In this document: positions 1 to 64,000 of the stretch, in pieces
Layout of the letters: every line of letters starts with the position of its first letter
How positions within the stretch are numbered: position 1 is the first letter of the stretch
Assembly (NCBI RefSeq): GCF_001423265.1
Contig: NZ_LMND01000033.1
Span: 62,196 to 126,195, forward strand
DNA from: Methylobacterium sp. Leaf108
GTDB lineage: Bacteria; Pseudomonadota; Alphaproteobacteria; Rhizobiales; Beijerinckiaceae
Length of the DNA stretch: 64,000 nucleotides
Reading direction: 5' to 3'
Notes under the pieces: generated by a model
What the model was told of the DNA's origin: nothing
Databases searched by the model: none
The model's input: only the letters and a program-made list of their open reading frames with translations
Program-made: the position numbers and the translations under genes

Positions 1-140
1 AGCAGGGCCGGCGCGTCGGGTCGGCCCATCTCCTGGATGTGCCACACGAGGCCGGCGGCCTCGACGAAGCGGCTCGCGGCGCGGTTGGGCCAGTCGCCCC
101 CGTCGCGCTCCCACTGGGGACGGTCGCTGCGGCTCGTCAT
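1..140 (-). CDS. bchO: Mg-chelatase-associated alpha/beta hydrolase BchO, N-terminal part
   Basis: Partial gene that runs off the left edge; about 46 N-terminal residues are visible. They contain the segments WERDGGDWPN and SRFVEAAG followed by WHIQEMG, which is how BchO proteins begin (alpha/beta hydrolases found with magnesium chelatase). The ATG overlaps the bchD stop by 4 bases (ATGA), so translation is probably coupled and the gene is the third of a bchI-bchD-bchO operon. BchO's exact biochemical role is unsettled; a helper function in Mg insertion into protoporphyrin IX is the usual assumption. The catalytic residues lie outside the window. Confidence 0.85.
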   Translation of the reverse strand, partial: MTSRSDRPQWERDGGDWPNRAASRFVEAAGLVWHIQEMGRPDAPAL

Positions 141-1921
141 CGCGTCTCCTGCGACAGCGCCTTGACGGCGCCGCTCACCTGGCTCGCGTCGGCATAGGGC
201 AGCGCGAGGTAGCGGGCGTCCATGGCCGCGGCCAGGCGCCGGGCCACGTCCTGGGGTCGGGGGGCGGTGTCGATGAAGATCGCGCGGATGCCGGTGGCCC
301 GCAGCGCCGCGGCCGCCTTCAGCGCGTCGGCGCCGGCCTGCGCCCGGCCGGCCTCGCCGACGCGGTCGATGTTGGCGCGCCCGTCGGTGAGGATCACCAC
401 CACCGGGGTGCCCCCGCCGCGGCGCACGCCCAGCGCCACCTGCATGGCGATGTCGAGGCCGCTGGCGAGCGGCGTGCCGCCGCCGCCGGGCAGGGCCGAG
501 AGGCCGCGCTTGGCCCGCACCAGCGAGCGCGTCGGCGGCAAGACCAGTTCGGCGCTGCGCCCGCGGAACGCCACCAGGGCGACCTTGTCGCGGCGGATGT
601 AGGCCTCGGCCAGGAGCAGCTCGACGGCGCCCTTGGCCTCGGCCAGCCGCTCCAGGGCGGCCGAGCCGGAGGCGTCCACGGCGAAGATCGTGGTGGTCTC
701 GGTGCGCTGCTTGAAGCGGGCGATGCGCACGTCCTGCGGGCGCACCACGAGGCGCCGCCCTTCGCGCCCGCGCATCCGCTGCCAGGGGGCGGCCGCGCGC
801 AGGGTCTCGATGAGGTCGAGGCGGCCGCTGCGCGCGTCGCCGGGCCGGCTGCCGGCCGGGCGGCCGCTGCGGGAGGAGGCCGCCGCCGCGCCGATCCGGC
901 CGGCCCGCGGCACCTTGGGCCTGAGCCCGCCCTCCGCGAGCTGCGCCAGCAGGCCCGGGGGGATCGCGGCCCGCGCCGCTTCGACCACGCGGTCCTCGAG
1001 CTCGGATGCGGTCCGCTCGGCGTCGGTCTCCGGCGCGGGCTGCGGCTCCTGCGGCGGGCCGTCCGCGCCCTCCTCGTCGGGTTCCTGGGCGTCGGATTCT
1101 TCGGCCTCCTCCGGCGCCGTGGGCGGCAGCCGGGTCGCGCGCGGGCCGAGCACCAGCCGCGCCGCTTCGATCGTGTCGGCCTCGTCCACGGTGGAGCGTC
1201 CATCGAGGCCGGCGGCGATCCGGGCGACGCGGGCGGCCAGCAGCGGGCCGCGCAGGGACAGGACGCCGAGCGCGGCCGACGCCTGGCACAGGGCCGTCAC
1301 TGCGTCCTCCCCCAGCACCGCCGCGCCCATCGGGGGACGGGGGAGCTGATCCGCGTCAGCCTCGACGTCCCTGACCGACAGATCGGTGAGGTCGATCCAG
1401 AAGGCGAGCCGTTCGGCGAGCACCGGGGGGGCTCGCTCCTCCTCGCCGATGCCCTCGTCGAGGAGGACCAGTCCGAACCGGGCCGGCCGGCTCTCGGCGA
1501 GCCCGTCGCGCTCCACCCGGACGAGTCCGGTGTCGAGGGCGGCGGCCAGGCGCGCCGCCGTGCCGGGGCTGAGGCGCTCGGCCATGGGCACGACGACGAT
1601 GCCGCCGTCGGCGTCCGCGAGCAGGCCCCGTTGCGCCACCGGCCGCCCGGCGGCCAGGGTCGCGGCGAGGTCGAGGCCGCCGATCAGGCGATCGTCGGCG
1701 ATGGTGCCCGGCATCTTTCGCCATGGCGCGGCCTTCGGCATGGCCGCGTGGAGGGCGGCGAGCCAGGCGTCGCGCACCGGTCCCGCGCCGGCGCGCACCA
1801 GGACACCGCCGCAGCCGTGGGGATCGTTCGCCACGAGACGGGCGATGCGCAGGGCGTCGCGCCACAGGGCCGCCGCATGGAACCCGCCCTCCCCCGCAGA
1901 GGGTGGAGGGTCCGCCGGCAC
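137..1921 (-). CDS. bchD: Magnesium chelatase subunit D
   Basis: Subunit D of the ATP-dependent chelatase that inserts Mg2+ into protoporphyrin IX, the first committed step of bacteriochlorophyll synthesis. The 594-residue product has a degenerate AAA-like N-terminal part, a Pro/Glu/Asp-rich linker around residues 266-312, and a C-terminal von Willebrand (integrin I) domain. The MIDAS motif DASGS is at 416-420, with the supporting GGGGTPLASG and LTDGRAN segments. I chose the GTG six bases after the bchI stop; a TTG overlapping that stop is an alternative. The open frame continues upstream through bchI, but that stretch is a shadow of bchI. The length is normal for BchD. Confidence 0.93.
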   Translation of the reverse strand: MPADPPPSAGEGGFHAAALWRDALRIARLVANDPHGCGGVLVRAGAGPVRDAWLAALHAAMPKAAPWRKMPGTIADDRLIGGLDLAATLAAGRPVAQRGLLADADGGIVVVPMAERLSPGTAARLAAALDTGLVRVERDGLAESRPARFGLVLLDEGIGEEERAPPVLAERLAFWIDLTDLSVRDVEADADQLPRPPMGAAVLGEDAVTALCQASAALGVLSLRGPLLAARVARIAAGLDGRSTVDEADTIEAARLVLGPRATRLPPTAPEEAEESDAQEPDEEGADGPPQEPQPAPETDAERTASELEDRVVEAARAAIPPGLLAQLAEGGLRPKVPRAGRIGAAAASSRSGRPAGSRPGDARSGRLDLIETLRAAAPWQRMRGREGRRLVVRPQDVRIARFKQRTETTTIFAVDASGSAALERLAEAKGAVELLLAEAYIRRDKVALVAFRGRSAELVLPPTRSLVRAKRGLSALPGGGGTPLASGLDIAMQVALGVRRGGGTPVVVILTDGRANIDRVGEAGRAQAGADALKAAAALRATGIRAIFIDTAPRPQDVARRLAAAMDARYLALPYADASQVSGAVKALSQETR

Positions 1922-1926
1922 CGTGT

Positions 1927-2964
1927 TCAAAGCGAAAAGACCTCGGCCACCGCCCGCGCCACGCGCGCGGTCGAGCCGGATTCGTCCAGCGGGTTGCGGC
2001 GCAGGCGGTGGCGCAGGGCGGCCGGGGCGATGCGGACGAGATGGTCGCGGTCCACCGTCCGGGCCCCCTCGAAGGCGGCCAAAGCCCGGGCCGTGCGCAT
2101 CAGGGTGAGCTCGCCGCGCAGGCCGTCGGTGCCGAGCGCGAGGCAGAGCCGGGCGGCATCCTCCAGGGTCGCATCGGGCACCTCGAGGCTCGGCAGGCGC
2201 GCGCGGGCGGCGGTGAGGTCGGCTTGGATGGCGCGGTCGGCGGCCTCGTAGGCCGCGCAGAACCCGGCCGGATCGCGCTCGAAGGCGTCGCGGCGGCGCA
2301 CCACGTCGATGCGGGTGGGCAGGTCGGTGGGGGTGGTGACCTCGACGGCGAGGCCGAACCGGTCGAGGAGCTGGGGCCGCAGTTCCCCCTCCTCCGGGTT
2401 GCCGCTCCCGACCAGCACGAACCGCGCCGGGTGGCGCACGCTCAGGCCCTCGCGCTCGACGGTGTTGATGCCGGAGGCGGCGACGTCGAGGAGGAGGTCG
2501 ACGAGGTGGTCGTCGAGGAGGTTGACCTCGTCGATGTAGAGGAAGCCGCGGTTGGCCCGCGCCAGCAGACCCGGCTCGAACGCCTTCTCGCCGTGCGCCA
2601 GGGCGCGTTCGAGATCGAGGGCGCCGACCACCCGGTCCTCGGTGGCGCCCAGCGGCAGGTCCACCACCGGCACCGGCACGAGGTGGGACCGGCGCTCGCC
2701 CTGGCGCGCGGCGCAATGCGGGCATGGGTCGGGGCTCTGGGCGGGATCGCAGCCGTAGGGGCAACCGACCACCGCCCTCATCTTGGGCAGCAGCGCGGCC
2801 AGCCCCCGGATCGCCGTGGACTTGCCGGTGCCGCGGTCCCCGAACACGAGGACGCCGCCGACGGAGGGGTCCACGGCGGCGATCAGCAGCGCCCGCTTCA
2901 TCTCGTCCTGGGCGACGATGGCGGAGAAGGGAAAGGTGGTCACGCGGGGGCACGCTTTCGTCAT
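1927..2964 (-). CDS. bchI: Magnesium chelatase ATPase subunit I
   Basis: AAA+ ATPase subunit of Mg-chelatase; its ring assembles with BchD and drives Mg2+ insertion by BchH. The product has 345 residues. Walker A is GDRGTGKST (42-50) and Walker B is GFLYIDE (about 140-146). A cysteine cluster (CPYGCDP and CPHC, around 68-84) lies between them. The start was set at the ATG encoding MTKACPRV. An in-frame start 162 bases upstream would add a low-complexity N-terminus translated from a dispersed repeat and is unlikely. It is the first gene of the bchI-D-O series; no bchH is in the window. Confidence 0.95.
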   Translation of the reverse strand: MTKACPRVTTFPFSAIVAQDEMKRALLIAAVDPSVGGVLVFGDRGTGKSTAIRGLAALLPKMRAVVGCPYGCDPAQSPDPCPHCAARQGERRSHLVPVPVVDLPLGATEDRVVGALDLERALAHGEKAFEPGLLARANRGFLYIDEVNLLDDHLVDLLLDVAASGINTVEREGLSVRHPARFVLVGSGNPEEGELRPQLLDRFGLAVEVTTPTDLPTRIDVVRRRDAFERDPAGFCAAYEAADRAIQADLTAARARLPSLEVPDATLEDAARLCLALGTDGLRGELTLMRTARALAAFEGARTVDRDHLVRIAPAALRHRLRRNPLDESGSTARVARAVAEVFSL

Positions 2965-2997
2965 GGTCGGTACAGGGAATCGCACGAAGCGCGAACT

Positions 2998-3083
2998 CCC
3001 CTTCCCCGCGGCTGGGGAAGGTGGCCCGCGGAGCGGGTCGGATGAGGGTGGCTCCTCTCGCGGGAGGGTGCCCTCACTCCCCC
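2998..3083. repeat. Dispersed GC-rich palindromic repeat in the hemA-bchI intergenic region
   Basis: This accounts for the 300-base gap between hemA and bchI. It begins with the hairpin CTTCCCC-gcggct-GGGGAAG (3001-3020), then a GGCCCGCGGAGCGGGTC stem, then GATGAGGG and CCCTCACT as inverted arms around a small GC hairpin. Composite elements of this build are scattered between genes in Methylobacterium and Bradyrhizobium genomes. It may also end transcription from hemA. I see no gene here. Confidence 0.6.
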
Positions 3084-3264
3084 ATGCTCCGCAAGCGCCC
3101 AAACGCGCGCAGGCGAGCGGATGCACACAGGCCGCCGATGGCGCACCCGACCGGTCCCGGACGGCGCGGTTCCCTCCCCTGACGGCGAGGGAACACGAAA
3201 GCGGATCCCGCGACCGTTCAGTCGGTGGCGCCGAATTCCCCGACGTGCCGCCGCGGCGAGCGTC

Positions 3265-4482
3265 TCACTCCGCCGCCGCCCGCTCCACGCCCATGCGGCC
3301 CCAGATCGAGGTGAGCGCGCCGACGAGGTGGTCGATGTCGGCGTCCGAATGCAGCGGCGAGGGCGTGATCCGCAGGCGCTCGGTGCCGCGCGGCACGGTG
3401 GGGTAGTTGATCGGCTGCACGTAGATGCCGAACTCGTCGAGCAGCGTGTCCGAGATCGCCTTGCACAGGACGGGATCGCCGACCATCACCGGCACGATGT
3501 GGCTGTCGTTGGGGAGGTAGGGGATGTCGGCCGCGTCGAGGCGGGCGCGGACCTGTGCGACCCGCTCCTGATGCCGGATGCGCTCGACGTTGCTGCCCTT
3601 GAGGTGCCGGATGCTGGCGGCCGCACCCGCCGCGACGGCCGGCGGCAGCGAGGTGGTGAAGATGAAGCCCGAGGCGAAGCTGCGCACGAAGTCGCACAGT
3701 TTCTCGGAACCGGTGATGTAGCCGCCATGCACCGCGAAGGCCTTGCCGAGGGTGCCCTCGATGACGTCGAGGCGGTGGGCGAGGCCCTCGCGCTCGGAGA
3801 TGCCGCCGCCGCGATTCCCGTAGAGGCCGACCGCATGGACCTCGTCGAGGTAGGTGAGCGCGCCGTGGGCTTCCGCCACGTCGCAGATCTCGGCGATGGG
3901 GGCGATGTCGCCATCCATGGAATAGACCGACTCGAAGGCCACGAGCTTGGGGCGCGAGGGATCGATCAGCCGCAGCTTGCGGTCGAGGTCTTCGGGATCG
4001 TTGTGGCGGAAAATGTGGCGCTCGGCGCGGCTCGCCTTGATGCCCTCGATCATGGAGGCGTGGTTGCCCTCGTCGGAGAGCACGACGCAGCCCGGCAGCT
4101 TGCCGGCGAGCGTGCCCAGCGCCGCCCAGTTCGAGACGTAGCCGGAGGTGAAGAGGAGGGCCGATTCCTTCTGGTGAAGGTCGGCCAGTTCCTGCTCCAG
4201 GAGCACATGGTAGTGGTTGGTGCCCGAGATGTTGCGAGTGCCGCCAGCACCCGCGCCGCAGCGGTCGAGGGCATCGTGCATGGCGTCGAGCACGACCGGG
4301 TTCTGGCCCATGCCGAGATAGTCGTTCGAGCACCACACCGTCACCGGGCGCTGGCCGCCGGGCGTGTGGTGGGTGGCATGGGGGAAACGGCCGTTGTGGC
4401 GTTCGAGATCGGTGAAGACGCGGTAGCGGCCCTCGCGATGGAGACCGGCCAATGCGTCACCGAAGAATGCCTCGTAATCCAT
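3265..4482 (-). CDS. hemA: 5-aminolevulinate synthase
   Basis: PLP enzyme that condenses glycine with succinyl-CoA to 5-aminolevulinate, the entry to haem, cobalamin and bacteriochlorophyll in alphaproteobacteria. The 405 residues match the usual family length. Visible landmarks are [10 protein letters not shown] (50-59), the glycine-rich [13 protein letters not shown] (76-88), DEVHAVG (213-219), and [11 protein letters not shown] with the Schiff-base lysine at about 247. The ATG is preceded by a strong purine-rich GGGAAAGGGG. Lying beside bchID ties early and late tetrapyrrole steps together, although an intergenic repeat separates them. Confidence 0.96.
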
Positions 4483-4523
4483 GGGCGTCCCCTTTCCCTG
4501 TCATCCGACGTTCTGTGCGGCTC

Positions 4524-4555
4524 GTGACAACCTAGCTTGACACTCGAAGTGACAA
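4524..4555. promoter_or_regulatory. Three-half-site operator array upstream of hemA
   Basis: Three copies of a 7-mer alternate in orientation: GTGACAA (4524-4530), TTGACAC (4537-4543, inverted, one mismatch) and GTGACAA (4549-4555). They make two overlapping imperfect dyads. The array lies 42-73 bases before the hemA ATG and covers the predicted -10 element and start site, which would suit a repressor. It does not match the FNR (TTGAT-N4-ATCAA) or PpsR (TGT-N12-ACA) consensus exactly, so the regulator is unknown. Confidence 0.45.
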
Positions 4556-4580
4556 TAATTCTAGACACGAAATTTGCCAG
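4552..4580 (-). promoter_or_regulatory. Candidate sigma70-type promoter of hemA
   Basis: Read on the minus strand, CTGGCA (-35, 4575-4580) and TATTGT (-10, 4552-4557) are separated by 17 bases. Each hexamer matches the consensus at four of six positions. The start site would fall near 4545, giving a leader of about 60 bases. It sits in the only clearly AT-rich patch of this intergenic region. Confidence 0.4.
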
Positions 4581-4997
4581 CACTTTTTTTCGGCCCTCGC
4601 CGACTCTTCGCGGGAGGGGGGGAACGATGGGGTATGGCGGGGGCACGCCGCGCCTGCGCACCGTGGGCTCCGAACGCAAGATTCCGAACGTAAGATCAGG
4701 TCGTCGGATGCGGTCGATGCCCGCCTCCCCGTCATCCCGGGGCTGTGCAGCACAACCGGGAATCCATGAGTGCCGCCGCCGACCGAAGAGCTGTCGGCGA
4801 CTCCGGGTTCCGGGTTCACCTGCGGCGCCCCGGTATGACCGAGGCTGGCCGTGACCGTGGGGATCGTCGTCTCGGTTGTGTGTCGCGACCTCGGTGCGCC
4901 GAGCGACCGCCGCCGTCGAGATCCCCGCGTCAGCTTTGGACCGAATCGAATCGGCTTCGCCGGAACGGGCCGTCTCGACGATGCCGCCCCTTGAGCC
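4581..4997. other. Intergenic region with a dispersed repeat, no gene seen
   Basis: About 415 bases between the hemA promoter and the gene ending at 4998. The part near 4725-4860 contains inverted GTCATCCCGGG-like and CCCCGGTATGAC-like arms, typical of the scattered palindromic repeats of this genome. Short open frames here have no ribosome-binding site or recognisable protein. Genes on both sides read leftward, so the region is upstream of hemA and downstream of the 4998-6871 operon. Confidence 0.5.
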
Positions 4998-5648
4998 CTA
5001 AAGCGCCTTGCCGTCGTGCCAGACGCAGTTGGAGGCGAGGATGCCGAGGTTCACGTCGGACTTGGCCGGCTGCGGCAGGGTCTTGCCGTCCATGGCGAGG
5101 TCGATCTTGATCTCGACCTGGCCCTTCTGCTCGTTGGTCCGGCGCGAGAAGTAGCAGTACTGCTGGAAGGGCGCGTCCTCGTTGGCCTTGAAGTTCCAGC
5201 CGGTGACGATCTGCCCGTCCATGTAGGGCACCTGCTTGAACACCGTGAAGCTGGTGTTCACCGTGGCCTTCGAGGCCGGGGCGGCGTCGGCGCCGAGCTG
5301 CGCCTTGGTCGGCGTCGGCGTCGCCGCGGCCCTGGGGAGCCCGCCCTCGAGCTTCAGAGTGTTGTCGGTGAGCGTGACCTCGCCCTTGGTCTTGATGGTG
5401 ACGTCGGACAGCGCCGTCTGCATCGCGGCGGCGATCTTCTCGGCGGCCGAATCGAACTGGTTCATCGTCGCGTAGCCGTAGAAGCTGGCGCCCAGGCCCG
5501 CCCCCGCCAGCAGACAGAAGGCGCCCGCCCCGAGGGAGCGGAACAGGAAGGCGCGCGCGGCGGTCATCCGCGCCTCCGCCCTGAGGCGGCCGTTGACGCT
5601 CTGGGCGAGGACGACGTTCTCGGGCGTCCCTTGCGCGTGCAGGCTCAT
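4998..5648 (-). CDS. Single-pass membrane-anchored protein of unknown function
   Basis: 216 residues, family not recognised. A hydrophobic segment at about 33-57 (FLFRSLGAGAFCLLAGAGLG) follows a basic stretch, so the rest (58-216) is probably periplasmic. The outer part begins with a helix containing AAEKIAAAMQTAL, then a Pro/Ala/Thr linker, then a compact domain with two cysteines (QQYCYF and ASNCVW) that could form a disulfide. The start codon overlaps the stop of the upstream gene by 4 bases (ATGA), so the two proteins are probably made together. Expression may follow the CtrA box in front of that gene. Confidence 0.75.
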   Translation of the reverse strand: MSLHAQGTPENVVLAQSVNGRLRAEARMTAARAFLFRSLGAGAFCLLAGAGLGASFYGYATMNQFDSAAEKIAAAMQTALSDVTIKTKGEVTLTDNTLKLEGGLPRAAATPTPTKAQLGADAAPASKATVNTSFTVFKQVPYMDGQIVTGWNFKANEDAPFQQYCYFSRRTNEQKGQVEIKIDLAMDGKTLPQPAKSDVNLGILASNCVWHDGKAL

Positions 5649-6871
5649 GCGCCCGCTCCCGCGCTGGCCGGGACCGCCGTCGGCGCGCTCGCCGCCGGCC
5701 TGCGGTCGATCGGGATCACCGCGCCGCCGGCCGCCGCCTCGCGGGCGGCGGCGGCATCACGGGCCGCCGCGGGCTTGGGCTGCTGCAGCCCCATCTCCTC
5801 GCGGATCGCGTCGGTGATCGAATCGAGCATGTAGGGCGTGGCCGCCGGGTCGACGGTGGCACCGAGGTCGTCCTCGTCCATGAAGGTCTTGCGCACCGAG
5901 ACCGAGCACAGGGCGAGGATCGTCGAGGCGAAGGCGGCGCAGAGCGCAGGCACGAACACGAAGATGCGCAGGAAGGCGTGGACCTGCGCGTCGGTGACGT
6001 CGATGGGGTCGACGCCGTAGACCATGGCGGTGAAGGAGTGCAGCTGCGAGCGGTTGACCGCGTTGCGATAGGCCTGCTCGGCGTCCGCCACCTTGCGGTC
6101 GGCCGCACCCCGGTCGAGCTCGGCCCGCGCCTTGCGGGCGTCCTCGAGGGACTTCACGACGAGGCCGCGGTCGGCGCCGGCCTTGGCGACGCTGGCGTTC
6201 AGCGTGGCGGTGCGCGGATCGGTGACGCACTTCAGGTTGGAGTAGCGCTGGCCGCGGCTGTTGGTGCCGGAGATCCGCTCGCACCGCTGGGCGGGAAGGC
6301 CCGCGAGCTGGGTGGCGTTCTCGGTGGCCCGCTTCTCGATCTGGTCGAGCTCGGTGGTGTATTGCGCGACCCGGGCGTCGGCGGCGCCGATGCGGCCGTC
6401 GATGGTGCTGCGGTCGGCCTGGGCGTCCTTGAGGGCGGTCTTGGCCTTGGCCGCATCCATGAGGCGGGGGTGGAACATCATCTCGCCGAGCTGGGACACC
6501 GACTTCGTCGTCACGCCCGCCGCGAAGACGATGCCGATGATGGCCAGCACCCGCACGACGAACGAGCGCTGCGTCCGCGCCAGGATGCCCAGCGGCACGC
6601 GGCACAGCTCCACCGCCGCATAGACCAGCGGCGCCAGCAGCATGAAGTAGAAGGCGCGCGGATCACCGTCGCTGTAGTAGCCCGCGAACAGCCAGGCGCC
6701 CCACAGGGACGCCCCGATGACCATCGCCTCCACGAGGTAGGCGATGCCGACGTAGCCCCACTTGATGCGGTAGCCCTTTTCCACGTGGCGCTCGTGACGC
6801 CACTGGTCCGACTCGCGGATCCAGGCACGGCGCTCGCGCTGGACGTCCCTGCTCGGGGGGGTTCTCGGCAT
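5645..6871 (-). CDS. Polytopic membrane protein with a central coiled coil, unknown function
   Basis: 408 residues, family not recognised. There are two N-terminal membrane segments (about 40-66 and 75-95) and one near 103-122. A charged, largely helical region follows (about 135-275) with QIEKRATENATQL-like coiled-coil character and an isolated CERISG/LKCVTD cysteine pair. Another membrane segment lies near 305-330, and the tail is acidic then Ala/Pro-rich. Such architecture fits a scaffold spanning the inner membrane. The gene heads a two-gene operon (ATGA overlap with the next gene) and has a perfect TTAA-N7-TTAA box 37 bases upstream, which suggests cell-cycle-linked expression. Confidence 0.75.
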   Translation of the reverse strand: MPRTPPSRDVQRERRAWIRESDQWRHERHVEKGYRIKWGYVGIAYLVEAMVIGASLWGAWLFAGYYSDGDPRAFYFMLLAPLVYAAVELCRVPLGILARTQRSFVVRVLAIIGIVFAAGVTTKSVSQLGEMMFHPRLMDAAKAKTALKDAQADRSTIDGRIGAADARVAQYTTELDQIEKRATENATQLAGLPAQRCERISGTNSRGQRYSNLKCVTDPRTATLNASVAKAGADRGLVVKSLEDARKARAELDRGAADRKVADAEQAYRNAVNRSQLHSFTAMVYGVDPIDVTDAQVHAFLRIFVFVPALCAAFASTILALCSVSVRKTFMDEDDLGATVDPAATPYMLDSITDAIREEMGLQQPKPAAARDAAAAREAAAGGAVIPIDRRPAASAPTAVPASAGAGA

Positions 6872-6907
6872 GGGGCACTCTGGTTTCGATACGCGACGGA
6901 GGCGGGT

Positions 6908-6922
6908 TTAACATCCGGTTAA
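6908..6922. promoter_or_regulatory. Perfect CtrA box
   Basis: The sequence TTAACATCCGGTTAA is an exact TTAA-N7-TTAA match to the binding site of the alphaproteobacterial cell-cycle regulator CtrA. It lies 37 bases before the ATG of the 6871-to-4998 operon, and the next gene rightward starts 225 bases away. In a genome this GC-rich two TTAA tetramers at exact spacing are uncommon by chance. Confidence 0.55.
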
Positions 6923-7147
6923 GCAGCCGCGTTATGCGGCTATTGTGCCGTTTTTGGGCCAGCCCGCGGTCCAATCGTCGGCCTGCGGTTCCCGACGGGC
7001 CGGGATGGCCGTCGCGGAAGGCTTGCGTCCCGCATCCGCCTCGCGCAAAGCCGCGCTCGGGCGGCGCGGCCGTGGCCGGCATCGCTCCGGCCGCTCGCGG
7101 CCCGAGGACGCCACGCTCGCGGCGGCCGAGAACGGAGCCGGACTGCG

Positions 7148-8968
7148 ATGACCGACGTCCACGCCGGCTCCTACAAGGAAGCCATCATCTTCCTCGTCAC
7201 CGCCGGCGTGGTGGTGCCCCTGTTCCACCGGCTGCGCATCAGCCCGGTCCTCGGTTTCATCGGGGCGGGGGCGCTGCTGGGGCCGTTCGGCCTCGGGCGG
7301 CTGGCCGACGGCCTGCCCTGGATCGGCTACGTCACCATCGGCAACCGGGACCAGATCGCGCATCTGGCCGAGTTCGGCGTCATCTTCCTGATGTTCATGA
7401 TCGGGGTGGAACTGTCCTGGGAGCGCCTGCGCACCCTGCGCCGCCTGGTGTTCGGGCTCGGCTCGGTGCAGGTCATCGCCTCGTCGCTGGTGATCGCGGC
7501 CTGCCTGCGCGCGGTCGAGGTGCCGTTCGGCGCCGCCCTCATCGTCGGCCTGGCGCTGGCCCTGTCCTCCACCGCGGTGGTGCTGCCGGTTCTCGCCGAA
7601 CAGAAGCGCCTCAACACGCCGGCCGGCCGCGCCAGCTTCGCCGTGCTGCTGTTCCAGGACCTCGCGGTGGCGCCGATGCTGTTCGCGGTGGCGGTGCTGG
7701 GCATGAAGGAGGGCGGCAACGTCGGCTCGGCCCTGGCCATCGCCCTGGGCCAGGCCGCGATCGCCCTCCTCGTCATCGTCGTGGCCGGCCGCCTCGCCCT
7801 GCGTCCGCTGTTCCAGCTCGTGGCGCGCACGCGCTCGCCGGAGCTGTTCATGGCGGCCTGCCTGCTGGTCATCGTCGCCACCGCGCTCACGGCGGCGGCG
7901 AGCGGCCTGTCGATGACGCTGGGCGCCTTCATCGCCGGGCTGCTGCTCGCCGAGACCGAGTACCGCCGGGCGATCGAGGCGACGATCGACCCGTTCAAGG
8001 GCCTCCTCCTCGGGGTGTTCTTCGTGTCGGTGGGCATGGGGCTCGACCCCGCCCTGCTGGTGTCGGCACCCAAGACGATCATCGGGCTCGCCCTGTGCCT
8101 CCTGGCGATCAAGGCGGCCGTGATCGTGGCGGCGGCGCCGTTCTTCCGGGTGACGCGGGCGGTGGCGCTGGAGGCGGCGCTTCTGCTCGGCCCGGGCGGC
8201 GAATTCGCCTTCGTGCTGATCGGCGGCGCCATCGCCGGCGGCCTGGTGCCCGAGCCGGTCGGCCAGGCGGCGCTGATCGTCACCACCGTGACGATGATCG
8301 CGATCCCCGGCCTCGCGGTGGTGGCGCGCCGGCTCGGGCGGCGGCTGTCGTCGGCCCGCCTCGGCCGGGCCCGGGCCGAACCGCTTCCGGCCAAGCTGCA
8401 GAACCGGGTCATCATCGCCGGCTACGGCCGGGTCGGCCGCCTCGTCGGCGAGATGCTGGCCCGCCACAAGATCCCGTACCTCGCCCTCGACGCCGACGCC
8501 GCCCGGGTCTCGGAACAGCGGCGCCTGGGCAACCCGGTCTACTTCGGCGATTCCGCCAATCCCGAGCTGCTGCGCCGCTGCGACATCGCCTCGGCGCGGG
8601 CGCTGGTCGTCACCCTCGACAACCCGCAGGCGGTGGAGGCGGTGGTGGAGGCCGCCCGGGCCGAGCGGCGCGACATCACCATCGTGGCGCGGGCGCGCGA
8701 CGCCCGCCATGCCGCCGCCCTCTACGAACTCGGGGTCGACGACGCCGTGCCCGAGACCATCGAGGCCTCGCTCCAGCTCTCCGAGGCGGTGCTCGTGGAT
8801 GTCGGCGTGCCGATGGGCCTCGTGATCGCCTCGATCCACGAGCGCCGCGACGAGTACCGCGCCATGCTCAAGCGCAAGGAGACCGAGGTGCGCCCCGCCT
8901 TTCGCGCCCGCCGCACCGTCGGAAAGGGAACGCCGCCCGAGGAGGCCCCGGTCGCCAAGGCGCCGTGA
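7148..8968 (+). CDS. CPA2-family monovalent cation:proton antiporter (KefB/KefC/YbaL type)
   Basis: 606 residues. The N-terminal two thirds (about 8-395) is a Na+/H+-exchanger fold of about 12 membrane helices that includes GFIGAGALLGPFGLG and the SSTAVVLPVL helix break. A cytoplasmic RCK_N nucleotide-binding domain follows, with the Rossmann signature IIAGYGRVGRLVGE and an acidic residue after the second strand (ALDAD). Such proteins usually exchange K+ for H+ under control of the RCK domain. Only a short tail follows the RCK_N domain. The ATG follows a GGAGCCGGACTGCG leader. It stands alone; no KefF/KefG-like partner is nearby. Confidence 0.9.
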   Translation: MTDVHAGSYKEAIIFLVTAGVVVPLFHRLRISPVLGFIGAGALLGPFGLGRLADGLPWIGYVTIGNRDQIAHLAEFGVIFLMFMIGVELSWERLRTLRRLVFGLGSVQVIASSLVIAACLRAVEVPFGAALIVGLALALSSTAVVLPVLAEQKRLNTPAGRASFAVLLFQDLAVAPMLFAVAVLGMKEGGNVGSALAIALGQAAIALLVIVVAGRLALRPLFQLVARTRSPELFMAACLLVIVATALTAAASGLSMTLGAFIAGLLLAETEYRRAIEATIDPFKGLLLGVFFVSVGMGLDPALLVSAPKTIIGLALCLLAIKAAVIVAAAPFFRVTRAVALEAALLLGPGGEFAFVLIGGAIAGGLVPEPVGQAALIVTTVTMIAIPGLAVVARRLGRRLSSARLGRARAEPLPAKLQNRVIIAGYGRVGRLVGEMLARHKIPYLALDADAARVSEQRRLGNPVYFGDSANPELLRRCDIASARALVVTLDNPQAVEAVVEAARAERRDITIVARARDARHAAALYELGVDDAVPETIEASLQLSEAVLVDVGVPMGLVIASIHERRDEYRAMLKRKETEVRPAFRARRTVGKGTPPEEAPVAKAP

Positions 8969-9049
8969 CGGGAGGGCCTCATCCCATTCCCGGTTGATCA
9001 CTTCGTGATGCGGGACATGGGCTTCGCTCAGGCGCCGCGCGGGCTCGGT

Positions 9050-9086
9050 GATACGGTTCCCGCTTGATCCAAGCGGAAACCGTATC
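9050..9086. terminator. 16-bp hairpin between convergent genes
   Basis: Arms 9050-9065 and 9071-9086 (GATACGGTT-C-CCGCTT pairing with AAGCGG-A-AACCGTATC) form a 16-bp stem with one mismatch and a 5-base loop. It lies between the antiporter gene (+) and the gene ending at 9085 (-), and includes that gene's stop codon. There is no T-run, so it could be a bidirectional terminator or a copy of a dispersed palindromic repeat. Confidence 0.5.
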
Positions 9087-9549
9087 AGAACAATCGGCCC
9101 TGGCCGAGGTTCGGCAGCGCCGGCGCGGTCGGCGTGGGCACCGGCGCCGCCTCGGCGCGCTCCTTCACCGATCTCGGTCCGCGACGGACGCCGACGCGCG
9201 CGCGCGGTTCGCTGCCGGTGGCGAAGCTGCAGCGGTAGACGATCTCGTCGGGGGGGCCGAGCGCGGTATCGAGGGGCACGGTGACCGTGTCGCCGGAGTA
9301 GCGCCACTTGCGGGTGCCCTTGTCCCAGTAGAGCCAGATCATCGTCGGATGGCCCTTGATCGCGAAGACGGCGGCGTTCTTGGCCAGCGCCTGGATGGTG
9401 CGCGGGTCGTACATGCCCTTGGCGCGATAGGCGTCCTGGAACGCCTGCGGCTGGCGCTCGACGAACGTGTTCTTCACGATCTGAATCGTGGCGCCCGGTT
9501 TGCCAAGAAACCGCTTGAAGTCGCTCAAAGATCGCAAGACGACCGACAT
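9085..9549 (-). CDS. Conserved-looking hypothetical protein
   Basis: 154 residues, family not recognised. It starts MSVVLRSLSDFKRFL after a good ribosome-binding site (AAGGGTGACGCC). An in-frame start 41 codons upstream gives a low-complexity Ser/Arg extension and was not used. The middle contains DPRTIQALAKNAAVFAIKG and a WLYWDKGTRKWRYSGDTV segment, probably a small beta-rich domain. The C-terminus is Pro/Ala-rich and positively charged. It has no signal peptide or membrane segment. A cytosolic housekeeping protein is possible but unproven. Confidence 0.65.
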   Translation of the reverse strand: MSVVLRSLSDFKRFLGKPGATIQIVKNTFVERQPQAFQDAYRAKGMYDPRTIQALAKNAAVFAIKGHPTMIWLYWDKGTRKWRYSGDTVTVPLDTALGPPDEIVYRCSFATGSEPRARVGVRRGPRSVKERAEAAPVPTPTAPALPNLGQGRLF

Positions 9550-9875
9550 GGCGTCACCCTTATCCAGGACCGTACGAGCACGGCCCTGACTTGCACGAGA
9601 CTGTGCAGACGAGCTGTTCGATTCTCGTGACGCAGATGGAGGGGGGGAGAACGCTACGGCGCGGGATATCAACAGGTTTTCCGGGTTATACCCAGCTTCG
9701 TGCCGGGCATTGCAACACCGTCCTGCCCATCGAGCCCGCGTGAACGCCGATAAATTGCTTATTCAGCTTCGGAATCCCGACCGACGACCGGCATGGGCCG
9801 GGGTGCCGAGGGGCTCGCCGCGGCGCCGTTCCGTGCCGGCTTGACGCGACGCCCGCCTTGCCGCGTTGTCGGGCG
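9550..9875. other. Divergent intergenic region, no gene seen
   Basis: 326 bases between two divergently read genes, so both promoters should be here. A somewhat AT-richer patch lies at about 9745-9775 (GATAAATTGCTTATTCAG). I saw no clear -35/-10 pair, hairpin or small gene. Confidence 0.4.
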
Positions 9876-11051
9876 ATGCTGCTGCCGTTCTTCACAGCCC
9901 TGCGCGCCGCCCGGGTGCCCGTCACCCTGCGCGAGTACCTGACGCTTCTGGGCGCCCTCGACCGCAATCTCGCCGACCGCAGCGTCGAGACGTTCTATCT
10001 CCTGGCCCGCACCGCCCTCGTGAAGGACGAGCGGCATCTCGACCGGTTCGACCGGGTCTTCGGCACCGTCTTCAAGGGCGTCCAGTCCCTCGACGCGGCG
10101 GTGGAGGCGTCCGCCATCCCCGAGGAATGGCTGCGCAAGCTCACCGAACGCTACATGACCGACGAGGAGAAGGCAGAGCTCAAGGCGCTCGGCTGGGACA
10201 AGCTGTTCGAGACGCTGAAAGAACGCCTCGCCGAGCAGAAGGAGCGCCACCAGGGCGGTTCGAAGTGGATCGGCACCGGCGGCACCTCGCCCTTCGGCGC
10301 CTACGGCTACAATCCGGAGGGCGTCCGGATCGGCCAGGACGGCAACCGCCATTTCCGGGCGGTGAAGGTGTGGGACCGGCGCGACTTCAAGGACCTCGAC
10401 GACGGCGTCGAACTCGGCACCCGCAACCTGCGCGTGGCGTTGCGCCGCCTACGGAGCTTCGCCCGCACCGGGGCGGCGGAGGAACTCGACCTCGACGGCA
10501 CCGTCCGGGCGAGCGCCGCCAAGGGCTACCTCGACCTGAAACTGCGGCCCGAGCGCCGCAACGGCGTGAAGGTGCTGCTGTTCCTCGACGTCGGCGGCTC
10601 GATGGACCGGCACGTGGAACTGGCCGAGGAACTGTTCTCGGCGGCGCGGGCCGAGTTCAAGCACCTCCAGCACTTCTATTTCCACAATTGCCCTTACGAG
10701 CGGGTCTGGACCGACAACCGCCGCCGCCACGACGAGGGCATGCCTGTCCTCGACCTCGTCCGCACCTATCCGTCCGACTACCGCCTCGTCTTCGTCGGCG
10801 ACGCCGCCATGAGCCCCTACGAGATCGCGATGCCGGGCGGCTCGGTGGAGCATTGGAACGAAGAGGCGGGCCAGGTCTGGCTGCAACGGCTCCTCGACCA
10901 CTTCCCGAAGGCCGCCTGGCTCAACCCGACGCCGCCCGAGCACTGGGCCTACACCCAGTCCACCGCCATGGTCCGGCGGCTCGTGGACGACCGGATGTTC
11001 CCCCTCACCCCTGAGGGGATCGAGGGCGCCACCAGGGTTTTGATGCGGTGA
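9876..11051 (+). CDS. VWA domain protein, CoxE-like
   Basis: 391 residues. It opens with MLLPFFTALRAARVPVTLREYLTLL, the family's typical N-terminus, so I prefer the ATG at 9876 to the in-frame TTG 18 bases upstream. The N-terminal half is helical. The C-terminal half is a von Willebrand A domain with MIDAS-type DVGGSMD at 238-244, where the second motif position is Gly rather than the usual x-Ser pattern (DxSxS becomes DVGGS). Relatives often occur with MoxR-type AAA ATPases and help load metals or assemble enzymes. No MoxR gene is adjacent here. The stop lies 7 bases from the convergent ferredoxin gene. Confidence 0.85.
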   Translation: MLLPFFTALRAARVPVTLREYLTLLGALDRNLADRSVETFYLLARTALVKDERHLDRFDRVFGTVFKGVQSLDAAVEASAIPEEWLRKLTERYMTDEEKAELKALGWDKLFETLKERLAEQKERHQGGSKWIGTGGTSPFGAYGYNPEGVRIGQDGNRHFRAVKVWDRRDFKDLDDGVELGTRNLRVALRRLRSFARTGAAEELDLDGTVRASAAKGYLDLKLRPERRNGVKVLLFLDVGGSMDRHVELAEELFSAARAEFKHLQHFYFHNCPYERVWTDNRRRHDEGMPVLDLVRTYPSDYRLVFVGDAAMSPYEIAMPGGSVEHWNEEAGQVWLQRLLDHFPKAAWLNPTPPEHWAYTQSTAMVRRLVDDRMFPLTPEGIEGATRVLMR

Positions 11052-11058
11052 GGCCGGA

Positions 11059-11379
11059 TCACCCCTGGCGAGCCGGCGTCGTCACGGTAAGCCCGTCGAG
11101 GTCGGGCTTGACGCGGATCTGACAGGAGAGGCGCGAGGTCGAGCGCACGTCGGAGGCGAAATCGAGCATGTCCTGCTCCATCGGCTCGGCCGGCCCGACG
11201 ACGGCGGCCCAATCGGCGCCGACGTAGACGTGGCAGGTGGCGCAGGCGCAGGCGCCGCCGCATTCCGCGTCGATCCCCGGGACGTTGTTGCGGATCGCCG
11301 CCTCCATCACGGTCGAACCGACCTCCGCCTCCACTGTCCTGGCCGTGCCGGCATGGTCGACGTAGGTGATCTTGGGCAT
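11059..11379 (-). CDS. Adrenodoxin-type [2Fe-2S] ferredoxin
   Basis: 106 residues, full length for the class. Ligands are C40-x5-C46-x2-C49 (in ECGGACACATC) and C86 (RLSCQI), the adrenodoxin arrangement rather than the plant type. The acidic loop AEPMEQDMLDFA and the PGIDAECGG entry are also typical. It would carry electrons to monooxygenases (for example P450s) or serve Fe-S biogenesis. Neither isc genes nor a reductase is adjacent, so the partner is unknown. Confidence 0.92.
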   Translation of the reverse strand: MPKITYVDHAGTARTVEAEVGSTVMEAAIRNNVPGIDAECGGACACATCHVYVGADWAAVVGPAEPMEQDMLDFASDVRSTSRLSCQIRVKPDLDGLTVTTPARQG

Positions 11380-11558
11380 CGCTGGCTCCGGGTTCGTCCA
11401 CCGCATGTGTGGCCGGTCTTGTGGCGCGCGCCTGCCTTGAAGGGGCGGGCCCCTGAAAGCAAGCGTCGCGGCGGGTCCGGCCATTATTCCCTGCGCCGAC
11501 GCGAGAGCGCCAGGGCGGTTCCGCCGGAATGCGCCGGCGCCCGCTTTTGCCGCACGGG

Positions 11559-11900
11559 TCAGCTTGCGTCGGGCCCGAGGCGGTCGATGGCCGCCAGCGT
11601 GTCGGCGACGACCCTCGCGATATCCGCGAGGCCGGGAGGTGCGGGGTCTCCGGCGCGCAGGCCCGCCTCCACCTCGGCGCAGAGCGCGGCCAGCGCGGCG
11701 GCCCCGACCCCCAGGGCCGAGCCGCGCAGGGTATGGACGAGGTCGGCCCGCGGCGCCGACGCCGGCCCGTCCTCGCGAATGCGGGGCAGGAGCACGGCGC
11801 ATTGATGCGCGAACAGCGCCAGCACCTCCCGCGCCAGGTCGGCATCGCCGAAGGTCTGGGCGTCGAGATGGGCGCGGTCGATCAGGGCGGGAGACGACAC
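11559..11900 (-). CDS. Orphan Hpt (histidine phosphotransfer) domain protein
   Basis: 113 residues forming little more than one Hpt domain. The motif HTLRGSALGVG carries the probable phospho-acceptor His (about 56), followed by the helix-rich LAALCAEVEAGLRAG. I used a GTG with AGGATCG seven bases upstream; an ATG 93 bases further upstream is possible. Hpt proteins relay phosphate between hybrid kinases and response regulators. No kinase or regulator is adjacent, so its phosphorelay cannot be named. The neighbouring growth-pole gene and CtrA-type sites make a CckA/ChpT-like cell-cycle link tempting, but the sequence does not show it. Confidence 0.75.
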   Translation of the reverse strand: MSSPALIDRAHLDAQTFGDADLAREVLALFAHQCAVLLPRIREDGPASAPRADLVHTLRGSALGVGAAALAALCAEVEAGLRAGDPAPPGLADIARVVADTLAAIDRLGPDAS

Positions 11901-12183
11901 GTGGGGCGATCCTGGGCCTGCGCGGGCGAACCGGGGGGCGGCTGTCCACAGGCCATGCGGCGGCGGTTCGCAGGCGCTTAAGCATTGAGGCATCATGCGG
12001 ATAGCCCGCTGCCGGAGTTCGGGCTTTCGTTTGGTAACCATTCCGTTAAGGTTTTTCGGGTGGTTCGCCCGGCTCGGGTATCCCGGCCCGGCGGCGAAGT
12101 CTAAACTTCCTTGGTAAATCGGTAAAAATGACTCCGCCCGCCGGTGACAGCGGTGGGTCGGGGCTCGCGTGACGAGGCGTTGG

Positions 12184-15100
12184 ATGGCCACGGAAAAGAA
12201 GCTCAAGGATCCGGCCGAGGCGGCGCTTTCCGCGATCGAACAAGCTCTGAACCTGGACATGCTGACCCCCGAGCGGGACGACAAGCGCGTCGAGCCGCGG
12301 TTGCCCGACGTCGGCGACGGCGACGACCTCCTCGACCGCAACGGACGCCTCGCCCCCCCACGCCTCGACCTCGATCCCCCGCTGGTGTCCGACCTCGCCC
12401 AGGCCGATCGTTCGCGGCCCCGGCGCGAGGGCGGGCTCCTGCCCCCCGACCGTTCGCTGGTGGCCAACGACGACCGCCAGAACATCGGCATCCTGCAGCA
12501 GACCCTGCGGGTGCGCCCGTCCTCGAAGCCCTACCTCGTGGCAGCGATCGCGGCGCTCGCCTGGATCGGGGCCCTCGTCGGCCTGGCCTGGCAGCAGTCG
12601 GGCGGCGACCTGCGCGCCTTCTTCGCCGGGATGACCGCCCTCCAGTCCGCCGTCGCCGCCACCGTGGTGGTCGGCCCCACCGTGCTGTTCCTGATCATGG
12701 CCATGCTGGCCGTGCGCGCCCAGGAGATGCGCCTCGTCGCCCGCGCCGTCGGCGAGGTCGCGATCCGTCTGGCCGAGCCCGAGAACTTCTCCACCGACGC
12801 GGTCCTGACCATGTCGCAGACCGTGCGCCGCGAAGTGGCCGCGGTGGGCGACGGCGTCGAGCGGGCGCTGGCGCGGGCCGGCGAACTCGAGACCCTGGTG
12901 CGCGGCGAGATCGCCACCCTGGAGCGGGCCTATTCCGAGAACGAGATCCGCATCCGGTCGCTGGTCGACGAACTCGTGGCGCAGCGCGAGTCCATCGTCG
13001 CCAACGCCGAGCGGGTGCGCGGCGCCATCGCCGGCTCCCACCAGAACCTCACGGCGGAACTCGACGGCGCGGCCGAGCGCATCGTCGCCGCCGTCACCGG
13101 TGCGGGCGACCGGGTCACCGGCGCCCTCGACGCGCGCGGCGAGGCCATCACCACGGCGCTCGGCGACCGCGGCGACGCCATCACGGCGGCGCTGGGCGTG
13201 GCCGGCGACAAGGTGGTCGGCCTCGTCTCGGAGCGTGGCGACGATCTCGTCCAGCGCCTGACCACCACCAGCGAGGGCGTGCGCGGCAGCCTCGCCGACG
13301 TCGGCAACGCCCTGGCGCAATCCCTGGAGAGCCGTGCCGGCGAGGTCACCCAGGCCTTCGAGCGCACCGGTGGCATCCTCACCGCGACGCTGGCCGACAA
13401 CGCCGGCCAGGTCGCCAGGACCCTCGCCGAGACCGGGGCCGAGGTGATCTCGGCGCTCAACCGCCAGGGCGGCGCCGTGCGCGAGAGCTTCGAGGAATCC
13501 GCTCGCTCCCTCGAGACCACCTTCCTGTCCCGCGGCACCGAACTCACCGAGCGGTTCGCCTCCACCGGCGGCACCATCACCGCGCGGTTCGCCGAGACCG
13601 GCGCCGCCCTCACCCAGGACATCGCCACCCGCGGGGCGTCCCTGCGGGCCGAGATCGAGGCGGCCGGCACCGGCGTGTCCGATCTCATCGAGACGCGCAG
13701 CCGCGACGCCCACGCCGGCCTCGTCCTGGCCGCCACCGGCATCGTCGAGACCTTCAGCACCAGCGCCGCCGGGCTGCGCGACGACCTCGTCGCCTCCGCC
13801 GAGGGCCTGGCCGCCAGCGTCGGCGCCAGGGGCGATGCCATCGCGGACCGGATCGCCGCAGTGGCCGACCGCCTGCACGAGACCGTGACCGTCCAGGGTG
13901 GCGGCCTCGAGACCCGGCTCGATGCGGCCGGCGAGCGGATCGGCAACCTCGTCCTCCTGCGGACCCAGGAGGCGACCACCGCCCTCGACGGCGCCTTCAC
14001 CTCCCTCGGCCAGACCTTCGAGACCCGCGCGTCGGGCACCGTCGACAGCCTGCGCTCCACCGTCGACGCGCTCGGCGCGGACATCGACGGCCGTGGCGCC
14101 AGGGTCGCCGAGATCGTCCGGCTCGGCGCCGAGGCGATCACGACCTCCGTCGTCGCCAGCACGGACGAGGCGGTCAGGGCCCTGCGTCACTCCGCCGAAG
14201 CATCGGCCGCCACCGTCGGCGCCAGCACGGCGGAGGCCGTCGAGGCCCTGCGCCGCTCCGCCGAGGAGACCACCAACGCGGTCGGCGCCAGCACCGGCGA
14301 GGCCGTCCAGACGTTCCGCCGCTCGGCCGAGGACATGACGGCCGCCGCCGCCGCCAGCGCCGACCGCGCCGCCGAAGCCATCCGCCTGTCCGCCTCCGGG
14401 GCGACCGGCGAGCTCGAGGCCCGCACGGCGGACGTCGCCGCCGTGTTCGACCGCCGCGTGGCGGCCACCGCGGACGACCTCTCCGCCAGGACCCAGGCGG
14501 CGGCCAACGCCCTGCTCGAAACGGTCCAGGGCGTCGGCGGCGAGCTCGAGCGCAGCGCCGAGACCTCCGTCGAGGCCCTGCGCCGGGCTGTGCTGGGCAT
14601 CGGCGACCAGGTGACGGAGCGGACCGCGCAGGTCACCGGCGCCCTCGCGCAGGCGGCCGAAGGCCTGCGGGCCGACCTCACCCAGCGCATCTCGGAGGTG
14701 GAAACCGCCTTCGGAAGCCAGGGCCGCGGCCTCTCCGACCTCATCGCCACCCATGCCCAGGATGCGCAGGCGCAGATCGCCGGCGTCGCCCGCGACGTGG
14801 TGATGGCGGTGACGACCCATGGCGCGCGCGTCAACGACGCCCTCGTGCGCACCGGGACCACCTTCACCGAAGCCACCGAAGGCCGCGCCCGCGACATCGA
14901 CGCGGTGCTCAACGACCGCCTCTCGGCCCTCATGGAGACGATCTCCCGCGGCGACATCCTGGCGGACCGGATCTCGCGGGATACGGCGTCCCTGACGCAG
15001 GTCGTGGACGGCCAGCTCGCCGAGATGGACCGCGTCATCACCGTCCAGGGCAAGGCCATGGCCGAGACCATCGCCGACCGCACGCGGGAGGCGCGCGATG

Positions 15101-18100
15101 TCGTCGAGGCGCAGCTCGGTGCCCTCGAGGACCGCTCCGTCAAGCGCACCGCCGAGATCGGCGAGACCTTCACGACGCTGGTGACCCACATCGACGGACA
15201 TCTCGGCGCCCGCGCCACCGCGCTCAACGAAGCCCTGATCGTGCGCACCGGCGAGATGGCGCGCATCATGACCGAGGGCAGCCGCGACCTCGTCCAGGCG
15301 CTGGACGCCCGTGCCGACGGCATGGCCCAGGACATCGCCGCCCGCAGCCAGAGCCTCGGCGACACCCTCGGCGTCCGTGCGGCCGAAATCGCCGAGCGGA
15401 TCGAGGTGCAGACGGTCGCCCTCGCCGGCCGCCTCGACGACGGGGTCGGCCGCTTCGACACCGGCGTCCTCCAGCGCCTGGAGGCCATCGGTGCCGCCCT
15501 CGAGGAGCGCAGCCGCCTCATCGACGAGACCTTCGGCGCCCAGGCCTTCGAGGCGATCCGCCTCATCGAGAGCCGCACCCGCGCCGTCGACGACGAACTC
15601 GCCGGCCGCACCCGCGAACTCGTCGCCCTGGTCGAGCAGCGCAGCGGCGGCGCCAACGAGGCGCTCGCCGCCCAGGTCGAGGCGGTCCGTGCCGCCTTCG
15701 CGGAGCGCGCCGACGACCTCGGCACCCTCATCGACGCCCGCACCGCGGCCATGACGAGCGAACTCGACGAGAAGGGGCGCCAGGTCTTCGGCGCCCTGGG
15801 CGGCCGCATCACCGAGATCGCCCGTCTCTTCGACACCGGCAGCGCCTCGCTCGGCGCCCTCCTCGACCAGCGCGGCGAGGCCGTGCTCGGCCGCCTGCGC
15901 GAGGTCGTGGCCGAAGCCGACCGGCTCCTCGCCGAGGGCGAAGGCCGTCTCGGCAAGACCCTCGACACCCGCACCGCCGACATCAGCGCCCTCCTCGACG
16001 AGGGGGTCCGCACGGTCCACGGCCTCCTCGACGACCGCACCGGCGAGATCCGCGGCCTGCTCGACGGGCATGCCGGCGCCCTCGCCCATACCTTCGACGA
16101 CCGGGCCAGCCAGATCCGGGCCCTCCTCGACGACCGCACCGGGGCGATCACCGCGACCCTCGACGACCGCACCGGCCGCATCCGCGCCCTCGTCGACGAC
16201 CACTCCGAAACGCTGGCCGCGACCTTCGACGGAGGCACCGACCAGATCAGGGGCCTGCTCGACCGTCATGCCGACGGCGTGACCGCCACGCTGGGCGACG
16301 GCACCGCCCGGATCGGCGGGCTCATCGAGACCCACCGGACGGACCTCGCCGCGGCCATGGACGGCGGCGCCGGCCTCATCCGCGACCTCGTCGAGACGCA
16401 TGCCACCGTCGTGGCCACCGCGCTGGGTGACAAGGCCGTCGAGATCAAGTCCGCCCTGGAGCACCACGCCGAAGAACTGGCCACCACCCTCGACGGCCGG
16501 ACGGAGAGCCTGCGCGCCATCGTGGGCGGCCATTCCGGCGCCATCGCCGCGACCTTCGGCGACGGCACCGCCGAGATCCGCAACCTGCTCGACCATCACG
16601 CGCAGGGCCTCGCCACCACGATCGCGCAGGGCGCGAGCGGCATGCGGACCCTCGTCGACGGCCAGTCCGGCGTCCTGGCCGCCACCCTGGAGGAGAGGAC
16701 CGAGCAGATGCGCGGCCTCCTCGACCAGCACGGCGAGTCCCTGACGGCGACCCTCGACGACCGCACCGGCCGCCTGCGCAACCTCGTCGACGGTCATGCC
16801 CGCGCCTTCACCACCACCGTCGACGAGCGCACCGCCGAAATCCGCGGCCTGCTCCAGACGCATGCCGGCACCGTCGCGACCAGCTTGGACGACCAGACCG
16901 GCGCGATCCGGACCCTCCTCGACGGCCACGCCGGGGCGCTGACCGTCACCTTCGACGAGCGCATCGATCCGCTGCGCGACAGCCTGACCGAACGCAGCCA
17001 GCAACTCGTCTCGACCATCGAGACCGCCCTTACCCGGGCCACGGGCGCCATCGACGTGCGCAGCCAGGCGCTGCTCACCCTGTTCGACGAGCGCATCGGC
17101 GGCCTCGACGAGGTGGTCCAGGGCGGCGGCGCGCGCTTCGCCAAAACCATCGACGACCGCACCAGCGGCATTCGCGGCCTGTTCGACGAGATCCTGCGGG
17201 CCCTCGACGGACTGGTGGACGGCCGTGCCGAGGCCCTCGCCGACCGCCTCGACGCCCGTACGCAGACCCTCGCCACCCTGTTCGACGAGCGCATGCGTGC
17301 CCTCGACGCCCTGGTGGAAGAGCGGGCCTCCGACTTCGCGCGGACGATCGAGGCGCAGGGCTCGAGCCTGACCCAGACGGTCGACGCCCGCAGCGAGGCC
17401 TTCACCAGCCGCATCGACAACCGCATGAAGGTGTTCGCCAACCTCGTCGCCTCCCGTGGCGACGCCCTGGCCACGGCCTTCGACGACCGCCAGGACGCCT
17501 ATTCCACCCTGGTGGATCAGGGCACGGCCACCATGCTCGCCGCCTTCGACGAGCGCGTCAGCCGCCACGCCGCCCTCGCCGAGGCCCATGCGGCGGCGCT
17601 CGGTGCCGCCCTCGACCAGCGCAACGCCGCGATCAGCACTCTCCTCGACGGACGCACCGAAGAGCTCGGGACCGCCTTCGAGCGCCGCACCGGGGCGCTG
17701 GCCACGCTCATCGAGAGCCGTGGCCAGGCCCTGTCGCGACGCCTCGCCGAGAGCGCCGAGGTCATCACCCGCGCCATCGAGGAGCGCGGCGGCGCCCTCG
17801 TCACCACCCTGGACGGCCGCGGCACCGAGGTGGTCGAGGCCCTGGGCCACCATGCCGACCGCCTGCGCGACCTCGTCGAGGGCCCGGCCGCGACCCTGGT
17901 CGGTTCGCTCAACGACAGCGGCCAGGCCATCGAGCGGGCCCTGGCCGAACACGGCCAGCCCCTGGTGGAGGCGATCCGCGAGCGGACCGAGGCGCTGGTG
18001 GCGCAATCGGATGCCTCCGCCAATGCCCTGCTCAGTGCCATCGACGGCGGCGCATCGCGTGCCATCGCGACGCTGACGGATGCCGGCGACCGCCTGCGCA

Positions 18101-19866
18101 CCGATCTCGGCGGCGTACTCGGCCGCATCAACGGCGCCAACGAGGCCCTTCGCGACCTCGTGTCCGGTGCCGGCACCAACCTCGGGGCGATCGAGGAGGG
18201 ACTCGCCGGCCGCGTCCACCAGATCGAGGCCGCCCTCACGCAGATCGCGGAGGAGACGCGCCGGGCGAGCCAGGCCGTCTCGGAGCAGGTCGACGCCCTC
18301 AAGGGGGTCGCCGAAGGCGCCCTGCGCGAGGCCGGCGAGCTGGCCGAGACCCTCGACACCCGCGCCCGGGTCCTGTCCGAGCGCAGTGCCGAGCAGGTCG
18401 GCGGCCTGACGCAGGTCGCCGGGTCCCTCGAGACCATCGAGGGCCGGGTCTCCCAGGCCCTGGCCGAGCGGGCGACCGCGATCGAGGGCGTCCTGGCGCG
18501 CATTGAGGAGCGCTCCGGCACGCTGGAGGCCCAGACCGCCCGCTTCGACGCGACGGTGGAGCAGACCCTGCGCGCCGCCGAGGAACGGGCTCGCGGGATC
18601 GGTGCCGCCCTGTCGGAATCGGCCAAGAGCGCCGGCGCCGCCGTCACCGGCGATTTCGAGCGCCTGCGCGAGGGCGCCAGCAGCGAGGGCGAGCGCACCA
18701 CGCGGGTCGTTCAGGCGGCCATCGCCAGCGCCTCCGAGCAGATGATGGAGGTGTTCTCCGCCGCATCCGCGCGCTTCGGCGAATCGGTCACGGTCATGCG
18801 CGACATGGCCGCCGAGATCCGCGGCGAACTCGACGCCACCCGCGCCGACCTCAAGCGCGGCGTGCTGGAGATCCCGCGCGAGACGCAGGACGCCACCGGC
18901 GAGATGCGCCGGGTGGTCTCCGACCAGATCAAGGCGCTGAACGAACTCTCGGCTTTGGTGTCCCGCTCGAACCGCTCGGTCGACGTCGCCCAGCCGGCCC
19001 CCGCCGACAATCCGGCCGGCGTCGCCACTGCGACCGGCACCCCCAAGGTCGCTGCGCCGTCGCCGGCTCAAGGTCTGGTGGTGCAGTCCGAGCCGGTCCA
19101 GGCCCCGCCGCCGGCCCCCGCACCGCCCGCCGTCATCGCGGTGACGGCGGCCGGTGAGGCCGGGCCCGCCCGCTCGGTGTCCACCCCGGCGACCGCCGCG
19201 CCGCGGCCGGGCGATCCCCTGCGCGTGGCCGCCCCCGGCCCGCGCAAGGAGGATGTCCGCGGCAGCCGCGACAATCGCGGTTGGCTGTCCGACCTCCTCA
19301 CCCGTGCCTCGCTCGACGAGGGCAGCGAGGAGGAGATCCGCAACGCCGTGCCGGTTCCGTCCTCCGGTCGTGGACCGACGGGCCGGACGGCGGGGCTCGC
19401 CCCGGCGGCCGCTCCGCAGGGCTCCGGCTCGTCCCAGGCATCCGTCCCACCCCAGGGCCCCGTCTCGCCTCAGGTGTCCCTCGCCCCTCCCCCCGCCGCC
19501 AAGGCGGCGACCGAGCGCAAGGTCGCGACCCTCGACAGCCTGACCACCGACATCGCCAAGATGATCGATCACCGCACGGCGGTGGACCTGTGGGAGCGCT
19601 ATCGCCGCGGCGAGCCGAACCTGTTCGACGCTAGGCTCTACACGCCGCAGGGTCGCCAGACCTTCGAGGAGATCCGCCGCCGCTACGGCGCGGATGCCGA
19701 CTTCCACCGCACGGTGGACCGGTACGTGACCGAGTTCGAGCGGCTGCTCGGGGACGTCTCGAAGAACGACCGCGACAGCCGCCGGGCCGACGCCTATCTC
19801 ACCTCCGAGACCGGCAAGGTCTACACCATGCTCGCCCACGCCAGCGGCCGCTTCGACGGAGCATAG
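12184..19866 (+). CDS. Giant membrane-anchored hendecad-repeat protein, Growth Pole Ring (GPR/RgsE)-like
   Basis: 2560 residues. The N-terminal ~110 residues are acidic and cytosolic. Two membrane helices follow (about 116-136 and 155-177), so both ends face the cytoplasm. From 12997 to 18108 the protein is 155 back-to-back 11-residue repeats, a continuous amphipathic rod. Then come about 250 less regular helical residues, a Pro/Ala-rich linker (about 2280-2440), and a C-terminal domain with VDLWERYRRGEPNLF and TSETGKVYTMLAHA. In Rhizobiales such giant apolipoprotein-like proteins (GPR of Agrobacterium, RgsE of Sinorhizobium) form a ring at the growing pole and are needed for polar growth and rod shape. 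That function is inferred from architecture. The ATG at 12184 was preferred to the GTG at 12169. Confidence 0.85.
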   Translation: MATEKKLKDPAEAALSAIEQALNLDMLTPERDDKRVEPRLPDVGDGDDLLDRNGRLAPPRLDLDPPLVSDLAQADRSRPRREGGLLPPDRSLVANDDRQNIGILQQTLRVRPSSKPYLVAAIAALAWIGALVGLAWQQSGGDLRAFFAGMTALQSAVAATVVVGPTVLFLIMAMLAVRAQEMRLVARAVGEVAIRLAEPENFSTDAVLTMSQTVRREVAAVGDGVERALARAGELETLVRGEIATLERAYSENEIRIRSLVDELVAQRESIVANAERVRGAIAGSHQNLTAELDGAAERIVAAVTGAGDRVTGALDARGEAITTALGDRGDAITAALGVAGDKVVGLVSERGDDLVQRLTTTSEGVRGSLADVGNALAQSLESRAGEVTQAFERTGGILTATLADNAGQVARTLAETGAEVISALNRQGGAVRESFEESARSLETTFLSRGTELTERFASTGGTITARFAETGAALTQDIATRGASLRAEIEAAGTGVSDLIETRSRDAHAGLVLAATGIVETFSTSAAGLRDDLVASAEGLAASVGARGDAIADRIAAVADRLHETVTVQGGGLETRLDAAGERIGNLVLLRTQEATTALDGAFTSLGQTFETRASGTVDSLRSTVDALGADIDGRGARVAEIVRLGAEAITTSVVASTDEAVRALRHSAEASAATVGASTAEAVEALRRSAEETTNAVGASTGEAVQTFRRSAEDMTAAAAASADRAAEAIRLSASGATGELEARTADVAAVFDRRVAATADDLSARTQAAANALLETVQGVGGELERSAETSVEALRRAVLGIGDQVTERTAQVTGALAQAAEGLRADLTQRISEVETAFGSQGRGLSDLIATHAQDAQAQIAGVARDVVMAVTTHGARVNDALVRTGTTFTEATEGRARDIDAVLNDRLSALMETISRGDILADRISRDTASLTQVVDGQLAEMDRVITVQGKAMAETIADRTREARDVVEAQLGALEDRSVKRTAEIGETFTTLVTHIDGHLGARATALNEALIVRTGEMARIMTEGSRDLVQALDARADGMAQDIAARSQSLGDTLGVRAAEIAERIEVQTVALAGRLDDGVGRFDTGVLQRLEAIGAALEERSRLIDETFGAQAFEAIRLIESRTRAVDDELAGRTRELVALVEQRSGGANEALAAQVEAVRAAFAERADDLGTLIDARTAAMTSELDEKGRQVFGALGGRITEIARLFDTGSASLGALLDQRGEAVLGRLREVVAEADRLLAEGEGRLGKTLDTRTADISALLDEGVRTVHGLLDDRTGEIRGLLDGHAGALAHTFDDRASQIRALLDDRTGAITATLDDRTGRIRALVDDHSETLAATFDGGTDQIRGLLDRHADGVTATLGDGTARIGGLIETHRTDLAAAMDGGAGLIRDLVETHATVVATALGDKAVEIKSALEHHAEELATTLDGRTESLRAIVGGHSGAIAATFGDGTAEIRNLLDHHAQGLATTIAQGASGMRTLVDGQSGVLAATLEERTEQMRGLLDQHGESLTATLDDRTGRLRNLVDGHARAFTTTVDERTAEIRGLLQTHAGTVATSLDDQTGAIRTLLDGHAGALTVTFDERIDPLRDSLTERSQQLVSTIETALTRATGAIDVRSQALLTLFDERIGGLDEVVQGGGARFAKTIDDRTSGIRGLFDEILRALDGLVDGRAEALADRLDARTQTLATLFDERMRALDALVEERASDFARTIEAQGSSLTQTVDARSEAFTSRIDNRMKVFANLVASRGDALATAFDDRQDAYSTLVDQGTATMLAAFDERVSRHAALAEAHAAALGAALDQRNAAISTLLDGRTEELGTAFERRTGALATLIESRGQALSRRLAESAEVITRAIEERGGALVTTLDGRGTEVVEALGHHADRLRDLVEGPAATLVGSLNDSGQAIERALAEHGQPLVEAIRERTEALVAQSDASANALLSAIDGGASRAIATLTDAGDRLRTDLGGVLGRINGANEALRDLVSGAGTNLGAIEEGLAGRVHQIEAALTQIAEETRRASQAVSEQVDALKGVAEGALREAGELAETLDTRARVLSERSAEQVGGLTQVAGSLETIEGRVSQALAERATAIEGVLARIEERSGTLEAQTARFDATVEQTLRAAEERARGIGAALSESAKSAGAAVTGDFERLREGASSEGERTTRVVQAAIASASEQMMEVFSAASARFGESVTVMRDMAAEIRGELDATRADLKRGVLEIPRETQDATGEMRRVVSDQIKALNELSALVSRSNRSVDVAQPAPADNPAGVATATGTPKVAAPSPAQGLVVQSEPVQAPPPAPAPPAVIAVTAAGEAGPARSVSTPATAAPRPGDPLRVAAPGPRKEDVRGSRDNRGWLSDLLTRASLDEGSEEEIRNAVPVPSSGRGPTGRTAGLAPAAAPQGSGSSQASVPPQGPVSPQVSLAPPPAAKAATERKVATLDSLTTDIAKMIDHRTAVDLWERYRRGEPNLFDARLYTPQGRQTFEEIRRRYGADADFHRTVDRYVTEFERLLGDVSKNDRDSRRADAYLTSETGKVYTMLAHASGRFDGA
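12997..18108 (+). repeat. 155 tandem 33-bp units encoding hendecad repeats
   Basis: Reading the protein in blocks of 11 from 12997 gives 155 consecutive units. All are 11 residues except one of 10 (SRGDILADRI), and the coordinates close exactly at 18108. The pattern is hydrophobic at positions 7 and 11, small or polar at 4, and often D-x-R at 1-3; examples are DDRTGEIRGLL, DERTAEIRGLL and DARGEAITTAL. From 16030 to 17019 the units pair into a clearer 22-residue period. Such 3-4-4 spacing predicts a right-handed or straight coiled coil. Confidence 0.9.
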
Positions 19867-19888
19867 AAGCGGGCGCCGGGCTCGACGC

Positions 19889-19924
19889 ATCGAACCGGCC
19901 CGCAACCGCGCGGGCCGGTTCGAT
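19889..19924. terminator. Strong 15-bp hairpin terminator after the giant gene
   Basis: Perfect 15-bp inverted repeat (ATCGAACCGGCCCGC and its complement) with a 6-base loop AACCGC, 22 bases after the stop codon at 19866 and followed by CGTTTAG. It lies between convergent genes and could serve both. Confidence 0.75.
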
Positions 19925-20022
19925 CGTTTAGCTCGGGTCGTCGGGGTAAGGGAGCAGACGCGCGCGGCTACCGGCGTCGGTAGAACGGACATCGCGTGAA
20001 CGCCATTCCGGCGCCCGCTCCC

Positions 20023-20463
20023 TCAGATCAGGCCGAGGCCCGACAGTTCCCGGCGCAGGCCCTCGGGCATCTCGGCGAGGTCTCCGGCCGCGGCGTCGCC
20101 GAGGTCCGGGGGCGCGTTCCCGGCCTCCAGATAGCGCCAGCCCTGGAACGGACGGCACGGCCGCGGACTCACCGGGACCACCGCTGCGTCCAGGACCAGG
20201 CGACAGCGTCCGATCCCGTCGGCATCGGTGAAGGGTGCGATCTCGCGGATCGTCTGGCGTCCGCTCACCGTGCCCTTGATCACCCAGTAGATCGATCCGC
20301 CGCCGGCGATCTCGGCCGCGCGCTTGGGTACCATCCGCGTCGTATGGACGGGGGCCGGATCGAGGCCGGCGGCCAGGGCGAGGGTGCGGTTGGCCGCGAT
20401 CCGCCGCACGAGGTCGTCGAGGGAGGCGGGACCGACGCAGAGCTTGAGGAGATGCAGCGCCAT
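20023..20463 (-). CDS. DUF1489 family protein
   Basis: 146 residues matching the alphaproteobacterial DUF1489 family. Characteristic stretches are MALHLLKLCVG at the start, TTRMVPKRAAE, GGGSIYWVIKG, and RPFQGWRYLEAGNAPPDLG near the end. The function is unknown; the small compact protein has no signal peptide. It is the last gene of the series that starts with the lipid-transport permease at 24385, 12 bases after the lipoprotein gene, so it is probably co-transcribed with that operon. Confidence 0.9.
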   Translation of the reverse strand: MALHLLKLCVGPASLDDLVRRIAANRTLALAAGLDPAPVHTTRMVPKRAAEIAGGGSIYWVIKGTVSGRQTIREIAPFTDADGIGRCRLVLDAAVVPVSPRPCRPFQGWRYLEAGNAPPDLGDAAAGDLAEMPEGLRRELSGLGLI

Positions 20464-20475
20464 GGCGGGCCGGTG

Positions 20476-21054
20476 TCAGCGCCCGCCGTTCACCCAGCGC
20501 ACGATGTCGGCCAGGACCACGGCCATGGCGCGGTCGAGGCCGGCGGCGGCGCTGCCGGGGTCGACCTTCGCGATCGGCACGCGCGCCTGGAACACCTTGG
20601 CCGCCACCACGCTGCCGCTGGCGTCGGCGATGAGCTTGACCGAGAGGTCGACGACCGCCTCGCTCGATCCGGCCGCGATGTCGAAGGCGCGGATCTCGCT
20701 GATGAGCTGGTACTGGGCCGCGATCTTGTCGCCGGGCCGGCTGACGGATCGCAGGCGGCCGGAGTTCTCGAGGCTCTGGATGATGCGGGTCTGGAGCAGG
20801 CGCGGCAGCCGGTCGGACCATTGCCCGCCACCGAGGAACGAGAGCCCGCCCCCCGGTTCGCGCACGATGATGCGGTCCGCCTCGAACGGCTGCAGGCCCA
20901 CCGGCTCGGCCACGACGATCGAACGGGCGGAGGCGGCGACCCGGCCCTGGCCCGGCAGGGCCATCAGGTCGAAGGTCAACGGCGCGGCCCCGCCGCAGCC
21001 GCCGAGGGCCGTGGCGAGGACGATCGCTGCAAGGGCGGGTCGCTGGAACATCAT
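20476..21054 (-). CDS. ABC-type transport auxiliary lipoprotein (PqiC/Mce-associated)
   Basis: 192 residues. The N-terminus is a lipoprotein signal with lipobox ALGGC (lipidated Cys at about 20). The mature part resembles the ABC transport auxiliary lipoprotein family (PqiC-like): a short TFDL strand, IVVAEPVGLQPFEADRIIVR, and WSDRLPRLLQTRIIQSLENSG. Such lipoproteins sit on the outer membrane and receive lipid or brace the MCE bridge across the periplasm. It follows the MCE protein gene and belongs to the permease-ATPase-MCE-lipoprotein operon. Either of two adjacent ATG codons may be the start. Confidence 0.88.
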   Translation of the reverse strand: MMFQRPALAAIVLATALGGCGGAAPLTFDLMALPGQGRVAASARSIVVAEPVGLQPFEADRIIVREPGGGLSFLGGGQWSDRLPRLLQTRIIQSLENSGRLRSVSRPGDKIAAQYQLISEIRAFDIAAGSSEAVVDLSVKLIADASGSVVAAKVFQARVPIAKVDPGSAAAGLDRAMAVVLADIVRWVNGGR

Positions 21055-21165
21055 ACGCGGGGAGGCCTGGACGCTATCGCAGCGCGAAACGCTGCGACCA
21101 CTAAACTACGGCAACGCTCGTTTGGTGCCGTGCGCGCGGACACACCGGCACGCTCGCGGCTGCGA

Positions 21166-22248
21166 TCAGCGGGCGCCGTTGTATTCCGGCAACGACGGCT
21201 TGCCGCCGAAGATCACCTGCGAGGGATCGCGTTCGAGGTTCTTCACCGTCCGGTTGAGGGTGTTGAGGGTGCGCTGGCCGTCGGTGGACAGGGCCTCGAC
21301 CTCGCGCCGGCCGGTGCCGCTCAGGCGGTTGAAGCTGGTGGCGATGTTGGCGGTGCGCTTGTCGAGATTTTCGGACAGCGCCCGGAAGGCACGGCCGGCG
21401 TCGCGCACCGAGATGGCGGCATCGCGGACTTCCGCGAAGGTGCTCGATCCCGCCTCGCCGGAGGCGGATCCGAGGAAGCCCTGGGCACCCTTCAGCACGG
21501 CATCGACCCGGTCCGCGGAGCTGTTGAGCTTGCCCGCCAGCGAACGGGCGTCCTTGACCGCGCCCTCGATGTCGGGGCTCGCGGTGCTGAGCGCCGTCGA
21601 GAAGCGCTCGGCGTTGTCGATGACCCGGTTGAGCTTCTGGCCGTCGATCGCCTTGACGAGGGTGCTCACCGCCGGGCCGCTCTCGGCCAGGGTCTTGGAA
21701 AACGCCTCGACGTTGGCCAGCGTGCGCGTGATGGCGCCCTCGTTGCCGGCCACGATCTTGTCGAGGCGCTGGAGCACGTCGTCGGCGCGCTGGGCGATCT
21801 GCTTGGCCGCCGTCATCATGTCCTGGATGTCGGAGCTGTCGGCGAAGATGGTGGGCATCTGGTCGCCGCTGGCCGGGGTCAGGGCCGCCGCATCGGCGTT
21901 GCCGCCGCTCAGCGACACCACGGAGACGCCGGTGAGCAGGGCCGAATCGAGCCGGGCGCGGGTGTCGGCGCGCAACGGCGTCGTGCTGTCGACCTCGGCG
22001 ATCGCCACCACCCGGCGCGGGTCCTGAGGCAGCAGGCGCACGCTCATCACCTCGCCGACCTTGATGCCGTTGAAGGTCACCGTGGAGCCCTTGGCGAGGC
22101 CGCCGACGCTGCCGGAGAAGACGATGCGCACGCTTTCGCGCAGCTGGCTGCGCGATCCGCCCTGCAGCCAGAACACGAAGCCGAAGCCGGCCACAATCAC
22201 CGCCAGGGTGAAGGCGCCGATGAGGGCGTAGTTCGCACGAGTCTCCAT
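21166..22248 (-). CDS. MCE/MlaD family substrate-binding protein of a lipid ABC transporter
   Basis: 360 residues. An N-terminal anchor helix (about 7-29, YALIGAFTLAVIVAGFGFVF) is followed by one MCE domain (about 38-120) with VTFNGIKVGEV and ARLDSALLTGVSVVSLSGG. The C-terminal region (about 140-330) is helical, including DIQDMMTAAKQIAQRADDVLQRL, and would form the long tube or needle seen in MCE proteins that reach across the periplasm. With the permease and ATPase upstream it should move phospholipids or other hydrophobic molecules between membranes. The start was set at METRANYALIG. Confidence 0.92.
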   Translation of the reverse strand: METRANYALIGAFTLAVIVAGFGFVFWLQGGSRSQLRESVRIVFSGSVGGLAKGSTVTFNGIKVGEVMSVRLLPQDPRRVVAIAEVDSTTPLRADTRARLDSALLTGVSVVSLSGGNADAAALTPASGDQMPTIFADSSDIQDMMTAAKQIAQRADDVLQRLDKIVAGNEGAITRTLANVEAFSKTLAESGPAVSTLVKAIDGQKLNRVIDNAERFSTALSTASPDIEGAVKDARSLAGKLNSSADRVDAVLKGAQGFLGSASGEAGSSTFAEVRDAAISVRDAGRAFRALSENLDKRTANIATSFNRLSGTGRREVEALSTDGQRTLNTLNRTVKNLERDPSQVIFGGKPSLPEYNGAR

Positions 22249-22322
22249 GATGTCAGTCCTGTCCGGGATCGGCGACGGATGCGCTGTGCGCCGACGCACG
22301 CCGCAGCCGGAGGGCGCAAGCG

Positions 22323-23138
22323 TCAGGCATGCACGCCGACCTTGTCGGTGACGATGTTGCGGGCGCGCTTGCCGTGGAAATAGGAGCGCAGCCAGGGATG
22401 GTCGCTGGCCAGCATCGCCTCGATCGGGCCCTGCGCGATGATCTGCCCGTCGCCCAGGGCCGCGATGCGGTCGCAGGCGGTATAGAGGCTGTCGAGATCG
22501 TGGGTGACCATGAAGACGGTCAGTCCCAGGGTCTGCTTGAGGGTGGCCACGAGTTCGTCGAACTCGCCGGCCCCGATCGGGTCGAGGCCGGAGGTCGGCT
22601 CGTCGAGGAACAGCACTTCCGGGTCGAGGGCGAGCGACCGGGCCAGCGCCGCACGCTTGATCATGCCGCCGGAGAGCTCCGAGGGCAATTTGTCGGCGGC
22701 GTCGGGCTTGAGGCCGACCATTTCGATCTTGAGGCGCGCGAACTCGTCGAGCAGGCGCTCGGACAGGTTCAGGTGCTCGCGCATCGGCATCTGGATGTTC
22801 TGCTTGACGGTGAGCGCGGAGAAGAGGGCGCCCTGCTGGAACAGCACGCCCCAGCGCTGCTCGATGCGCCGGCGCTGGGCGATGGAGAGCCCGTCGACGT
22901 TCTCGCCGAAGACCTCGATGGTGCCCGAGCGCTTCGGCACCAGGCCGAGAATGGTGCGGGTGAGCACCGACTTGCCCTGGCCGGACGGGCCGACGAAACC
23001 GAGGATCTCGCCGCGGTAGATGTCGAGATCGAGCCCCTTCATGACGATCTTGTCGCCGAAGCCGACGACGAGATCGCGCACGCTGATGATCACGTCGCGT
23101 GGCGGCGTGGCGCCGGGGGGATGGGGTGAGTCTGTCAC
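22323..23138 (-). CDS. MlaF-type ABC transporter ATPase
   Basis: 271 residues from the GTG encoding (M)TDSPHPPG. A TTG 21 bases upstream with a GGTGA site is the alternative start. Walker A is GPSGQGKS, the Q-loop lies in LFQQGALFSALTV, the signature is LSGGMIKRAALARS (Gly-Met form typical of MlaF), and Walker B is LFLDEPTSGLDPIG with the H-loop in VTHDL. The EPTSGLDPIGAGEFDELV stretch is characteristic of MlaF over other ABC ATPases. A C-terminal tail follows, ending FHGKRARNI, as in MlaF homologues that dimerise. It energises the neighbouring MlaE-like permease. Confidence 0.93.
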   Translation of the reverse strand: MTDSPHPPGATPPRDVIISVRDLVVGFGDKIVMKGLDLDIYRGEILGFVGPSGQGKSVLTRTILGLVPKRSGTIEVFGENVDGLSIAQRRRIEQRWGVLFQQGALFSALTVKQNIQMPMREHLNLSERLLDEFARLKIEMVGLKPDAADKLPSELSGGMIKRAALARSLALDPEVLFLDEPTSGLDPIGAGEFDELVATLKQTLGLTVFMVTHDLDSLYTACDRIAALGDGQIIAQGPIEAMLASDHPWLRSYFHGKRARNIVTDKVGVHA

Positions 23139-23145
23139 GGGCGTC

Positions 23146-23192
23146 AGCGGGTTTCGCAAATGTCGTCACCGGTCTTGCGTCGAAAACCTGCG
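23146..23192 (-). repeat. 47-bp dispersed palindromic repeat, copy 1
   Basis: On the minus strand this reads CGCAGGTTTTCGACGCAAGA, then CCGGTGACGACATTTGCGAA, then ACCCGCT. It matches 41 of 47 positions of the element at 30538-30584. The outer parts form a loose inverted repeat (AGGTTTTCG against CGAAACC). It lies between the permease and ATPase genes and overlaps the alternative TTG start of the ATPase. Confidence 0.7.
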
Positions 23193-23239
23193 ACGGACCA
23201 AGGGCCTGAGCGGCGTGAGGCGTCGGCGCGCCACCCTGC

Positions 23240-24385
23240 CTAGAAATCGATGGCCGCGAAGAAGACGGCGAAGAGACCATCAAGCACGATCACCATAAAG
23301 ATTGACTTGACGACTGAGGCGGTGACGTGGCGGCCGAGGGATTCCGCCGAGCCTTCGACCGCGAACCCCTCGATGGTGGCGATGATGCCGATGATCAGCG
23401 CCATGAACGGCGCCTTGATCAGCCCCACCGCGACGTGGTGCATCGAGACCGCGGCCTGCAGGCGCGACAGGAACGCCTCGATCGTCATGCCGCCGTAGAG
23501 GGTGGCCACCAGCCCGCCTCCCGCGAGGGCGGCCAGGGAGGCGAGGAAGGCGAGGATCGGCAGGCCGATCACCAGCGCCAGGATGCGCGGGACGATCAGG
23601 ATCTCGATGGGGTCGAGGCCCATGACGCGCAGCGCGTCGACCTCCTCGCGCATGCGCATCGAGCCGATCTCGGCGGTGAAGGCGCTGCCTGAGCGGCCCG
23701 CCACCATGATCGAGGTGAGCAGCACCCCGAGTTCGCGCAGGATCAGGAGGCCGATGAGGTTGACGACGAAGCTCTGGGCGCCGAACCGCTGCAGCTGGAA
23801 GATGCCCTGCTGCGCGACGATGCCGCCGACCAGGAACGAGATCAGCACGATGATCGGCACGCCGTTGAAGGCGACCTGCTGGATCTGGTTGACGAGCGCC
23901 GTGCCGCGGAAGGTGCTGGGGCGGGAGGCGACCCGCAGGCAGGCGAGCACCACCTCGCCGAGGAACGCGAGGCCGGTGACGAGGTCGGTCTTGCCCCCGA
24001 CCACCCGGACGCCGAAGGCCTCGAGGAAGCTGTAGACCCGGCCGCGGCGGGCCGGCGGCACAGGGACGGGGCTGAGGATGCGCGCCTCGCGCAGGAGGAT
24101 GCGGTGCTCGGGCGAGGCGCCGGCATAGACGAACGTGCCGCCCGCCGCCTCGACCTCGCCGCGGGTGCGTTCCAGCACCCAGGCCCCGAGGGTATCGAGG
24201 CGCATCACGCCGGACAGGTCGATCCGCACCGGCTGGGCGCGCGCGTCCTGCGTGATGCGGGCGGCGGCGGCCTCCACGGCCGGGGCCTCGTCGGCGGTCC
24301 AGCGACCGCTCAGCGCGACGGTCCCGCCCTCGAGGAGGGTGGCGCCGGCGCGGTCGCGCTCCTGGACGGCATCGGCGGTTCGCAC
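23240..24385 (-). CDS. MlaE-type permease with N-terminal STAS domain
   Basis: 381 residues from a GTG start. Residues about 15-110 form a STAS-like domain (ALSGRWTADEAPAVE, IDLSGVMRLDTLGAWVLE), and about 130-381 are the MlaE permease with five or so membrane helices. Signature stretches are FNGVPIIVLISFLVGGIVAQQG, RELGVLLTSIMVAGRSGSAFTAEIG, and EEVDALRVMGLDPIE with the EIGSM/EALR coupling motif. In E. coli the STAS protein MlaB is separate; here it is fused to the permease, as is common in alphaproteobacteria. It heads the operon. Confidence 0.93.
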   Translation of the reverse strand: MRTADAVQERDRAGATLLEGGTVALSGRWTADEAPAVEAAAARITQDARAQPVRIDLSGVMRLDTLGAWVLERTRGEVEAAGGTFVYAGASPEHRILLREARILSPVPVPPARRGRVYSFLEAFGVRVVGGKTDLVTGLAFLGEVVLACLRVASRPSTFRGTALVNQIQQVAFNGVPIIVLISFLVGGIVAQQGIFQLQRFGAQSFVVNLIGLLILRELGVLLTSIMVAGRSGSAFTAEIGSMRMREEVDALRVMGLDPIEILIVPRILALVIGLPILAFLASLAALAGGGLVATLYGGMTIEAFLSRLQAAVSMHHVAVGLIKAPFMALIIGIIATIEGFAVEGSAESLGRHVTASVVKSIFMVIVLDGLFAVFFAAIDF

Positions 24386-24452
24386 AGATCGACACTCCCG
24401 TGGTGAGGCGCGACGCGCCCCCGTCCCTAGCCCCCGCCCGGGGTCTGCTGAC

Positions 24453-25673
24453 TCACAAACGAGGCGTTGTGAAGGCTTCGCGTCCGGCCCGGCGCTGGCC
24501 GAGGCCCGCCAGCAGCAGTCCGGCCAGCGCCAGGGGCGCCATCAGCAGGAAGGCGAGGATTCCGCCGCCGGCCGCATAGGCCAGTCCGCTCATGAGGGTG
24601 GAGACGGCCGAGGCCAGGGCGTTGCAGGAACTGAAGGTGCCCTGCGCGCGGCCGCGGGCGCCTTCGGGGGCGAAGCGGGAGACGGCGGCCATGGCGCCGA
24701 GCTGCGTCGCGCCGAAGGTGAAGCCGTGCAGGAGCTGCAGGGCCAGCACCGGCCCGAGGCGATCGCCGAACAGGGCCATGCCGACGGCGCGCAGGACGGC
24801 GGCCGCCCCGCCGATCCCGATCAGCCGGAACGGCGTGCGCCAGGCCGCCGGCGCCCTGCCGATCAGCCAGAACAGGACGATCTCGGCCACGACCCCGATC
24901 GCCCAGAGCACGCCGATCCAGGGCGCCGAGATGCCGTGCGCGCCCCAGTGGATGCTGGCGAAGGCGTAGATGGCGCCGTGGCTCGCCTGGATCGCCGCGG
25001 CGGCGGCCACCGCGATCCAGAGGACGGCCGGGAGCCGCGGGCGGCCGGTCTCCCGCGTCACCGCCACCGCGACCGGCGTCGGCACGCGGGCGGCGATGGC
25101 GGTGAGCGCGGCGATGACGGCGAGCCCGGTGAGCAGCCACGGGATCGCCGGGCGCTCGCCGAAGGCGTCGAGCAGGAGGCCGCCGGCGAGGCTCGCGGCC
25201 AGGAAGCCGATCGACCCCGCCATGCGGATGCGGGCGTAGTCGAGGCGGTGGCTCGCGCGCACGGCGGCCAGGGTCAGGTAGTCGATGCTCGGCACCAGGG
25301 AGGCGCCGGCGACCGCGTTGAGCGCGATGAGGACCGCGAGGACCCACCAGCCGACGGTCGCGCCGGCCGGCATCAGGGCATAGGTCGCCGCCAGGGCGAG
25401 GCTCCCGGCCACGATCAGCCTGCGGGCGCTGAGGCCCCGGTCGATCAGGCCCATGAGCGGCGCCGTCGCCACGATCCTGATCGCGATGGGAAGGGCCAGC
25501 AGGGCGCTGATCACCCGCGCGTCGAGGCCCAGGGCATTCAGCCAGACCGGCATGAACGGCATCGCGATGCCGATCTCGACGAAGACCACCGCGTAGAGCA
25601 GCGACAGCCGCGCCGCGCCGGGCTCGGTCGAACCGGGGTCGGCGAGACGGGGAGAACGGCTTTGCACGGGCAC
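24453..25673 (-). CDS. MFS transporter, MFS_1-like (HcaT-type)
   Basis: 406 residues with about 12 membrane helices. It starts with a GTG; a second GTG two codons later is possible. The N-half carries the MFS loop 2-3 motif in degenerate form (GLIDRGLSARRL). EIGIAMPFMPVWLNALGLDA and the paired helix layout resemble the MFS_1-like/phenylpropionate (HcaT) family. The substrate is unknown. It stands 67 bases upstream of the Mla-like permease on the same strand, so read-through into that operon is possible, but there is no functional link in the sequence. Confidence 0.85.
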   Translation of the reverse strand: MPVQSRSPRLADPGSTEPGAARLSLLYAVVFVEIGIAMPFMPVWLNALGLDARVISALLALPIAIRIVATAPLMGLIDRGLSARRLIVAGSLALAATYALMPAGATVGWWVLAVLIALNAVAGASLVPSIDYLTLAAVRASHRLDYARIRMAGSIGFLAASLAGGLLLDAFGERPAIPWLLTGLAVIAALTAIAARVPTPVAVAVTRETGRPRLPAVLWIAVAAAAAIQASHGAIYAFASIHWGAHGISAPWIGVLWAIGVVAEIVLFWLIGRAPAAWRTPFRLIGIGGAAAVLRAVGMALFGDRLGPVLALQLLHGFTFGATQLGAMAAVSRFAPEGARGRAQGTFSSCNALASAVSTLMSGLAYAAGGGILAFLLMAPLALAGLLLAGLGQRRAGREAFTTPRL

Positions 25674-25712
25674 CGGAGGCGTGGGCCCCGGCGACGGGCC
25701 GGGTTTTCAGCG

Positions 25713-25727
25713 TAAAGCCGTCGTTAA
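25713..25727 (+). promoter_or_regulatory. CtrA-like box upstream of the CheZ-like gene
   Basis: TAAAGCCGTCGTTAA matches TTAA-N7-TTAA with one mismatch and lies 86 bases before the start of the CheZ-like gene. CtrA controls motility genes in many alphaproteobacteria, which gives the match some weight, but it is imperfect. Confidence 0.3.
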
Positions 25728-25812
25728 AGTCATCGTGTCAACCTGACGGGCCTGGACGCCGGACGACGCTTCCCGTCGCCCGTCCGGGGAGTCGGTCCGA
25801 GGACGCGTTGGC

Positions 25813-26826
25813 ATGTCGGGTTCCCAATCACTGACGGCGATCGACGCCTCGCAGTACGAACTGATCGAAGCCACGATGGCCGAGAGTGCGCGCGGGCGCT
25901 GGTTCCTGCAGGAATACGCGCGCCGCAACCGCACCGCCGACACCGAGATGCTGCTCGGCGCGATCGAGCGCCTGGAGGGCGTCGTGGTCGCGCAGCGCGC
26001 CGCGGCGCCCGAGACCGAACGGGTCGAGCGCGTCCGCCACGACCTGATGGACATGGCCGACGCCATCGCCCGCACCAAGCTCGAGATTGCGGCCATCGAT
26101 TCGCCCGATGCCGCCCACGGCCGGCTCGGCCTCGCCCTCGACGCCATCGTGCTGGCCACGGAGCGGGCGACCTCCGACATCCTCGCCGCGGCCGAGCACG
26201 TGCAGGAGGTGGCCTGGACCCTGCGGGAATCCGGCTCCGAGACCGCGGTCTGCGACGAACTCGACCGCATGGCGACGCAGATCTACACCGCCTGCTCGTT
26301 CCAGGACCTCACCGCCCAGCGTACGGCGCGGATCGTCCACACGCTGCGCTACCTCGAGGAGCGCCTCGGCGTGATGATGGCGATCTGGGGCGACGAGGCG
26401 ACGCCGCCGGCGGCCGAGGACGCGCTCGGACCCGAGGTGCTCTGCCAGAACGACGTCGACCGCTTCATCGATACGGACGCCTTCGCCGCGTCGCTCGCCG
26501 CCGCTTCCCCGTCGGCGGACCGGAAGCCCGAGCGTCCCGCGTTCGACGCCCTCGACGACGCGATCGCCTTCGAGGAGGCCCCGGCGGTCGTCGAGGCCGT
26601 TGCCGGGGCGGCCTCCGAGGAGGCGGCACCGGATGTCGGCGTCGCGCCGAGCCGGGACGATCTCGGCGCTTGGGACGAGGCCGCCATCCAGGACGATCCC
26701 GCCCCGGAGCCGGATGCCGAGGTGGCGCCCGCCGGCGGGACGGCGCTCGGCAAGACCGATATCGAGACCGCCTTCGCCGACATCGACGGCCTCACGGACG
26801 AAGAGAAGGCGGCGCTGTTTTCCTGA
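25813..26826 (+). CDS. CheZ-like protein phosphatase
   Basis: 337 residues. The helical part (about 15-195) carries the CheZ signature YTACSFQDLTAQRTARIVHTL, in which FQDxTxQR provides the Asp-Gln phosphatase pair that attacks phospho-CheY. Gly of the usual TGQR is Ala here. The second half (200-320) is acidic and disordered-looking, ending in a conserved-type short tail DGLTDEEKAALFS that could be a docking peptide, as the C-terminus of CheZ is for CheY. No che or fli gene is in the window, so its CheY target is elsewhere. A near-CtrA box lies upstream and a 10-bp hairpin follows. Confidence 0.85.
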   Translation: MSGSQSLTAIDASQYELIEATMAESARGRWFLQEYARRNRTADTEMLLGAIERLEGVVVAQRAAAPETERVERVRHDLMDMADAIARTKLEIAAIDSPDAAHGRLGLALDAIVLATERATSDILAAAEHVQEVAWTLRESGSETAVCDELDRMATQIYTACSFQDLTAQRTARIVHTLRYLEERLGVMMAIWGDEATPPAAEDALGPEVLCQNDVDRFIDTDAFAASLAAASPSADRKPERPAFDALDDAIAFEEAPAVVEAVAGAASEEAAPDVGVAPSRDDLGAWDEAAIQDDPAPEPDAEVAPAGGTALGKTDIETAFADIDGLTDEEKAALFS

Positions 26827-26832
26827 TCCGTG

Positions 26833-26866
26833 CCGTCGCGTCCCGGCCGGTATCGTGACGCGACGG
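26833..26866. terminator. Hairpin after the CheZ-like gene
   Basis: Perfect 10-bp stem CCGTCGCGTC/GACGCGACGG with a 14-base loop, 6 bases after the stop at 26826. No T-run follows, so it is either a Rho-assisted terminator or an RNA-stabilising hairpin. Confidence 0.5.
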
Positions 26867-27329
26867 TCGGCAGCCGGGGCCTCGAACCGCGGTCGCCGAC
26901 TCATGGCCGGAGCGGTGATCGGCCCAGGCCATGACCCTGTCCCCGTCTTTACCCTCACCCCGTCCTTCCGGGACGCCGCGAGCGCACCCGGGACGGAGAG
27001 CCGCCGCCGCAAGGCGTGATGGACTGTCGTGGTCATGGATCCCGGGTTCCGCTCCGCTGACGCGGAATGACGGGAGGGGAGCGATCCCGGCGGCCCACCG
27101 GGATGTCGACCCGAGTTCCCGGACCCGAGTTCGTGGCATTCCCTTGACTTCGTGCGGTTTCCCGCATAGCCCCCGCCACTCGTAGCCGGACGATCGTCCG
27201 CCTTCGCAAGCCGCCGACCGGTCCATCGAGACCGGAGGTCAACGCCCGACAGCGCGATGCGCCCTCGGGCGGGATTTGCGTTGGCGCAACCGCAGCGTCC
27301 GGCCCCTTCGTGCGATGCCAGCGAGCCGT
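26867..27329. other. Intergenic region with a dispersed repeat and a candidate promoter
   Basis: About 460 bases without a gene. The segment 26940-27080 holds CCCTCACCCCGTC, GGGACGCCGCG and the ATCCCGGGTTCCGCT-CCGCTGACGCGGAATGACGGGA block, which belongs to the scattered palindromic repeats of this genome. A promoter-like pair lies at 27144-27172. Short open frames here lack ribosome-binding sites. Confidence 0.5.
27144..27172 (+). promoter_or_regulatory. Candidate promoter of the 27330-ffh-rpsP unit
   Basis: TTGACT (27144-27149) is followed, after exactly 17 bases, by TAGCCC (27167-27172). The -35 is nearly perfect and the -10 is weak, which is common for housekeeping promoters of high-GC alphaproteobacteria. 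No other -35-like hexamer stands out in the region. Confidence 0.35.
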
Positions 27330-27548
27330 ATGTCCGACGCCGTCCCCACCTTGAGCCTCGCCGATGCGGTGAACGATGCCTGCCCCTGGTCGGGCAAGCC
27401 GATCTCGGCGGATTCGCTCACCCTCTACAACGGCGCGGTGGTCGGCTTCTGCGACCCGGAGTGCCGGGACAAGTTCGCGCGGGCCGTGAACGCCTTCGAG
27501 GCCGCGCTCCAGGCGCGCCGCGTCACCAACGCGGGCCTCGACCAGTGA
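27330..27548 (+). CDS. Small YHS/TRASH-like cysteine protein
   Basis: 72 residues from the ATG encoding MSDAVPTLSL. The conserved core is DACPWSGKPI, then LTLYNGAVVGFCDPECRDKF. The three Cys (CPWSG and CDPEC) and the following KF resemble the TRASH/YHS fold that binds metals. Homologues are often mislabelled glutathione S-transferase, but there is no GST domain. It lies 24 bases before ffh and is probably co-transcribed with it. A zinc- or copper-binding role is an inference. Confidence 0.7.
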   Translation: MSDAVPTLSLADAVNDACPWSGKPISADSLTLYNGAVVGFCDPECRDKFARAVNAFEAALQARRVTNAGLDQ

Positions 27549-27572
27549 CGTCGATCGCCTGAGGGAGCCCGC

Positions 27573-29147
27573 ATGTTCGAAGGCCTGTCCGACCGGCTCT
27601 CCGGTATCCTGTCCGGTCTCACCCGCCGCGGTGCGCTCACCGAGGCGGACGTCACCGCCGCCCTGCGCGAGGTGCGCCGGGCCCTGCTCGAGGCTGACGT
27701 CGCCCTCGAGGTCGTGCGTGACTTCTCGGAGAAGGTCCGCGCCAAGGCGGTGGGCGCCGTCGTCGTCAAGTCGGTCACGCCCGGCCAGATGGTCGTCAAG
27801 ATCGTCAACGACGAACTCGTGGCGATGCTGGGCTCGGACGCCGGCCTGATCGATCTGAACGCGCCCGCCCCGGTCGCCATCCTGATGGTCGGCCTGCAGG
27901 GCTCGGGCAAGACCACGACGACCGCCAAGATCGCCCGCCGCCTGGTCCAACGCGACAAGCGCAAGGTGCTGCTGGCTTCCCTCGACACCCGCCGCCCGGC
28001 GGCGATGGAACAGCTGGCGATCCTCGCCAAGCAGGTCGGCGTCGAGAGCCTGCCGATCATGGTCGGCCAGTCGGCGGTGCAGATCGCGCGGCGGGCCATG
28101 GATGCCGCGCGCCTGGGCGGCTTCGACGTGGTGATGCTCGACACCGCCGGCCGCATCACGCTGGACGAATCGCTGATGTCGGAGGCGGCCGAGGTCAAGG
28201 CCGCCACCAACCCGCACGAGGTGCTGCTGGTGGCCGATGCGCTCACCGGCCAGGACGCGGTGGTCACCGCCCGCGCCTTCGACGAGCGCCTCGGCGTCAC
28301 CGGCATCGTGCTCACCCGCATGGACGGCGATTCGCGCGGCGGCGCCGCACTCTCCATGCGCGCCGTCACCGGCAAGCCGATCAAGCTCGTCGGCACCGGC
28401 GAGAAGGTCGACGCCCTCGAGGAGTTCCACCCCTCGCGGGTGGCCAACCGCATCCTCGGCATGGGCGACATCGTCTCGCTCGTGGAGAAGGCGGCCGAGA
28501 CCATCGACCACGAGCAGGCCCTGCGCACCGCCGAGAAGATGCGCAAGGGCAAGTTCGACCTCGACGACCTGTCGATGCAACTCGGCCAGATGGAGAAGAT
28601 GGGCGGCATCGGCGGCCTGATGGGCATGCTGCCCGGCATGGGCGCGATCAAGAAACAGGTCGAGGGCGCCAACCTCGACGAGAACATGTTCAAGCGCCAG
28701 CGCGCGATCATCTCCTCGATGACCGCCCAGGAGCGCAGGAATCCCGACATCCTCAAGAACTCCCGCAAGAAGCGCATCGCGGCGGGTTCGGGGACGAAGG
28801 TCGAGGAGCTCAACAAGCTCCTCAAGATGCACCGGACCATGGCCGACATGATGAAGGCGATGGGCTCGGGCAAGCGCGGAATCGGCCAGGCGCTCGGTTC
28901 GATGTTCGGCATGGGTGCAGGAGCGATGGGCGGCGGCGGGATGCCGGGCGGCATGCCCGGCCTGCCTCCGGGCATGCCCGAGCCGACGCCGGAGATGATC
29001 GCCGACATGCAGAAGCAGATGGGCGGCAAGCTGCCGCCGATGCCCCCGGGCCTCGGGGGCGGCGGAAAGATGCCGGGCCTGCCCGGTCTCGGCGCGAAGG
29101 GCGGGTTGCCGGGCCTCGGCGGCTTTCCATTCGGAAAAAAGAAATAG
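27573..29147 (+). CDS. ffh: Signal recognition particle protein Ffh (SRP54)
   Basis: 524 residues. It has an N-terminal helical N domain (1-90), then a G domain with GLQGSGKTTTTAKIA (P-loop), DTRRPAAMEQL, the switch DTAGR, and the TRMDGDSRGGAALS region. The Met-rich M domain (about 325-450) includes GGLMGMLPGMGAIKKQ and RRNPDILKNSRKKRIAAGSG, which binds 4.5S RNA. The last ~75 residues are Gly/Met/Pro repeats (GGGMPGGMPGLPPGMP), a longer tail than in E. coli but common in alphaproteobacteria. It targets inner-membrane proteins co-translationally with FtsY. The ATG follows a GAGGGAGCCCGC site. Confidence 0.97.
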   Translation: MFEGLSDRLSGILSGLTRRGALTEADVTAALREVRRALLEADVALEVVRDFSEKVRAKAVGAVVVKSVTPGQMVVKIVNDELVAMLGSDAGLIDLNAPAPVAILMVGLQGSGKTTTTAKIARRLVQRDKRKVLLASLDTRRPAAMEQLAILAKQVGVESLPIMVGQSAVQIARRAMDAARLGGFDVVMLDTAGRITLDESLMSEAAEVKAATNPHEVLLVADALTGQDAVVTARAFDERLGVTGIVLTRMDGDSRGGAALSMRAVTGKPIKLVGTGEKVDALEEFHPSRVANRILGMGDIVSLVEKAAETIDHEQALRTAEKMRKGKFDLDDLSMQLGQMEKMGGIGGLMGMLPGMGAIKKQVEGANLDENMFKRQRAIISSMTAQERRNPDILKNSRKKRIAAGSGTKVEELNKLLKMHRTMADMMKAMGSGKRGIGQALGSMFGMGAGAMGGGGMPGGMPGLPPGMPEPTPEMIADMQKQMGGKLPPMPPGLGGGGKMPGLPGLGAKGGLPGLGGFPFGKKK

Positions 29148-29149
29148 GG

Positions 29150-29222
29150 GCGAATAGGGAGTGGCGAATAGCGAATAGGGCCAATCCACGATCTATTCGC
29201 TACTCACTATTCGCTATTCGCT
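29150..29222. repeat. Long AT-rich inverted repeat between ffh and rpsP
   Basis: The left arm is 29150-29178 and the right arm 29193-29222. About 24 of 29 positions pair and several mismatches are G-U compatible. The arms are built from repeats of GCGAATAG and its complement CTATTCGC. The element begins 3 bases after the ffh stop and is much less GC-rich than everything around it. It could terminate or process the ffh-rpsP transcript, or be a small mobile repeat. Confidence 0.6.
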
Positions 29223-29264
29223 AAAATTCCAATTCCAGCATACCGACACACACAGGAGCAAGCC

Positions 29265-29627
29265 ATGTCCCTCAAGATCCGTCTCACCCGTGGCGGCGCC
29301 AAGAAGCGCCCGTACTACCGCATCGTCGTCGCCGATGCCCGCGCGCCGCGCGACGGTCGCTTCATCGAGAAGGTCGGCGTCTACGACCCGATGAAGGCCA
29401 AGGACGATCCGGCCCGCATCGTGCTCGAGTCCGAGAAGATCCAGGCCTGGCTCGCCAAGGGCGCCCAGCCCACCGACCGCGTCCTGCGCTTCCTCGATGC
29501 CGCCGGCCTCGCCAAGCGCCCCGCGCGCAACAACCCGCAGAAGGCCGAGCCGGGCGAGAAGGCCAAGGAGCGCGCCGCCAAGCGCGCCGAGAAGGCCGCC
29601 GCCCCGGCCGACGACGCTGCGGCATAA
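29265..29627 (+). CDS. rpsP: 30S ribosomal protein S16
   Basis: 120 residues. The N-terminal 80 are the standard S16 domain ([49 protein letters not shown]). The C-terminal 35 residues form a Lys/Ala/Glu-rich extension ([19 protein letters not shown]), common in alphaproteobacterial S16. An AGGAGC ribosome-binding site precedes the ATG. It lies between ffh and rimM, the usual order, with long repeats on both sides that may separate expression levels. Confidence 0.98.
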
Positions 29628-29636
29628 GGGTATGTC

Positions 29637-29737
29637 CCCTCCCCTCTGCGGGGAGGGATCGGGGCTGGTTTAGCTTCGCTCGACGAAGGCTCGCCCAGCC
29701 ACCCCCAACCTCCCTCCTCCCCGCCGGCGGGGAGGAG
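29637..29737. repeat. Dispersed GC-rich palindromic repeat between rpsP and rimM
   Basis: It begins 9 bases after the rpsP stop with the hairpin CCCTCCCC-tctgc-GGGGAGGG (29637-29657). It ends with a perfect 24-bp palindrome CTCCTCCCCGCC/GGCGGGGAGGAG (29714-29737). The intervening GGGGCTGG and CCACCCCC also pair. It is the same style of element as at 2998-3083, and could end or attenuate rpsP transcription. Confidence 0.6.
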
Positions 29738-29823
29738 AGGCGCGAGACGCCTGTCCGGCATCGGATCTTTCCGAACGCCGGCACCCCCTTTCGGTCCGAC
29801 GCTCTCGAACGCGGTTTTGCACG

Positions 29824-30510
29824 ATGGCCCGCCGCCCCACAGGATCGAACGCGTCTGGTGACGGCGGACGTCGTGCCCGGACGAGCCGGCTCGACGCGGG
29901 CACGCCCACTTCTGCACGCCCACCGAAGCCCGTCCCCGAGCCACTCCCTCCCCTCACCGATCCCACCCTCGTGCGGATGGGCGAATTCGGCCGGGCGCAC
30001 GGGCTCAACGGCGAGGTCCGGCTCAAATCCTACACCGGCGATCCGCTGGCGATCGGCTCCTACGGGCCGCTGATCGGTGCCGACGGGCGCCGCATCGAAC
30101 TCACCGACGTGCGTCGGGCCGGTGGCGCCTCCCCGGACCTCCTCGTGGTCCGGGTGAAATCCGTGGCCGACCGCACCGGTGCCGAGGCCCTGAACCGCCT
30201 CGCGCTCTACCTCCCCCGTGAGCGCCTGGGCGACGTCGAGGACGAGGACGAGGTCTTCACGGCCGATCTCGTCGGCCTCGACGTGGTCGATGGCGAGGGC
30301 ACCGTACTCGGCACGGTCACCGACGTACCCAACTATGGCGGCGGCGACCTCCTCGAGATCAAGCCGGCGGCCGGCGGCGCCACGGCGCTCCTGCCCTTCA
30401 CGAAGGCCTTCGTGCCCGTCCTCGACGTCCCGGGTGGGCGGGTGGTGATCGACCCGCCGGACGACCTGTTCGCGCCGCCCGGGCCCAAACCCGCCGACGA
30501 GCCGGATTGA
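29824..30510 (+). CDS. rimM: Ribosome maturation factor RimM
   Basis: 228 residues. The RimM N-domain starts at [22 protein letters not shown] (about 50) and the C-terminal PRC-barrel part includes [20 protein letters not shown], and [14 protein letters not shown]. The protein binds S19 and assists 16S rRNA processing in the 30S head. About 48 residues of Pro/Arg-rich sequence precede the domain if the ATG at 29824 is right; a start near the domain is also possible. trmD and rplS, which normally follow, are absent here, and a convergent gene comes next. Confidence 0.94.
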
Positions 30511-30537
30511 TCGAATCTGCTTGGGTCCCCGGTCTAT

Positions 30538-30584
30538 CGCAGGTTTTCGCCGCAAAACCGGTGACCGCTTTTGCGAAACCTGCT
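30538..30584 (+). repeat. 47-bp dispersed palindromic repeat, copy 2
   Basis: CGCAGGTTTTCGCCGCAAAA, then CCGGTGACCGCTTTTGCGAA, then ACCTGCT. It is the same element as 23146-23192 in inverse orientation, with 6 differences in 47. Its outer arms (GCAGGTTTCG-like) are complementary. It sits between the convergent ends of rimM and the DUF4239 gene and could act as a transcription end for both. Confidence 0.7.
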
Positions 30585-31381
30585 CAGCCGCCCGGCCTGG
30601 CCGCCTCCATCACCGCCCGCGCCGCCTGGAGCGGAGCCGAACTCAGGGCCAGGGGGCCGTCGAAGGGCCGCTCGTGCAGGGCGACGACGCCCAGTGTCGT
30701 GACCATGGCGGTCGAGAACAGCATCAGGGCCGTCAACTGCGTCACCGGCCGGTCCATGTGCACGAAGCCGATGGACAGCATGGTCAGGCCGGCCAGCACC
30801 ATCAGCGTCAGCCATTTCGACTGGTCGGCCGTGGCGTCGCTCAACGACAGCCGCTCGCCCCTGGCGGTGCGCAGTCCCATCACCGCGTCGAGGAGGGCCG
30901 AGTGCGCGGCCGCCCCGGCCTCGGTGCCGTGCCGCGGGTCCGCGGCGCCCTGCATCAGGCGGCCGAGGGTCTCCCCGGCCTTCGCCGACGAGGTGGCGTC
31001 TGCCATCTTGGGCCATTCGTCGGTGATGAGGGCATCGGCGTAGGCGACGAGCTCGGCCCGCAGGTCCTTCATGTCCGACACCGCGGCGATGCTGAGATCG
31101 TGGATCGCCAGGAGGCCGCTGCGTTCCGATTGCACGATCCGCGTGGCGGTGCGCTGGCGCTCCCAGGCATCGTTGGCGACGAACCCGGTGAGGAGCGCCA
31201 GGAGCACCGAGATCGCGGTGAAATAGGTCGGGACCATGCCGCCGCCGATCCTGGCCATCGCCGGCCGCGTCATCGGCAGTACCGTGAGGCCGACGATGAG
31301 CGCGCTGGCGAAGCCGAACACGGCCGCGATCCAGACGAAGATCAGCCAGACCGGCTGATCGAGCCAATACGCGAGAACCAC
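30584..31381 (-). CDS. DUF4239 (bestrophin-like) membrane protein
   Basis: 265 residues from a GTG with an overlapping GGAGGTGAGG site. Membrane helices are near 12-35, 52-70, 192-210 and 218-238. The paired N- and C-terminal helices with the intervening soluble helical part (VANDAWERQRTATRIVQSERSGLLAIHDL) match the DUF4239 family, distantly related to bestrophin anion channels. DAWERQRTAT is the most conserved-looking piece. It is monocistronic. An anion-channel role is only suggested by the family name. Confidence 0.8.
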   Translation of the reverse strand: MVLAYWLDQPVWLIFVWIAAVFGFASALIVGLTVLPMTRPAMARIGGGMVPTYFTAISVLLALLTGFVANDAWERQRTATRIVQSERSGLLAIHDLSIAAVSDMKDLRAELVAYADALITDEWPKMADATSSAKAGETLGRLMQGAADPRHGTEAGAAAHSALLDAVMGLRTARGERLSLSDATADQSKWLTLMVLAGLTMLSIGFVHMDRPVTQLTALMLFSTAMVTTLGVVALHERPFDGPLALSSAPLQAARAVMEAARPGG

Positions 31382-31460
31382 ACCTCACCTCCGCGACGAT
31401 CCGTTGCGGGCTCCAGCCTTAGGCGATGGCCGCTACCGAAGGGTGAATCCCGCCATCCGC

Positions 31461-32201
31461 TCACGGAGCCCTGGTGCGGCTGCGGGTCGTGGAGTCCTTG
31501 CAGGGCACGATGCCGGCCGGGTCGGGACGCGCGTCCGCTGCCGGCGCCTCGAAGATCGCGAGATAGTCGCTGCCGCCCTCCAACTTCGAGAAGCCGGCCT
31601 CGCGGTAGCCGGCCGCCGCGAGTTCGCAGCGCAGCAGGGCCGGCGGCGTGCCGTGGCGGGCGGGGATGTCGTCGTCGTCGACGATCCCGATGCGGCCGCC
31701 GGGCTTCATGGCGGCGGCGAGATTGTGGAGCAGCCCGTAGGGCTGGTCGATCTCGTGGTACATGTGGACCAGCACCGCCGCATCGACGGAGCCGGGCGGC
31801 AGCCGCGGGTCGTGCGACTGGCCGCGCACCACCGTGACGTTGCCGAGCTTCTCGTCGCGGACCCGGCGCGACAGGTCGTCGAGGTAGGACGGGATCACGT
31901 CCTCGCCGAAGACGCGGCCCTGCGGCCCGACGATCCGGCTGAGTCGCGCTACGTAGTAGCCGCTGCCCGCGCCGATGTCCGCCACGGTCTGGCCGGGCCC
32001 GATCCCCATCAGGCGGGCGACCTGTCCGACCTCGTCGCGCTTGTCGCGGCTCGCCTCCGGCGCCCAGACGGAGGTGATGATCTCCGCCACCGGTCGGTCC
32101 GGCCGGGGGAAGGCCGAGGCCGGCAGTCCGGCCGGCCCCAGCGGCTCGGCGGCGTGGACGGGTAGAACGAGGAGGGCGAGGAGCGCGAAGGAACGGATCA
32201 T
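31461..32201 (-). CDS. Exported class I SAM-dependent methyltransferase
   Basis: 246 residues. A signal peptide (MIRSFALLALLVLPVHAAEP) is followed by a Rossmann methyltransferase core with VADIGAGSGYYVARLS (SAM motif I), GEDVIPSYLDDL, and VDAAVLVHMYHEIDQPY (motif IV). SAM is not expected in the periplasm, so the protein may be cytosolic with a hydrophobic start, or its leader may be vestigial. Family relatives with such leaders are frequent in Proteobacteria and remain uncharacterised. No neighbour suggests the substrate. Confidence 0.8.
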   Translation of the reverse strand: MIRSFALLALLVLPVHAAEPLGPAGLPASAFPRPDRPVAEIITSVWAPEASRDKRDEVGQVARLMGIGPGQTVADIGAGSGYYVARLSRIVGPQGRVFGEDVIPSYLDDLSRRVRDEKLGNVTVVRGQSHDPRLPPGSVDAAVLVHMYHEIDQPYGLLHNLAAAMKPGGRIGIVDDDDIPARHGTPPALLRCELAAAGYREAGFSKLEGGSDYLAIFEAPAADARPDPAGIVPCKDSTTRSRTRAP

Positions 32202-32307
32202 GTCGCCGGCGATGGTAGCCGGTCGAGGGCCCTTGGCGCCAACGGGATTCCGGGGCGTCGGCGAGACATATGGACCGGGTCCTGCGGCGTCCGCGCCCGG
32301 TCTCGCC

Positions 32308-32994
32308 TCAGGCCGCCTCCGGGGTGCCGTGGGCAGCGCCGAACCTGTCCTTCAGCCTCTGCTTGAGGGCGCGCAGGAGGCGTCTGCGCCCGCTCGCGCC
32401 GAAACGCGACAGGTAGAGCGGGATCATCAACGGGTTGCGCAGGACGAACGGGGCGTCCCCCTCCACCATCGTGCGGATGGCGATCAGCGGGATCGGCGAG
32501 CGGAACGAATGGAACGTCCGGTTGGCCACGCCCGGCTGCGACGAGTCCGGCTCGAACAGCCCCACCATCAGGCCGTGCCAGGCCGCGCGGTACCGCACCG
32601 ACCGCTGCAGCACCTGCAGCCGGGCGACGCCGTCCCGGTCGGCGTGGGCGGGAAAGGCGACGACCACGGTCCGGAACAGGCTGGTCCTGGGCGAGCACGG
32701 GATCGCCTGGAAGAGGTCGATACCCCTCAGGAGGGTGGCGCGCATCCGTCCGGCGTCGCCGGGATCCGCCGCGTAGACGCTCAGGCGCGCCAGGTTCTGC
32801 CGGACCGCAGGCGCCATGTAGGGGCAGACGTGGCCGCTGCGTCCGACATCGCGATGCGGCTGCATGACGTAGTCCTCGAACCAGGCCGCGATGCCGGACG
32901 CCGTGGGGTCGTCGGTCCGGGTCCGGAACGTCGCCCAGTCTTCCCAGGCCGCATCCGTCACGCCACCGGGCGTCTCCGTCTGGTGTTCGCCCAT
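32308..32994 (-). CDS. DUF6875-like hypothetical protein
   Basis: 228 residues starting MGEHQTETPGG, with GAGGGCACG before the ATG; a longer frame upstream is low-complexity and was not used. The stretch SGHVCPYMAPAVRQNLARLSVY, and later PCSPRTSLFRTVVVAFP and HSFRSPIPLIAIRTMVEGDAPFVL, suggest the DUF6875 group, but I am not certain. The protein is soluble, with no membrane segment or signal. The tail is Lys/Arg-rich (RRRLLRALKQRLKDRF). Function unknown. Confidence 0.6.
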   Translation of the reverse strand: MGEHQTETPGGVTDAAWEDWATFRTRTDDPTASGIAAWFEDYVMQPHRDVGRSGHVCPYMAPAVRQNLARLSVYAADPGDAGRMRATLLRGIDLFQAIPCSPRTSLFRTVVVAFPAHADRDGVARLQVLQRSVRYRAAWHGLMVGLFEPDSSQPGVANRTFHSFRSPIPLIAIRTMVEGDAPFVLRNPLMIPLYLSRFGASGRRRLLRALKQRLKDRFGAAHGTPEAA

Positions 32995-33291
32995 CGTGCC
33001 CTCGCGAGCGCATCGTGAACGGCGCCGTCCTGGTCCCGGTCGATCGTGGTCTTCGATCGCCGGGCCGATTGGCGAGCCGGTGGGTGCACGATAGCAAAAC
33101 CAGATCGCCGCACAACGAAACCTCGCGCTGAGCAACCGAGAGATCGGCAATGTGCTTAACAATGTTGATTCGGTGCCGGCCGCCCTATCGAATGTTGATC
33201 TATGTTATTGGGCTGCGTGAGTAGGGTATTCGGAGTGGCTCGGATGTCCACTTCGCCGTTCGGCGCTCGGCCAACCCAATACGGGAGGCCA
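32995..33291. other. Less GC-rich intergenic stretch, no gene seen
   Basis: 297 bases. The part 33140-33240 is clearly AT-richer than the surroundings and repeats AATGTTGAT twice (near 33160 and 33192), which may be a promoter or operator for the gene starting at 32994. No convincing gene or hairpin. Confidence 0.35.
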
Positions 33292-33534
33292 TCAAGACTT
33301 CGATCGCGTGAGGCCGCGACGGGCCGTGAGCCGCCGGATCGCATGAGCGGCGAGGAGCGCGCCGCCGTACTGCAGGAACCCGTTCTCGGCCAAATCGGCC
33401 GGCGCCATGCCCGCAGCCATAGCGAGGCGCGTCAGAGCGTTGAGGACGACGACGCCGAGGGTGAACGCGAGGACCGAGATCAGGACGGCGACGAAGTTCG
33501 GCAGGGGTGTAGCGGGCATGGGCGTATAGGGCAT
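33292..33534 (-). CDS. Small single-pass membrane protein
   Basis: 80 residues from the ATG at 33534; another ATG 15 bases downstream is possible. One membrane helix spans about 14-36 (NFVAVLISVLAFTLGVVVLNAL), followed by a second weak hydrophobic patch and a basic tail (IRRLTARRGLTRSKS). No family recognised. Codon use resembles neighbouring genes, but coding status rests mainly on the clear helix. Confidence 0.45.
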   Translation of the reverse strand: MPYTPMPATPLPNFVAVLISVLAFTLGVVVLNALTRLAMAAGMAPADLAENGFLQYGGALLAAHAIRRLTARRGLTRSKS

Positions 33535-33598
33535 GGGTGCGGCATCCGGCTGGCCGGTTGCCGACGGAGCAAACTCCACGCCACCGCGGCGTTGCCCG

Positions 33599-34210
33599 TC
33601 ACGCCGCGGGCGGGCGGGTGGCGACCATCGAGGGCCGCTGGGCGAAGCCCTCATACCAGAGCGCCGTCTTCGGCAGCCGGGCGGCCCGGGTCGGGTCGGG
33701 AAAGCGCAGGTCCAGGTAGCCGATGGCGCAGCCCAGCGTGATCACGCCGATGTCGACTCGTTCGCCCAAGCCATCGGCCTGCGCCTCGACGTCTGCCAGC
33801 ACCGTGGCGATCTTGGCCTCCTGTCCCGCGATCCAGGCGGCCGAGCGCTCGGCCTCGGCCCGGGCGGTGAGTTCGTAGCGGATCAGCAGCGCGGCATCGA
33901 GGAGGCCGTCGGCGGTGGACTGAAGCGCGAGGGCGTCCCAGCGGGCCGGGCCGGCGGAGGGGAAGATGCCGCCCTCGGAGAGGGTATCCAGGTACTCGCA
34001 GATCACCCGGCTGTCGGCGAGTACGAATCCGTCGTCGTCGATCAGGGTCGGCACCTGGGCGAGGGGATGATGGCGCAGGATGGCGGCATCGCGCGTGACC
34101 GGATGGGCGGCGGTCGGCAACAGCGCGATCCGATCGGTCAGGCCGAGCTCATGGGCGACCACCATGACCTTCCGCGCGAAGGGCGAGAAATGCGAATGGA
34201 ACAGCTGCAT
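33599..34210 (-). CDS. Glutathione S-transferase family protein
   Basis: 203 residues. The N-terminal thioredoxin fold shows SHFSPFARKVMVVAHELGL (family catalytic region with Ser), the cis-Pro segment LAQVPTLIDDDG, and the glutathione-gamma-Glu contact ADSRVICEYLD. The C-terminal helical domain includes DIGVITLGCAIGYLDLRF, the conserved N-capping and hydrophobic staple region. It is a soluble enzyme likely to conjugate or reduce with glutathione; substrate unknown. It lies 47 bases after the hydrolase-like gene on the same strand. Confidence 0.88.
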   Translation of the reverse strand: MQLFHSHFSPFARKVMVVAHELGLTDRIALLPTAAHPVTRDAAILRHHPLAQVPTLIDDDGFVLADSRVICEYLDTLSEGGIFPSAGPARWDALALQSTADGLLDAALLIRYELTARAEAERSAAWIAGQEAKIATVLADVEAQADGLGERVDIGVITLGCAIGYLDLRFPDPTRAARLPKTALWYEGFAQRPSMVATRPPAA

Positions 34211-34257
34211 CGGGGTATCCGTGGCGATGAAATCGGACCGGGCGGTCGATCACCCGA

Positions 34258-35439
34258 TCATCGGCGTCCGGCGGGCCGCGGTGCGGCGACCGTCTCGGGC
34301 GCAGGGGCGGGTTTGGGTGCGGGGCCGAGGCGGGGGATCTCCACCACAAGTCGCTTGACCGGCCACCCGTCGGCCCAGCGATCCATATCGCTGAGGCGGG
34401 GATTGTTCTTGAGGGTGGCGGCGTCCGTGCCCGCGAAGGCTGCGGTGGCGGCCAGATCGAACGTCTTCCAGTACGCGAGATAATCGAGGCTGTCGGAGCG
34501 CGCGTTGTTGAGCTGGGCCACCAGCGTGGTCTGTTCGCCGGTCAGTGCCATGTCAGCCGACCAGCGGAAGGGCGGAGGGGGCTGCTTGGGGTCGCGCGGC
34601 GGCTCCGGCGGTGCCTTGATGGCGCCGCCGTCGAAGGCGGCATCGACCCCGGCCGGGGACGCCAGGGTCGCGGTGAGGGCCGGAAAACCGTGGTCGTCCG
34701 ACAGGACGCGCACGAACAGCTTGCGCTCGGGGGGGACGGAGGTCGCCTCGCGAAGGATGCGCCGGGCCGCGAGATCGGCCGCGCGGGCGTCGCGGTCCCC
34801 GATCATCGTGACCATCAGCGTCTGGGCCGGCAGCGCGGCGAGATCCTTCAGCGGCACGCCGCGGGAGCGGGCGTCGCTGGCGATGCCGCCGGGCATGACG
34901 ACGAAGACCAGCTTGGGCACGGGCAGGCCTTCCGCCGCCGCTTCGGCCGCCAGGGTGGCGGCGATGGGCGCGCCCGCGAGATGGCCGAGGACCGCGACGC
35001 GGTTCAGGTCGGGCTTGGCGTCGCCGTCCTGAGCGATCTCGGCGAAGGCGGCCTTGGCGGACTTGATGGCGTTGGCGGTGGCATCGGCAGGCCGGGTGCG
35101 ATTGACCTCTTGGAAGCGCGGGAACACCACGAGGAAGCCCTTGCGGGCGAGATGGTCGATCCAGGCGCCGTAGACCTGCGGGTTCGGTGCCCCCCAGGCA
35201 TGCAGGACGATCGCCACGGGGCGGCCCTCGGCCGGCGCCGGTCCGGCCTTGTGAAAGACGTAGCTGGCCGACCCGATGCGGCCGACCGCACGTTTCACGA
35301 CGGTGGCGCTCCGGTCACCGTTTGCGCCGGGGCCTTCGATCGGCTGGACCGGAGGCGCCGCGGCCTTCGCCGCAGCCACGAGCGACAGCGTCACGGCACA
35401 TACGGCGGCGACCGTGCCGAGGCTTTTCATCAGGGGCAT
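34258..35439 (-). CDS. Secreted alpha/beta hydrolase-fold protein lacking the nucleophile serine
   Basis: 393 residues. A signal peptide of about 26 residues ends in AKAAAPP. The fold is visible as VAIVLHAWGAPNPQVYGAWIDHLARKG (oxyanion region) and VAVLGHLAGAPIAATLA, where the nucleophile elbow should be G-x-S-x-G but reads G-H-L-A-G; the codon is CTC (Leu). Acid-like VTMIGDRD and His-like SDDHGFP segments remain. The C-terminal 100 residues (after PPPPFRWSAD) are a separate helical tail. It may be a pseudo-enzyme that binds a ligand, or use another nucleophile. Confidence 0.8.
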   Translation of the reverse strand: MPLMKSLGTVAAVCAVTLSLVAAAKAAAPPVQPIEGPGANGDRSATVVKRAVGRIGSASYVFHKAGPAPAEGRPVAIVLHAWGAPNPQVYGAWIDHLARKGFLVVFPRFQEVNRTRPADATANAIKSAKAAFAEIAQDGDAKPDLNRVAVLGHLAGAPIAATLAAEAAAEGLPVPKLVFVVMPGGIASDARSRGVPLKDLAALPAQTLMVTMIGDRDARAADLAARRILREATSVPPERKLFVRVLSDDHGFPALTATLASPAGVDAAFDGGAIKAPPEPPRDPKQPPPPFRWSADMALTGEQTTLVAQLNNARSDSLDYLAYWKTFDLAATAAFAGTDAATLKNNPRLSDMDRWADGWPVKRLVVEIPRLGPAPKPAPAPETVAAPRPAGRR

Positions 35440-35589
35440 CCGGAACTCGGCGGTGACGGCGGATCGGGCGAAGCGACCTCGTTCTCTTATCAGAGATTCG
35501 GCGGCGGCAAGGCAGCCGCACCGTCACCACCGGACAACAAGGAGGGCCGGCCGATGCCAAGAATAACGAATTCCGGCTGCCTGTTGCCC

Positions 35590-35799
35590 TCAACCCTCAC
35601 CCTTGTGAACGTTTCGCTGCTCGTCGATCCGTCTCGCCAGCGCAAGCAAATCGCTGGGTTGCCCTGCCCCGGTCACGTCGCCGTAGAGACCCTGTAATTC
35701 CTCGCCGAGCTTCGCGACGAGCTTTGTCGACGAAAAGCCGGTGTGAAACGAATCACTGTCTTGGGATATAGCCGGGCGTTGATAATCGACGGTGATCAT
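35590..35799 (-). CDS. Small NepR-like anti-sigma factor candidate
   Basis: 69 residues. The segment KLGEELQGLYGDVTGAGQPSDLLALARRID matches the pattern of NepR proteins (two short helices, LG..LR.LY.DV....P..LL.L), which hold the general-stress sigma factor EcfG until phosphorylated PhyR removes them. NepR is normally near phyR and ecfG; neither is here. The next gene on this strand upstream is a receiver-only regulator. The match is by eye, so the call is tentative. Confidence 0.5.
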   Translation of the reverse strand: MITVDYQRPAISQDSDSFHTGFSSTKLVAKLGEELQGLYGDVTGAGQPSDLLALARRIDEQRNVHKGEG

Positions 35800-35921
35800 G
35801 GTGTGATCTGTTCACGTTCAAGCTTCATCACCGCGCGAGACATGACGCGCAATGACTCGGTCAACGCATCCGTCGAGCCAAGTTTCCCCTAAGATCCTGA
35901 ATTTTATCGCCCACGATGACG

Positions 35922-36359
35922 TCAGGCCGGCCGGGAATCTCCCACCAGCGCCGGTCGGTCCGGCGTGCCGGGGCGCGGCGGCGCGTTCTCCTCGACCCAC
36001 GACAGAATGTCGGCCGCACGCCAGGGCTTGGGAATGAAGGTGGCCGAGACCCGGAGGTCGCTGGGCTGGTCGCCGGCATCGCCGGAGGTCAGCAGGACGC
36101 GGACGCGTGGCCAGGTCACGCCGATGATCCGTGCCAGTTCGAAGCCGCCGATCGGACCGGGCGTGCGCACGTCCGAGAAGACGACGCTGACTTCGTCGGC
36201 ACGATCGTTCAGGATGGCGAGGGCGTGTTCCGCCGTCTCGGCCTCGATCACGTCGAAGCCGGTCTCCTCGAGGAGGGTCGCGGCCAGGAAGCGCTCGTCG
36301 GGTTCGTCCTCCACGACCAGGATCATCGGCTTACGGGCCGTCGAACTTACAGCACTCAT
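35922..36359 (-). CDS. Single-domain response regulator
   Basis: 145 residues, essentially one receiver domain. The acidic pocket lies in LVVEDEPDE, the phospho-acceptor Asp (about 63) in VVFSDVRTPG, Thr/Ser in LLTSGDAG, and the conserved Lys in FIPKPW. It has no output domain; such proteins act by binding partners or serve as phosphate sinks. The C-terminal 25 residues are Pro-rich. It lies upstream of the NepR-like gene, with 122 bases between. The cognate kinase is not evident. Confidence 0.9.
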   Translation of the reverse strand: MSAVSSTARKPMILVVEDEPDERFLAATLLEETGFDVIEAETAEHALAILNDRADEVSVVFSDVRTPGPIGGFELARIIGVTWPRVRVLLTSGDAGDQPSDLRVSATFIPKPWRAADILSWVEENAPPRPGTPDRPALVGDSRPA

Positions 36360-36505
36360 CTGCGTCGAACGCCCCCGACGGCGAAAAGATCGGCCGATCC
36401 TTTCGTAACTCTCGAGACCCGTTAAGGCTTCATTATGTCAATCCTGCGGACCATCGGTCGCGCAGGGTTTGTATGGAAGCCGGGTCGGCCGATTATCCAG
36501 CGCGG

Positions 36506-37399
36506 TCAGCCCGCACCGTTCGCCTTGAGGAAGGCCAGTGCGCGCGCCCAGCCATCCTCGGCTGCGGCCTTGCGGTAGCTCGGCCGATAGTCAGCGTGGA
36601 ACCCGTGCGGTGCGTCGGGATAGACCACCAGCTCCACCGACTTGCCGGCCGCCTTGGCCTTGTCACGGGCTTCCTCGATGCTCGCCACGGGAATACCGGT
36701 ATCGGCGCTGCCGTAGAGGGCGAGGATGGGGGACTGGATCTCGGTGACGACATCGCTGGCGGTCCTGGGCTGGATCGACGTGCGCTCGCCCCCGAGCTGC
36801 CCGTACCAGGCCACGGCCGCCTTGAGGTCGCGACGGTGGGCGGCATAGAGCCAGACGGCGCGCCCGCCCCGGCACCAGCCCATGGCCGAGAGCCGGTCCG
36901 GATCGCCCTTGGCGGCGGAGGTCGCCCAGGCGGCCGTGGCGTCGAGATCGGCGATCCACTGGGCGTCCGGCGTCTTCGAGATCACCTCGCGGATGATCGT
37001 CTGGGCATCCGTCATCGTCGCGAGATCGCCCTGACGGGCGTAGAGTTCCGGCGCCACGGCGCAATAGCCGGCCTTGGCGAGACGGCGGCAGATGTCCTTG
37101 ATGTAGGCGTGGACCCCGAAGATCTCCTCGATGACGAGGACCACCGGAAACGGACCGCTCCCCTGCGGCACCGCGCGGTATCCGGGCATCGGCCCGTCCA
37201 CGGTCGGAATGGCCACCTCGCCGGCTTCGATCCCCACCGAATCGGTGGTGACGACCTGAGCCTCCACCGAGGTCGTCGCCAGGGTCAGCCCCGTCATCAG
37301 GCTCGTCATGACGAACCCGCGCCGCGAGAACGGAGGGGTCAGCAGGCCCTCGTGACCTTCGGGGGCGTCGCTTCGGTGAGCCGTCTCGTCGTGCTGCAT
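36506..37399 (-). CDS. Tat-exported dienelactone hydrolase family protein
   Basis: 297 residues from the ATG encoding MQHDETAHRS, preceded by GAGGATCTC. The N-terminus holds a twin-arginine motif (FSRRGFVM, 25-32) and a hydrophobic run, so it is exported folded. The dienelactone hydrolase fold shows IEEIFGVHAYIKDICRRLA, the nucleophile Cys in GWCRGG (about 176), LYGSADTGIP (acid) and DAPHGFHAD (His). Family members open lactone rings or hydrolyse carboxymethylenebutenolide; the periplasmic forms are not well characterised. Confidence 0.88.
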   Translation of the reverse strand: MQHDETAHRSDAPEGHEGLLTPPFSRRGFVMTSLMTGLTLATTSVEAQVVTTDSVGIEAGEVAIPTVDGPMPGYRAVPQGSGPFPVVLVIEEIFGVHAYIKDICRRLAKAGYCAVAPELYARQGDLATMTDAQTIIREVISKTPDAQWIADLDATAAWATSAAKGDPDRLSAMGWCRGGRAVWLYAAHRRDLKAAVAWYGQLGGERTSIQPRTASDVVTEIQSPILALYGSADTGIPVASIEEARDKAKAAGKSVELVVYPDAPHGFHADYRPSYRKAAAEDGWARALAFLKANGAG

Positions 37400-37513
37400 G
37401 AGATCCTCGCCAGTCTCGCAATCCTCACCGGACTTGCCCGACGCGAAGGACCATCGGGCACCGGCCCCGTCAACCACCGGTCGGGGCGGCACGGGCGCGG
37501 TCCCTGCCGCCGG

Positions 37514-37987
37514 TCAGCGGCCCGCGACCGCGACCCTGCGTCTGTCGCCGGTCTCGTCGCGACGCCATGCCACGTCGCTCGGCAGAGGGCCGGGCGGCTT
37601 GCGCCCGCCATGGCGCCGACGCGACACGATCTCGCCCAGCGACGTGAACCCCAGGTCGACGATGTCGCGTCCGCTTCCGAACCTCGGACCGAAGCCGATC
37701 GCGAACGACCGCATCAGATCAGGATCTGCGGCGACCCCGTAGCGGCCGAGGGCCACCATGAAGGCGTCCCGCAACGGTCCCGGCTCGCACCAGCTCTTCT
37801 CCGCCAGATGCAACGGCCACTCCCAGAGCTCGCCGTCCCGGCGCCGATCGATACCCGCCCGGTCGATGACGTATCCGGTGCGCGGATGGTCGATCCCCTC
37901 GGCGGTCACGCGCCACTCCCCGTTGGCGTAGAGCACCTCCGTGCACGGCACGGCATCGCAAGCCGGCTCGACATCACAATCGACCAT
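37514..37987 (-). CDS. Hypothetical protein
   Basis: 157 residues from the ATG encoding MVDCDVEPACDAVP, with GGAGGCCACC just upstream. Three Cys lie near the N-terminus. The middle holds TAEGIDHPRTGYVIDRAGID and ELWEWPLHLAEKSWCEP, then RDAFMVALGRYGVAADPDL, suggesting a soluble globular domain. No signal peptide, membrane segment or known family. The C-terminus is Arg-rich. Confidence 0.6.
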   Translation of the reverse strand: MVDCDVEPACDAVPCTEVLYANGEWRVTAEGIDHPRTGYVIDRAGIDRRRDGELWEWPLHLAEKSWCEPGPLRDAFMVALGRYGVAADPDLMRSFAIGFGPRFGSGRDIVDLGFTSLGEIVSRRRHGGRKPPGPLPSDVAWRRDETGDRRRVAVAGR

Positions 37988-38114
37988 GGTGGCCTCCCGC
38001 CGCGAGACCGGGCCGCCGTCTCGGCGGGACCGGAACATTACGGGAACGATGATCGCAAAGGGGACTCCCGTCAACCGGCGTCGTTCACTTTTCGTTCGTC
38101 GTCATGCGCGGCGA

Positions 38115-38591
38115 TCAGCGCGGCTTGAACAGCGGATGCTGCACCCGGTCGCCGGCCTTGATGCCGAGGCGGGCGGCTGTGCCGGCGTTCAGTTCGAGGA
38201 CGGCGAGGACCGGTTCCCCGGAGGGGATCACGCGGGTCGACTGCGGTTCGGTATCGGCGGCGATTCGCGCGATGGTGCCGTCCGCCCGGATGAACAGCAT
38301 GTCGAGGGACAGGTAGGTGTTCTTCATCCACATGGCGACCGGGGCGACCTTCTCGAAGTCGAACAGCATGCCGTGGTCCGCCGCCATCGTGCGGCGGAAC
38401 ATCAGCCCGCGCGAGCGGGCCTCGTCGTCGCGCATGACCTCGACGGCAAAGCCGTGGCTGGCGCCGCGGGCCGCGATGGTGAGCGGTTCGGTCTGGGTCT
38501 GTGCCGCCGCCGACACCTGGAGGAGAACCAGGGCGAGGAAGGCCGCGGCGAACCGCTGCCAGGGACGGGAGCGGAAAACGGACATGTGCAT
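38115..38591 (-). CDS. Exported DUF192 family protein
   Basis: 158 residues. A signal peptide (FAAAFLALVLLQVSAAAQ) is followed by a DUF192 domain: EVMRDDEARSRGLMFRRTM, GMLFDFEKVAPVAMWMKNTYLSLDMLFI, and LELNAGTAARLGIKAGDRV. The FxMWMKNTxLxLDxLFI core is the family hallmark. The function of DUF192 is unknown; a small beta-barrel in the envelope is expected. It follows the dual cold-shock gene by 18 bases, a pairing often seen in alphaproteobacteria. Confidence 0.9.
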   Translation of the reverse strand: MHMSVFRSRPWQRFAAAFLALVLLQVSAAAQTQTEPLTIAARGASHGFAVEVMRDDEARSRGLMFRRTMAADHGMLFDFEKVAPVAMWMKNTYLSLDMLFIRADGTIARIAADTEPQSTRVIPSGEPVLAVLELNAGTAARLGIKAGDRVQHPLFKPR

Positions 38592-38609
38592 CGCTACGGT
38601 TCTGCCGCG

Positions 38610-39227
38610 TCAGTGGGAGGCGGGCAACGCACCGTCGAGGAGGCGGACTTCGGCCGCCATCACACCCTTCGATCCGTCGCCGTACCGGACGAGAACGGTC
38701 TCGCCGGGTTTGAGTTCGGCGATCCCGTAGCGGCGCAGGGTCTCCATGTGCACGAAGATGTCCGGGGTGCCGTCGCCGCGGCTGAGGAAGCCGAACCCGC
38801 GCAGGCGGTTGAACCACTTCACCACCGCCGTCTCGAGGCCGCTGGTGGGCGTCACGCTCACATGGGTGCGCGGCATCGGCAGTTCGGAGGGGTGGGTCGC
38901 CGTCGATTGATCGAGGGACATCACGCGGAAGGCCTGCCAGCCGCGGGCGCGCCGGGTCGCCTCGACGACGACGCGCGCACCCTCGCTCGCGCCCTGGTGC
39001 CCGTCCCGGCGCAGGCAGGTGATGTGCAGCAGCACGTCCGGGGTCCCGTCGTCGGGCACGATGAAGCCGAAGCCCTTGGCGACGTCGAACCACTTGATGC
39101 GGCCGGCGACCTCGATGAGATCGAGGGGGCGAAGCTCCTCGGACGACAGGCCGTCGGCGATTCGGGCGTCGTCGGACGATGCGGCTGGGTGCGACCCTTG
39201 GAGGCCCGATCCGAAGACGTCCGACAT
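38610..39227 (-). CDS. Protein with two cold-shock (CSD) domains
   Basis: 205 residues from MSDVFGSG. Two cold-shock domains are separated by a linker: one at about 40-105 with [25 protein letters not shown], and one at about 134-205 with [25 protein letters not shown]. Both keep the RNP1-like KGFGFI/RGFGFL strand, so the protein should bind single-stranded RNA or DNA. Alphaproteobacterial double-CSD proteins of this size are known (CspC/CspD of Caulobacter). The first 38 residues are acidic and disordered-looking. Confidence 0.92.
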
Positions 39228-39539
39228 TGTAAGCAACCCACACCGAATCACGCTGCGCGATCCGCAATCAAGATTAACAAAGTCGTGACTCGGCGGAAGC
39301 CCGTTTGCCCGCCAGCGCTGCCTCCCGATCGCGCAATCTCCGCCGACCCGGCAAAGGCGCAACAGGTGGCGATCGCACGTGCCCCGGTCCTGCCCGGGGG
39401 AAGCCGCTGATCGGACTCGGGAAATCTCAACCCGCGCCCCAACGGGGCCGGAAAGGGTCGACGGCCGCCTGCGACGCCGTGGCTGCCGGGGGCCGTGACA
39501 GGTCGCCCGGACCGCCGATCGATGCTAGGGGCCGCGGCC
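39228..39539. other. Divergent intergenic region, no gene seen
   Basis: 312 bases between the cold-shock gene (-) and the DUF1624 gene (+). The patch 39265-39290 (AATCAAGATTAACAAAGTC) is AT-richer and may be the cold-shock promoter. No -35/-10 pair is convincing; no hairpin of note. Confidence 0.4.
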
Positions 39540-40562
39540 ATGCAAAGCGCCGAGACCACCCCGCCCGCCGCCGTTCCGCCGGGGCGGCGATTCGCTGCCC
39601 TCGACGCCGCCCGGGGCGCGGCCCTCGTCGCGATGGCCGCCTATCACTTGACCTGGGACCTCGGTCATCTCGGGCTCACGCCGGAGAACTATGCGCTCAC
39701 CCCGCCCGGCAAGGCGGCCGCGCACGGCATCGCCGGCACGTTCCTGTTCCTCGTGGGCATCGGGCTCGTCCTGATGCGGGGACGGGGCGAGGCCGCGACG
39801 GAGGCCATCCGCCGGCGGCGTTTCCTGATGCGGCTCCTGCGGATCGGCGGAGCGGCCCTGGCGATCACCGCGGCCACGCGGATCGCCTTCCCCGACAGTT
39901 ACATCTTCTTTGGAATCCTGCACTGCATCGCCCTGTCGAGCGTGCTGGCGGTGCCGTTCCTGCGCGCGCCGGCGCTCGTGTCCGCACTGGGGGCGGTCGC
40001 GGTCCTGGCGGCCCCCCACCTGGTGCAGGCCGAGGTCTTTCCGCCGGTAAGGGTCTTCGACGATCCCGTCCTCGCCTTCCTCGGGCTGGGTCGCGGCGTT
40101 CCGCAGACCAACGACTACGTGCCGCTGTTTCCCTGGTTCGGGCTGGTGCTGGCCGGGATCGCCGCCGCCCGCCTCGCCGGCCCTGCCGCCGCGCGTTCCT
40201 CGCTCCCGGAGTGGGTCGCGACGGGCCGCGCGATGCGCGGTCTGGCGATGGCCGGACGCCACAGCCTGTCGATCTACCTCGTCCACCAGCCGGTGCTGCT
40301 CGGCCTCCTCACCGGCGTCGTCGCGCTGAGCGGCCAGCACCCGCGCGCCGGGGAAGCGGAGTTCCGCCGGGTCTACGCGCGCAACTGCACGGAGACGGGC
40401 GGCGAGGCCGGGCCATGCCGGATCGCGGCACGCTGCGTCGTCGTCGGCTTTCGCCGGGAGGGGTTGTGGGCCGAGGCGGGCCGCTCGTTCACACCAGCCG
40501 ACCGCGCCCGCGCGCAGGCCCTGTCGCAGGCCTGCTACGAGGCGGCGGCATCCCCTCCCTGA
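39540..40562 (+). CDS. DUF1624/HGSNAT-like membrane acyltransferase
   Basis: 340 residues from the ATG encoding MQSAETT, with AGGGG upstream. About 7-8 membrane helices. The first helix block ALDAARGAALVAMAAYHLTWDLGHLG carries the conserved RG and the His/Asp region of the HGSNAT catalytic (DUF1624) family. FFGILHCIALSSVL, PLFPWFGLVLAGIA, and AGRHSLSIYLVHQPVLLGLL are typical. Such proteins transfer acetyl groups across the membrane to amino sugars or other acceptors. The C-terminus has a soluble Cys-containing tail (CTETGGEAGPC). The stop codon lies in the first unit of a 21-bp triple repeat. Confidence 0.85.
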   Translation: MQSAETTPPAAVPPGRRFAALDAARGAALVAMAAYHLTWDLGHLGLTPENYALTPPGKAAAHGIAGTFLFLVGIGLVLMRGRGEAATEAIRRRRFLMRLLRIGGAALAITAATRIAFPDSYIFFGILHCIALSSVLAVPFLRAPALVSALGAVAVLAAPHLVQAEVFPPVRVFDDPVLAFLGLGRGVPQTNDYVPLFPWFGLVLAGIAAARLAGPAAARSSLPEWVATGRAMRGLAMAGRHSLSIYLVHQPVLLGLLTGVVALSGQHPRAGEAEFRRVYARNCTETGGEAGPCRIAARCVVVGFRREGLWAEAGRSFTPADRARAQALSQACYEAAASPP

Positions 40563-40620
40563 TCCGGGAAGGGCCGTGCCTGATCCGGGAAGGGCCGTGC
40601 CTGATCCGGGAAGGGCCGTG
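40558..40620. repeat. Three perfect tandem copies of a 21-bp unit
   Basis: The unit CCTGATCCGGGAAGGGCCGTG is repeated exactly three times (40558-40578, 40579-40599, 40600-40620). Each copy carries an in-frame TGA, the first being the stop of the DUF1624 gene. It fills the gap to the convergent efp gene. Confidence 0.95.
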
Positions 40621-40628
40621 CGGGGACG

Positions 40629-41195
40629 TCAGTCCTTGGCGCGTTCCACGTAGGAGCCGTCTTCGGTCATGATGACCACCCGGGTGCCGGCCGCGATATG
40701 CGGCGGCACGGCGGTGCGCACGCCGTTCGACAGGATCGCCGGCTTGTAGGACGACGAGGCGGTCTGGCCCTTCATGGCCGGCTCGGTCTCGGCGATCTCC
40801 AGCACCACGCGCTGGGGCAACTCGATGGTGAGCGGCACCCCGTTGTGGGAGGAGAGCTTCACCGTCATGTTCTCCTGGAGGTAGGGGGCGGCATCGCCGA
40901 CCACGTCTTTGGGCACCGCGACCTGCTCGTAGGTCTCGGGGTTCATGAAGTGGTAGCCCTCGCCGTCCTCGTACATGAAGGTGTGGTCGCGATCCTCCAC
41001 GAAGGCGCGCTCCACCGACTCGGTGGTGCGGTAGCGCTCCGAGATCTTCACGCCGTCGGTGATGCGGCGCATGTCGAGCTGCGTCACCGGCGTGCCCTTG
41101 CCGGGGTGGATGTTCTCGATCGTCAGGATGACGTAGAGCTTGCCGTCCTTGTCGACGACGTTGCCCTTGCGGAGCGAAGAGGCGATCACCTTCAC
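40629..41195 (-). CDS. efp: Elongation factor P
   Basis: 188 residues from a GTG, the exact family length; the frame extends 12 codons upstream but EF-P begins (M)[11 protein letters not shown]. The three beta-barrel domains are complete. The lysine in [10 protein letters not shown] (about 33) is the residue beta-lysylated in systems with EpmA. EF-P rescues ribosomes stalled at polyproline. epmA and epmB start 160 bases away on the opposite strand, so the modification set is divergent from efp and probably shares an intergenic promoter region. Confidence 0.97.
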
Positions 41196-41355
41196 GGGGT
41201 CTGGTCCTGTCTGTACGAAAATGCTGCGCACGCCCCGTCGGGTCCGGCCCGCGGGAACGGCATCTGTGGTTCGCCACTACTCCATCCGCGCCGTGGTTGC
41301 CAGTCGCCGCTGCGTCAGCGCGTCCCGGCGACGTCGATCCACGGCGCGCGACGTC

Positions 41356-42408
41356 GTGAGCGCGCCCTCGCCCTGGTGGACGCCCCAGGTCCACGCCGAC
41401 CGTCGCCCGGTCCTGATGATGCGTAACCGCGTGGTCGCGGCCATGCGTGCGCATCTGTCGGCGCATGATTTCGTGGAGGTCGAGACGGCGGCCCTGCAGG
41501 TCTCGCCGGGCAACGAGACGCATCTGCACGCCTTCTCGACGCAGATCGTGGCGCCGGACGGCTCCCTTGCCCCACTCCATCTCCACACCTCGCCCGAGTT
41601 CGCCTGCAAGAAGCTGCTCGCGGCCGGCGAGACGCGGCTCTTCACCCTCGCGCGGGTGTTCCGCAACGGCGAACGCAGCGCCCTCCACCATCCCGAGTTC
41701 ACGATGCTCGAATGGTATCGTGCCGAGGCCGGCTACACCGTGCTGATGGAGGATTGCGCCGCCCTCCTCGCTGAGGCCGCGCATGCCGCCGGCACGCGAC
41801 ACCTCGAGTTTCGCGGGCGCCGGTCCGATCCGTTCGCTCCCTTCGAGCGGCTGACCCTCGCCGAGGCCTTCTCGCGGTATGCGGACATCGACCTCCTGGC
41901 GACGATGGACCGGGATGGCGCCACCGACCGCGCCGCCATGGCCGAGGCGGTGGCCGGTGCGGGACTGCGGGTCGCGCCCGACGATACCTGGTCGGACCTC
42001 TTCGGCCGCGTCCTCGTCGCGACAATCGAGCCGCACCTCGGCATCGGCCGGCCGACGGTCCTGCACGCCTATCCGGCCAGCGAGGCGGCGCTGGCGCGCC
42101 GTAGCCCGGACGACCCGCGCGTGGCGGAACGGTTCGAACTCTATGCCTGCGGGGTCGAACTCGCCAACGGGTTCGGCGAGCTCACCGATCCGGCCGAGCA
42201 GCGCCGCCGCTTCGAGGGCGAGATGGCCGAGAAGGCGCGCCTTTACGGGCGGACCTATCCCATCGACGAGGATTTCCTGGCCGCCCTCGCCCTGATGCCG
42301 GAGGCGAGCGGGATCGCCCTCGGCCTCGACCGGCTGGTGATGCTGCTCGCCGGTGCCCCGCGCATCGAGGACGTGGTCTGGACGCCGGTCGCCATGGGTG
42401 TCCCATGA
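41356..42408 (+). CDS. epmA: EF-P lysine ligase EpmA (GenX/PoxA, LysRS paralogue)
   Basis: 350 residues, the length of EpmA and lacking the anticodon-binding domain of true LysRS. Class II synthetase motifs are visible: motif 2 RVFRNGERSALHHPEFTMLEWY and motif 3 GIALGLDRLVMLLAGA, plus FVEVETAALQVSPGNETHL near the start. It attaches (R)-beta-lysine to EF-P. I set the GTG encoding (M)SAPSPWWTPQVHADRRP as the start because that is how the family begins; its ribosome-binding site is weak. epmB follows, 10 bases after the stop. Confidence 0.92.
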   Translation: MSAPSPWWTPQVHADRRPVLMMRNRVVAAMRAHLSAHDFVEVETAALQVSPGNETHLHAFSTQIVAPDGSLAPLHLHTSPEFACKKLLAAGETRLFTLARVFRNGERSALHHPEFTMLEWYRAEAGYTVLMEDCAALLAEAAHAAGTRHLEFRGRRSDPFAPFERLTLAEAFSRYADIDLLATMDRDGATDRAAMAEAVAGAGLRVAPDDTWSDLFGRVLVATIEPHLGIGRPTVLHAYPASEAALARRSPDDPRVAERFELYACGVELANGFGELTDPAEQRRRFEGEMAEKARLYGRTYPIDEDFLAALALMPEASGIALGLDRLVMLLAGAPRIEDVVWTPVAMGVP

Positions 42409-42418
42409 TGAGCGCCCC

Positions 42419-43477
42419 ATGCTGACCCGCACCTTGCGCAGCCCGGCCGATCTCGTCGCGGCCGGCCTCGCCGCCGCGACCGACATGGCCGCCCTCGAAT
42501 CCGTGGCCGCGCGCTACGCCATCGGCGTGACGCCCGACATGGCCGAGCTGATCGCGCCGTTCGACCCCGCCGACCCGATCGGCCTGCAGTTCCTGCCGCA
42601 GGGCCGCGAATTGGAGACGCGGGCCGAGGAGCGGGCCGACCCGATCGCCGATGCCGCCCACAGCCCGCTGCCCGGCCTCGTCCATCGCTATCCCGACCGG
42701 GTGCTGCTGAAGCCGCTCCACGTCTGCCCGGTCTATTGCCGGTTCTGCTTCCGCCGCGAGATGGTCGGCCCCGGCGGCCTCGGCAGCCTGACGGAGGCGG
42801 AGCTGAACGCGGCCTTCGCCTATATCGCCGCCCGGCCCGAGATCTGGGAGGTGATCGTCACCGGCGGCGATCCCTTCGCCCTGTCGCCCCGCCGCCTGGA
42901 GCGGATCGCCGCCGGCCTTCGCGCGATCGGGCACGTCCGTGTCCTGCGCTTCCATACCCGCGTGCCGGTGGTCGATCCGGCTGCGGTCGATGCCGACCTC
43001 GTGGCGGCGCTGAAGCGTTTCGGGCGTGCGGTGTTCGTGGCCCTGCACGCCAACCATCCGCGCGAGTTCACGCAGGCGGCCCGCGCCGCCTGTGACCGGC
43101 TCGTCGACGCCGGCATCCCGCTGGTGAGCCAGAGCGTACTGCTGCGCGGCGTCAACGACGATGCCGCCACGCTGGAGGCGCTGATGCGGACGTTCGTCGA
43201 GAACCGCATCAAGCCCTACTACCTGCATCACGGCGACCTCGCGCCGGGCACGGCGCACCTGCGCACCGATCTCACGCAGGGCCGGGCGCTGATGGAGGCC
43301 CTGCGCGGACGCCTCTCGGGCCTGGCGCAGCCCACCTACGTCCTCGACATTCCCGGCGGTCACGGCAAGGTGCCGGTGGGTCCGGCCTATCTCGGCGCGG
43401 ACGGCGCCGGATGGCGGGTCCGGGATCCGCAAGGGGTCGAGCACGCCTACCCGCCCCGCCCCGGCGATCCCGCCTGA
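42419..43477 (+). CDS. epmB: EF-P (R)-beta-lysylation lysine 2,3-aminomutase EpmB
   Basis: 352 residues. Radical-SAM cysteines are C103, C107 and C110 (HVCPVYCRFCFR), followed by EVIVTGGDPF and RFHTRVPVVDP. IKPYYLHHGDLAPGTAHLRTD carries the PLP-region lysine of aminomutases. It converts L-lysine to (R)-beta-lysine, the substrate of EpmA. The length is short compared with clostridial lysine 2,3-aminomutases and fits EpmB. Upstream in-frame codons overlap epmA and were excluded. EpmC (hydroxylase) is absent, as in most bacteria outside the enterics. Confidence 0.95.
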   Translation: MLTRTLRSPADLVAAGLAAATDMAALESVAARYAIGVTPDMAELIAPFDPADPIGLQFLPQGRELETRAEERADPIADAAHSPLPGLVHRYPDRVLLKPLHVCPVYCRFCFRREMVGPGGLGSLTEAELNAAFAYIAARPEIWEVIVTGGDPFALSPRRLERIAAGLRAIGHVRVLRFHTRVPVVDPAAVDADLVAALKRFGRAVFVALHANHPREFTQAARAACDRLVDAGIPLVSQSVLLRGVNDDAATLEALMRTFVENRIKPYYLHHGDLAPGTAHLRTDLTQGRALMEALRGRLSGLAQPTYVLDIPGGHGKVPVGPAYLGADGAGWRVRDPQGVEHAYPPRPGDPA

Positions 43478-43514
43478 CGGCGCACTCCTTCCCACCATCG
43501 GACCGGCCCGCGCG

Positions 43515-44342
43515 ATGTTCTTCCCGCTCTCGAAGCTCGTCTTCTTCCTGATCACGCCCTCGAACTTCCTGGTTCTCCTCGGCTGCCTCGGGGTGCTGCT
43601 GGCGCTGGCGACACGCCTGCGCCGGATCGGGCTGGGGCTCGCGACGGCGGGCCTCGTCGGCCTCGCGGTCGCGGGGTTCTCACCGCTTGCGACCTGGATC
43701 GCCCTGCCCCTCGAGGACCGTTTCCCGGCCTTTGCCGACGACGGCGGCCCGGTCGCCGGGATCGTGGTGCTCGGCGGTGCCGTCGAGACGGGCCTGACCA
43801 TGGGCCGTGGGCAGATGATGACGAACGACGCCGGCGAGCGGCAGGTCGCGATGGCCGACCTCGCCAGGCGATACCCGGGCGCCCGGCTCGTGTTCTCCGG
43901 CGGCAGCGGCAGTCTGGCGGGGGAGACCACCTCCGAGGCCGAGGTGGTCGGGCGCTTCGCCGATACCCTTTCCCTGCCCCGCACTCGCCTGATCCAGGAG
44001 GACCGCTCGCGCAACACCCGCGAGAACGCCGCCTTCACCGCCGACAAGGTCCAGCCGAAACCCGGCGAGCGCTGGCTGCTCGTCACCTCCGCCTGGCACA
44101 TGCCGCGGGCGATGGGCTGCTTCCGCAAGGCCGGTTTCGACGTCGTGGCCTATCCGGTCGACTACCGCACCGGCGCGCGGGGGGATGCGGCCCGCTTCAA
44201 CAGCTTCGCCTCCACCGGGCTCCTCGTCCTCGACCTCATGGCCAAGGAGTGGGTCGGCCTCCTCGCCTACCGCCTGGCCGGCTACACCGACGACTGGTTC
44301 CCGGCCCCCTCCCCGTCCGCGACGGGCAGCCCGAGCCGGTAG
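43515..44342 (+). CDS. YdcF/ElyC-type DUF218 protein
   Basis: 275 residues. Two membrane helices (about 3-30 and 36-60) precede a DUF218 domain with AGIVVLGGAVETGLT, GARLVFSGGSGS, EDRSRNTRENAAFTA, and LLVTSAWHMPRAMGCFRKAGFDVVAYPVDYR. This is the ElyC/YdcF layout; ElyC helps peptidoglycan precursor recycling at low temperature in E. coli. The final 20 codons overlap, on the other strand, the end of the DUF3253 gene by 61 bases. It may be cotranscribed with epmB, 37 bases upstream. Confidence 0.9.
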   Translation: MFFPLSKLVFFLITPSNFLVLLGCLGVLLALATRLRRIGLGLATAGLVGLAVAGFSPLATWIALPLEDRFPAFADDGGPVAGIVVLGGAVETGLTMGRGQMMTNDAGERQVAMADLARRYPGARLVFSGGSGSLAGETTSEAEVVGRFADTLSLPRTRLIQEDRSRNTRENAAFTADKVQPKPGERWLLVTSAWHMPRAMGCFRKAGFDVVAYPVDYRTGARGDAARFNSFASTGLLVLDLMAKEWVGLLAYRLAGYTDDWFPAPSPSATGSPSR

Positions 44343-44593
44343 ATTCCGCGAAAGTCGTCCGGATCGTCCACGGGCCGGCCCTTGCGCAGGATCGCGATGC
44401 GGCCTTGCTTGACGAGGGCCACCGCCGCGCGGCGCACCGGCTGCATCAGCGGGCTCCAGCCCTCCGGATGCGGACCGCCGAGGGCACGCGCCACCTCGGA
44501 GGGACAGACGGTCTTGTCGGCCCCGCGCGTCTCGACCATGGCCAGGATCGTCTCGGTGATGAGCGCGTCGCTCGGACGGACCGGCTTCGTCAT
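44282..44593 (-). CDS. DUF3253 protein
   Basis: 103 residues from MTKPVRPSDA. The family signature is visible as ILAMVETRGADKTVCPSEVARALGG and PLMQPVRRAAVALVKQGRIAILRKGRPVD. Such small proteins look like winged-helix domains; their function is unknown. It ends inside the convergent DUF218 gene (61-base overlap) and starts 10 bases after the DUF599 gene's stop, so it is likely the last member of the leftward series. Confidence 0.88.
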   Translation of the reverse strand: MTKPVRPSDALITETILAMVETRGADKTVCPSEVARALGGPHPEGWSPLMQPVRRAAVALVKQGRIAILRKGRPVDDPDDFRGIYRLGLPVADGEGAGNQSSV

Positions 44594-44603
44594 AGGGGCA
44601 TGG

Positions 44604-45338
44604 TCATAAGGGCATGTCCTCGTCCGCCAGGAGGGCGGCACGGATATCGGAGGCGAACTGCCGCCGCCACATCACATAGACCGCACCGGCGGTCGTCGCC
44701 ATGAGCACCCAGGGCCCCACGAACCAGCCGAGGTAGGCCAGCGCGAACAGGAAGGCTCGCTGCCCGCGGGCGAAGTGCCCGCCCGCGGCGATGTTCATCG
44801 CCGCTGCCCGGCGGGCCGCCCGCTCCATCTCGGCCTCCCCGGCGCCCGAACCCTTCGTCGGGATCGCGCCGATGAGGATCGCGCCGTAGTTGAAGAGGCG
44901 ATAGGCCCAGGCGAACTTGAAGAAGGCGTAGACGAAGACGACCGCCAGCCCCGCCACCTTGATCTCCCAGGTGACGCGGCTGGCCACCGCGCCGAACGGC
45001 AGCGCCCCGAACAGGGTGAGCACGTCGTCGCTCGAGCGCGACAGGGTGAGGACGCCGCCCAGCGCGATCAGCGAGGTGGACGCGAAGAAGGCGGTGCCGT
45101 TCTGCAGCGAGGCGTTGATGGTGGTATCCACCACCCGGTTGTCGCGGGTGACGATCTGCCGGGACCAGACCTCGCGCTGGCCGTTCATGAACTGGCTGAG
45201 GCTGGTGCGCCGCCCACGCATCCGGCCGACGGCCAGGCCGTAGCCGAGCCACATCGCGACGAAGACGATCAGGGCGGCCAGATCGAGGTGCGAGAAGTCC
45301 GCCGGAAGCGACACGGTGGAGAGGGTCTGGGACGCCAT
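44604..45338 (-). CDS. DUF599 membrane protein
   Basis: 244 residues from MASQTLST. Helices are near 18-38, 80-102, 125-150 and 200-228. DUF599 landmarks are MWLGYGLAVGRMRGRRTSLSQFM, TINASLQNGTAFFASTSLIALGGVL, and FKFAWAYRLFNYGAILIGA. The conserved R-LFNY in a helix is characteristic. Function unknown. A longer frame upstream is not used because it is low-complexity. Confidence 0.88.
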   Translation of the reverse strand: MASQTLSTVSLPADFSHLDLAALIVFVAMWLGYGLAVGRMRGRRTSLSQFMNGQREVWSRQIVTRDNRVVDTTINASLQNGTAFFASTSLIALGGVLTLSRSSDDVLTLFGALPFGAVASRVTWEIKVAGLAVVFVYAFFKFAWAYRLFNYGAILIGAIPTKGSGAGEAEMERAARRAAAMNIAAGGHFARGQRAFLFALAYLGWFVGPWVLMATTAGAVYVMWRRQFASDIRAALLADEDMPL

Positions 45339-45533
45339 GGTCTCCTCGTCTGTCCGCGTCCGCGGCGGGTGGCTCGAGACGCCGTGGGACGATGCGCCGG
45401 ACGGGTGCCGCGACAATGCCGGGCTGTTCTGCGTGCGGATTCGGCCGAGGTCCAGGTCCGGGGCGTGCTCCGTCGCGCATGCCAGCCGTGTGTCCGATAC
45501 GAACCCCTCCACCCGACGTCGTGTTCGCCGACG

Positions 45534-45818
45534 TCAGTCGGACAGGATCGAAAATCCCTCTGCGGACGGCATGGACTCGACCTCGGCGACGACGATGTCG
45601 TCGACCCGCGCGCCCGGCGGGCCGCGCCGGCAGGCCTCGATCATGGCCGATACGCCCTCGGCCGGACCCGAGAACAGAGCCTCCACCGCGCCGTCCACGC
45701 GGTTGCGCACATGGCCCGACAGGGCGCGGCGCAGCGCTTCGTCCCTGGTCCAATACCGGTATCCGACGCCCTGCACCCGACCCCGGATCACGACCTGCAC
45801 CGTTCTCGTCTGCGTCAT
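45534..45818 (-). CDS. acyP: Acylphosphatase
   Basis: 94 residues, the full size of the family. The catalytic Arg lies in GRVQGVGYRYWT and the partner Asn in SGHVRNRVDGAVEAL. It hydrolyses acylphosphates such as carbamoyl phosphate or 1,3-bisphosphoglycerate. It is the fifth gene of the leftward pccA series, 28 bases after the gamma-glutamylcyclotransferase-like gene. Confidence 0.95.
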   Translation of the reverse strand: MTQTRTVQVVIRGRVQGVGYRYWTRDEALRRALSGHVRNRVDGAVEALFSGPAEGVSAMIEACRRGPPGARVDDIVVAEVESMPSAEGFSILSD

Positions 45819-45846
45819 CGTCCCTCGATTTTCCCGGCCGATCGCG

Positions 45847-46275
45847 TCAGCGCGCCCGGCGCTGCCATCCGCGCATCTCCCGGAGGTAGGCCGCCGGCAG
45901 TTGCGCGGCGACCGCCGCCGCCAGGACCGCTTCGAGATAGCCGGGCCGCGGGATCCCCGCCACCGCGTTGCCGCCGAGGTAGATCAGCGCCCGCTTGATG
46001 CCGCCCGTCGTCACCACCGGCTGGGACGCCTTGACGTAGAGCCCGCCCGACACGCCCTCGTAGCGGTCCAGCGCCGGCATGTCGGCGAGCTTGAGGTCCC
46101 ACAGCACGCCCCACACCGTGGCGGCGGGGTCGCGCACCACCGAGGCGTAGCCCTCGCGCATGATGATGAAGCGGTGCCGGTTGAGCCGCCCCAGTCCGAT
46201 CAGGATCGAGCCCGGGCAGCGCAGGGCCATGGCGCCGGCGTCCATGTTGGCGCCGTAGGCGAAATAGAGGGGCAT
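45847..46275 (-). CDS. Gamma-glutamylcyclotransferase family protein
   Basis: 142 residues. The GGCT fold is shown by MPLYFAYGANMD (glycine-loop YGANM), WGVLWDLKLADMPALDRYEGV with the catalytic Glu (about 74), and YVKASQPVVTTGG. Family members release 5-oxoproline from gamma-glutamyl peptides or repair protein adducts. It lies 30 bases after the small membrane protein gene and probably belongs to the same transcript as pccA. Confidence 0.9.
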   Translation of the reverse strand: MPLYFAYGANMDAGAMALRCPGSILIGLGRLNRHRFIIMREGYASVVRDPAATVWGVLWDLKLADMPALDRYEGVSGGLYVKASQPVVTTGGIKRALIYLGGNAVAGIPRPGYLEAVLAAAVAAQLPAAYLREMRGWQRRAR

Positions 46276-46305
46276 TGCGTGCTGAAGGATAAGGTCTCGT
46301 CTGCG

Positions 46306-46428
46306 TTACTTGCCGCCCTGCTCGTCCGAGCGGCGTATCGCCCGCTCATTGGCGAGCACGGCCAGATAGGCCGCGGCCAGGACCACCGCCGGGATCACGA
46401 AGGTGACGAAGATCTCGCCGGTGTTCAT
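46306..46428 (-). CDS. 40-residue membrane protein
   Basis: MNTGEIFVTFVIPAVVLAAA begins the product: one membrane helix (about 7-27) with a charged tail ANERAIRRSDEQGGK. Its ATG overlaps the stop of the upstream 76-residue membrane protein by 4 bases (ATGA), which supports translation. Not recognised. Together the two look like subunits of one small complex. Confidence 0.6.
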   Translation of the reverse strand: MNTGEIFVTFVIPAVVLAAAYLAVLANERAIRRSDEQGGK

Positions 46429-46655
46429 GACTTCAGGCTCCGCAACGCGCGTCTCGCGAGAATATGTAGGCCCGCACCGGCACAAAACCAAACGCCGGCG
46501 AAGAACGCCGTGGCGAGGCTCGGAGCCGGGGCCACGGCGATGCCGAAGCTGACCGCCGTGACCGGCGTGACGACGCCGATCACGATGAAGGCCACGGCGA
46601 TGTTGTTGATCCCCGTGGCCAGCAATTTGGTCTGCTCGTTGTGCGTCGTGTTCAC
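46425..46655 (-). CDS. 76-residue two-helix membrane protein
   Basis: Two membrane helices (about 15-38 and 45-66) with a basic C-terminus (ARRALRSLKS). It starts 13 bases after pccA stops, so the two are likely on one mRNA. The N-terminal EQTKLLATGINNIAVAFIVIG is the most family-like segment, but I do not recognise it. Next to a carboxylase it could be an accessory of membrane-linked metabolism, though nothing in the sequence proves this. Confidence 0.65.
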   Translation of the reverse strand: MNTTHNEQTKLLATGINNIAVAFIVIGVVTPVTAVSFGIAVAPAPSLATAFFAGVWFCAGAGLHILARRALRSLKS

Positions 46656-46668
46656 GCCTCGCGCGATC

Positions 46669-48672
<2,004 letters not shown>

Positions 48673-48908
48673 CGGTCCGGGCACTCTGGGTCGGTCGGGA
48701 TCACGGGACGGGACGAGCCGCCCAAGCTTGCCTCCGTTAAAGCAGTTGTGCTGCTTCGGGAAGCTGATGGTCGCATCCGCTGCGTGTTTCCTGAGGGCCG
48801 TCCGGGCCTCGGGTCGTGTCACCTCGCGTGCGCAATGTCGTTCGTCGACGCCGGGGGTCGGGGCCTGTCGGGGGCGCCTTCGCGTCGGGCGCCGCATCCG
48901 TTCCGGCT

Positions 48909-49373
48909 TCAGGCGGCGAGGGCCTGCGGGGCGGTCGCCTCGTCGGCCTGGCGGGTCCCGCCCGCGAGGGCCTTCGCGGCCTGCGCCTTGGCAGCCAGCG
49001 CGAAGGCGATGAAGTGCTCGTCGCTGGCCTGCGCCTCCTGGACGACGCTCAGGGCGATCCGCGCCGCCAGGGGGGTCGGGCCGGAACCGGCGCCGAGGGA
49101 GGCGGCGAGCCAACGGGCGATGCCGGCATCGATGTAGCCGGTCGGGCGCTCGCCCCAGACGGCGAAGTCGACGACGAGGGCGGTGAGGAGGTCGCCGAAG
49201 GCGGGATCGGCGTCGACGGAGGCGCGGTCGAGGGCGATGAGCATGTCGGCCTCGTCGCGGCAGGCGATGCCGTCGACGAGGATCTCCCCGGCCAGGAGGC
49301 GGACGTCGCCGGCGTCGAGACGACCCTCGGCGACGACACGGTTACAGAAAAGCTGAAGAGAAGCGTTGATCAT
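48909..49373 (-). CDS. Hypothetical alpha-helical protein
   Basis: 154 residues, not recognised. An N-terminal helix (MINASLQLFCNRVVAEGRLD) is followed by alternating helices: GDVRLLAGEILVDG, EADMLIALDRASVDADPAF, and WGERPTGYIDAGIARWLAASLG. It is soluble with no signal. A 236-base gap separates it from pccA on the same strand. It is divergent from the DUF2155 gene, with a 16-bp palindrome in between. Confidence 0.65.
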   Translation of the reverse strand: MINASLQLFCNRVVAEGRLDAGDVRLLAGEILVDGIACRDEADMLIALDRASVDADPAFGDLLTALVVDFAVWGERPTGYIDAGIARWLAASLGAGSGPTPLAARIALSVVQEAQASDEHFIAFALAAKAQAAKALAGGTRQADEATAPQALAA

Positions 49374-49698
49374 TGGTTGATGCTCCTGCGGCTCTACTTG
49401 GGGCCGCTCGGTGTTTCCGTCTGTTTTCGACTATGCAGGACGGCATCGTTTCATCGGTTAACATCGAGATCTGAACGCGCGTTCAGGTTAAAGCGTGCTC
49501 ACGAAGCAGCCTTTCGAAGATGTGACCGCGAACGGGCGGAGCCGCCGTCGCCGTGGCGGCGGGCGACTCGCCGGCGCCGCCGCTTTTTCAACATCGTTTG
49601 CCTGTCTATCGCGGCGGGATATGGGGTGTTTCGCCGGGTCGGAGTGCTCCGGCCCACCCGCTTCGTTCCAGTAGACCGCGCCCGCGAGACCGTGCCGA
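49374..49698. other. Divergent intergenic region with a palindrome
   Basis: 325 bases between the helical hypothetical gene (-) and the DUF2155 gene (+). Its main structure is the 16-bp palindrome at 49472-49487, flanked by GGTTAACATC and AGGTTAAAGC. No small gene is convincing. Confidence 0.45.
49472..49487. promoter_or_regulatory. Perfect 16-bp palindrome CTGAACGCGCGTTCAG
   Basis: Complete dyad symmetry in the middle of the divergent region, 99 bases from the leftward start and 212 from the rightward start. It resembles TetR/AcrR-type operators. It is flanked on both sides by GTTAA, so a larger symmetric site is possible. No TetR gene is nearby. Confidence 0.45.
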
Positions 49699-50367
49699 AT
49701 GCCCCCTGCATCCCGCCTGCGCACCGTCCTCATGCGTGCCGTCCTTCCGGGCCTCCTCGCTGCCGCGCCGCTCGGATCCGCGTTCGCGGACAAGATCAAG
49801 AACCCGACGGCGGTGTTCTCGGGCCTCGACAAGGTCACCGGACGGATCGTCTCCTTCGAGGTGGCGGTGGACGAGACCGTGCAGTTCGGCGCCCTGCAAC
49901 TGACCCCGCGGGTCTGCTACAGCCGGCCGCCCACCGAGAGCCCGAAGACCACGGCCTTCCTCGAGGTCGACGAGGTCACCCTCGACAACAAGTACCGGCG
50001 CATCTTCACGGGCTGGCAGTTCGCGGCGAGCCCGGGCCTGCATGCCATCGAGCACCCGATCTACGACGTCTGGCTCGTCGATTGTAAGGGCGGCACCGAC
50101 ATCATCGCCGAGGCGCGCGAGCAGGAGGACGTGCCGGTCCTGGCCGCCAAGTCCGAAAAGACCAAGCGGCCGACCCGCCGCGACGACCCGACCCGCACCG
50201 CCCAGCAGGTCAACCCGCGGGGCCAGGTCGACGTCGAGGGCCCCCGCGGCGTGCCGGTGCAGCCGCGCCAGAAGCCATCGCGAAAATTCTTCCCCAACAA
50301 CGAGGGGCCCGCCCCGGCGCCGCCGCCGCAGCAGCCCCAGTCGATCTTCGATTCCCTGTTCCGGTAG
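49699..50367 (+). CDS. DUF2155 family exported protein
   Basis: 222 residues. A signal peptide (about 1-30, ending GSAFA-DK) is followed by the DUF2155 core: AVFSGLDKVTGRIVSFEVAVDETVQFGALQLTPRVCYSRPP and FTGWQFAASPGLHAIEHPIYDVWLVDCKGG. The Cys pair (RVCYS, VDCKG) likely forms a disulfide in the periplasm. The C-terminal 80 residues are Pro/Gln-rich and disordered. DUF2155 genes are commonly near aat in alphaproteobacteria, as here. Function unknown. Confidence 0.9.
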   Translation: MPPASRLRTVLMRAVLPGLLAAAPLGSAFADKIKNPTAVFSGLDKVTGRIVSFEVAVDETVQFGALQLTPRVCYSRPPTESPKTTAFLEVDEVTLDNKYRRIFTGWQFAASPGLHAIEHPIYDVWLVDCKGGTDIIAEAREQEDVPVLAAKSEKTKRPTRRDDPTRTAQQVNPRGQVDVEGPRGVPVQPRQKPSRKFFPNNEGPAPAPPPQQPQSIFDSLFR

Positions 50368-50375
50368 GAGCTCCC

Positions 50376-51008
50376 ATGCCCGAGGCGGCGACGATCCTCG
50401 CCTTCGCGGCCGTCTCCCTCGGCATGGTCCTGACGCCGGGACCGAACATGGCCTACCTCGTCTCGCGTTCGATCTGCCAGGGCCGCCTCGCGGGGTTGGT
50501 CTCCCTGGCCGGCGTCGCCTGCGGTTTCGTGGTCTACATGCTGTGCGCGGCCTTCGGGATCACCGCCCTCGTCCTGGCGGTCCCCTATGCCTACGACGGC
50601 CTGCGCCTGGCGGGCGCGCTCTACCTCGGCTGGCTGGCCTGGTCGGCCCTTCGTCCCGGCGGGCGCTCGCCCTTCGCGATCAGGGAGCTTCCCGCCGACA
50701 GCAGGACGAAGCTCTTCGCGATGGGCTTCGTCACGAACCTGCTCAACCCGAAGATCGCCATGCTCTATCTCGCGCTGCTGCCGCAGTTCGTGACATCGGA
50801 GCACGGCCATATCCTGTCGCAGACGCTCGTGCTGGGTACGGTGCAGATCGTCGTCAGCGTCGGCGTGAACGCGATGATCGCGCTGGCGGCGGGCTCGATC
50901 GCCGGTTTCCTCGCCACCCGGCCGGGATGGCTGAACGTCCAACGCTGGCTGATGGGCGGGGTCCTCGGAGGCCTCAGCCTGCGGATGGCGTTCGACACCG
51001 GTCGCTGA
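50376..51008 (+). CDS. LysE-family amino-acid exporter
   Basis: 210 residues with about six membrane helices. Family signatures are LGMVLTPGPNMAYLVSRS near the N-terminus, ALYLGWLAWSAL, and FVTNLLNPKIAMLYLALLP. Such proteins (LysE/RhtB) export amino acids, homoserine lactones or other small metabolites. It starts 8 bases after DUF2155 and is separated from the convergent aat by 9 bases. The substrate cannot be deduced. Confidence 0.93.
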   Translation: MPEAATILAFAAVSLGMVLTPGPNMAYLVSRSICQGRLAGLVSLAGVACGFVVYMLCAAFGITALVLAVPYAYDGLRLAGALYLGWLAWSALRPGGRSPFAIRELPADSRTKLFAMGFVTNLLNPKIAMLYLALLPQFVTSEHGHILSQTLVLGTVQIVVSVGVNAMIALAAGSIAGFLATRPGWLNVQRWLMGGVLGGLSLRMAFDTGR

Positions 51009-51017
51009 GCGGGCCTG

Positions 51018-51698
<681 letters not shown>

Positions 51699-51809
51699 CG
51701 TCCGATCCTGCCCCGGCCTCGGCCGGATGGCCAGTGCCGGCACTGGCCGCCACATGCGAAAACGGCGGAGCTCTCGCCCCGCCGCCGCTTCACATCGTTC
51801 TCGCAAGAC

Positions 51810-52148
51810 TTAGAACTGGGGGCCGCCCGAAGTGGTTCCGAGGTTCGGCACCGCCCGGTTGATCTGCTCGGCGTTGCCGCCCTTGGCCGAATCCTCGACG
51901 ATCGCCTCGCTGTTGGAGCGGTAGGGTCCGTCGATCACGGTGCCGGTGGCGTCGGGATCGACGAGGACCGGGCGGTCGGCGTTGCGGTAGACGCCGTAGG
52001 TCGAGGGGTTGTCGATGGGGCCGCGCGTGGTCTGACCGGCCTGCGGGACAGCGCGCTCGGGCTGGCCGACGTTGCCGGACGGCGACTGCGCCAGGGCGGC
52101 GGTGGCGCTCAGGGTCGCGGCGACGAGGGCGAGAGTGATGGTACGCAT
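51810..52148 (-). CDS. Small exported hypothetical protein
   Basis: 112 residues from MRTITLALVAATL, with AAAGGACGTC upstream. Signal peptide cleavage is likely after ATAALA-QSP. The mature part is polar: TRGPIDNPSTYGVYRNADRP, DATGTVIDGPYRSNSEAIVED, and NLGTTSGGPQF. No Cys, so not a lipoprotein. Not recognised. It is monocistronic. Confidence 0.7.
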   Translation of the reverse strand: MRTITLALVAATLSATAALAQSPSGNVGQPERAVPQAGQTTRGPIDNPSTYGVYRNADRPVLVDPDATGTVIDGPYRSNSEAIVEDSAKGGNAEQINRAVPNLGTTSGGPQF

Positions 52149-52486
52149 GGTGGGTGTGACGTCCTTTAGAAAATGATCGTGCTGTCCGACCGGCATCGGT
52201 GCCGTCGGCATGGGGTGAGAAGTCGGCTCCTCCCGCCGCGTTCCCGTCGATCCTTCGTCGGCAATCCGTCGCACCCGACGGGTCTTGCGAACGCGGGATC
52301 GTCACCCGGTGTGCGATGCACCATCGCGCCGAGGCCGAAATGCCGAGACAAATCGGCTGCCCGTGCCCTCGCGAGGCGAGCAAACGTGCAAAGAGGGCTT
52401 CGCGACCGATCGATGGTGCACAATCTTGATGTGCGCTCGCGCACCAACCGTGGCTGGTGCCGGCCGTTGCACCGGGCTTCGGCGGC
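52149..52486. other. Intergenic region, no gene seen
   Basis: 338 bases between the small exported gene and the response-regulator gene, both leftward. This should hold the promoter of the exported protein gene. Open frames in it are shadows without ribosome-binding sites. No hairpin stands out. Confidence 0.4.
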
Positions 52487-53395
52487 CTATTCGAGATCCT
52501 GAAGGCACCGTGCGGCGATCAGCGAAGCGGCGGTGCGGTTCTCCACCCCGAGCTTGGCGTAGATCCCTTCCAGGTGCTTGGTCACGGTGCGCGGGCTCAA
52601 TCCCAGGATCTCGCCGATATCGCGGCTCGCCTTGCCGCGCGAGAGCCAGAGCAGCACCTCCGCCTCCCGGTTGGTGATCGGCAGGCGGCGGCTCAGGCGC
52701 TCCAGGCCGGCGGCGGTGCCGTCGCGCGTCAGCCGCAGCAGGATCTCGGCCCCGGTGCTGCCGATGAAGCTCAAGGAATGGGTGGCGCCGGCCCGGTCGT
52801 GGAGCGCGAACGAGCCGGCCTTGCCCCCCGACAGGCAGCCGGTGAGCCAGGCCCGGGCGGCGGCGGAAAGGCCGAGGGGCCCGGCTTCGGGCGCGATCTC
52901 GGCGAGCAGTCGGGCCGCCTGGGGAGTCGACCACAGCACGGCTCCGGCCGGGTCGACGGCGAACAGCGTCCGGCCGGTGGTGTCGAGGGCGGCCCGCGCC
53001 GATTGGGCGGAGCGGGCACCGGCCAGATGCACCCGGATGCGGGCCAGGATCTCGTCGGGGGCGATCGGCTTGGTCACGTAGTCGACGCCGCCGGCGTCGA
53101 GCCCCTTCACGATGTGTTCGGTCTCCGACAGGCCGGTCATGAAGATCACCGGCACATGGGCGAGGTGGCGCTTGGCCTTGAGCCGGCGGCAGGTCTCGAA
53201 CCCGTCCATGCCGGGCATCACCGCATCGAGCAGGATGACGTCGGGGGTGATCTCGTCGACGAGGGCCAGGGCGAGGTCGCCGGCCACCGCCACCAGCACG
53301 GTGGCGCCCGACCGCTCGATCGCCTCGGTGAGGAAGCTCAGGGTCTCGGGCGAGTCGTCGACCACGAGGACGATGTCGCGCTGCGGCTCAGCCAT
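52487..53395 (-). CDS. LuxR-type response regulator paired with the permease-kinase
   Basis: 302 residues. The receiver domain (1-125) has VVDDSP, phospho-Asp 57 in VILLDAVMPGMDGF, FMTGLS and VTKPI. A middle PAS-like stretch follows (about 140-225, TLFAVDPAGAVLWSTPQAARLLAE). The LuxR/GerE helix-turn-helix is near 235-295: TNREAEVLLWLSRGKASRDIGEILGLSPRTVTKHLEGIYAKL. The start overlaps the kinase stop by 8 bases, so they form a pair. It probably activates the urea/amide operon to the right. Confidence 0.93.
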   Translation of the reverse strand: MAEPQRDIVLVVDDSPETLSFLTEAIERSGATVLVAVAGDLALALVDEITPDVILLDAVMPGMDGFETCRRLKAKRHLAHVPVIFMTGLSETEHIVKGLDAGGVDYVTKPIAPDEILARIRVHLAGARSAQSARAALDTTGRTLFAVDPAGAVLWSTPQAARLLAEIAPEAGPLGLSAAARAWLTGCLSGGKAGSFALHDRAGATHSLSFIGSTGAEILLRLTRDGTAAGLERLSRRLPITNREAEVLLWLSRGKASRDIGEILGLSPRTVTKHLEGIYAKLGVENRTAASLIAARCLQDLE

Positions 53396-56300
53396 CGCGG
53401 GCGAGCCCTTCGAGCACGCTCATGTAGCGGCGCAGGTCGTAGGCGGCGACGAGGCCGCGCATCCGCGCCACGAAGGCGGTCGGCGCCGCCTCCTCGGCCG
53501 CGATCTGGTCGAGCTTGGCCTCGATGCCGCGAATATGCCCGATGCGCCCGAGCCGGAGGAGGTCGGCGACGTGCGCGCGCCGGGGCGCCGCTTCGGAAAG
53601 CGGGACGGCCGCGGCCGGCGTCTCGGGCACCTGGGGCCGGTCGAGGCCGAGCAGGACGCAGACCCGCTCGACGAAGTCCCGCAGGTCGAAGGGTTTTGCG
53701 ATGATGTCGTCGTGGGGGGCGTCGTCGCCCCGGTTCGGGGCGATCTCGTGGACGTTGGCCGACATCATCGCGATGCGGGCGGTGTAGCCCGTCTCGCGCA
53801 GGGTGCGCGCCAGCGCCCAGCCGCTCATGCCCGGCATCGCGATGTCGAGGAGGAACAGGTCGGGCCGGTGCGAGGCGGAAAGGCGCAGGCAGGCCGGGCC
53901 GTCGGCGGCGTCGATCACGGTGAGGCCCAAGGGTTCGAGGATCTCGTGCATGAGCCCGCGATGGGCGGCATCGTCGTCCACCACCATCACCATGCGCCCG
54001 CCGCCCACCGAGCCGCGCGCGCGGGTGGCCTGGACCGGCCCCACGGCGGGACGCGAGACCGAGCCGAGCATCAGGCGCACCCGCGCCTGGGTGCCCTGCC
54101 CGACCGTGCTCGCGATGGTGATCTCGCCACCCATCACCTGCGCCAGCAGATGCGCGATGGTGAGCCCGAGGCCGGTCCCCGGCGTCGCCCGTGCCGCCGG
54201 GGTCGAGCCGCGCTCGAACGGCTCGAAGATCCGCTGCAAGTCCGCCTCGGGGATGCCGAGCCCGGTGTCGCGGATCGTGAACACCGCGACCTCGTTGCGG
54301 TAGCTCAGATCGAGGACGACCTCGCCGGCGGCCGTGAACTTGATGGCGTTGGAGAGGAGGTTGAGCAGGATCTGGCGCAGGCGCTTCTCGTCGGTGGCCA
54401 CCACCGCGGGCAGGTTGGCGGGTCGCGTGAAGCGGAAGGCGAGGCCGGCTTCGCTCGCCTGGAGGCTGATCATGTCGACGATCTGGTCGAGGAAATCGGA
54501 CAACCGGATCTCGTTGCGGTGGACCTGCAGCCGCCCGGCCTCCATCCGCGAGATGTCGAGGAGGCCGTCGATGAGCCCCGAGAGATGCTGCGCGCTGCGG
54601 CGGATGACGCGGATGCCGTTCTGGCGCGAGGCCGGGATCTCGGGGTCGCCCTCGATGAGCTGGGCATAGCCGAGCACGGCGTTGAGCGGCGTGCGCAACT
54701 CGTGGCTGATGCCGACCACGTAGCGGCTCTTCGCGAGATTGGCGGCCTCGGCGATCTCCTTGGCCTCCTGCAGCTTGGCGTCGGTGACCTTGTGGGCCTC
54801 GATCTCGGATTCGTACAGGGCGGTCTGGCGGGCGGTCTCGCCCTGCGCCACCCGGCGGCTCTCCTGGGCCAGCACGAACAGCCAGGCCACCACCCCGAGG
54901 ATGACGACGAGGATCAGGAACACGCTGGTCAGGGCCGTCGCCAGGGCCTCGCGGTGCTGGGGGTTCTCGGCCGCCGCCCCGGCGTGGACGATGCCGAGGA
55001 TCAGCGCGATCACCGCCACCAGGGTCGCCATCAGCGCGAGGTAGCGCCCGAGCGGCGCCCCGATCCAGGCCGCGGTGCGGCTCGGCAGCACCGTCGCCAG
55101 GGCCGCCTGGGCCTGGGCGTCGAGGCGTCCGTGCGGCTTGCACAGGTCGCCGCAGCGCGCGTCCAGCGAACAGCACAGCGAGCAGATCGCGCCGCCGTAG
55201 GCCGGGCAATGGGCCATGTCCTCGGTGTCGAAGGGATGGTCGCAGACCTGGCAGATGATGGTCGAGGCACCGCCCCAGTCGGTCTTCGCGCTGCGCGCCA
55301 GGTAGTAGCGCCCGCCCGTGGCGTAGGCGATCAACGGCGCGCCGGCGAAGGCGGTGGCGAGCGCCAGGACCGGCGCGAACGGCTGCGGCCCCTCCCCCAT
55401 CCACCCGGCATAGGCCGCGCAACCGGCGAGGATCGCGGCGGCCATCGCCCCGGTCCCGACCGGGTTGATCGCGTAGAGGTGGGCGCGCTTGAACTCGATG
55501 CCCGGCGGCGACAGGCCGAGCGGCTTGTTGACGGCGAGATCCGCCGAGAGCGCGCCGACCCAGGCCGAGACGACGACGGCGTAGAGCGAGAGCGTGCTGG
55601 CGATGGTCTTGTCGATGCCGAGCTCCATCAGGAGGAGCGCGATGGCGACGTTGAAGACCAGCCACACCACCCGCCCCGGATGCGAATGGGTGAGCCGGGA
55701 GAAGAAGTTCGACCACGCGATGGAGCCGGCGTAGGCGTTGGTCACGTTGATCTTGAGCTGCGAGATGACGACGAACAGCGCCATCAGCGCCACTGCCGCC
55801 TCGCGCGAGGGCACAACGTAGCCGAAGGCGATGGCGTACATCCGGGTCGGGTCGCTCGCCTGCTCGGCCGGCACGCCGTGGCCGAGGGCGAGCACGGCGA
55901 GGAACGACCCGAGCAGGATCTTGAGCATGCCGGGCAGGATCCAGCCGGCCCCGGCGCCGAGCACCGCCGCCCACCAGCGCCCGCGATGCGCCGCCGTCCG
56001 TTCGGGCACGAACCGCAGGAAGTCGACCTGTTCGCCCACCTGCGCCAGCAGGGCGAGGAGGATGCCCACGGCAAAGCCGAAGGCGGCCGGATCGAAACCG
56101 TCGGCCCGGCCGGAGGTGCCGGCATAGCCGGTCCAGGCCTCGAACGAGCCCCCGCCCTTGGCCGCGATGAAGGCGAGGGGCAGCAGGTTGAGGACGATCC
56201 AGATCGGCTGCGTCCAGATCTGGAAGCGGCTGATCAGGCTGATCCCGTAGATCACCAGCGGGATCGCGGCGAGCGCGCTGACGACGTATCCGATCGACAG

Positions 56301-56744
56301 CGGCAGGCCGAAAGCGAGATTGAGCGCCAGCGCCATGATCGACGCCTCGATGGCGAAGAACAGGAACGTGAAGCTCGCGTAGATCAGCGAGGTGACGGTG
56401 GAGCCGATGTAGCCGAAGCCCGCCCCGCGGGTCAGCAGGTCGATGTCGACTCCGAAGCGGGCGGCATAGACGCTGATGGGGGCGGCCGTGGCGAAGATGA
56501 CGAGGCCGGCGACGAGGACGGCCGCCACGGTGTTGGTGAAGCCCGTGGCCAGCACCAGGGTGCCGCCGATCGCCTCCAGCGCCAGGAACGAGAGCGAGCC
56601 CAGCGCCGTCTGCGCTACCTGGAACCCCGACCAGCGCCGCGCCGACTTGGCGGTGAAGCGGAGCGCATAGTCCTCCAGCGTCTCGTCGGCGACGAAGCGG
56701 TTGTAGTCGCGGCGGATGGGGACGATGCGCTGCCGGGCGGTCAT
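53388..56744 (-). CDS. Permease-fused hybrid sensor kinase (NCS1-like transporter, Cys-rich domain, HisKA, HATPase, receiver)
   Basis: 1118 residues. Residues about 1-480 are an NCS1-type transporter: LTRGAGFGYIGS, GEQVDFLRFVPE and KINVTNAYAGSIAWSNFFSR, with about 12 helices. A Cys cluster (498-535) follows, then two helices (about 565-590, 605-626) and a coiled coil. The kinase has H681 in GISHELRTPLNAVLGY, an N-box in LLNLLSNAIKF, DTGLGIP and GTGLGL. A receiver at 917-1035 carries phospho-Asp 967 in LLDIAMPGMSGW; a 60-residue helical tail ends the protein. It probably senses substrate with its permease part and passes phosphate to the LuxR-type regulator. That the ligand is urea or an amide is inferred from the neighbours. 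Confidence 0.93.
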   Translation of the reverse strand: MTARQRIVPIRRDYNRFVADETLEDYALRFTAKSARRWSGFQVAQTALGSLSFLALEAIGGTLVLATGFTNTVAAVLVAGLVIFATAAPISVYAARFGVDIDLLTRGAGFGYIGSTVTSLIYASFTFLFFAIEASIMALALNLAFGLPLSIGYVVSALAAIPLVIYGISLISRFQIWTQPIWIVLNLLPLAFIAAKGGGSFEAWTGYAGTSGRADGFDPAAFGFAVGILLALLAQVGEQVDFLRFVPERTAAHRGRWWAAVLGAGAGWILPGMLKILLGSFLAVLALGHGVPAEQASDPTRMYAIAFGYVVPSREAAVALMALFVVISQLKINVTNAYAGSIAWSNFFSRLTHSHPGRVVWLVFNVAIALLLMELGIDKTIASTLSLYAVVVSAWVGALSADLAVNKPLGLSPPGIEFKRAHLYAINPVGTGAMAAAILAGCAAYAGWMGEGPQPFAPVLALATAFAGAPLIAYATGGRYYLARSAKTDWGGASTIICQVCDHPFDTEDMAHCPAYGGAICSLCCSLDARCGDLCKPHGRLDAQAQAALATVLPSRTAAWIGAPLGRYLALMATLVAVIALILGIVHAGAAAENPQHREALATALTSVFLILVVILGVVAWLFVLAQESRRVAQGETARQTALYESEIEAHKVTDAKLQEAKEIAEAANLAKSRYVVGISHELRTPLNAVLGYAQLIEGDPEIPASRQNGIRVIRRSAQHLSGLIDGLLDISRMEAGRLQVHRNEIRLSDFLDQIVDMISLQASEAGLAFRFTRPANLPAVVATDEKRLRQILLNLLSNAIKFTAAGEVVLDLSYRNEVAVFTIRDTGLGIPEADLQRIFEPFERGSTPAARATPGTGLGLTIAHLLAQVMGGEITIASTVGQGTQARVRLMLGSVSRPAVGPVQATRARGSVGGGRMVMVVDDDAAHRGLMHEILEPLGLTVIDAADGPACLRLSASHRPDLFLLDIAMPGMSGWALARTLRETGYTARIAMMSANVHEIAPNRGDDAPHDDIIAKPFDLRDFVERVCVLLGLDRPQVPETPAAAVPLSEAAPRRAHVADLLRLGRIGHIRGIEAKLDQIAAEEAAPTAFVARMRGLVAAYDLRRYMSVLEGLARDG

Positions 56745-56870
56745 GGGGTCGGCTTCATTGCGCCGGGAAAGAAATTGAGCGCCGCGATAGAACTCGAGCC
56801 TGGTCTGTTCACGTGATGTCCCCTCCGGAGCAAGGATCGTGCACGCGGCCTATCGCAGCCGTCGATCCGG

Positions 56871-57275
56871 TCAGGTCAACCAATCCTCGATCTTCAGATC
56901 TCGGACACGCTCGAATTCGTGCCTGTTGTTGGTGACGAGCACGAGGTCCAGCGATAGGCATTGCGCTGCGATCAGGAGATCGTTCGCGCCGATCATCAGG
57001 CCTCGCCGTTCGAGATCCGACCGGATATCGCCATAGGTCTTCGCGGCCGGCGGCTCGAAAGCGAGAACCGGTAGCGCCCCGAGGATGCGCTCGGCCGATT
57101 CGGCGAGCTTGATGGATGCGCGTTTGGCGACCCCGTAGCGAATCTCCGCCGCCACGATGACGCTCGTGCACACCCGATCGTCACCGGCCTGTGCGATCCG
57201 CCTCAGGACGGGGCTCTGTCCACGATCGTTGATCAGGCTGGACATGATGTTGGTGTCCAGCAGGAACCGGCTCAC
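56871..57275 (-). CDS. vapC: VapC-type PIN-domain toxin
   Basis: 134 residues. PIN acidic residues are D7 (FLLDTNI), E44 (AAEIRYG), D99 (GANDLLIAA) and the VTNN region (about 115-118). VapC toxins are RNases that usually cut tRNA or rRNA. The start overlaps the vapB stop by 4 bases (ATGA). Base composition is less GC-rich than the neighbours, which fits acquisition by transfer. Confidence 0.93.
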   Translation of the reverse strand: MSRFLLDTNIMSSLINDRGQSPVLRRIAQAGDDRVCTSVIVAAEIRYGVAKRASIKLAESAERILGALPVLAFEPPAAKTYGDIRSDLERRGLMIGANDLLIAAQCLSLDLVLVTNNRHEFERVRDLKIEDWLT

Positions 57276-57505
57276 AGATCGACCCGATCGACCTCGAGAT
57301 CCGCGATGACATCGAGCCGATCCTCGGCATCGAGCGGAGCGAGGCCGGACAAAGCGGCGGACAACGAGACGTCGTCGAAAGGCTCGATGAAGAGCCGTCC
57401 TCCTTCCCGACGCAGCATGGCCCGCTTACCGGGAAGCTCGAATTCGCGCGGGATGCGAAGGGCCTGACTCCGGCCGTTGCGGAAAAGGCTGACGATACGT
57501 TCCAT
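57272..57505 (-). CDS. vapB: VapB-type antitoxin (AbrB/SpoVT fold)
   Basis: 77 residues. The N-terminal swapped-hairpin DNA-binding domain reads SLFRNGRSQALRIPREFELPG, followed by LRREGGRLFIEPFD; the C-terminus wraps the toxin. It represses its own promoter, and the 5-bp inverted repeat GCATA-N5-TATGC at 57513-57527 is a likely site. The gene lies between the sensor-kinase and urtA. Confidence 0.9.
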   Translation of the reverse strand: MERIVSLFRNGRSQALRIPREFELPGKRAMLRREGGRLFIEPFDDVSLSAALSGLAPLDAEDRLDVIADLEVDRVDL

Positions 57506-57512
57506 GGTCGGA

Positions 57513-57527
57513 GCATATGGCCTATGC
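57513..57527. promoter_or_regulatory. Candidate VapB operator
   Basis: GCATATGGCCTATGC: inverted 5-bp arms GCATA/TATGC around TGGCC, 8 bases before the vapB ATG. VapBC complexes usually bind such short inverted repeats at their own promoter. Confidence 0.4.
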
Positions 57528-57607
57528 CGCGACCTATGTCACCTCCCGCAGGCCCTGCTCGCGGAAGCGACCTACGCAAAACAGCGTATATGCTGCGGCG
57601 CGTCATG

Positions 57608-57623
57608 CGGCCTAGCCTTTGCT
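57608..57623 (+). promoter_or_regulatory. Candidate sigma54 promoter of urtA
   Basis: CGGCCTAGCCTTTGCT: GG (57609-57610) and GC (57621-57622) are exactly 10 bases apart, as in -24/-12 promoters, and the -12 box TTTGCT is perfect. The -24 box keeps only GGC. It is 60 bases before the urtA ATG. Nitrogen-scavenging operons are often NtrC/sigma54 controlled. Confidence 0.35.
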
Positions 57624-57683
57624 TCGTCGGGTCGCGGCCAGTGTCACGAGCCGCGCGCTGAACGAACAGGGGTCGAGGTCACG

Positions 57684-58943
57684 ATGGCAGACGAGACGAA
57701 CACCGGTTTGCAATCGGCGCTGCGGCGCAGGCTCCTGATGGGTCTGGCCGGCGCTCCGGCCCTGGCCCTGCTGCCGCGACAGGCGTTCGCCGCCGGCCCG
57801 CCGACCGCGATGGTCAACACCAGCGGCCTCGCGGTCACCGACACGGAAGTGACGGTGGGCATTCTGCACTCGGCCACCGGCACCATGGCGATCTCCGAGA
57901 CCGGCTCGATCCAGGCCGAGAAGCTCGCCATCGAGGAGATCAACGCCGCCGGCGGCGTGCTCGGCCGCAAGATCAAGATCATCCAGGAGGACGGCGCCTC
58001 CGACTGGCCGACCTTCGCCGAGAAGGCCAAGAAGCTCCTCGTCAACGACCATTGCGCCGCCGTGATGGGTTGCTGGACCTCGGCCTCGCGCAAGGCTGCG
58101 CTGCCGGTGTTCGAGCAGTACAACGGCCTCCTGTACTATCCGACCTTCTACGAGGGCCTGGAGCAGTCCAAGAACGTCATCTACACCGGCCAGGAGGCGA
58201 CGCAGCAGATCCTCGCCTCGCTCAACTGGGTCGCCAAGGAGAAGGGCGCCAAGACGTTCTTCTTCATCGGCTCGGACTACATCTGGCCGCGGACCTCGAA
58301 CAAGATCGCTCGCAAGCACATCGAGAACGTGCTCAAGACAAAGGTCGTCGGCGAGGAATATTTCCCGCTCGGTCATACCCAGTTCAATTCGGTGATCAAC
58401 AAGCTCAAGCTGACCAAGCCCGACGTGATCTTCACCGACGTCGTCGGTGGCTCCAACGTGGCGTTCTACAAGCAGCTCAAGGCGGCCGGCATCGACCTCT
58501 CGAAGCAGACCCTGCTGACCATCTCGGTGACCGAGGACGAGATCGACGGCATCGGCGGCGAGAACATCGCCGGCGCCTATTCGTGCATGAAGTACTTCCA
58601 GTCGCTCAAGAACCCGAACAACGAGAAGTTCGTCGCCGCCTTCAAGAAGATGTGGGGCGAGAAGACCGTGATCGGCGACGTCACCCAGGCGGCCTACCTC
58701 GGGCCCTACCTGTGGAAGATGACCTGCGAGAAGGCCAACTCCTTCGACGTCGACAAGCTCGCCGTGGCCTCGGCCGACATCGAGTTCAAGGAAGCGCCGG
58801 AAGGCTACGTCAAGATCCACCCCAACCATCACCTGTGGTCGAAGACCCGCGTCGCCAGGGCCCTGCCCAGCGGCCAGTTCGAGGTCGTCTACGAAAGCCC
58901 CGACCTGATCGAGCCCAACCCCTTCCCCAAGGGCTACCAGTAG
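57684..58943 (+). CDS. urtA: Urea/short-chain amide ABC transporter, binding protein UrtA
   Basis: 419 residues from MADETNTG; the open frame extends upstream without a start. A twin-arginine-like signal (LRRRLLMGLAGAPAL... cleaved near AFA-AGPP) precedes a type-1 periplasmic binding fold: VTVGILHSATGTMAISE, GGVLGRKIKIIQEDGASDWP, AAVMGCWTSASRKA, NGLLYYPTFYEGLEQSKNV, and TNPHHH-like HPNHHLW. These stretches are those of UrtA. The formamidase-like gene at the window's end leaves open that amides are a substrate too. Confidence 0.93.
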   Translation: MADETNTGLQSALRRRLLMGLAGAPALALLPRQAFAAGPPTAMVNTSGLAVTDTEVTVGILHSATGTMAISETGSIQAEKLAIEEINAAGGVLGRKIKIIQEDGASDWPTFAEKAKKLLVNDHCAAVMGCWTSASRKAALPVFEQYNGLLYYPTFYEGLEQSKNVIYTGQEATQQILASLNWVAKEKGAKTFFFIGSDYIWPRTSNKIARKHIENVLKTKVVGEEYFPLGHTQFNSVINKLKLTKPDVIFTDVVGGSNVAFYKQLKAAGIDLSKQTLLTISVTEDEIDGIGGENIAGAYSCMKYFQSLKNPNNEKFVAAFKKMWGEKTVIGDVTQAAYLGPYLWKMTCEKANSFDVDKLAVASADIEFKEAPEGYVKIHPNHHLWSKTRVARALPSGQFEVVYESPDLIEPNPFPKGYQ

Positions 58944-59006
58944 TCGGCGCGCGACTTGCAAAGGCCGGCAGGCCCCGCATGGCCCGCCGGCCTCGGTCCG
59001 ACCCTT

Positions 59007-59121
59007 GGCCTCATCCCGAGGTGCCCGCGGAGCGGGGCTCGAAGGAGGGTTCGGGAGACGATCGCGCGCGCCGGAGGTCTCCCTCGAGGCCTCCGCTTCG
59101 CTCTGGCGCCTCGGGCTGGGG
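59007..59121. repeat. Long imperfect hairpin repeat between urtA and urtB
   Basis: Arms 59007-59049 (CCTCATCCCGAGGTGCCCGC...) and 59090-59121 (CCTCGAGGCCTCCGCTTCGC...) are complementary with several mismatches. Such elements recur in Methylobacterium genomes. Lying just after the binding-protein gene, it may stabilise the urtA mRNA or reduce read-through into the permease genes. Confidence 0.55.
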
Positions 59122-59183
59122 CAGCGGTCGGGGCGGACGACAAAAGACAATCCGCGCCGGCTAGATGAATCGGAGATCGGGCG

Positions 59184-60110
59184 ATGTTCGGTGATTACTC
59201 ACTCGCGGACCTGAGCGCGATCTTCGCGATGCAGGGCTTTGCCGGCCTGATCCTGTTCTCGGTCTACCTGCTGATGGCGCTCGGGCTCGCGATCATCTTC
59301 GGGCAGATGGGCGTCATCAACATGGCGCACGGCGAGTTCATGATTCTGGGTGCCTACGTCACCTACCTCTGCTCGACCTTCTTCCAGACCTACCTGCCCG
59401 GCCTGTTCGCCGCCTACTTCTTCGTGGCGATGGCGCTCGCCTTCCTCGCCTCCGGGGCGCTGGGGATGCTGGTGGAGTGGAGCCTGATCCGCCACCTCTA
59501 CAAGCGTCCGCTCGATACCCTGCTCGCCACCTGGGGCCTGTCGCTGATCCTGCAGCAGACCTACCGCACGGTGTTCGGGGCCCGCGAGGTCGGCGTGGAA
59601 CTGCCGTCCTGGCTGATCGGCTCGGTGCAGGTCACCGACACCATCGAGGTGCCGATCAACGGCATCTTCGTCATGGCCGTCACCACCCTCATCACGCTCG
59701 GCGTCGCGGCCCTGATGTACCGCTCGCGCTTCGGCGCCCAGGTCCGCGCCGTGGTGCAGAACCGGGCCATGGCCGGCGCGGTGGGCATCGACACCGAGAA
59801 GGTCGATCGCCTCACCTTCGGCCTGGGCTGCGGCATCGCCGGCATCGCGGGCTCCGCCTTCACCATGGTGGGGTCCACCGGGCCGACATCGGGCCAGCTC
59901 TACATCGTCGACACCTTCCTCATCGTCGTGTTCGGGGGGGCTGCGAGCCTGCTCGGCACCATCGCCTCGGCGTTCTCGATCTCGCAGACCCAGTCGACGC
60001 TGGAGTTCTTCCTGTCCGGCTCCACCGCCAAGGTCATCACGCTGCTCGCCGTCGTCGGCATCCTGATGTTGCGGCCGCAGGGCCTCTTCACCCTCAAGGT
60101 CCGGCGCTGA
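59184..60110 (+). CDS. urtB: Urea/amide ABC transporter permease UrtB
   Basis: 308 residues with about eight membrane helices and no signal peptide. It belongs to the LivH-like permeases: LGLAIIFGQMGVINMAHGEFMILGAY, LIRHLYKRPLDTLLATWGLSLILQQTYRTVFGARE, and AAVQNRAMAGAVGID (here AVVQNRAMAGAVGID). The GINMAHGE and LLATWGLSL pieces are UrtB-like. It follows urtA by 240 bases (with the hairpin repeat) and precedes urtC by 10. Confidence 0.94.
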   Translation: MFGDYSLADLSAIFAMQGFAGLILFSVYLLMALGLAIIFGQMGVINMAHGEFMILGAYVTYLCSTFFQTYLPGLFAAYFFVAMALAFLASGALGMLVEWSLIRHLYKRPLDTLLATWGLSLILQQTYRTVFGAREVGVELPSWLIGSVQVTDTIEVPINGIFVMAVTTLITLGVAALMYRSRFGAQVRAVVQNRAMAGAVGIDTEKVDRLTFGLGCGIAGIAGSAFTMVGSTGPTSGQLYIVDTFLIVVFGGAASLLGTIASAFSISQTQSTLEFFLSGSTAKVITLLAVVGILMLRPQGLFTLKVRR

Positions 60111-60120
60111 GGAGGCGAGG

Positions 60121-61299
60121 ATGGAGCACACACCGATGGCACACCGACCCGCCGCCGTTGCCGCCGGCGTCCACGACAACCCGTTCATGAAGCCGATGGA
60201 GTGGGTGAGCCTGGCACTGCTCGCCGCGGTGATCCTCGTCGTCCTGCCGATACTGCTCGACGCCTTCCGGCTCAACCTCGTTGGCAAGTACCTCACCTAC
60301 GCCTTCGTGGCGCTCGGCCTCGTCATCTGCTGGGGCTTCGGCGGCATCCTCTCGCTCGGCCAGGGCTGCTTCTTCGGTCTGGGCGGCTACTGCATGGCCA
60401 TGTACCTCAAGCTCGAGGCATCCAGCGTCGAGAACACCAAGATCCAGTCGACGCCGGGCATCCCCGACTTCATGGACTGGAACCAGATCACCGAGCTTCC
60501 CTGGATCTGGAAGCCGTTCCAGAGCCTGCCCCTCACCCTCTTCCTGGTGGTGGCGCTGCCCGCGTTCTTCGCCTTCGTGATCGGCACGGCGATGTTCCGG
60601 CGCCGGGTCGGCGGCACCTATTTCGCCATCATCACCCAGGCCATCGCGGCGATCCTCACCATCCTGATCGTCGGCCAGCAGGGCTACACCGGCGGCATCA
60701 ACGGCATCACCGACCTGCGCACCCTCAACGGCTGGGACATCCGCACCGACAGCGCCCACAACATCCTCTACTTCGTCAACGGCGGGCTGCTGATCGGCTG
60801 CATCCTGTTCGCGCAATACGTGAAGAAATCGAAGCTCGGGCGCATCCTCGTCGCCATGCGCGACAAGGAGGACCGGGTCCGGTTCTCCGGCTACCAGGTC
60901 GCCAGCTTCAAGACCTTCGCGTTCTGCATGGCCGCCGTGTTCGCCGCCATCGGGGGGGCGATGTTCACCCTCCAGGTCGGGTTCATGTCGCCCTCCTTCG
61001 TGGGCATCGTGCCCTCCATCGAGATGGTCATCTACGCCGCCGTGGGCGGGCGCCTGTCGCTGTTCGGCGCGGTCTGGGGCACGCTGCTCGTCAACTGGGC
61101 CAAGACCAGCTTCTCCGAGAGCTTCCCCGAGCTCTGGCTGTTCGGCCTGGGCGCCCTGTTCATCGCCGTGGTCCTGGCCTTCCCCAACGGTCTGGCGGGC
61201 ATCTACCGCACCTACGTCGAACCGCGCCTCACCCGGAAGGTGAAGGCCCTCGCGCCGGCCGAGGCCCGTGCCCTGCCCCACGGCACCCCGGCCGAATAG
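60121..61299 (+). CDS. urtC: Urea/amide ABC transporter permease UrtC
   Basis: 392 residues, LivM-like. Characteristic are VICWGFGGILSLGQGCFFGLGGYCMAMYLKLEA, GTYFAIITQAIAAILTILIVGQQGYTGGINGITDL, and VAMRDKEDRVRFSGYQVASFKTFAFCMAAVFAAIGGAMF. About ten membrane helices. The N-terminal cytosolic tail is about 30 residues; an internal ATG five codons later is possible. It pairs with UrtB in the membrane. Confidence 0.95.
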   Translation: MEHTPMAHRPAAVAAGVHDNPFMKPMEWVSLALLAAVILVVLPILLDAFRLNLVGKYLTYAFVALGLVICWGFGGILSLGQGCFFGLGGYCMAMYLKLEASSVENTKIQSTPGIPDFMDWNQITELPWIWKPFQSLPLTLFLVVALPAFFAFVIGTAMFRRRVGGTYFAIITQAIAAILTILIVGQQGYTGGINGITDLRTLNGWDIRTDSAHNILYFVNGGLLIGCILFAQYVKKSKLGRILVAMRDKEDRVRFSGYQVASFKTFAFCMAAVFAAIGGAMFTLQVGFMSPSFVGIVPSIEMVIYAAVGGRLSLFGAVWGTLLVNWAKTSFSESFPELWLFGLGALFIAVVLAFPNGLAGIYRTYVEPRLTRKVKALAPAEARALPHGTPAE

Positions 61300-61311
61300 G
61301 AGCCCCCGTCC

Positions 61312-62097
<786 letters not shown>

Positions 62098-62111
62098 AGG
62101 ATTTTTTCGCG

Positions 62112-62873
62112 ATGCTTCAGACCGCTCCCCGACCCGCGCAGGCCGCTCCGGTGCCGCCGTCCCTCGCCGCCGGCGTCACGCCGATGCTGTCGGTGGAAAA
62201 CCTCCACTCGGCCTACGGCCAGAGCGAGGTCCTGCACGGGCTCGATTTCTCGGTGGCGCCCGGCGAGATCGTCGCCGTGATGGGCCGCAACGGCATGGGC
62301 AAGACCACGCTCATGAAGACGCTGATGGGCATCGTGCCGGTGAAGTCCGGTGCGATCCGGGTCGCGGGCGAGGACGTCTCCACCCTCAAGAGCCACCAGC
62401 GGGTGGCCAAGGGCCTCGCCTACGTGCCGCAGGGGCGGATGATCTTCTCGACCATGACGGTGCAGGAGAACATCGAGACCGGGCTCACCGTCACCAACGA
62501 GCGCAAGGTGCCGCAGGACCTCTACACGATGTTTCCGGTGCTGCTGGAGATGAAGGGCCGGCGCGGCGGCAACCTCTCGGGCGGCCAGCAGCAGCAGCTC
62601 GCCATCGCCCGCGCCCTGGCGAGCCGGCCCAAGGTGCTGCTCCTCGACGAGCCGACCGAGGGTATCCAGCCCTCGATCATCCGCGAGATGGGGCGGACGT
62701 TGCGCAAGATCCGCGACGACCGCGGGCTGTCCATCGTCGTCTCGGAGCAGGTGCTGAGCTTCGCCCTCGACGTCGCCGACCGGGTGCTCGTCGTGGAGAA
62801 CGGCGCCATCGTCCACGAGGCGATGCGGGCCGACGTCGACGAAGCCAAGGTGGCGCGCTTCCTGTCGGTCTGA
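62112..62873 (+). CDS. urtE: Urea/amide ABC transporter ATPase UrtE
   Basis: 253 residues (LivF-like) from MLQTAPRPAQ, with AAGGA 11 bases upstream. Walker A is GRNGMGKTT, the signature LSGGQQQQLAIARAL, and Walker B LLLDEPTEGIQPS. VPQGRMIFSTMTVQENIETGL and LENG-type tails are typical of UrtE. The frame stays open far upstream through urtC and urtD, but that is a shadow. The next gene, the alpha/beta hydrolase, follows 9 bases after. Confidence 0.95.
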   Translation: MLQTAPRPAQAAPVPPSLAAGVTPMLSVENLHSAYGQSEVLHGLDFSVAPGEIVAVMGRNGMGKTTLMKTLMGIVPVKSGAIRVAGEDVSTLKSHQRVAKGLAYVPQGRMIFSTMTVQENIETGLTVTNERKVPQDLYTMFPVLLEMKGRRGGNLSGGQQQQLAIARALASRPKVLLLDEPTEGIQPSIIREMGRTLRKIRDDRGLSIVVSEQVLSFALDVADRVLVVENGAIVHEAMRADVDEAKVARFLSV

Positions 62874-62882
62874 GGGGAATCC

Positions 62883-63899
62883 ATGAGCGATTACGCGATC
62901 TTCGACCTCGGCGACTTCGTTCTCCAGTGCCAGAAGACCCTTCGCGGAGCCAAACTCGCCTACAAGACCTTCGGTACGCTCAACGCCGCCAAGGACAACG
63001 CCATCGTCTACCCGACATGGTACTCCGGTCAGCACTACGAGAACGAATGGCTGATCGGGCCGGGCAAGGCCCTGGACCCGGAAAAGTATTTCATCATCGT
63101 CCCGAACATGTTCGGCAACGGCTTGTCCTCGTCGCCGAGCAACACGCCGCCGCCCTGGAACGGGCCGCGCTTTCCCAACGTCACGGCCTACGACAACGTG
63201 CGTGCGCAGCACCGGCTGGTGACCGAGGTGTTCGGCATCGAAAAGCTGGTCCTCGTCACCGGCTGGTCGATGGGCGCGCTCCAGACCTATCATTGGGCGG
63301 CGATGTATCCCGACATGGTGCCGCGCATCCTGCCGTTTCAGGGTTCGGCCAAGTGCTCGCGGCATAACTTCGTGTTCCTGGAGGGGGCCAAGGCCGCGCT
63401 CCAGGCCGATGCCGCCTTCAAGGACGGATGGTACGAGACGCCGCCGACGCGGGGCCTGCGCGCCTTCGGCCGGGTCTATGCCGGCTGGGGTCTGTCGCAG
63501 ACCTTCTACCGGATCGAGGCCGACCGGACCCACATGGGTTACGCCTCGCTGGAGGACTTCCTCGTCGGGTTCTGGGAGGGCCTGTTTTACACGCGGGACG
63601 CCAACAACCTGCTTGCCATGCTGTGGACATGGCAGAACGGCGACATCAGCGCCAACGAGATCTTCAATGGGGATCTCAAGGCCGCTTTCGGGGCGATCAC
63701 GGCGGACGCGATCCTGATGCCGGCCTCCACCGACCTCTACTTCCCACCCGCCGACAACGAAATCGAAGCCGCGCTGATGCCGAAGGCGGAGTTGCGCGTG
63801 GTCGAGACGTGGTGGGGCCATTTCGCCGGCGGCCCCGGGACGAGCCCCGACGACATCAAGGTCCTGAACGACGCGCTGAAGGAACTGCTTGCGCGCTGA
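62883..63899 (+). CDS. Alpha/beta hydrolase of the MetX-like family in the urt operon
   Basis: 338 residues. The fold starts AKLAYKTFGTLNAAKDNAIVYPTWYSGQH, with the nucleophile Ser at about 129 in TGWSMGALQTYHWA, an acid in MPASTDLYFPP and the His in WWGHFAGGPG. The length and opening resemble homoserine O-acetyltransferase-like hydrolases, but the substrate is not obvious. Tight coupling to urtE (9 bases) and to a formamidase-like gene suggests that it acts on an amide or ester delivered by the transporter. It is not an amidohydrolase or a urease. Confidence 0.88.
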   Translation: MSDYAIFDLGDFVLQCQKTLRGAKLAYKTFGTLNAAKDNAIVYPTWYSGQHYENEWLIGPGKALDPEKYFIIVPNMFGNGLSSSPSNTPPPWNGPRFPNVTAYDNVRAQHRLVTEVFGIEKLVLVTGWSMGALQTYHWAAMYPDMVPRILPFQGSAKCSRHNFVFLEGAKAALQADAAFKDGWYETPPTRGLRAFGRVYAGWGLSQTFYRIEADRTHMGYASLEDFLVGFWEGLFYTRDANNLLAMLWTWQNGDISANEIFNGDLKAAFGAITADAILMPASTDLYFPPADNEIEAALMPKAELRVVETWWGHFAGGPGTSPDDIKVLNDALKELLAR

Positions 63900-63968
63900 C
63901 GCCGGACACACGCCGTCCAAGGCCGCCGAGCGGCCTGGATCCAGGGATCACCAGGGAGACGAACGCGC

Positions 63969-64000
63969 ATGGCCGAGACGCTCATCAAGGTCGATCTGAC
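63969..64000 (+). CDS. fmdA: Formamidase/acetamidase FmdA, N-terminal fragment
   Basis: Only ten codons are present: MAETLIKVDL. This is the characteristic opening of FmdA-type formamidases (M-x-E-T-L-I-K-V-D-L), preceded by a good ribosome-binding site (AGGGAGACGAACGCGC). The gene runs off the right edge. FmdA hydrolyses formamide and other short amides to the acid and ammonia, which would supply nitrogen (and formate) to a methylotroph. Confidence is limited by the very short sequence. Confidence 0.6.
   Translation, partial: MAETLIKVDL

Follow-up and report, generated by a model that had tools for sequence, protein, structure and literature searches.

A GPR/RgsE orthologue in Methylobacterium sp. 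Leaf108: hendecad register of the rod, gene neighbourhood and family distribution

GPR/RgsE is a central player in the one-pole growth of Rhizobiales that lack MreB, and the mechanism by which it acts is unexplained. A 64,000-nucleotide stretch of DNA from Methylobacterium sp. Leaf108, here referred to as the window, contains a very long gene that was proposed in a preliminary description to encode the counterpart of GPR/RgsE. The locus raises the questions of whether this assignment is correct, how the long rod of the protein is constructed, and what such a protein may do in its host. The protein class itself (GPR/RgsE) is already known, and the window gene is the Methylobacterium version; the present analysis adds the exact register of the rod, its 11-residue indels, the conserved Hpt gene next to it, the motif in the linker, and a family that extends across the class and varies in rod pitch. 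By nucleotide comparison, positions 40000–64000 of the window match Methylobacterium bullatum first (84.2% over 42% of the query), in keeping with an origin in Methylobacterium or a near relative.

Gene model and orthology to RgsE

From the open reading frames of the window, the gene was found to extend from an ATG at 12184 to a stop codon ending at 19866 on the forward strand and to encode 2560 residues. An upstream GTG at 12169 would lengthen the protein by 5 residues; the ATG is preferred because the resulting MAT(E/K)KK start agrees with that of RgsE from Sinorhizobium meliloti. A frame of 2648 residues on the reverse strand (12046–19992) is longer than the gene and in codon register with it. 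It was rejected as a gene since it reflects the absence of TTA, CTA, and TCA codons from the gpr/rgsE gene (0 of 2561 codons, versus 7 of 6274 across 15 further genes called in the window).

The N-terminal segment (aa 1–116, 12184–12531) is charged, contains proline and, from its sequence and the alignment with the N-terminus of RgsE, is putatively disordered. The two membrane helices that had been claimed to precede the rod were recovered as hydropathy peaks at approximately aa 118–136 (12535–12591) and aa 157–179 (12652–12720). The rod occupies aa 272–1975 (12997–18108) and is followed by a stretch without clean 11/3 periodicity (aa 1976–2264, 18109–18975) that ends past a conserved QIKALNEL sequence. 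The distinct C-terminal domain described beyond a Pro/Ala linker is also present; the linker spans aa 2265–2440 (18976–19503), and the domain, which is conserved among relatives and helical in the predicted structure, spans aa 2440–2560 (19501–19863). The strong Pfam match of the protein is to the apolipoprotein repeats of PF01442 (E = 5.8e-75, 14 stretches), and the other five matches all fall below their cut-offs. Neither the N-terminal region alone nor the C-terminal domain alone matched a Pfam family. Within the genome, PF01442 is above the cut-off in this gene alone, with two weaker matches elsewhere below it.

A search of a plasmid collection with the C-terminal domain identified a 2089-residue gene of S. 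meliloti (CP090106.1), annotated as “kinesin,” that ends with this domain. The published length of RgsE is 2089 residues, and RgsE is 42% identical to the GPR of Agrobacterium (PMC7327166). The CP090106.1 gene was taken as RgsE from its length, species, and homology rather than from a locus tag. The preliminary description allowed that the ends of the window protein might prove dissimilar to GPR/RgsE. They are not: the N-terminal 275 residues align with RgsE over 289 columns at 38% identity (E = 1e-45), and for the last 130 residues the identity is 55% over 125 columns (E = 8e-45). It also allowed for a GPR homologue elsewhere in the same genome, where the C-terminal domain was found in one copy. 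The order of genes, with a ferredoxin gene and an Hpt gene next to the divergent large gene, is common to the window and S. meliloti. The homology of both ends, the gene order, and the single copy support the assignment as the counterpart of GPR/RgsE, and on these sequence comparisons we firmly assign the window protein as an orthologue of RgsE and, by way of RgsE rather than by comparison with the A. tumefaciens GPR sequence itself, of GPR. An unrelated giant coiled-coil protein, resembling GPR merely via low-complexity helices, might be suggested by the weak coiled-coil matches of the ZorA2 and SpiroCoCo profiles to the protein. However, the regions that match RgsE with these E-values are the non-repetitive ones, and the gene order is shared with the rgsE locus. 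We therefore reject this reading on the homology of both ends and give it practically no credence.

Register, length, and shape of the rod

The rod had been described as 155 uninterrupted hendecads, all but one of equal length. This count is correct, with the 1704 residues of the rod being equal to 154 × 11 + 10. The spectrum of the hydrophobic pattern from aa 272 to 1975 contains peaks at 3.665, 5.495, and 10.985 residues, and the power at 11/3 was determined to be 94.1, versus a maximum of 11.2 for 200 shuffled sequences over a scan of 3.4–3.8. When the phase was followed in 110-residue windows, a single shift of about one residue was found in the windows between approximately aa 841 and 1005; elsewhere, from approximately aa 290 to 1975, the drift was about 0.3 residue or less. 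With one slip allowed, the best site was aa 923 (near nucleotide 14950) and the power increased to 246.4; because the fit was free to choose both where the slip lies and how large it is, this value should not be set directly against the shuffles. At this residue, a shift of 5 scores almost equally (243.4). The 10-residue unit is placed at 14920–14980, and the phase track together with this single slip bears out the description of units “all of equal length but one.”

Once the slip is corrected for, one of ILMFVWY occupies position 11 of the hendecad in 97% of the units and position 7 in 86%. At position 4, 84% of the residues are A, G, T, S, N, or Q, and acidic and basic residues account for 1% each. 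An acidic residue is found at position 1 in 50% of the units and a basic one at position 3 in 54%, the acids peaking at positions 1–2 and arginine at position 3. The self-identity of the rod is higher at lags of 22 and 44 residues (0.24 and 0.25, respectively) than at lags of 11 and 33 (0.17 and 0.19), and thus pairs of hendecads make a 22-residue super-repeat. Overall, the rod contains 3 Pro, 0 Cys, 170 Gly, 9 Lys, and 168 Arg, with a net charge of −93, and short arrays of 33, 66, and 99 bases were found in its DNA using TRF. The rod of the window protein carries the 11/3 periodicity of core residues as in a hendecad coiled coil. A literature search, judged by titles and the start of abstracts, found no description of GPR as a hendecad protein among the papers listed, and the word “repeat” does not occur in the main text of one GPR paper (PMC8262873).

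The rise of an α-helix is 0.1485 nm per residue, and the fully extended rod of 1704 residues would be ∼253 nm in length. It had been concluded that such a rod must fold back or wrap, and this was not established: ∼253 nm is comparable with the 200-nm ring formed by Agrobacterium GPR, so the rod could lie along such a ring (PMC8262873). A rod folded into antiparallel hairpins or bundles, with a reach much less than 250 nm, is nevertheless one possibility. A 330-residue slice of the rod was modelled with AlphaFold as two helices, at slice residues 2–180 (179 residues) and 185–329 (145 residues), with a mean pLDDT of 77.9; the single interruption, at slice residues 181–184 (approximately aa 1406–1409), and the richness of the rod in glycine (170 of 1704) are consistent with folding back. 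However, only 3 prolines and one register slip occur across the 1704 residues, and the modelled break is of low confidence and comes from one slice folded from a single sequence. The slice was modelled as a monomer (pTM 0.38) and is uninformative on oligomers. Taken together, we consider the hairpin arrangement doubtful, although deserving of some weight.

A rod that is no coiled coil would provide a different geometry, that of an 11/3 amphipathic helix resting along the surface of the inner membrane in the style of apolipoproteins, perilipins, or α-synuclein and marking or shaping the polar membrane. The match to PF01442 (E = 5.8e-75) and the 11/3 stripe with its 22-residue super-repeat point in this direction. 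Such a stripe and super-repeat are also typical of apolipoproteins. Lipid roles were proposed for GPR by Zupan et al. (PMC8262873). Against this geometry, the apolar face is narrow by composition, each hendecad offering two positions for large hydrophobic residues and one for a small residue, and a rod with a net charge of −93 and only 9 Lys would be unfavourable on an anionic membrane. The PF01442 match may be convergent, and we regard a membrane-lying rod as unlikely.

The register is reflected in how the rod differs between close relatives. From 21 Methylobacterium proteins, 14 nearest-neighbour pairs were compared, and the gaps within the rod were multiples of 11 in 33 of 62 cases, versus 2 of 75 outside the rod. 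For pairs at least 79% identical, the value was 20 of 30. The binomial probability for 33 of 62 at 1/11 is 1e-18, which is only indicative because the pairs share members, and 29 of the 62 gaps are not multiples of 11. The length of the rod between two conserved anchors is 6 mod 11 in 7 of the 12 measurable proteins of the genus, in which it spans 1744–2184 residues. At 10 mod 11, the window protein is out of step and is one of the five exceptions. The frames of the genus that contain the C-terminal domain are approximately 2050 to 3330 residues long, excluding those cut by contig ends or interrupted. The gaps could partly reflect in-register recombination of the DNA repeats (33-, 66-, and 99-base arrays) and not selection alone. 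Selection for register and recombination in register would both yield 11-residue gaps, and the data do not separate the two.

The linker motif and the neighbouring genes

The linker of the window protein contains the sequence GWLSDLLTRAS (aa 2366–2376, 19279–19311), a motif of the WxxxDLL type that is captured by the pattern W-x(2,3)-[DENSGQ]-[LIVM]-[LIMFV]. The pattern was found in 69 of 81 proteins from the order (Rhizobiales), including those from S. meliloti and Shinella, in 21 of 21 from the genus, and in 2 of 21 from outside the order, counts that are descriptive since the pattern was written after inspection of the sequences and an earlier, narrower one found fewer. Shuffled linkers are expected to give about 1.5 motifs in all. 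Among named proteins, from the best 80 of at least 561 matches and with five fragments of less than 500 residues dropped, 74 of 75 contain the motif. AlphaFold predicts a helix for the motif with low confidence, which is compatible both with docking of the motif onto the C-terminal domain and with no such docking. The C-terminal domain itself is predicted to be helical (block-mean pLDDT of 71–94 for residues 111–200 of a 202-residue construct; whole-model mean pLDDT of 65 and pTM of 0.51). A Foldseek search with this model found no PDB match at E ≤ 0.001, and a search of the PDB by sequence found no relative, the best hit being a designed protein with E = 0.06.

In A. tumefaciens, GPR without its last 221 residues does not complement, and the Pro-rich region of GPR (aa 1890–2000) lies largely inside this function-abolishing deletion (PMC8262873). 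Judging by its distance from the C-terminus in relatives, the linker motif would probably also fall within the deleted segment. GPR minus 332 residues still makes paired foci (PMC8262873), and thus the C-terminus is dispensable for ring assembly.

The divergent neighbour of the gpr/rgsE gene encodes a single-domain Hpt protein with an HTLRGS motif (11559–11996, reverse strand; PF01627, E = 7.9e-7), and beyond it lies a (2Fe-2S) ferredoxin gene (11059–11379, reverse strand; PF00111, E = 1.2e-11). Both are part of a conserved block, with a relative of the ferredoxin found in 37 of the 43 loci searched. Where the sequence extends 1 kb or more upstream, 63 of 76 loci of the order, 20 of 20 of the genus, and 4 of 20 from outside the order carry an Hpt gene on the opposite strand, no more than ∼1.2 kb from the large frame; the Hpt gene of one locus (L111), 3 kb from a broken frame, is outside these counts. 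Among named loci from the best 80 of at least 561 matches, 11 of which were too short, 67 of 69 have the Hpt gene, at a median distance of 335 bases and a maximum of 2047, and Sphingomonas parapaucimobilis also has an Hpt gene upstream. A phosphorylation motif of the HxLKGS type is present in 78 of 91 aligned Hpt proteins, the window version being HTLRGS. The conserved position suggests that the Hpt protein is linked to the function of GPR. In Rhizobium etli, RdsA is an essential hybrid kinase for cell shape with no Hpt gene nearby, and GPR expression stayed normal upon RdsA depletion (PMC9022086). The neighbouring Hpt protein is a possible partner of RdsA. The word Hpt does not occur in two GPR/RgsE papers (PMC7327166, main text, and PMC8262873). 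The Hpt neighbour offers a handle on signalling input, and the linker motif a handle on partner docking.

Distribution of the family and a proposed role

The C-terminal domain is carried by 59 of 61 relatives, the two misses being draft genomes of 500 and 420 contigs, and by 156 of the 160 sampled order genomes, with one match apiece among the matches listed. Across the class (Alphaproteobacteria), it is present in 108 of 289 sampled genomes. Named relatives among the best 80 of at least 561 include Agrobacterium vitis, Rhizobium rhizogenes, Hoeflea, Shinella, Mesorhizobium, Stappia, and Roseibium, and the short domain proteins among the same 80 are from Parvibaculum and Tepidicaulis. Distant homologues in Emcibacterales and Rhodospirillales were previously noted by Krol et al. 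(PMC7327166).

The mreB profile (TIGR00904) has no match in the genome of the window at E ≤ 1e-20, and MreC is below its cut-off (23.2 versus 28 bits). Three matches to MreB_Mbl (PF06723), the best at 54.5 bits, were considered as MreB and are read as other actin-fold proteins because TIGR00904 has no match. TIGR00904 is above its 366-bit cut-off in 257 of the 289 genomes of the class, and mreB is also present in 97 of the 108 domain-positive genomes, a count read off genome lists with five mreB-negatives assumed to be the genomes missing from the listing. The family is thus not confined to polar growers that lack MreB. Within the order, mreB was found in 19 of 160 genomes (18 above the cut-off), all of which carry the C-terminal domain.

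The pitch of the rod differs across the family. All 21 rods of the genus were measured as hendecads. In the order, 55 of 79 rods have a period of at least 3.645, 22 are at 3.60–3.645, and 2 are below, and outside the order 17 of 20 peak at 3.55–3.60 (near 3.57) and 3 at 3.60–3.63. A period of at least 3.645 was found for 52 of 63 MreB-minus versus 3 of 16 MreB-plus loci of the order, and for 0 of 20 outside it; the MreB status of the genus was determined in three genomes only. The median rod lengths in the order are 1368 residues for MreB-minus and 594 for MreB-plus loci. A tie between rod pitch and the loss of MreB was rejected using a tree of 99 C-terminal domains, in which about 5 changes of rod type and 4 supported independent pairs gave no significant association. 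The alignment behind the tree is short for its 99 rows (112 columns), and of the five rows from the genus three carried an assumed MreB-minus label. It left out 16 of the 21 genus rows as near-copies, three loci with no assigned MreB status (L083–L085), one with too short a rod (L111), and five that were odd or partial (L044, L101, L103, L108, and L117). Exceptions occur both ways, with hendecad rods in three MreB-plus genomes (G359, G360, and G397) and none in 11 MreB-minus genomes. Given these exceptions and the tree test, we treat the relationship as a difference at the level of clades. The complete rods of the named Mesorhizobium loci, among the best 80 of at least 561 matches, are long with periods of 3.604–3.642 (near 3.62), and a pure hendecad is thus no general condition for a long rod.

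We consider it likely that the window protein, as the orthologue of GPR/RgsE, is a membrane-anchored hendecad coiled-coil scaffold of a polar collar that docks partners and replaces MreB. The architecture, orthology, register, indel pattern, and gene neighbourhood of the protein and the lack of detectable MreB were observed directly for the window and its genome; that the protein forms a ring is suggested by analogy with GPR. The two predicted N-terminal helices would anchor the protein in the inner membrane, and the rod, a near-straight coiled coil of hendecads, would reach up to ∼250 nm through the cytoplasm. Several copies would associate, by extension from GPR, into a collar at the growing pole, where the rod would set reach and geometry and the W-DLL motif of the linker, together with the helical C-terminal domain, would dock partners from envelope synthesis. 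Rod length would evolve mostly in steps of 11 residues, since after a change of another size the hydrophobic stripe would no longer face the partner helix. In an organism without MreB, the protein may replace the MreB scaffold. The regular hendecad register allows a testable mechanical model of GPR/RgsE.

A different main role in this lineage, such as that of a general polar or envelope scaffold under the control of the neighbouring Hpt protein, would fit a family that predates polar growth. Of the 108 class genomes (among 289) that carry the domain, 97 also have MreB, and within the order all 19 MreB-containing genomes of the 160 carry it; since it often coexists with MreB outside the order, homology alone is no proof of a role in polar growth. 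On the other hand, the genome of the window is of the MreB-less kind, the RgsE of B. abortus is located at the new pole (PMC9938171), and in the Rhizobiales tested so far the orthologue acts in polar growth or is found at the growing pole (PMC7327166, PMC8262873, PMC9938171). We judge a different main role to be improbable and retain the polar scaffold as the preferred reading. The class-wide distribution separates a general scaffold role from the role in polar growth. More speculatively, the GPR family may be an Alphaproteobacteria-wide, membrane-anchored mechanical scaffold older than polar growth and paired with a dedicated Hpt protein in one branch. In most Rhizobiales without MreB, the rod would have been lengthened and re-pitched from a supercoiled 3.57 to a near-straight 11/3, which would let a ∼250-nm rod, tunable by 11 residues at a time, set the size of the collar, and the Hpt protein would provide a tie to the cell-cycle phosphorelay. 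We offer this extension tentatively, as a possibility of modest weight.

The closest known system is RgsE of S. meliloti (SMc00190), which shares with the window protein the two membrane helices, the long rod, the Pro-rich linker, the C-terminal domain, and the ferredoxin–Hpt–rgsE gene order. It differs in length (2089 versus 2560 residues), and the peak of its rod is both weaker and displaced (69.8 at 3.654). GPR of A. tumefaciens (Atu1348) has the two N-terminal membrane helices, PF01442, and a Pro-rich region before the C-terminus in common with the window protein, and is 2115 residues long with a continuous helix of 1700 residues (PMC8262873). The ring and the depletion phenotype are those of the A. 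tumefaciens protein. In A. vitis, the relative L241 combines the linker motif with a rod period of 3.666. The proteins of Parvibaculum, Tepidicaulis, and S. parapaucimobilis share the membrane hairpin, helical rod, C-terminal domain, and upstream Hpt gene on the opposite strand, but are only 744–818 residues long with a rod period of 3.55–3.60, rather than 11/3. The apolipoprotein A1/A4/E domain (PF01442), matched far above the Pfam cut-off, has helical repeats with the same 11/22-residue spacing; relative to it, the rod of the window protein is much longer, uninterrupted, and acidic, with a narrow hydrophobic stripe.

Rod period in Mesorhizobium

The rods of the GPR-family proteins from Mesorhizobium are long, at about 1600-1770 residues (loci L203, L207, L213, L216, L217, L222, L226, L229, L237, and L244). 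At the same ten loci, the peak for the rod period was found near 3.606 when determined globally and 3.624 when determined locally, and not at 11/3.

The C-terminal domain and its replicons

The C-terminal domain of GPR had no match in 4 of the 160 genomes of the order (G358, G387, G444, and G461). G387 and G444 are near-complete and belong to the same genus, a third member of which, G418, has the domain. Three genomes of approximately 0.9 Mb (G128, which carries locus L103; G248; and G342) retain a short protein with this domain, in frames of 647-677 amino acids.

At two loci, the domain lies in a short frame far from the contig end: L019 (G019:C1:407621-407980; frame of 273 amino acids) and L111 (G393:C13:162208-162525; frame of 452 amino acids). 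Since these frames are short even though the contig end is distant, the GPR-family gene at both loci appears to be interrupted or mis-sequenced.

In Sphingomonas parapaucimobilis (L084), a GPR-family protein of 774 amino acids, with a divergent Hpt gene, is encoded on an 880-kb replicon. Genes for citrate synthase, gltX, and nuo genes are located on this replicon as well. The S. meliloti replicon CP090106.1 (L083) is titled pSymB. It is 3.7 Mb in size and contains rgsE and cytochrome bc1 genes, and therefore it looks as if either the label is wrong or replicons have been fused.

Surroundings of the GPR gene in the window

An antisense open frame of 2648 amino acids (12046-19992, minus strand) spans the entire GPR gene; it is open because the sense frame of GPR contains no TTA, TCA, or CTA codons. 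Elsewhere, positions 57500-62100 (approximate; plus strand) resemble the urea ABC transporter (urt) genes of Methylobacterium, Chelatococcus, and Azospirillum replicons.

Directly 3' of the GPR gene is a Mla-type lipid transport gene group (20476-24385, minus strand) composed of an ABC_trans_aux lipoprotein, an ABC ATPase, and a MlaE permease. In S. meliloti (CP090106.1), however, rgsE is followed by a transposase gene and cytochrome bc1 genes, whereas the Mla-type group occupies this place in the window.
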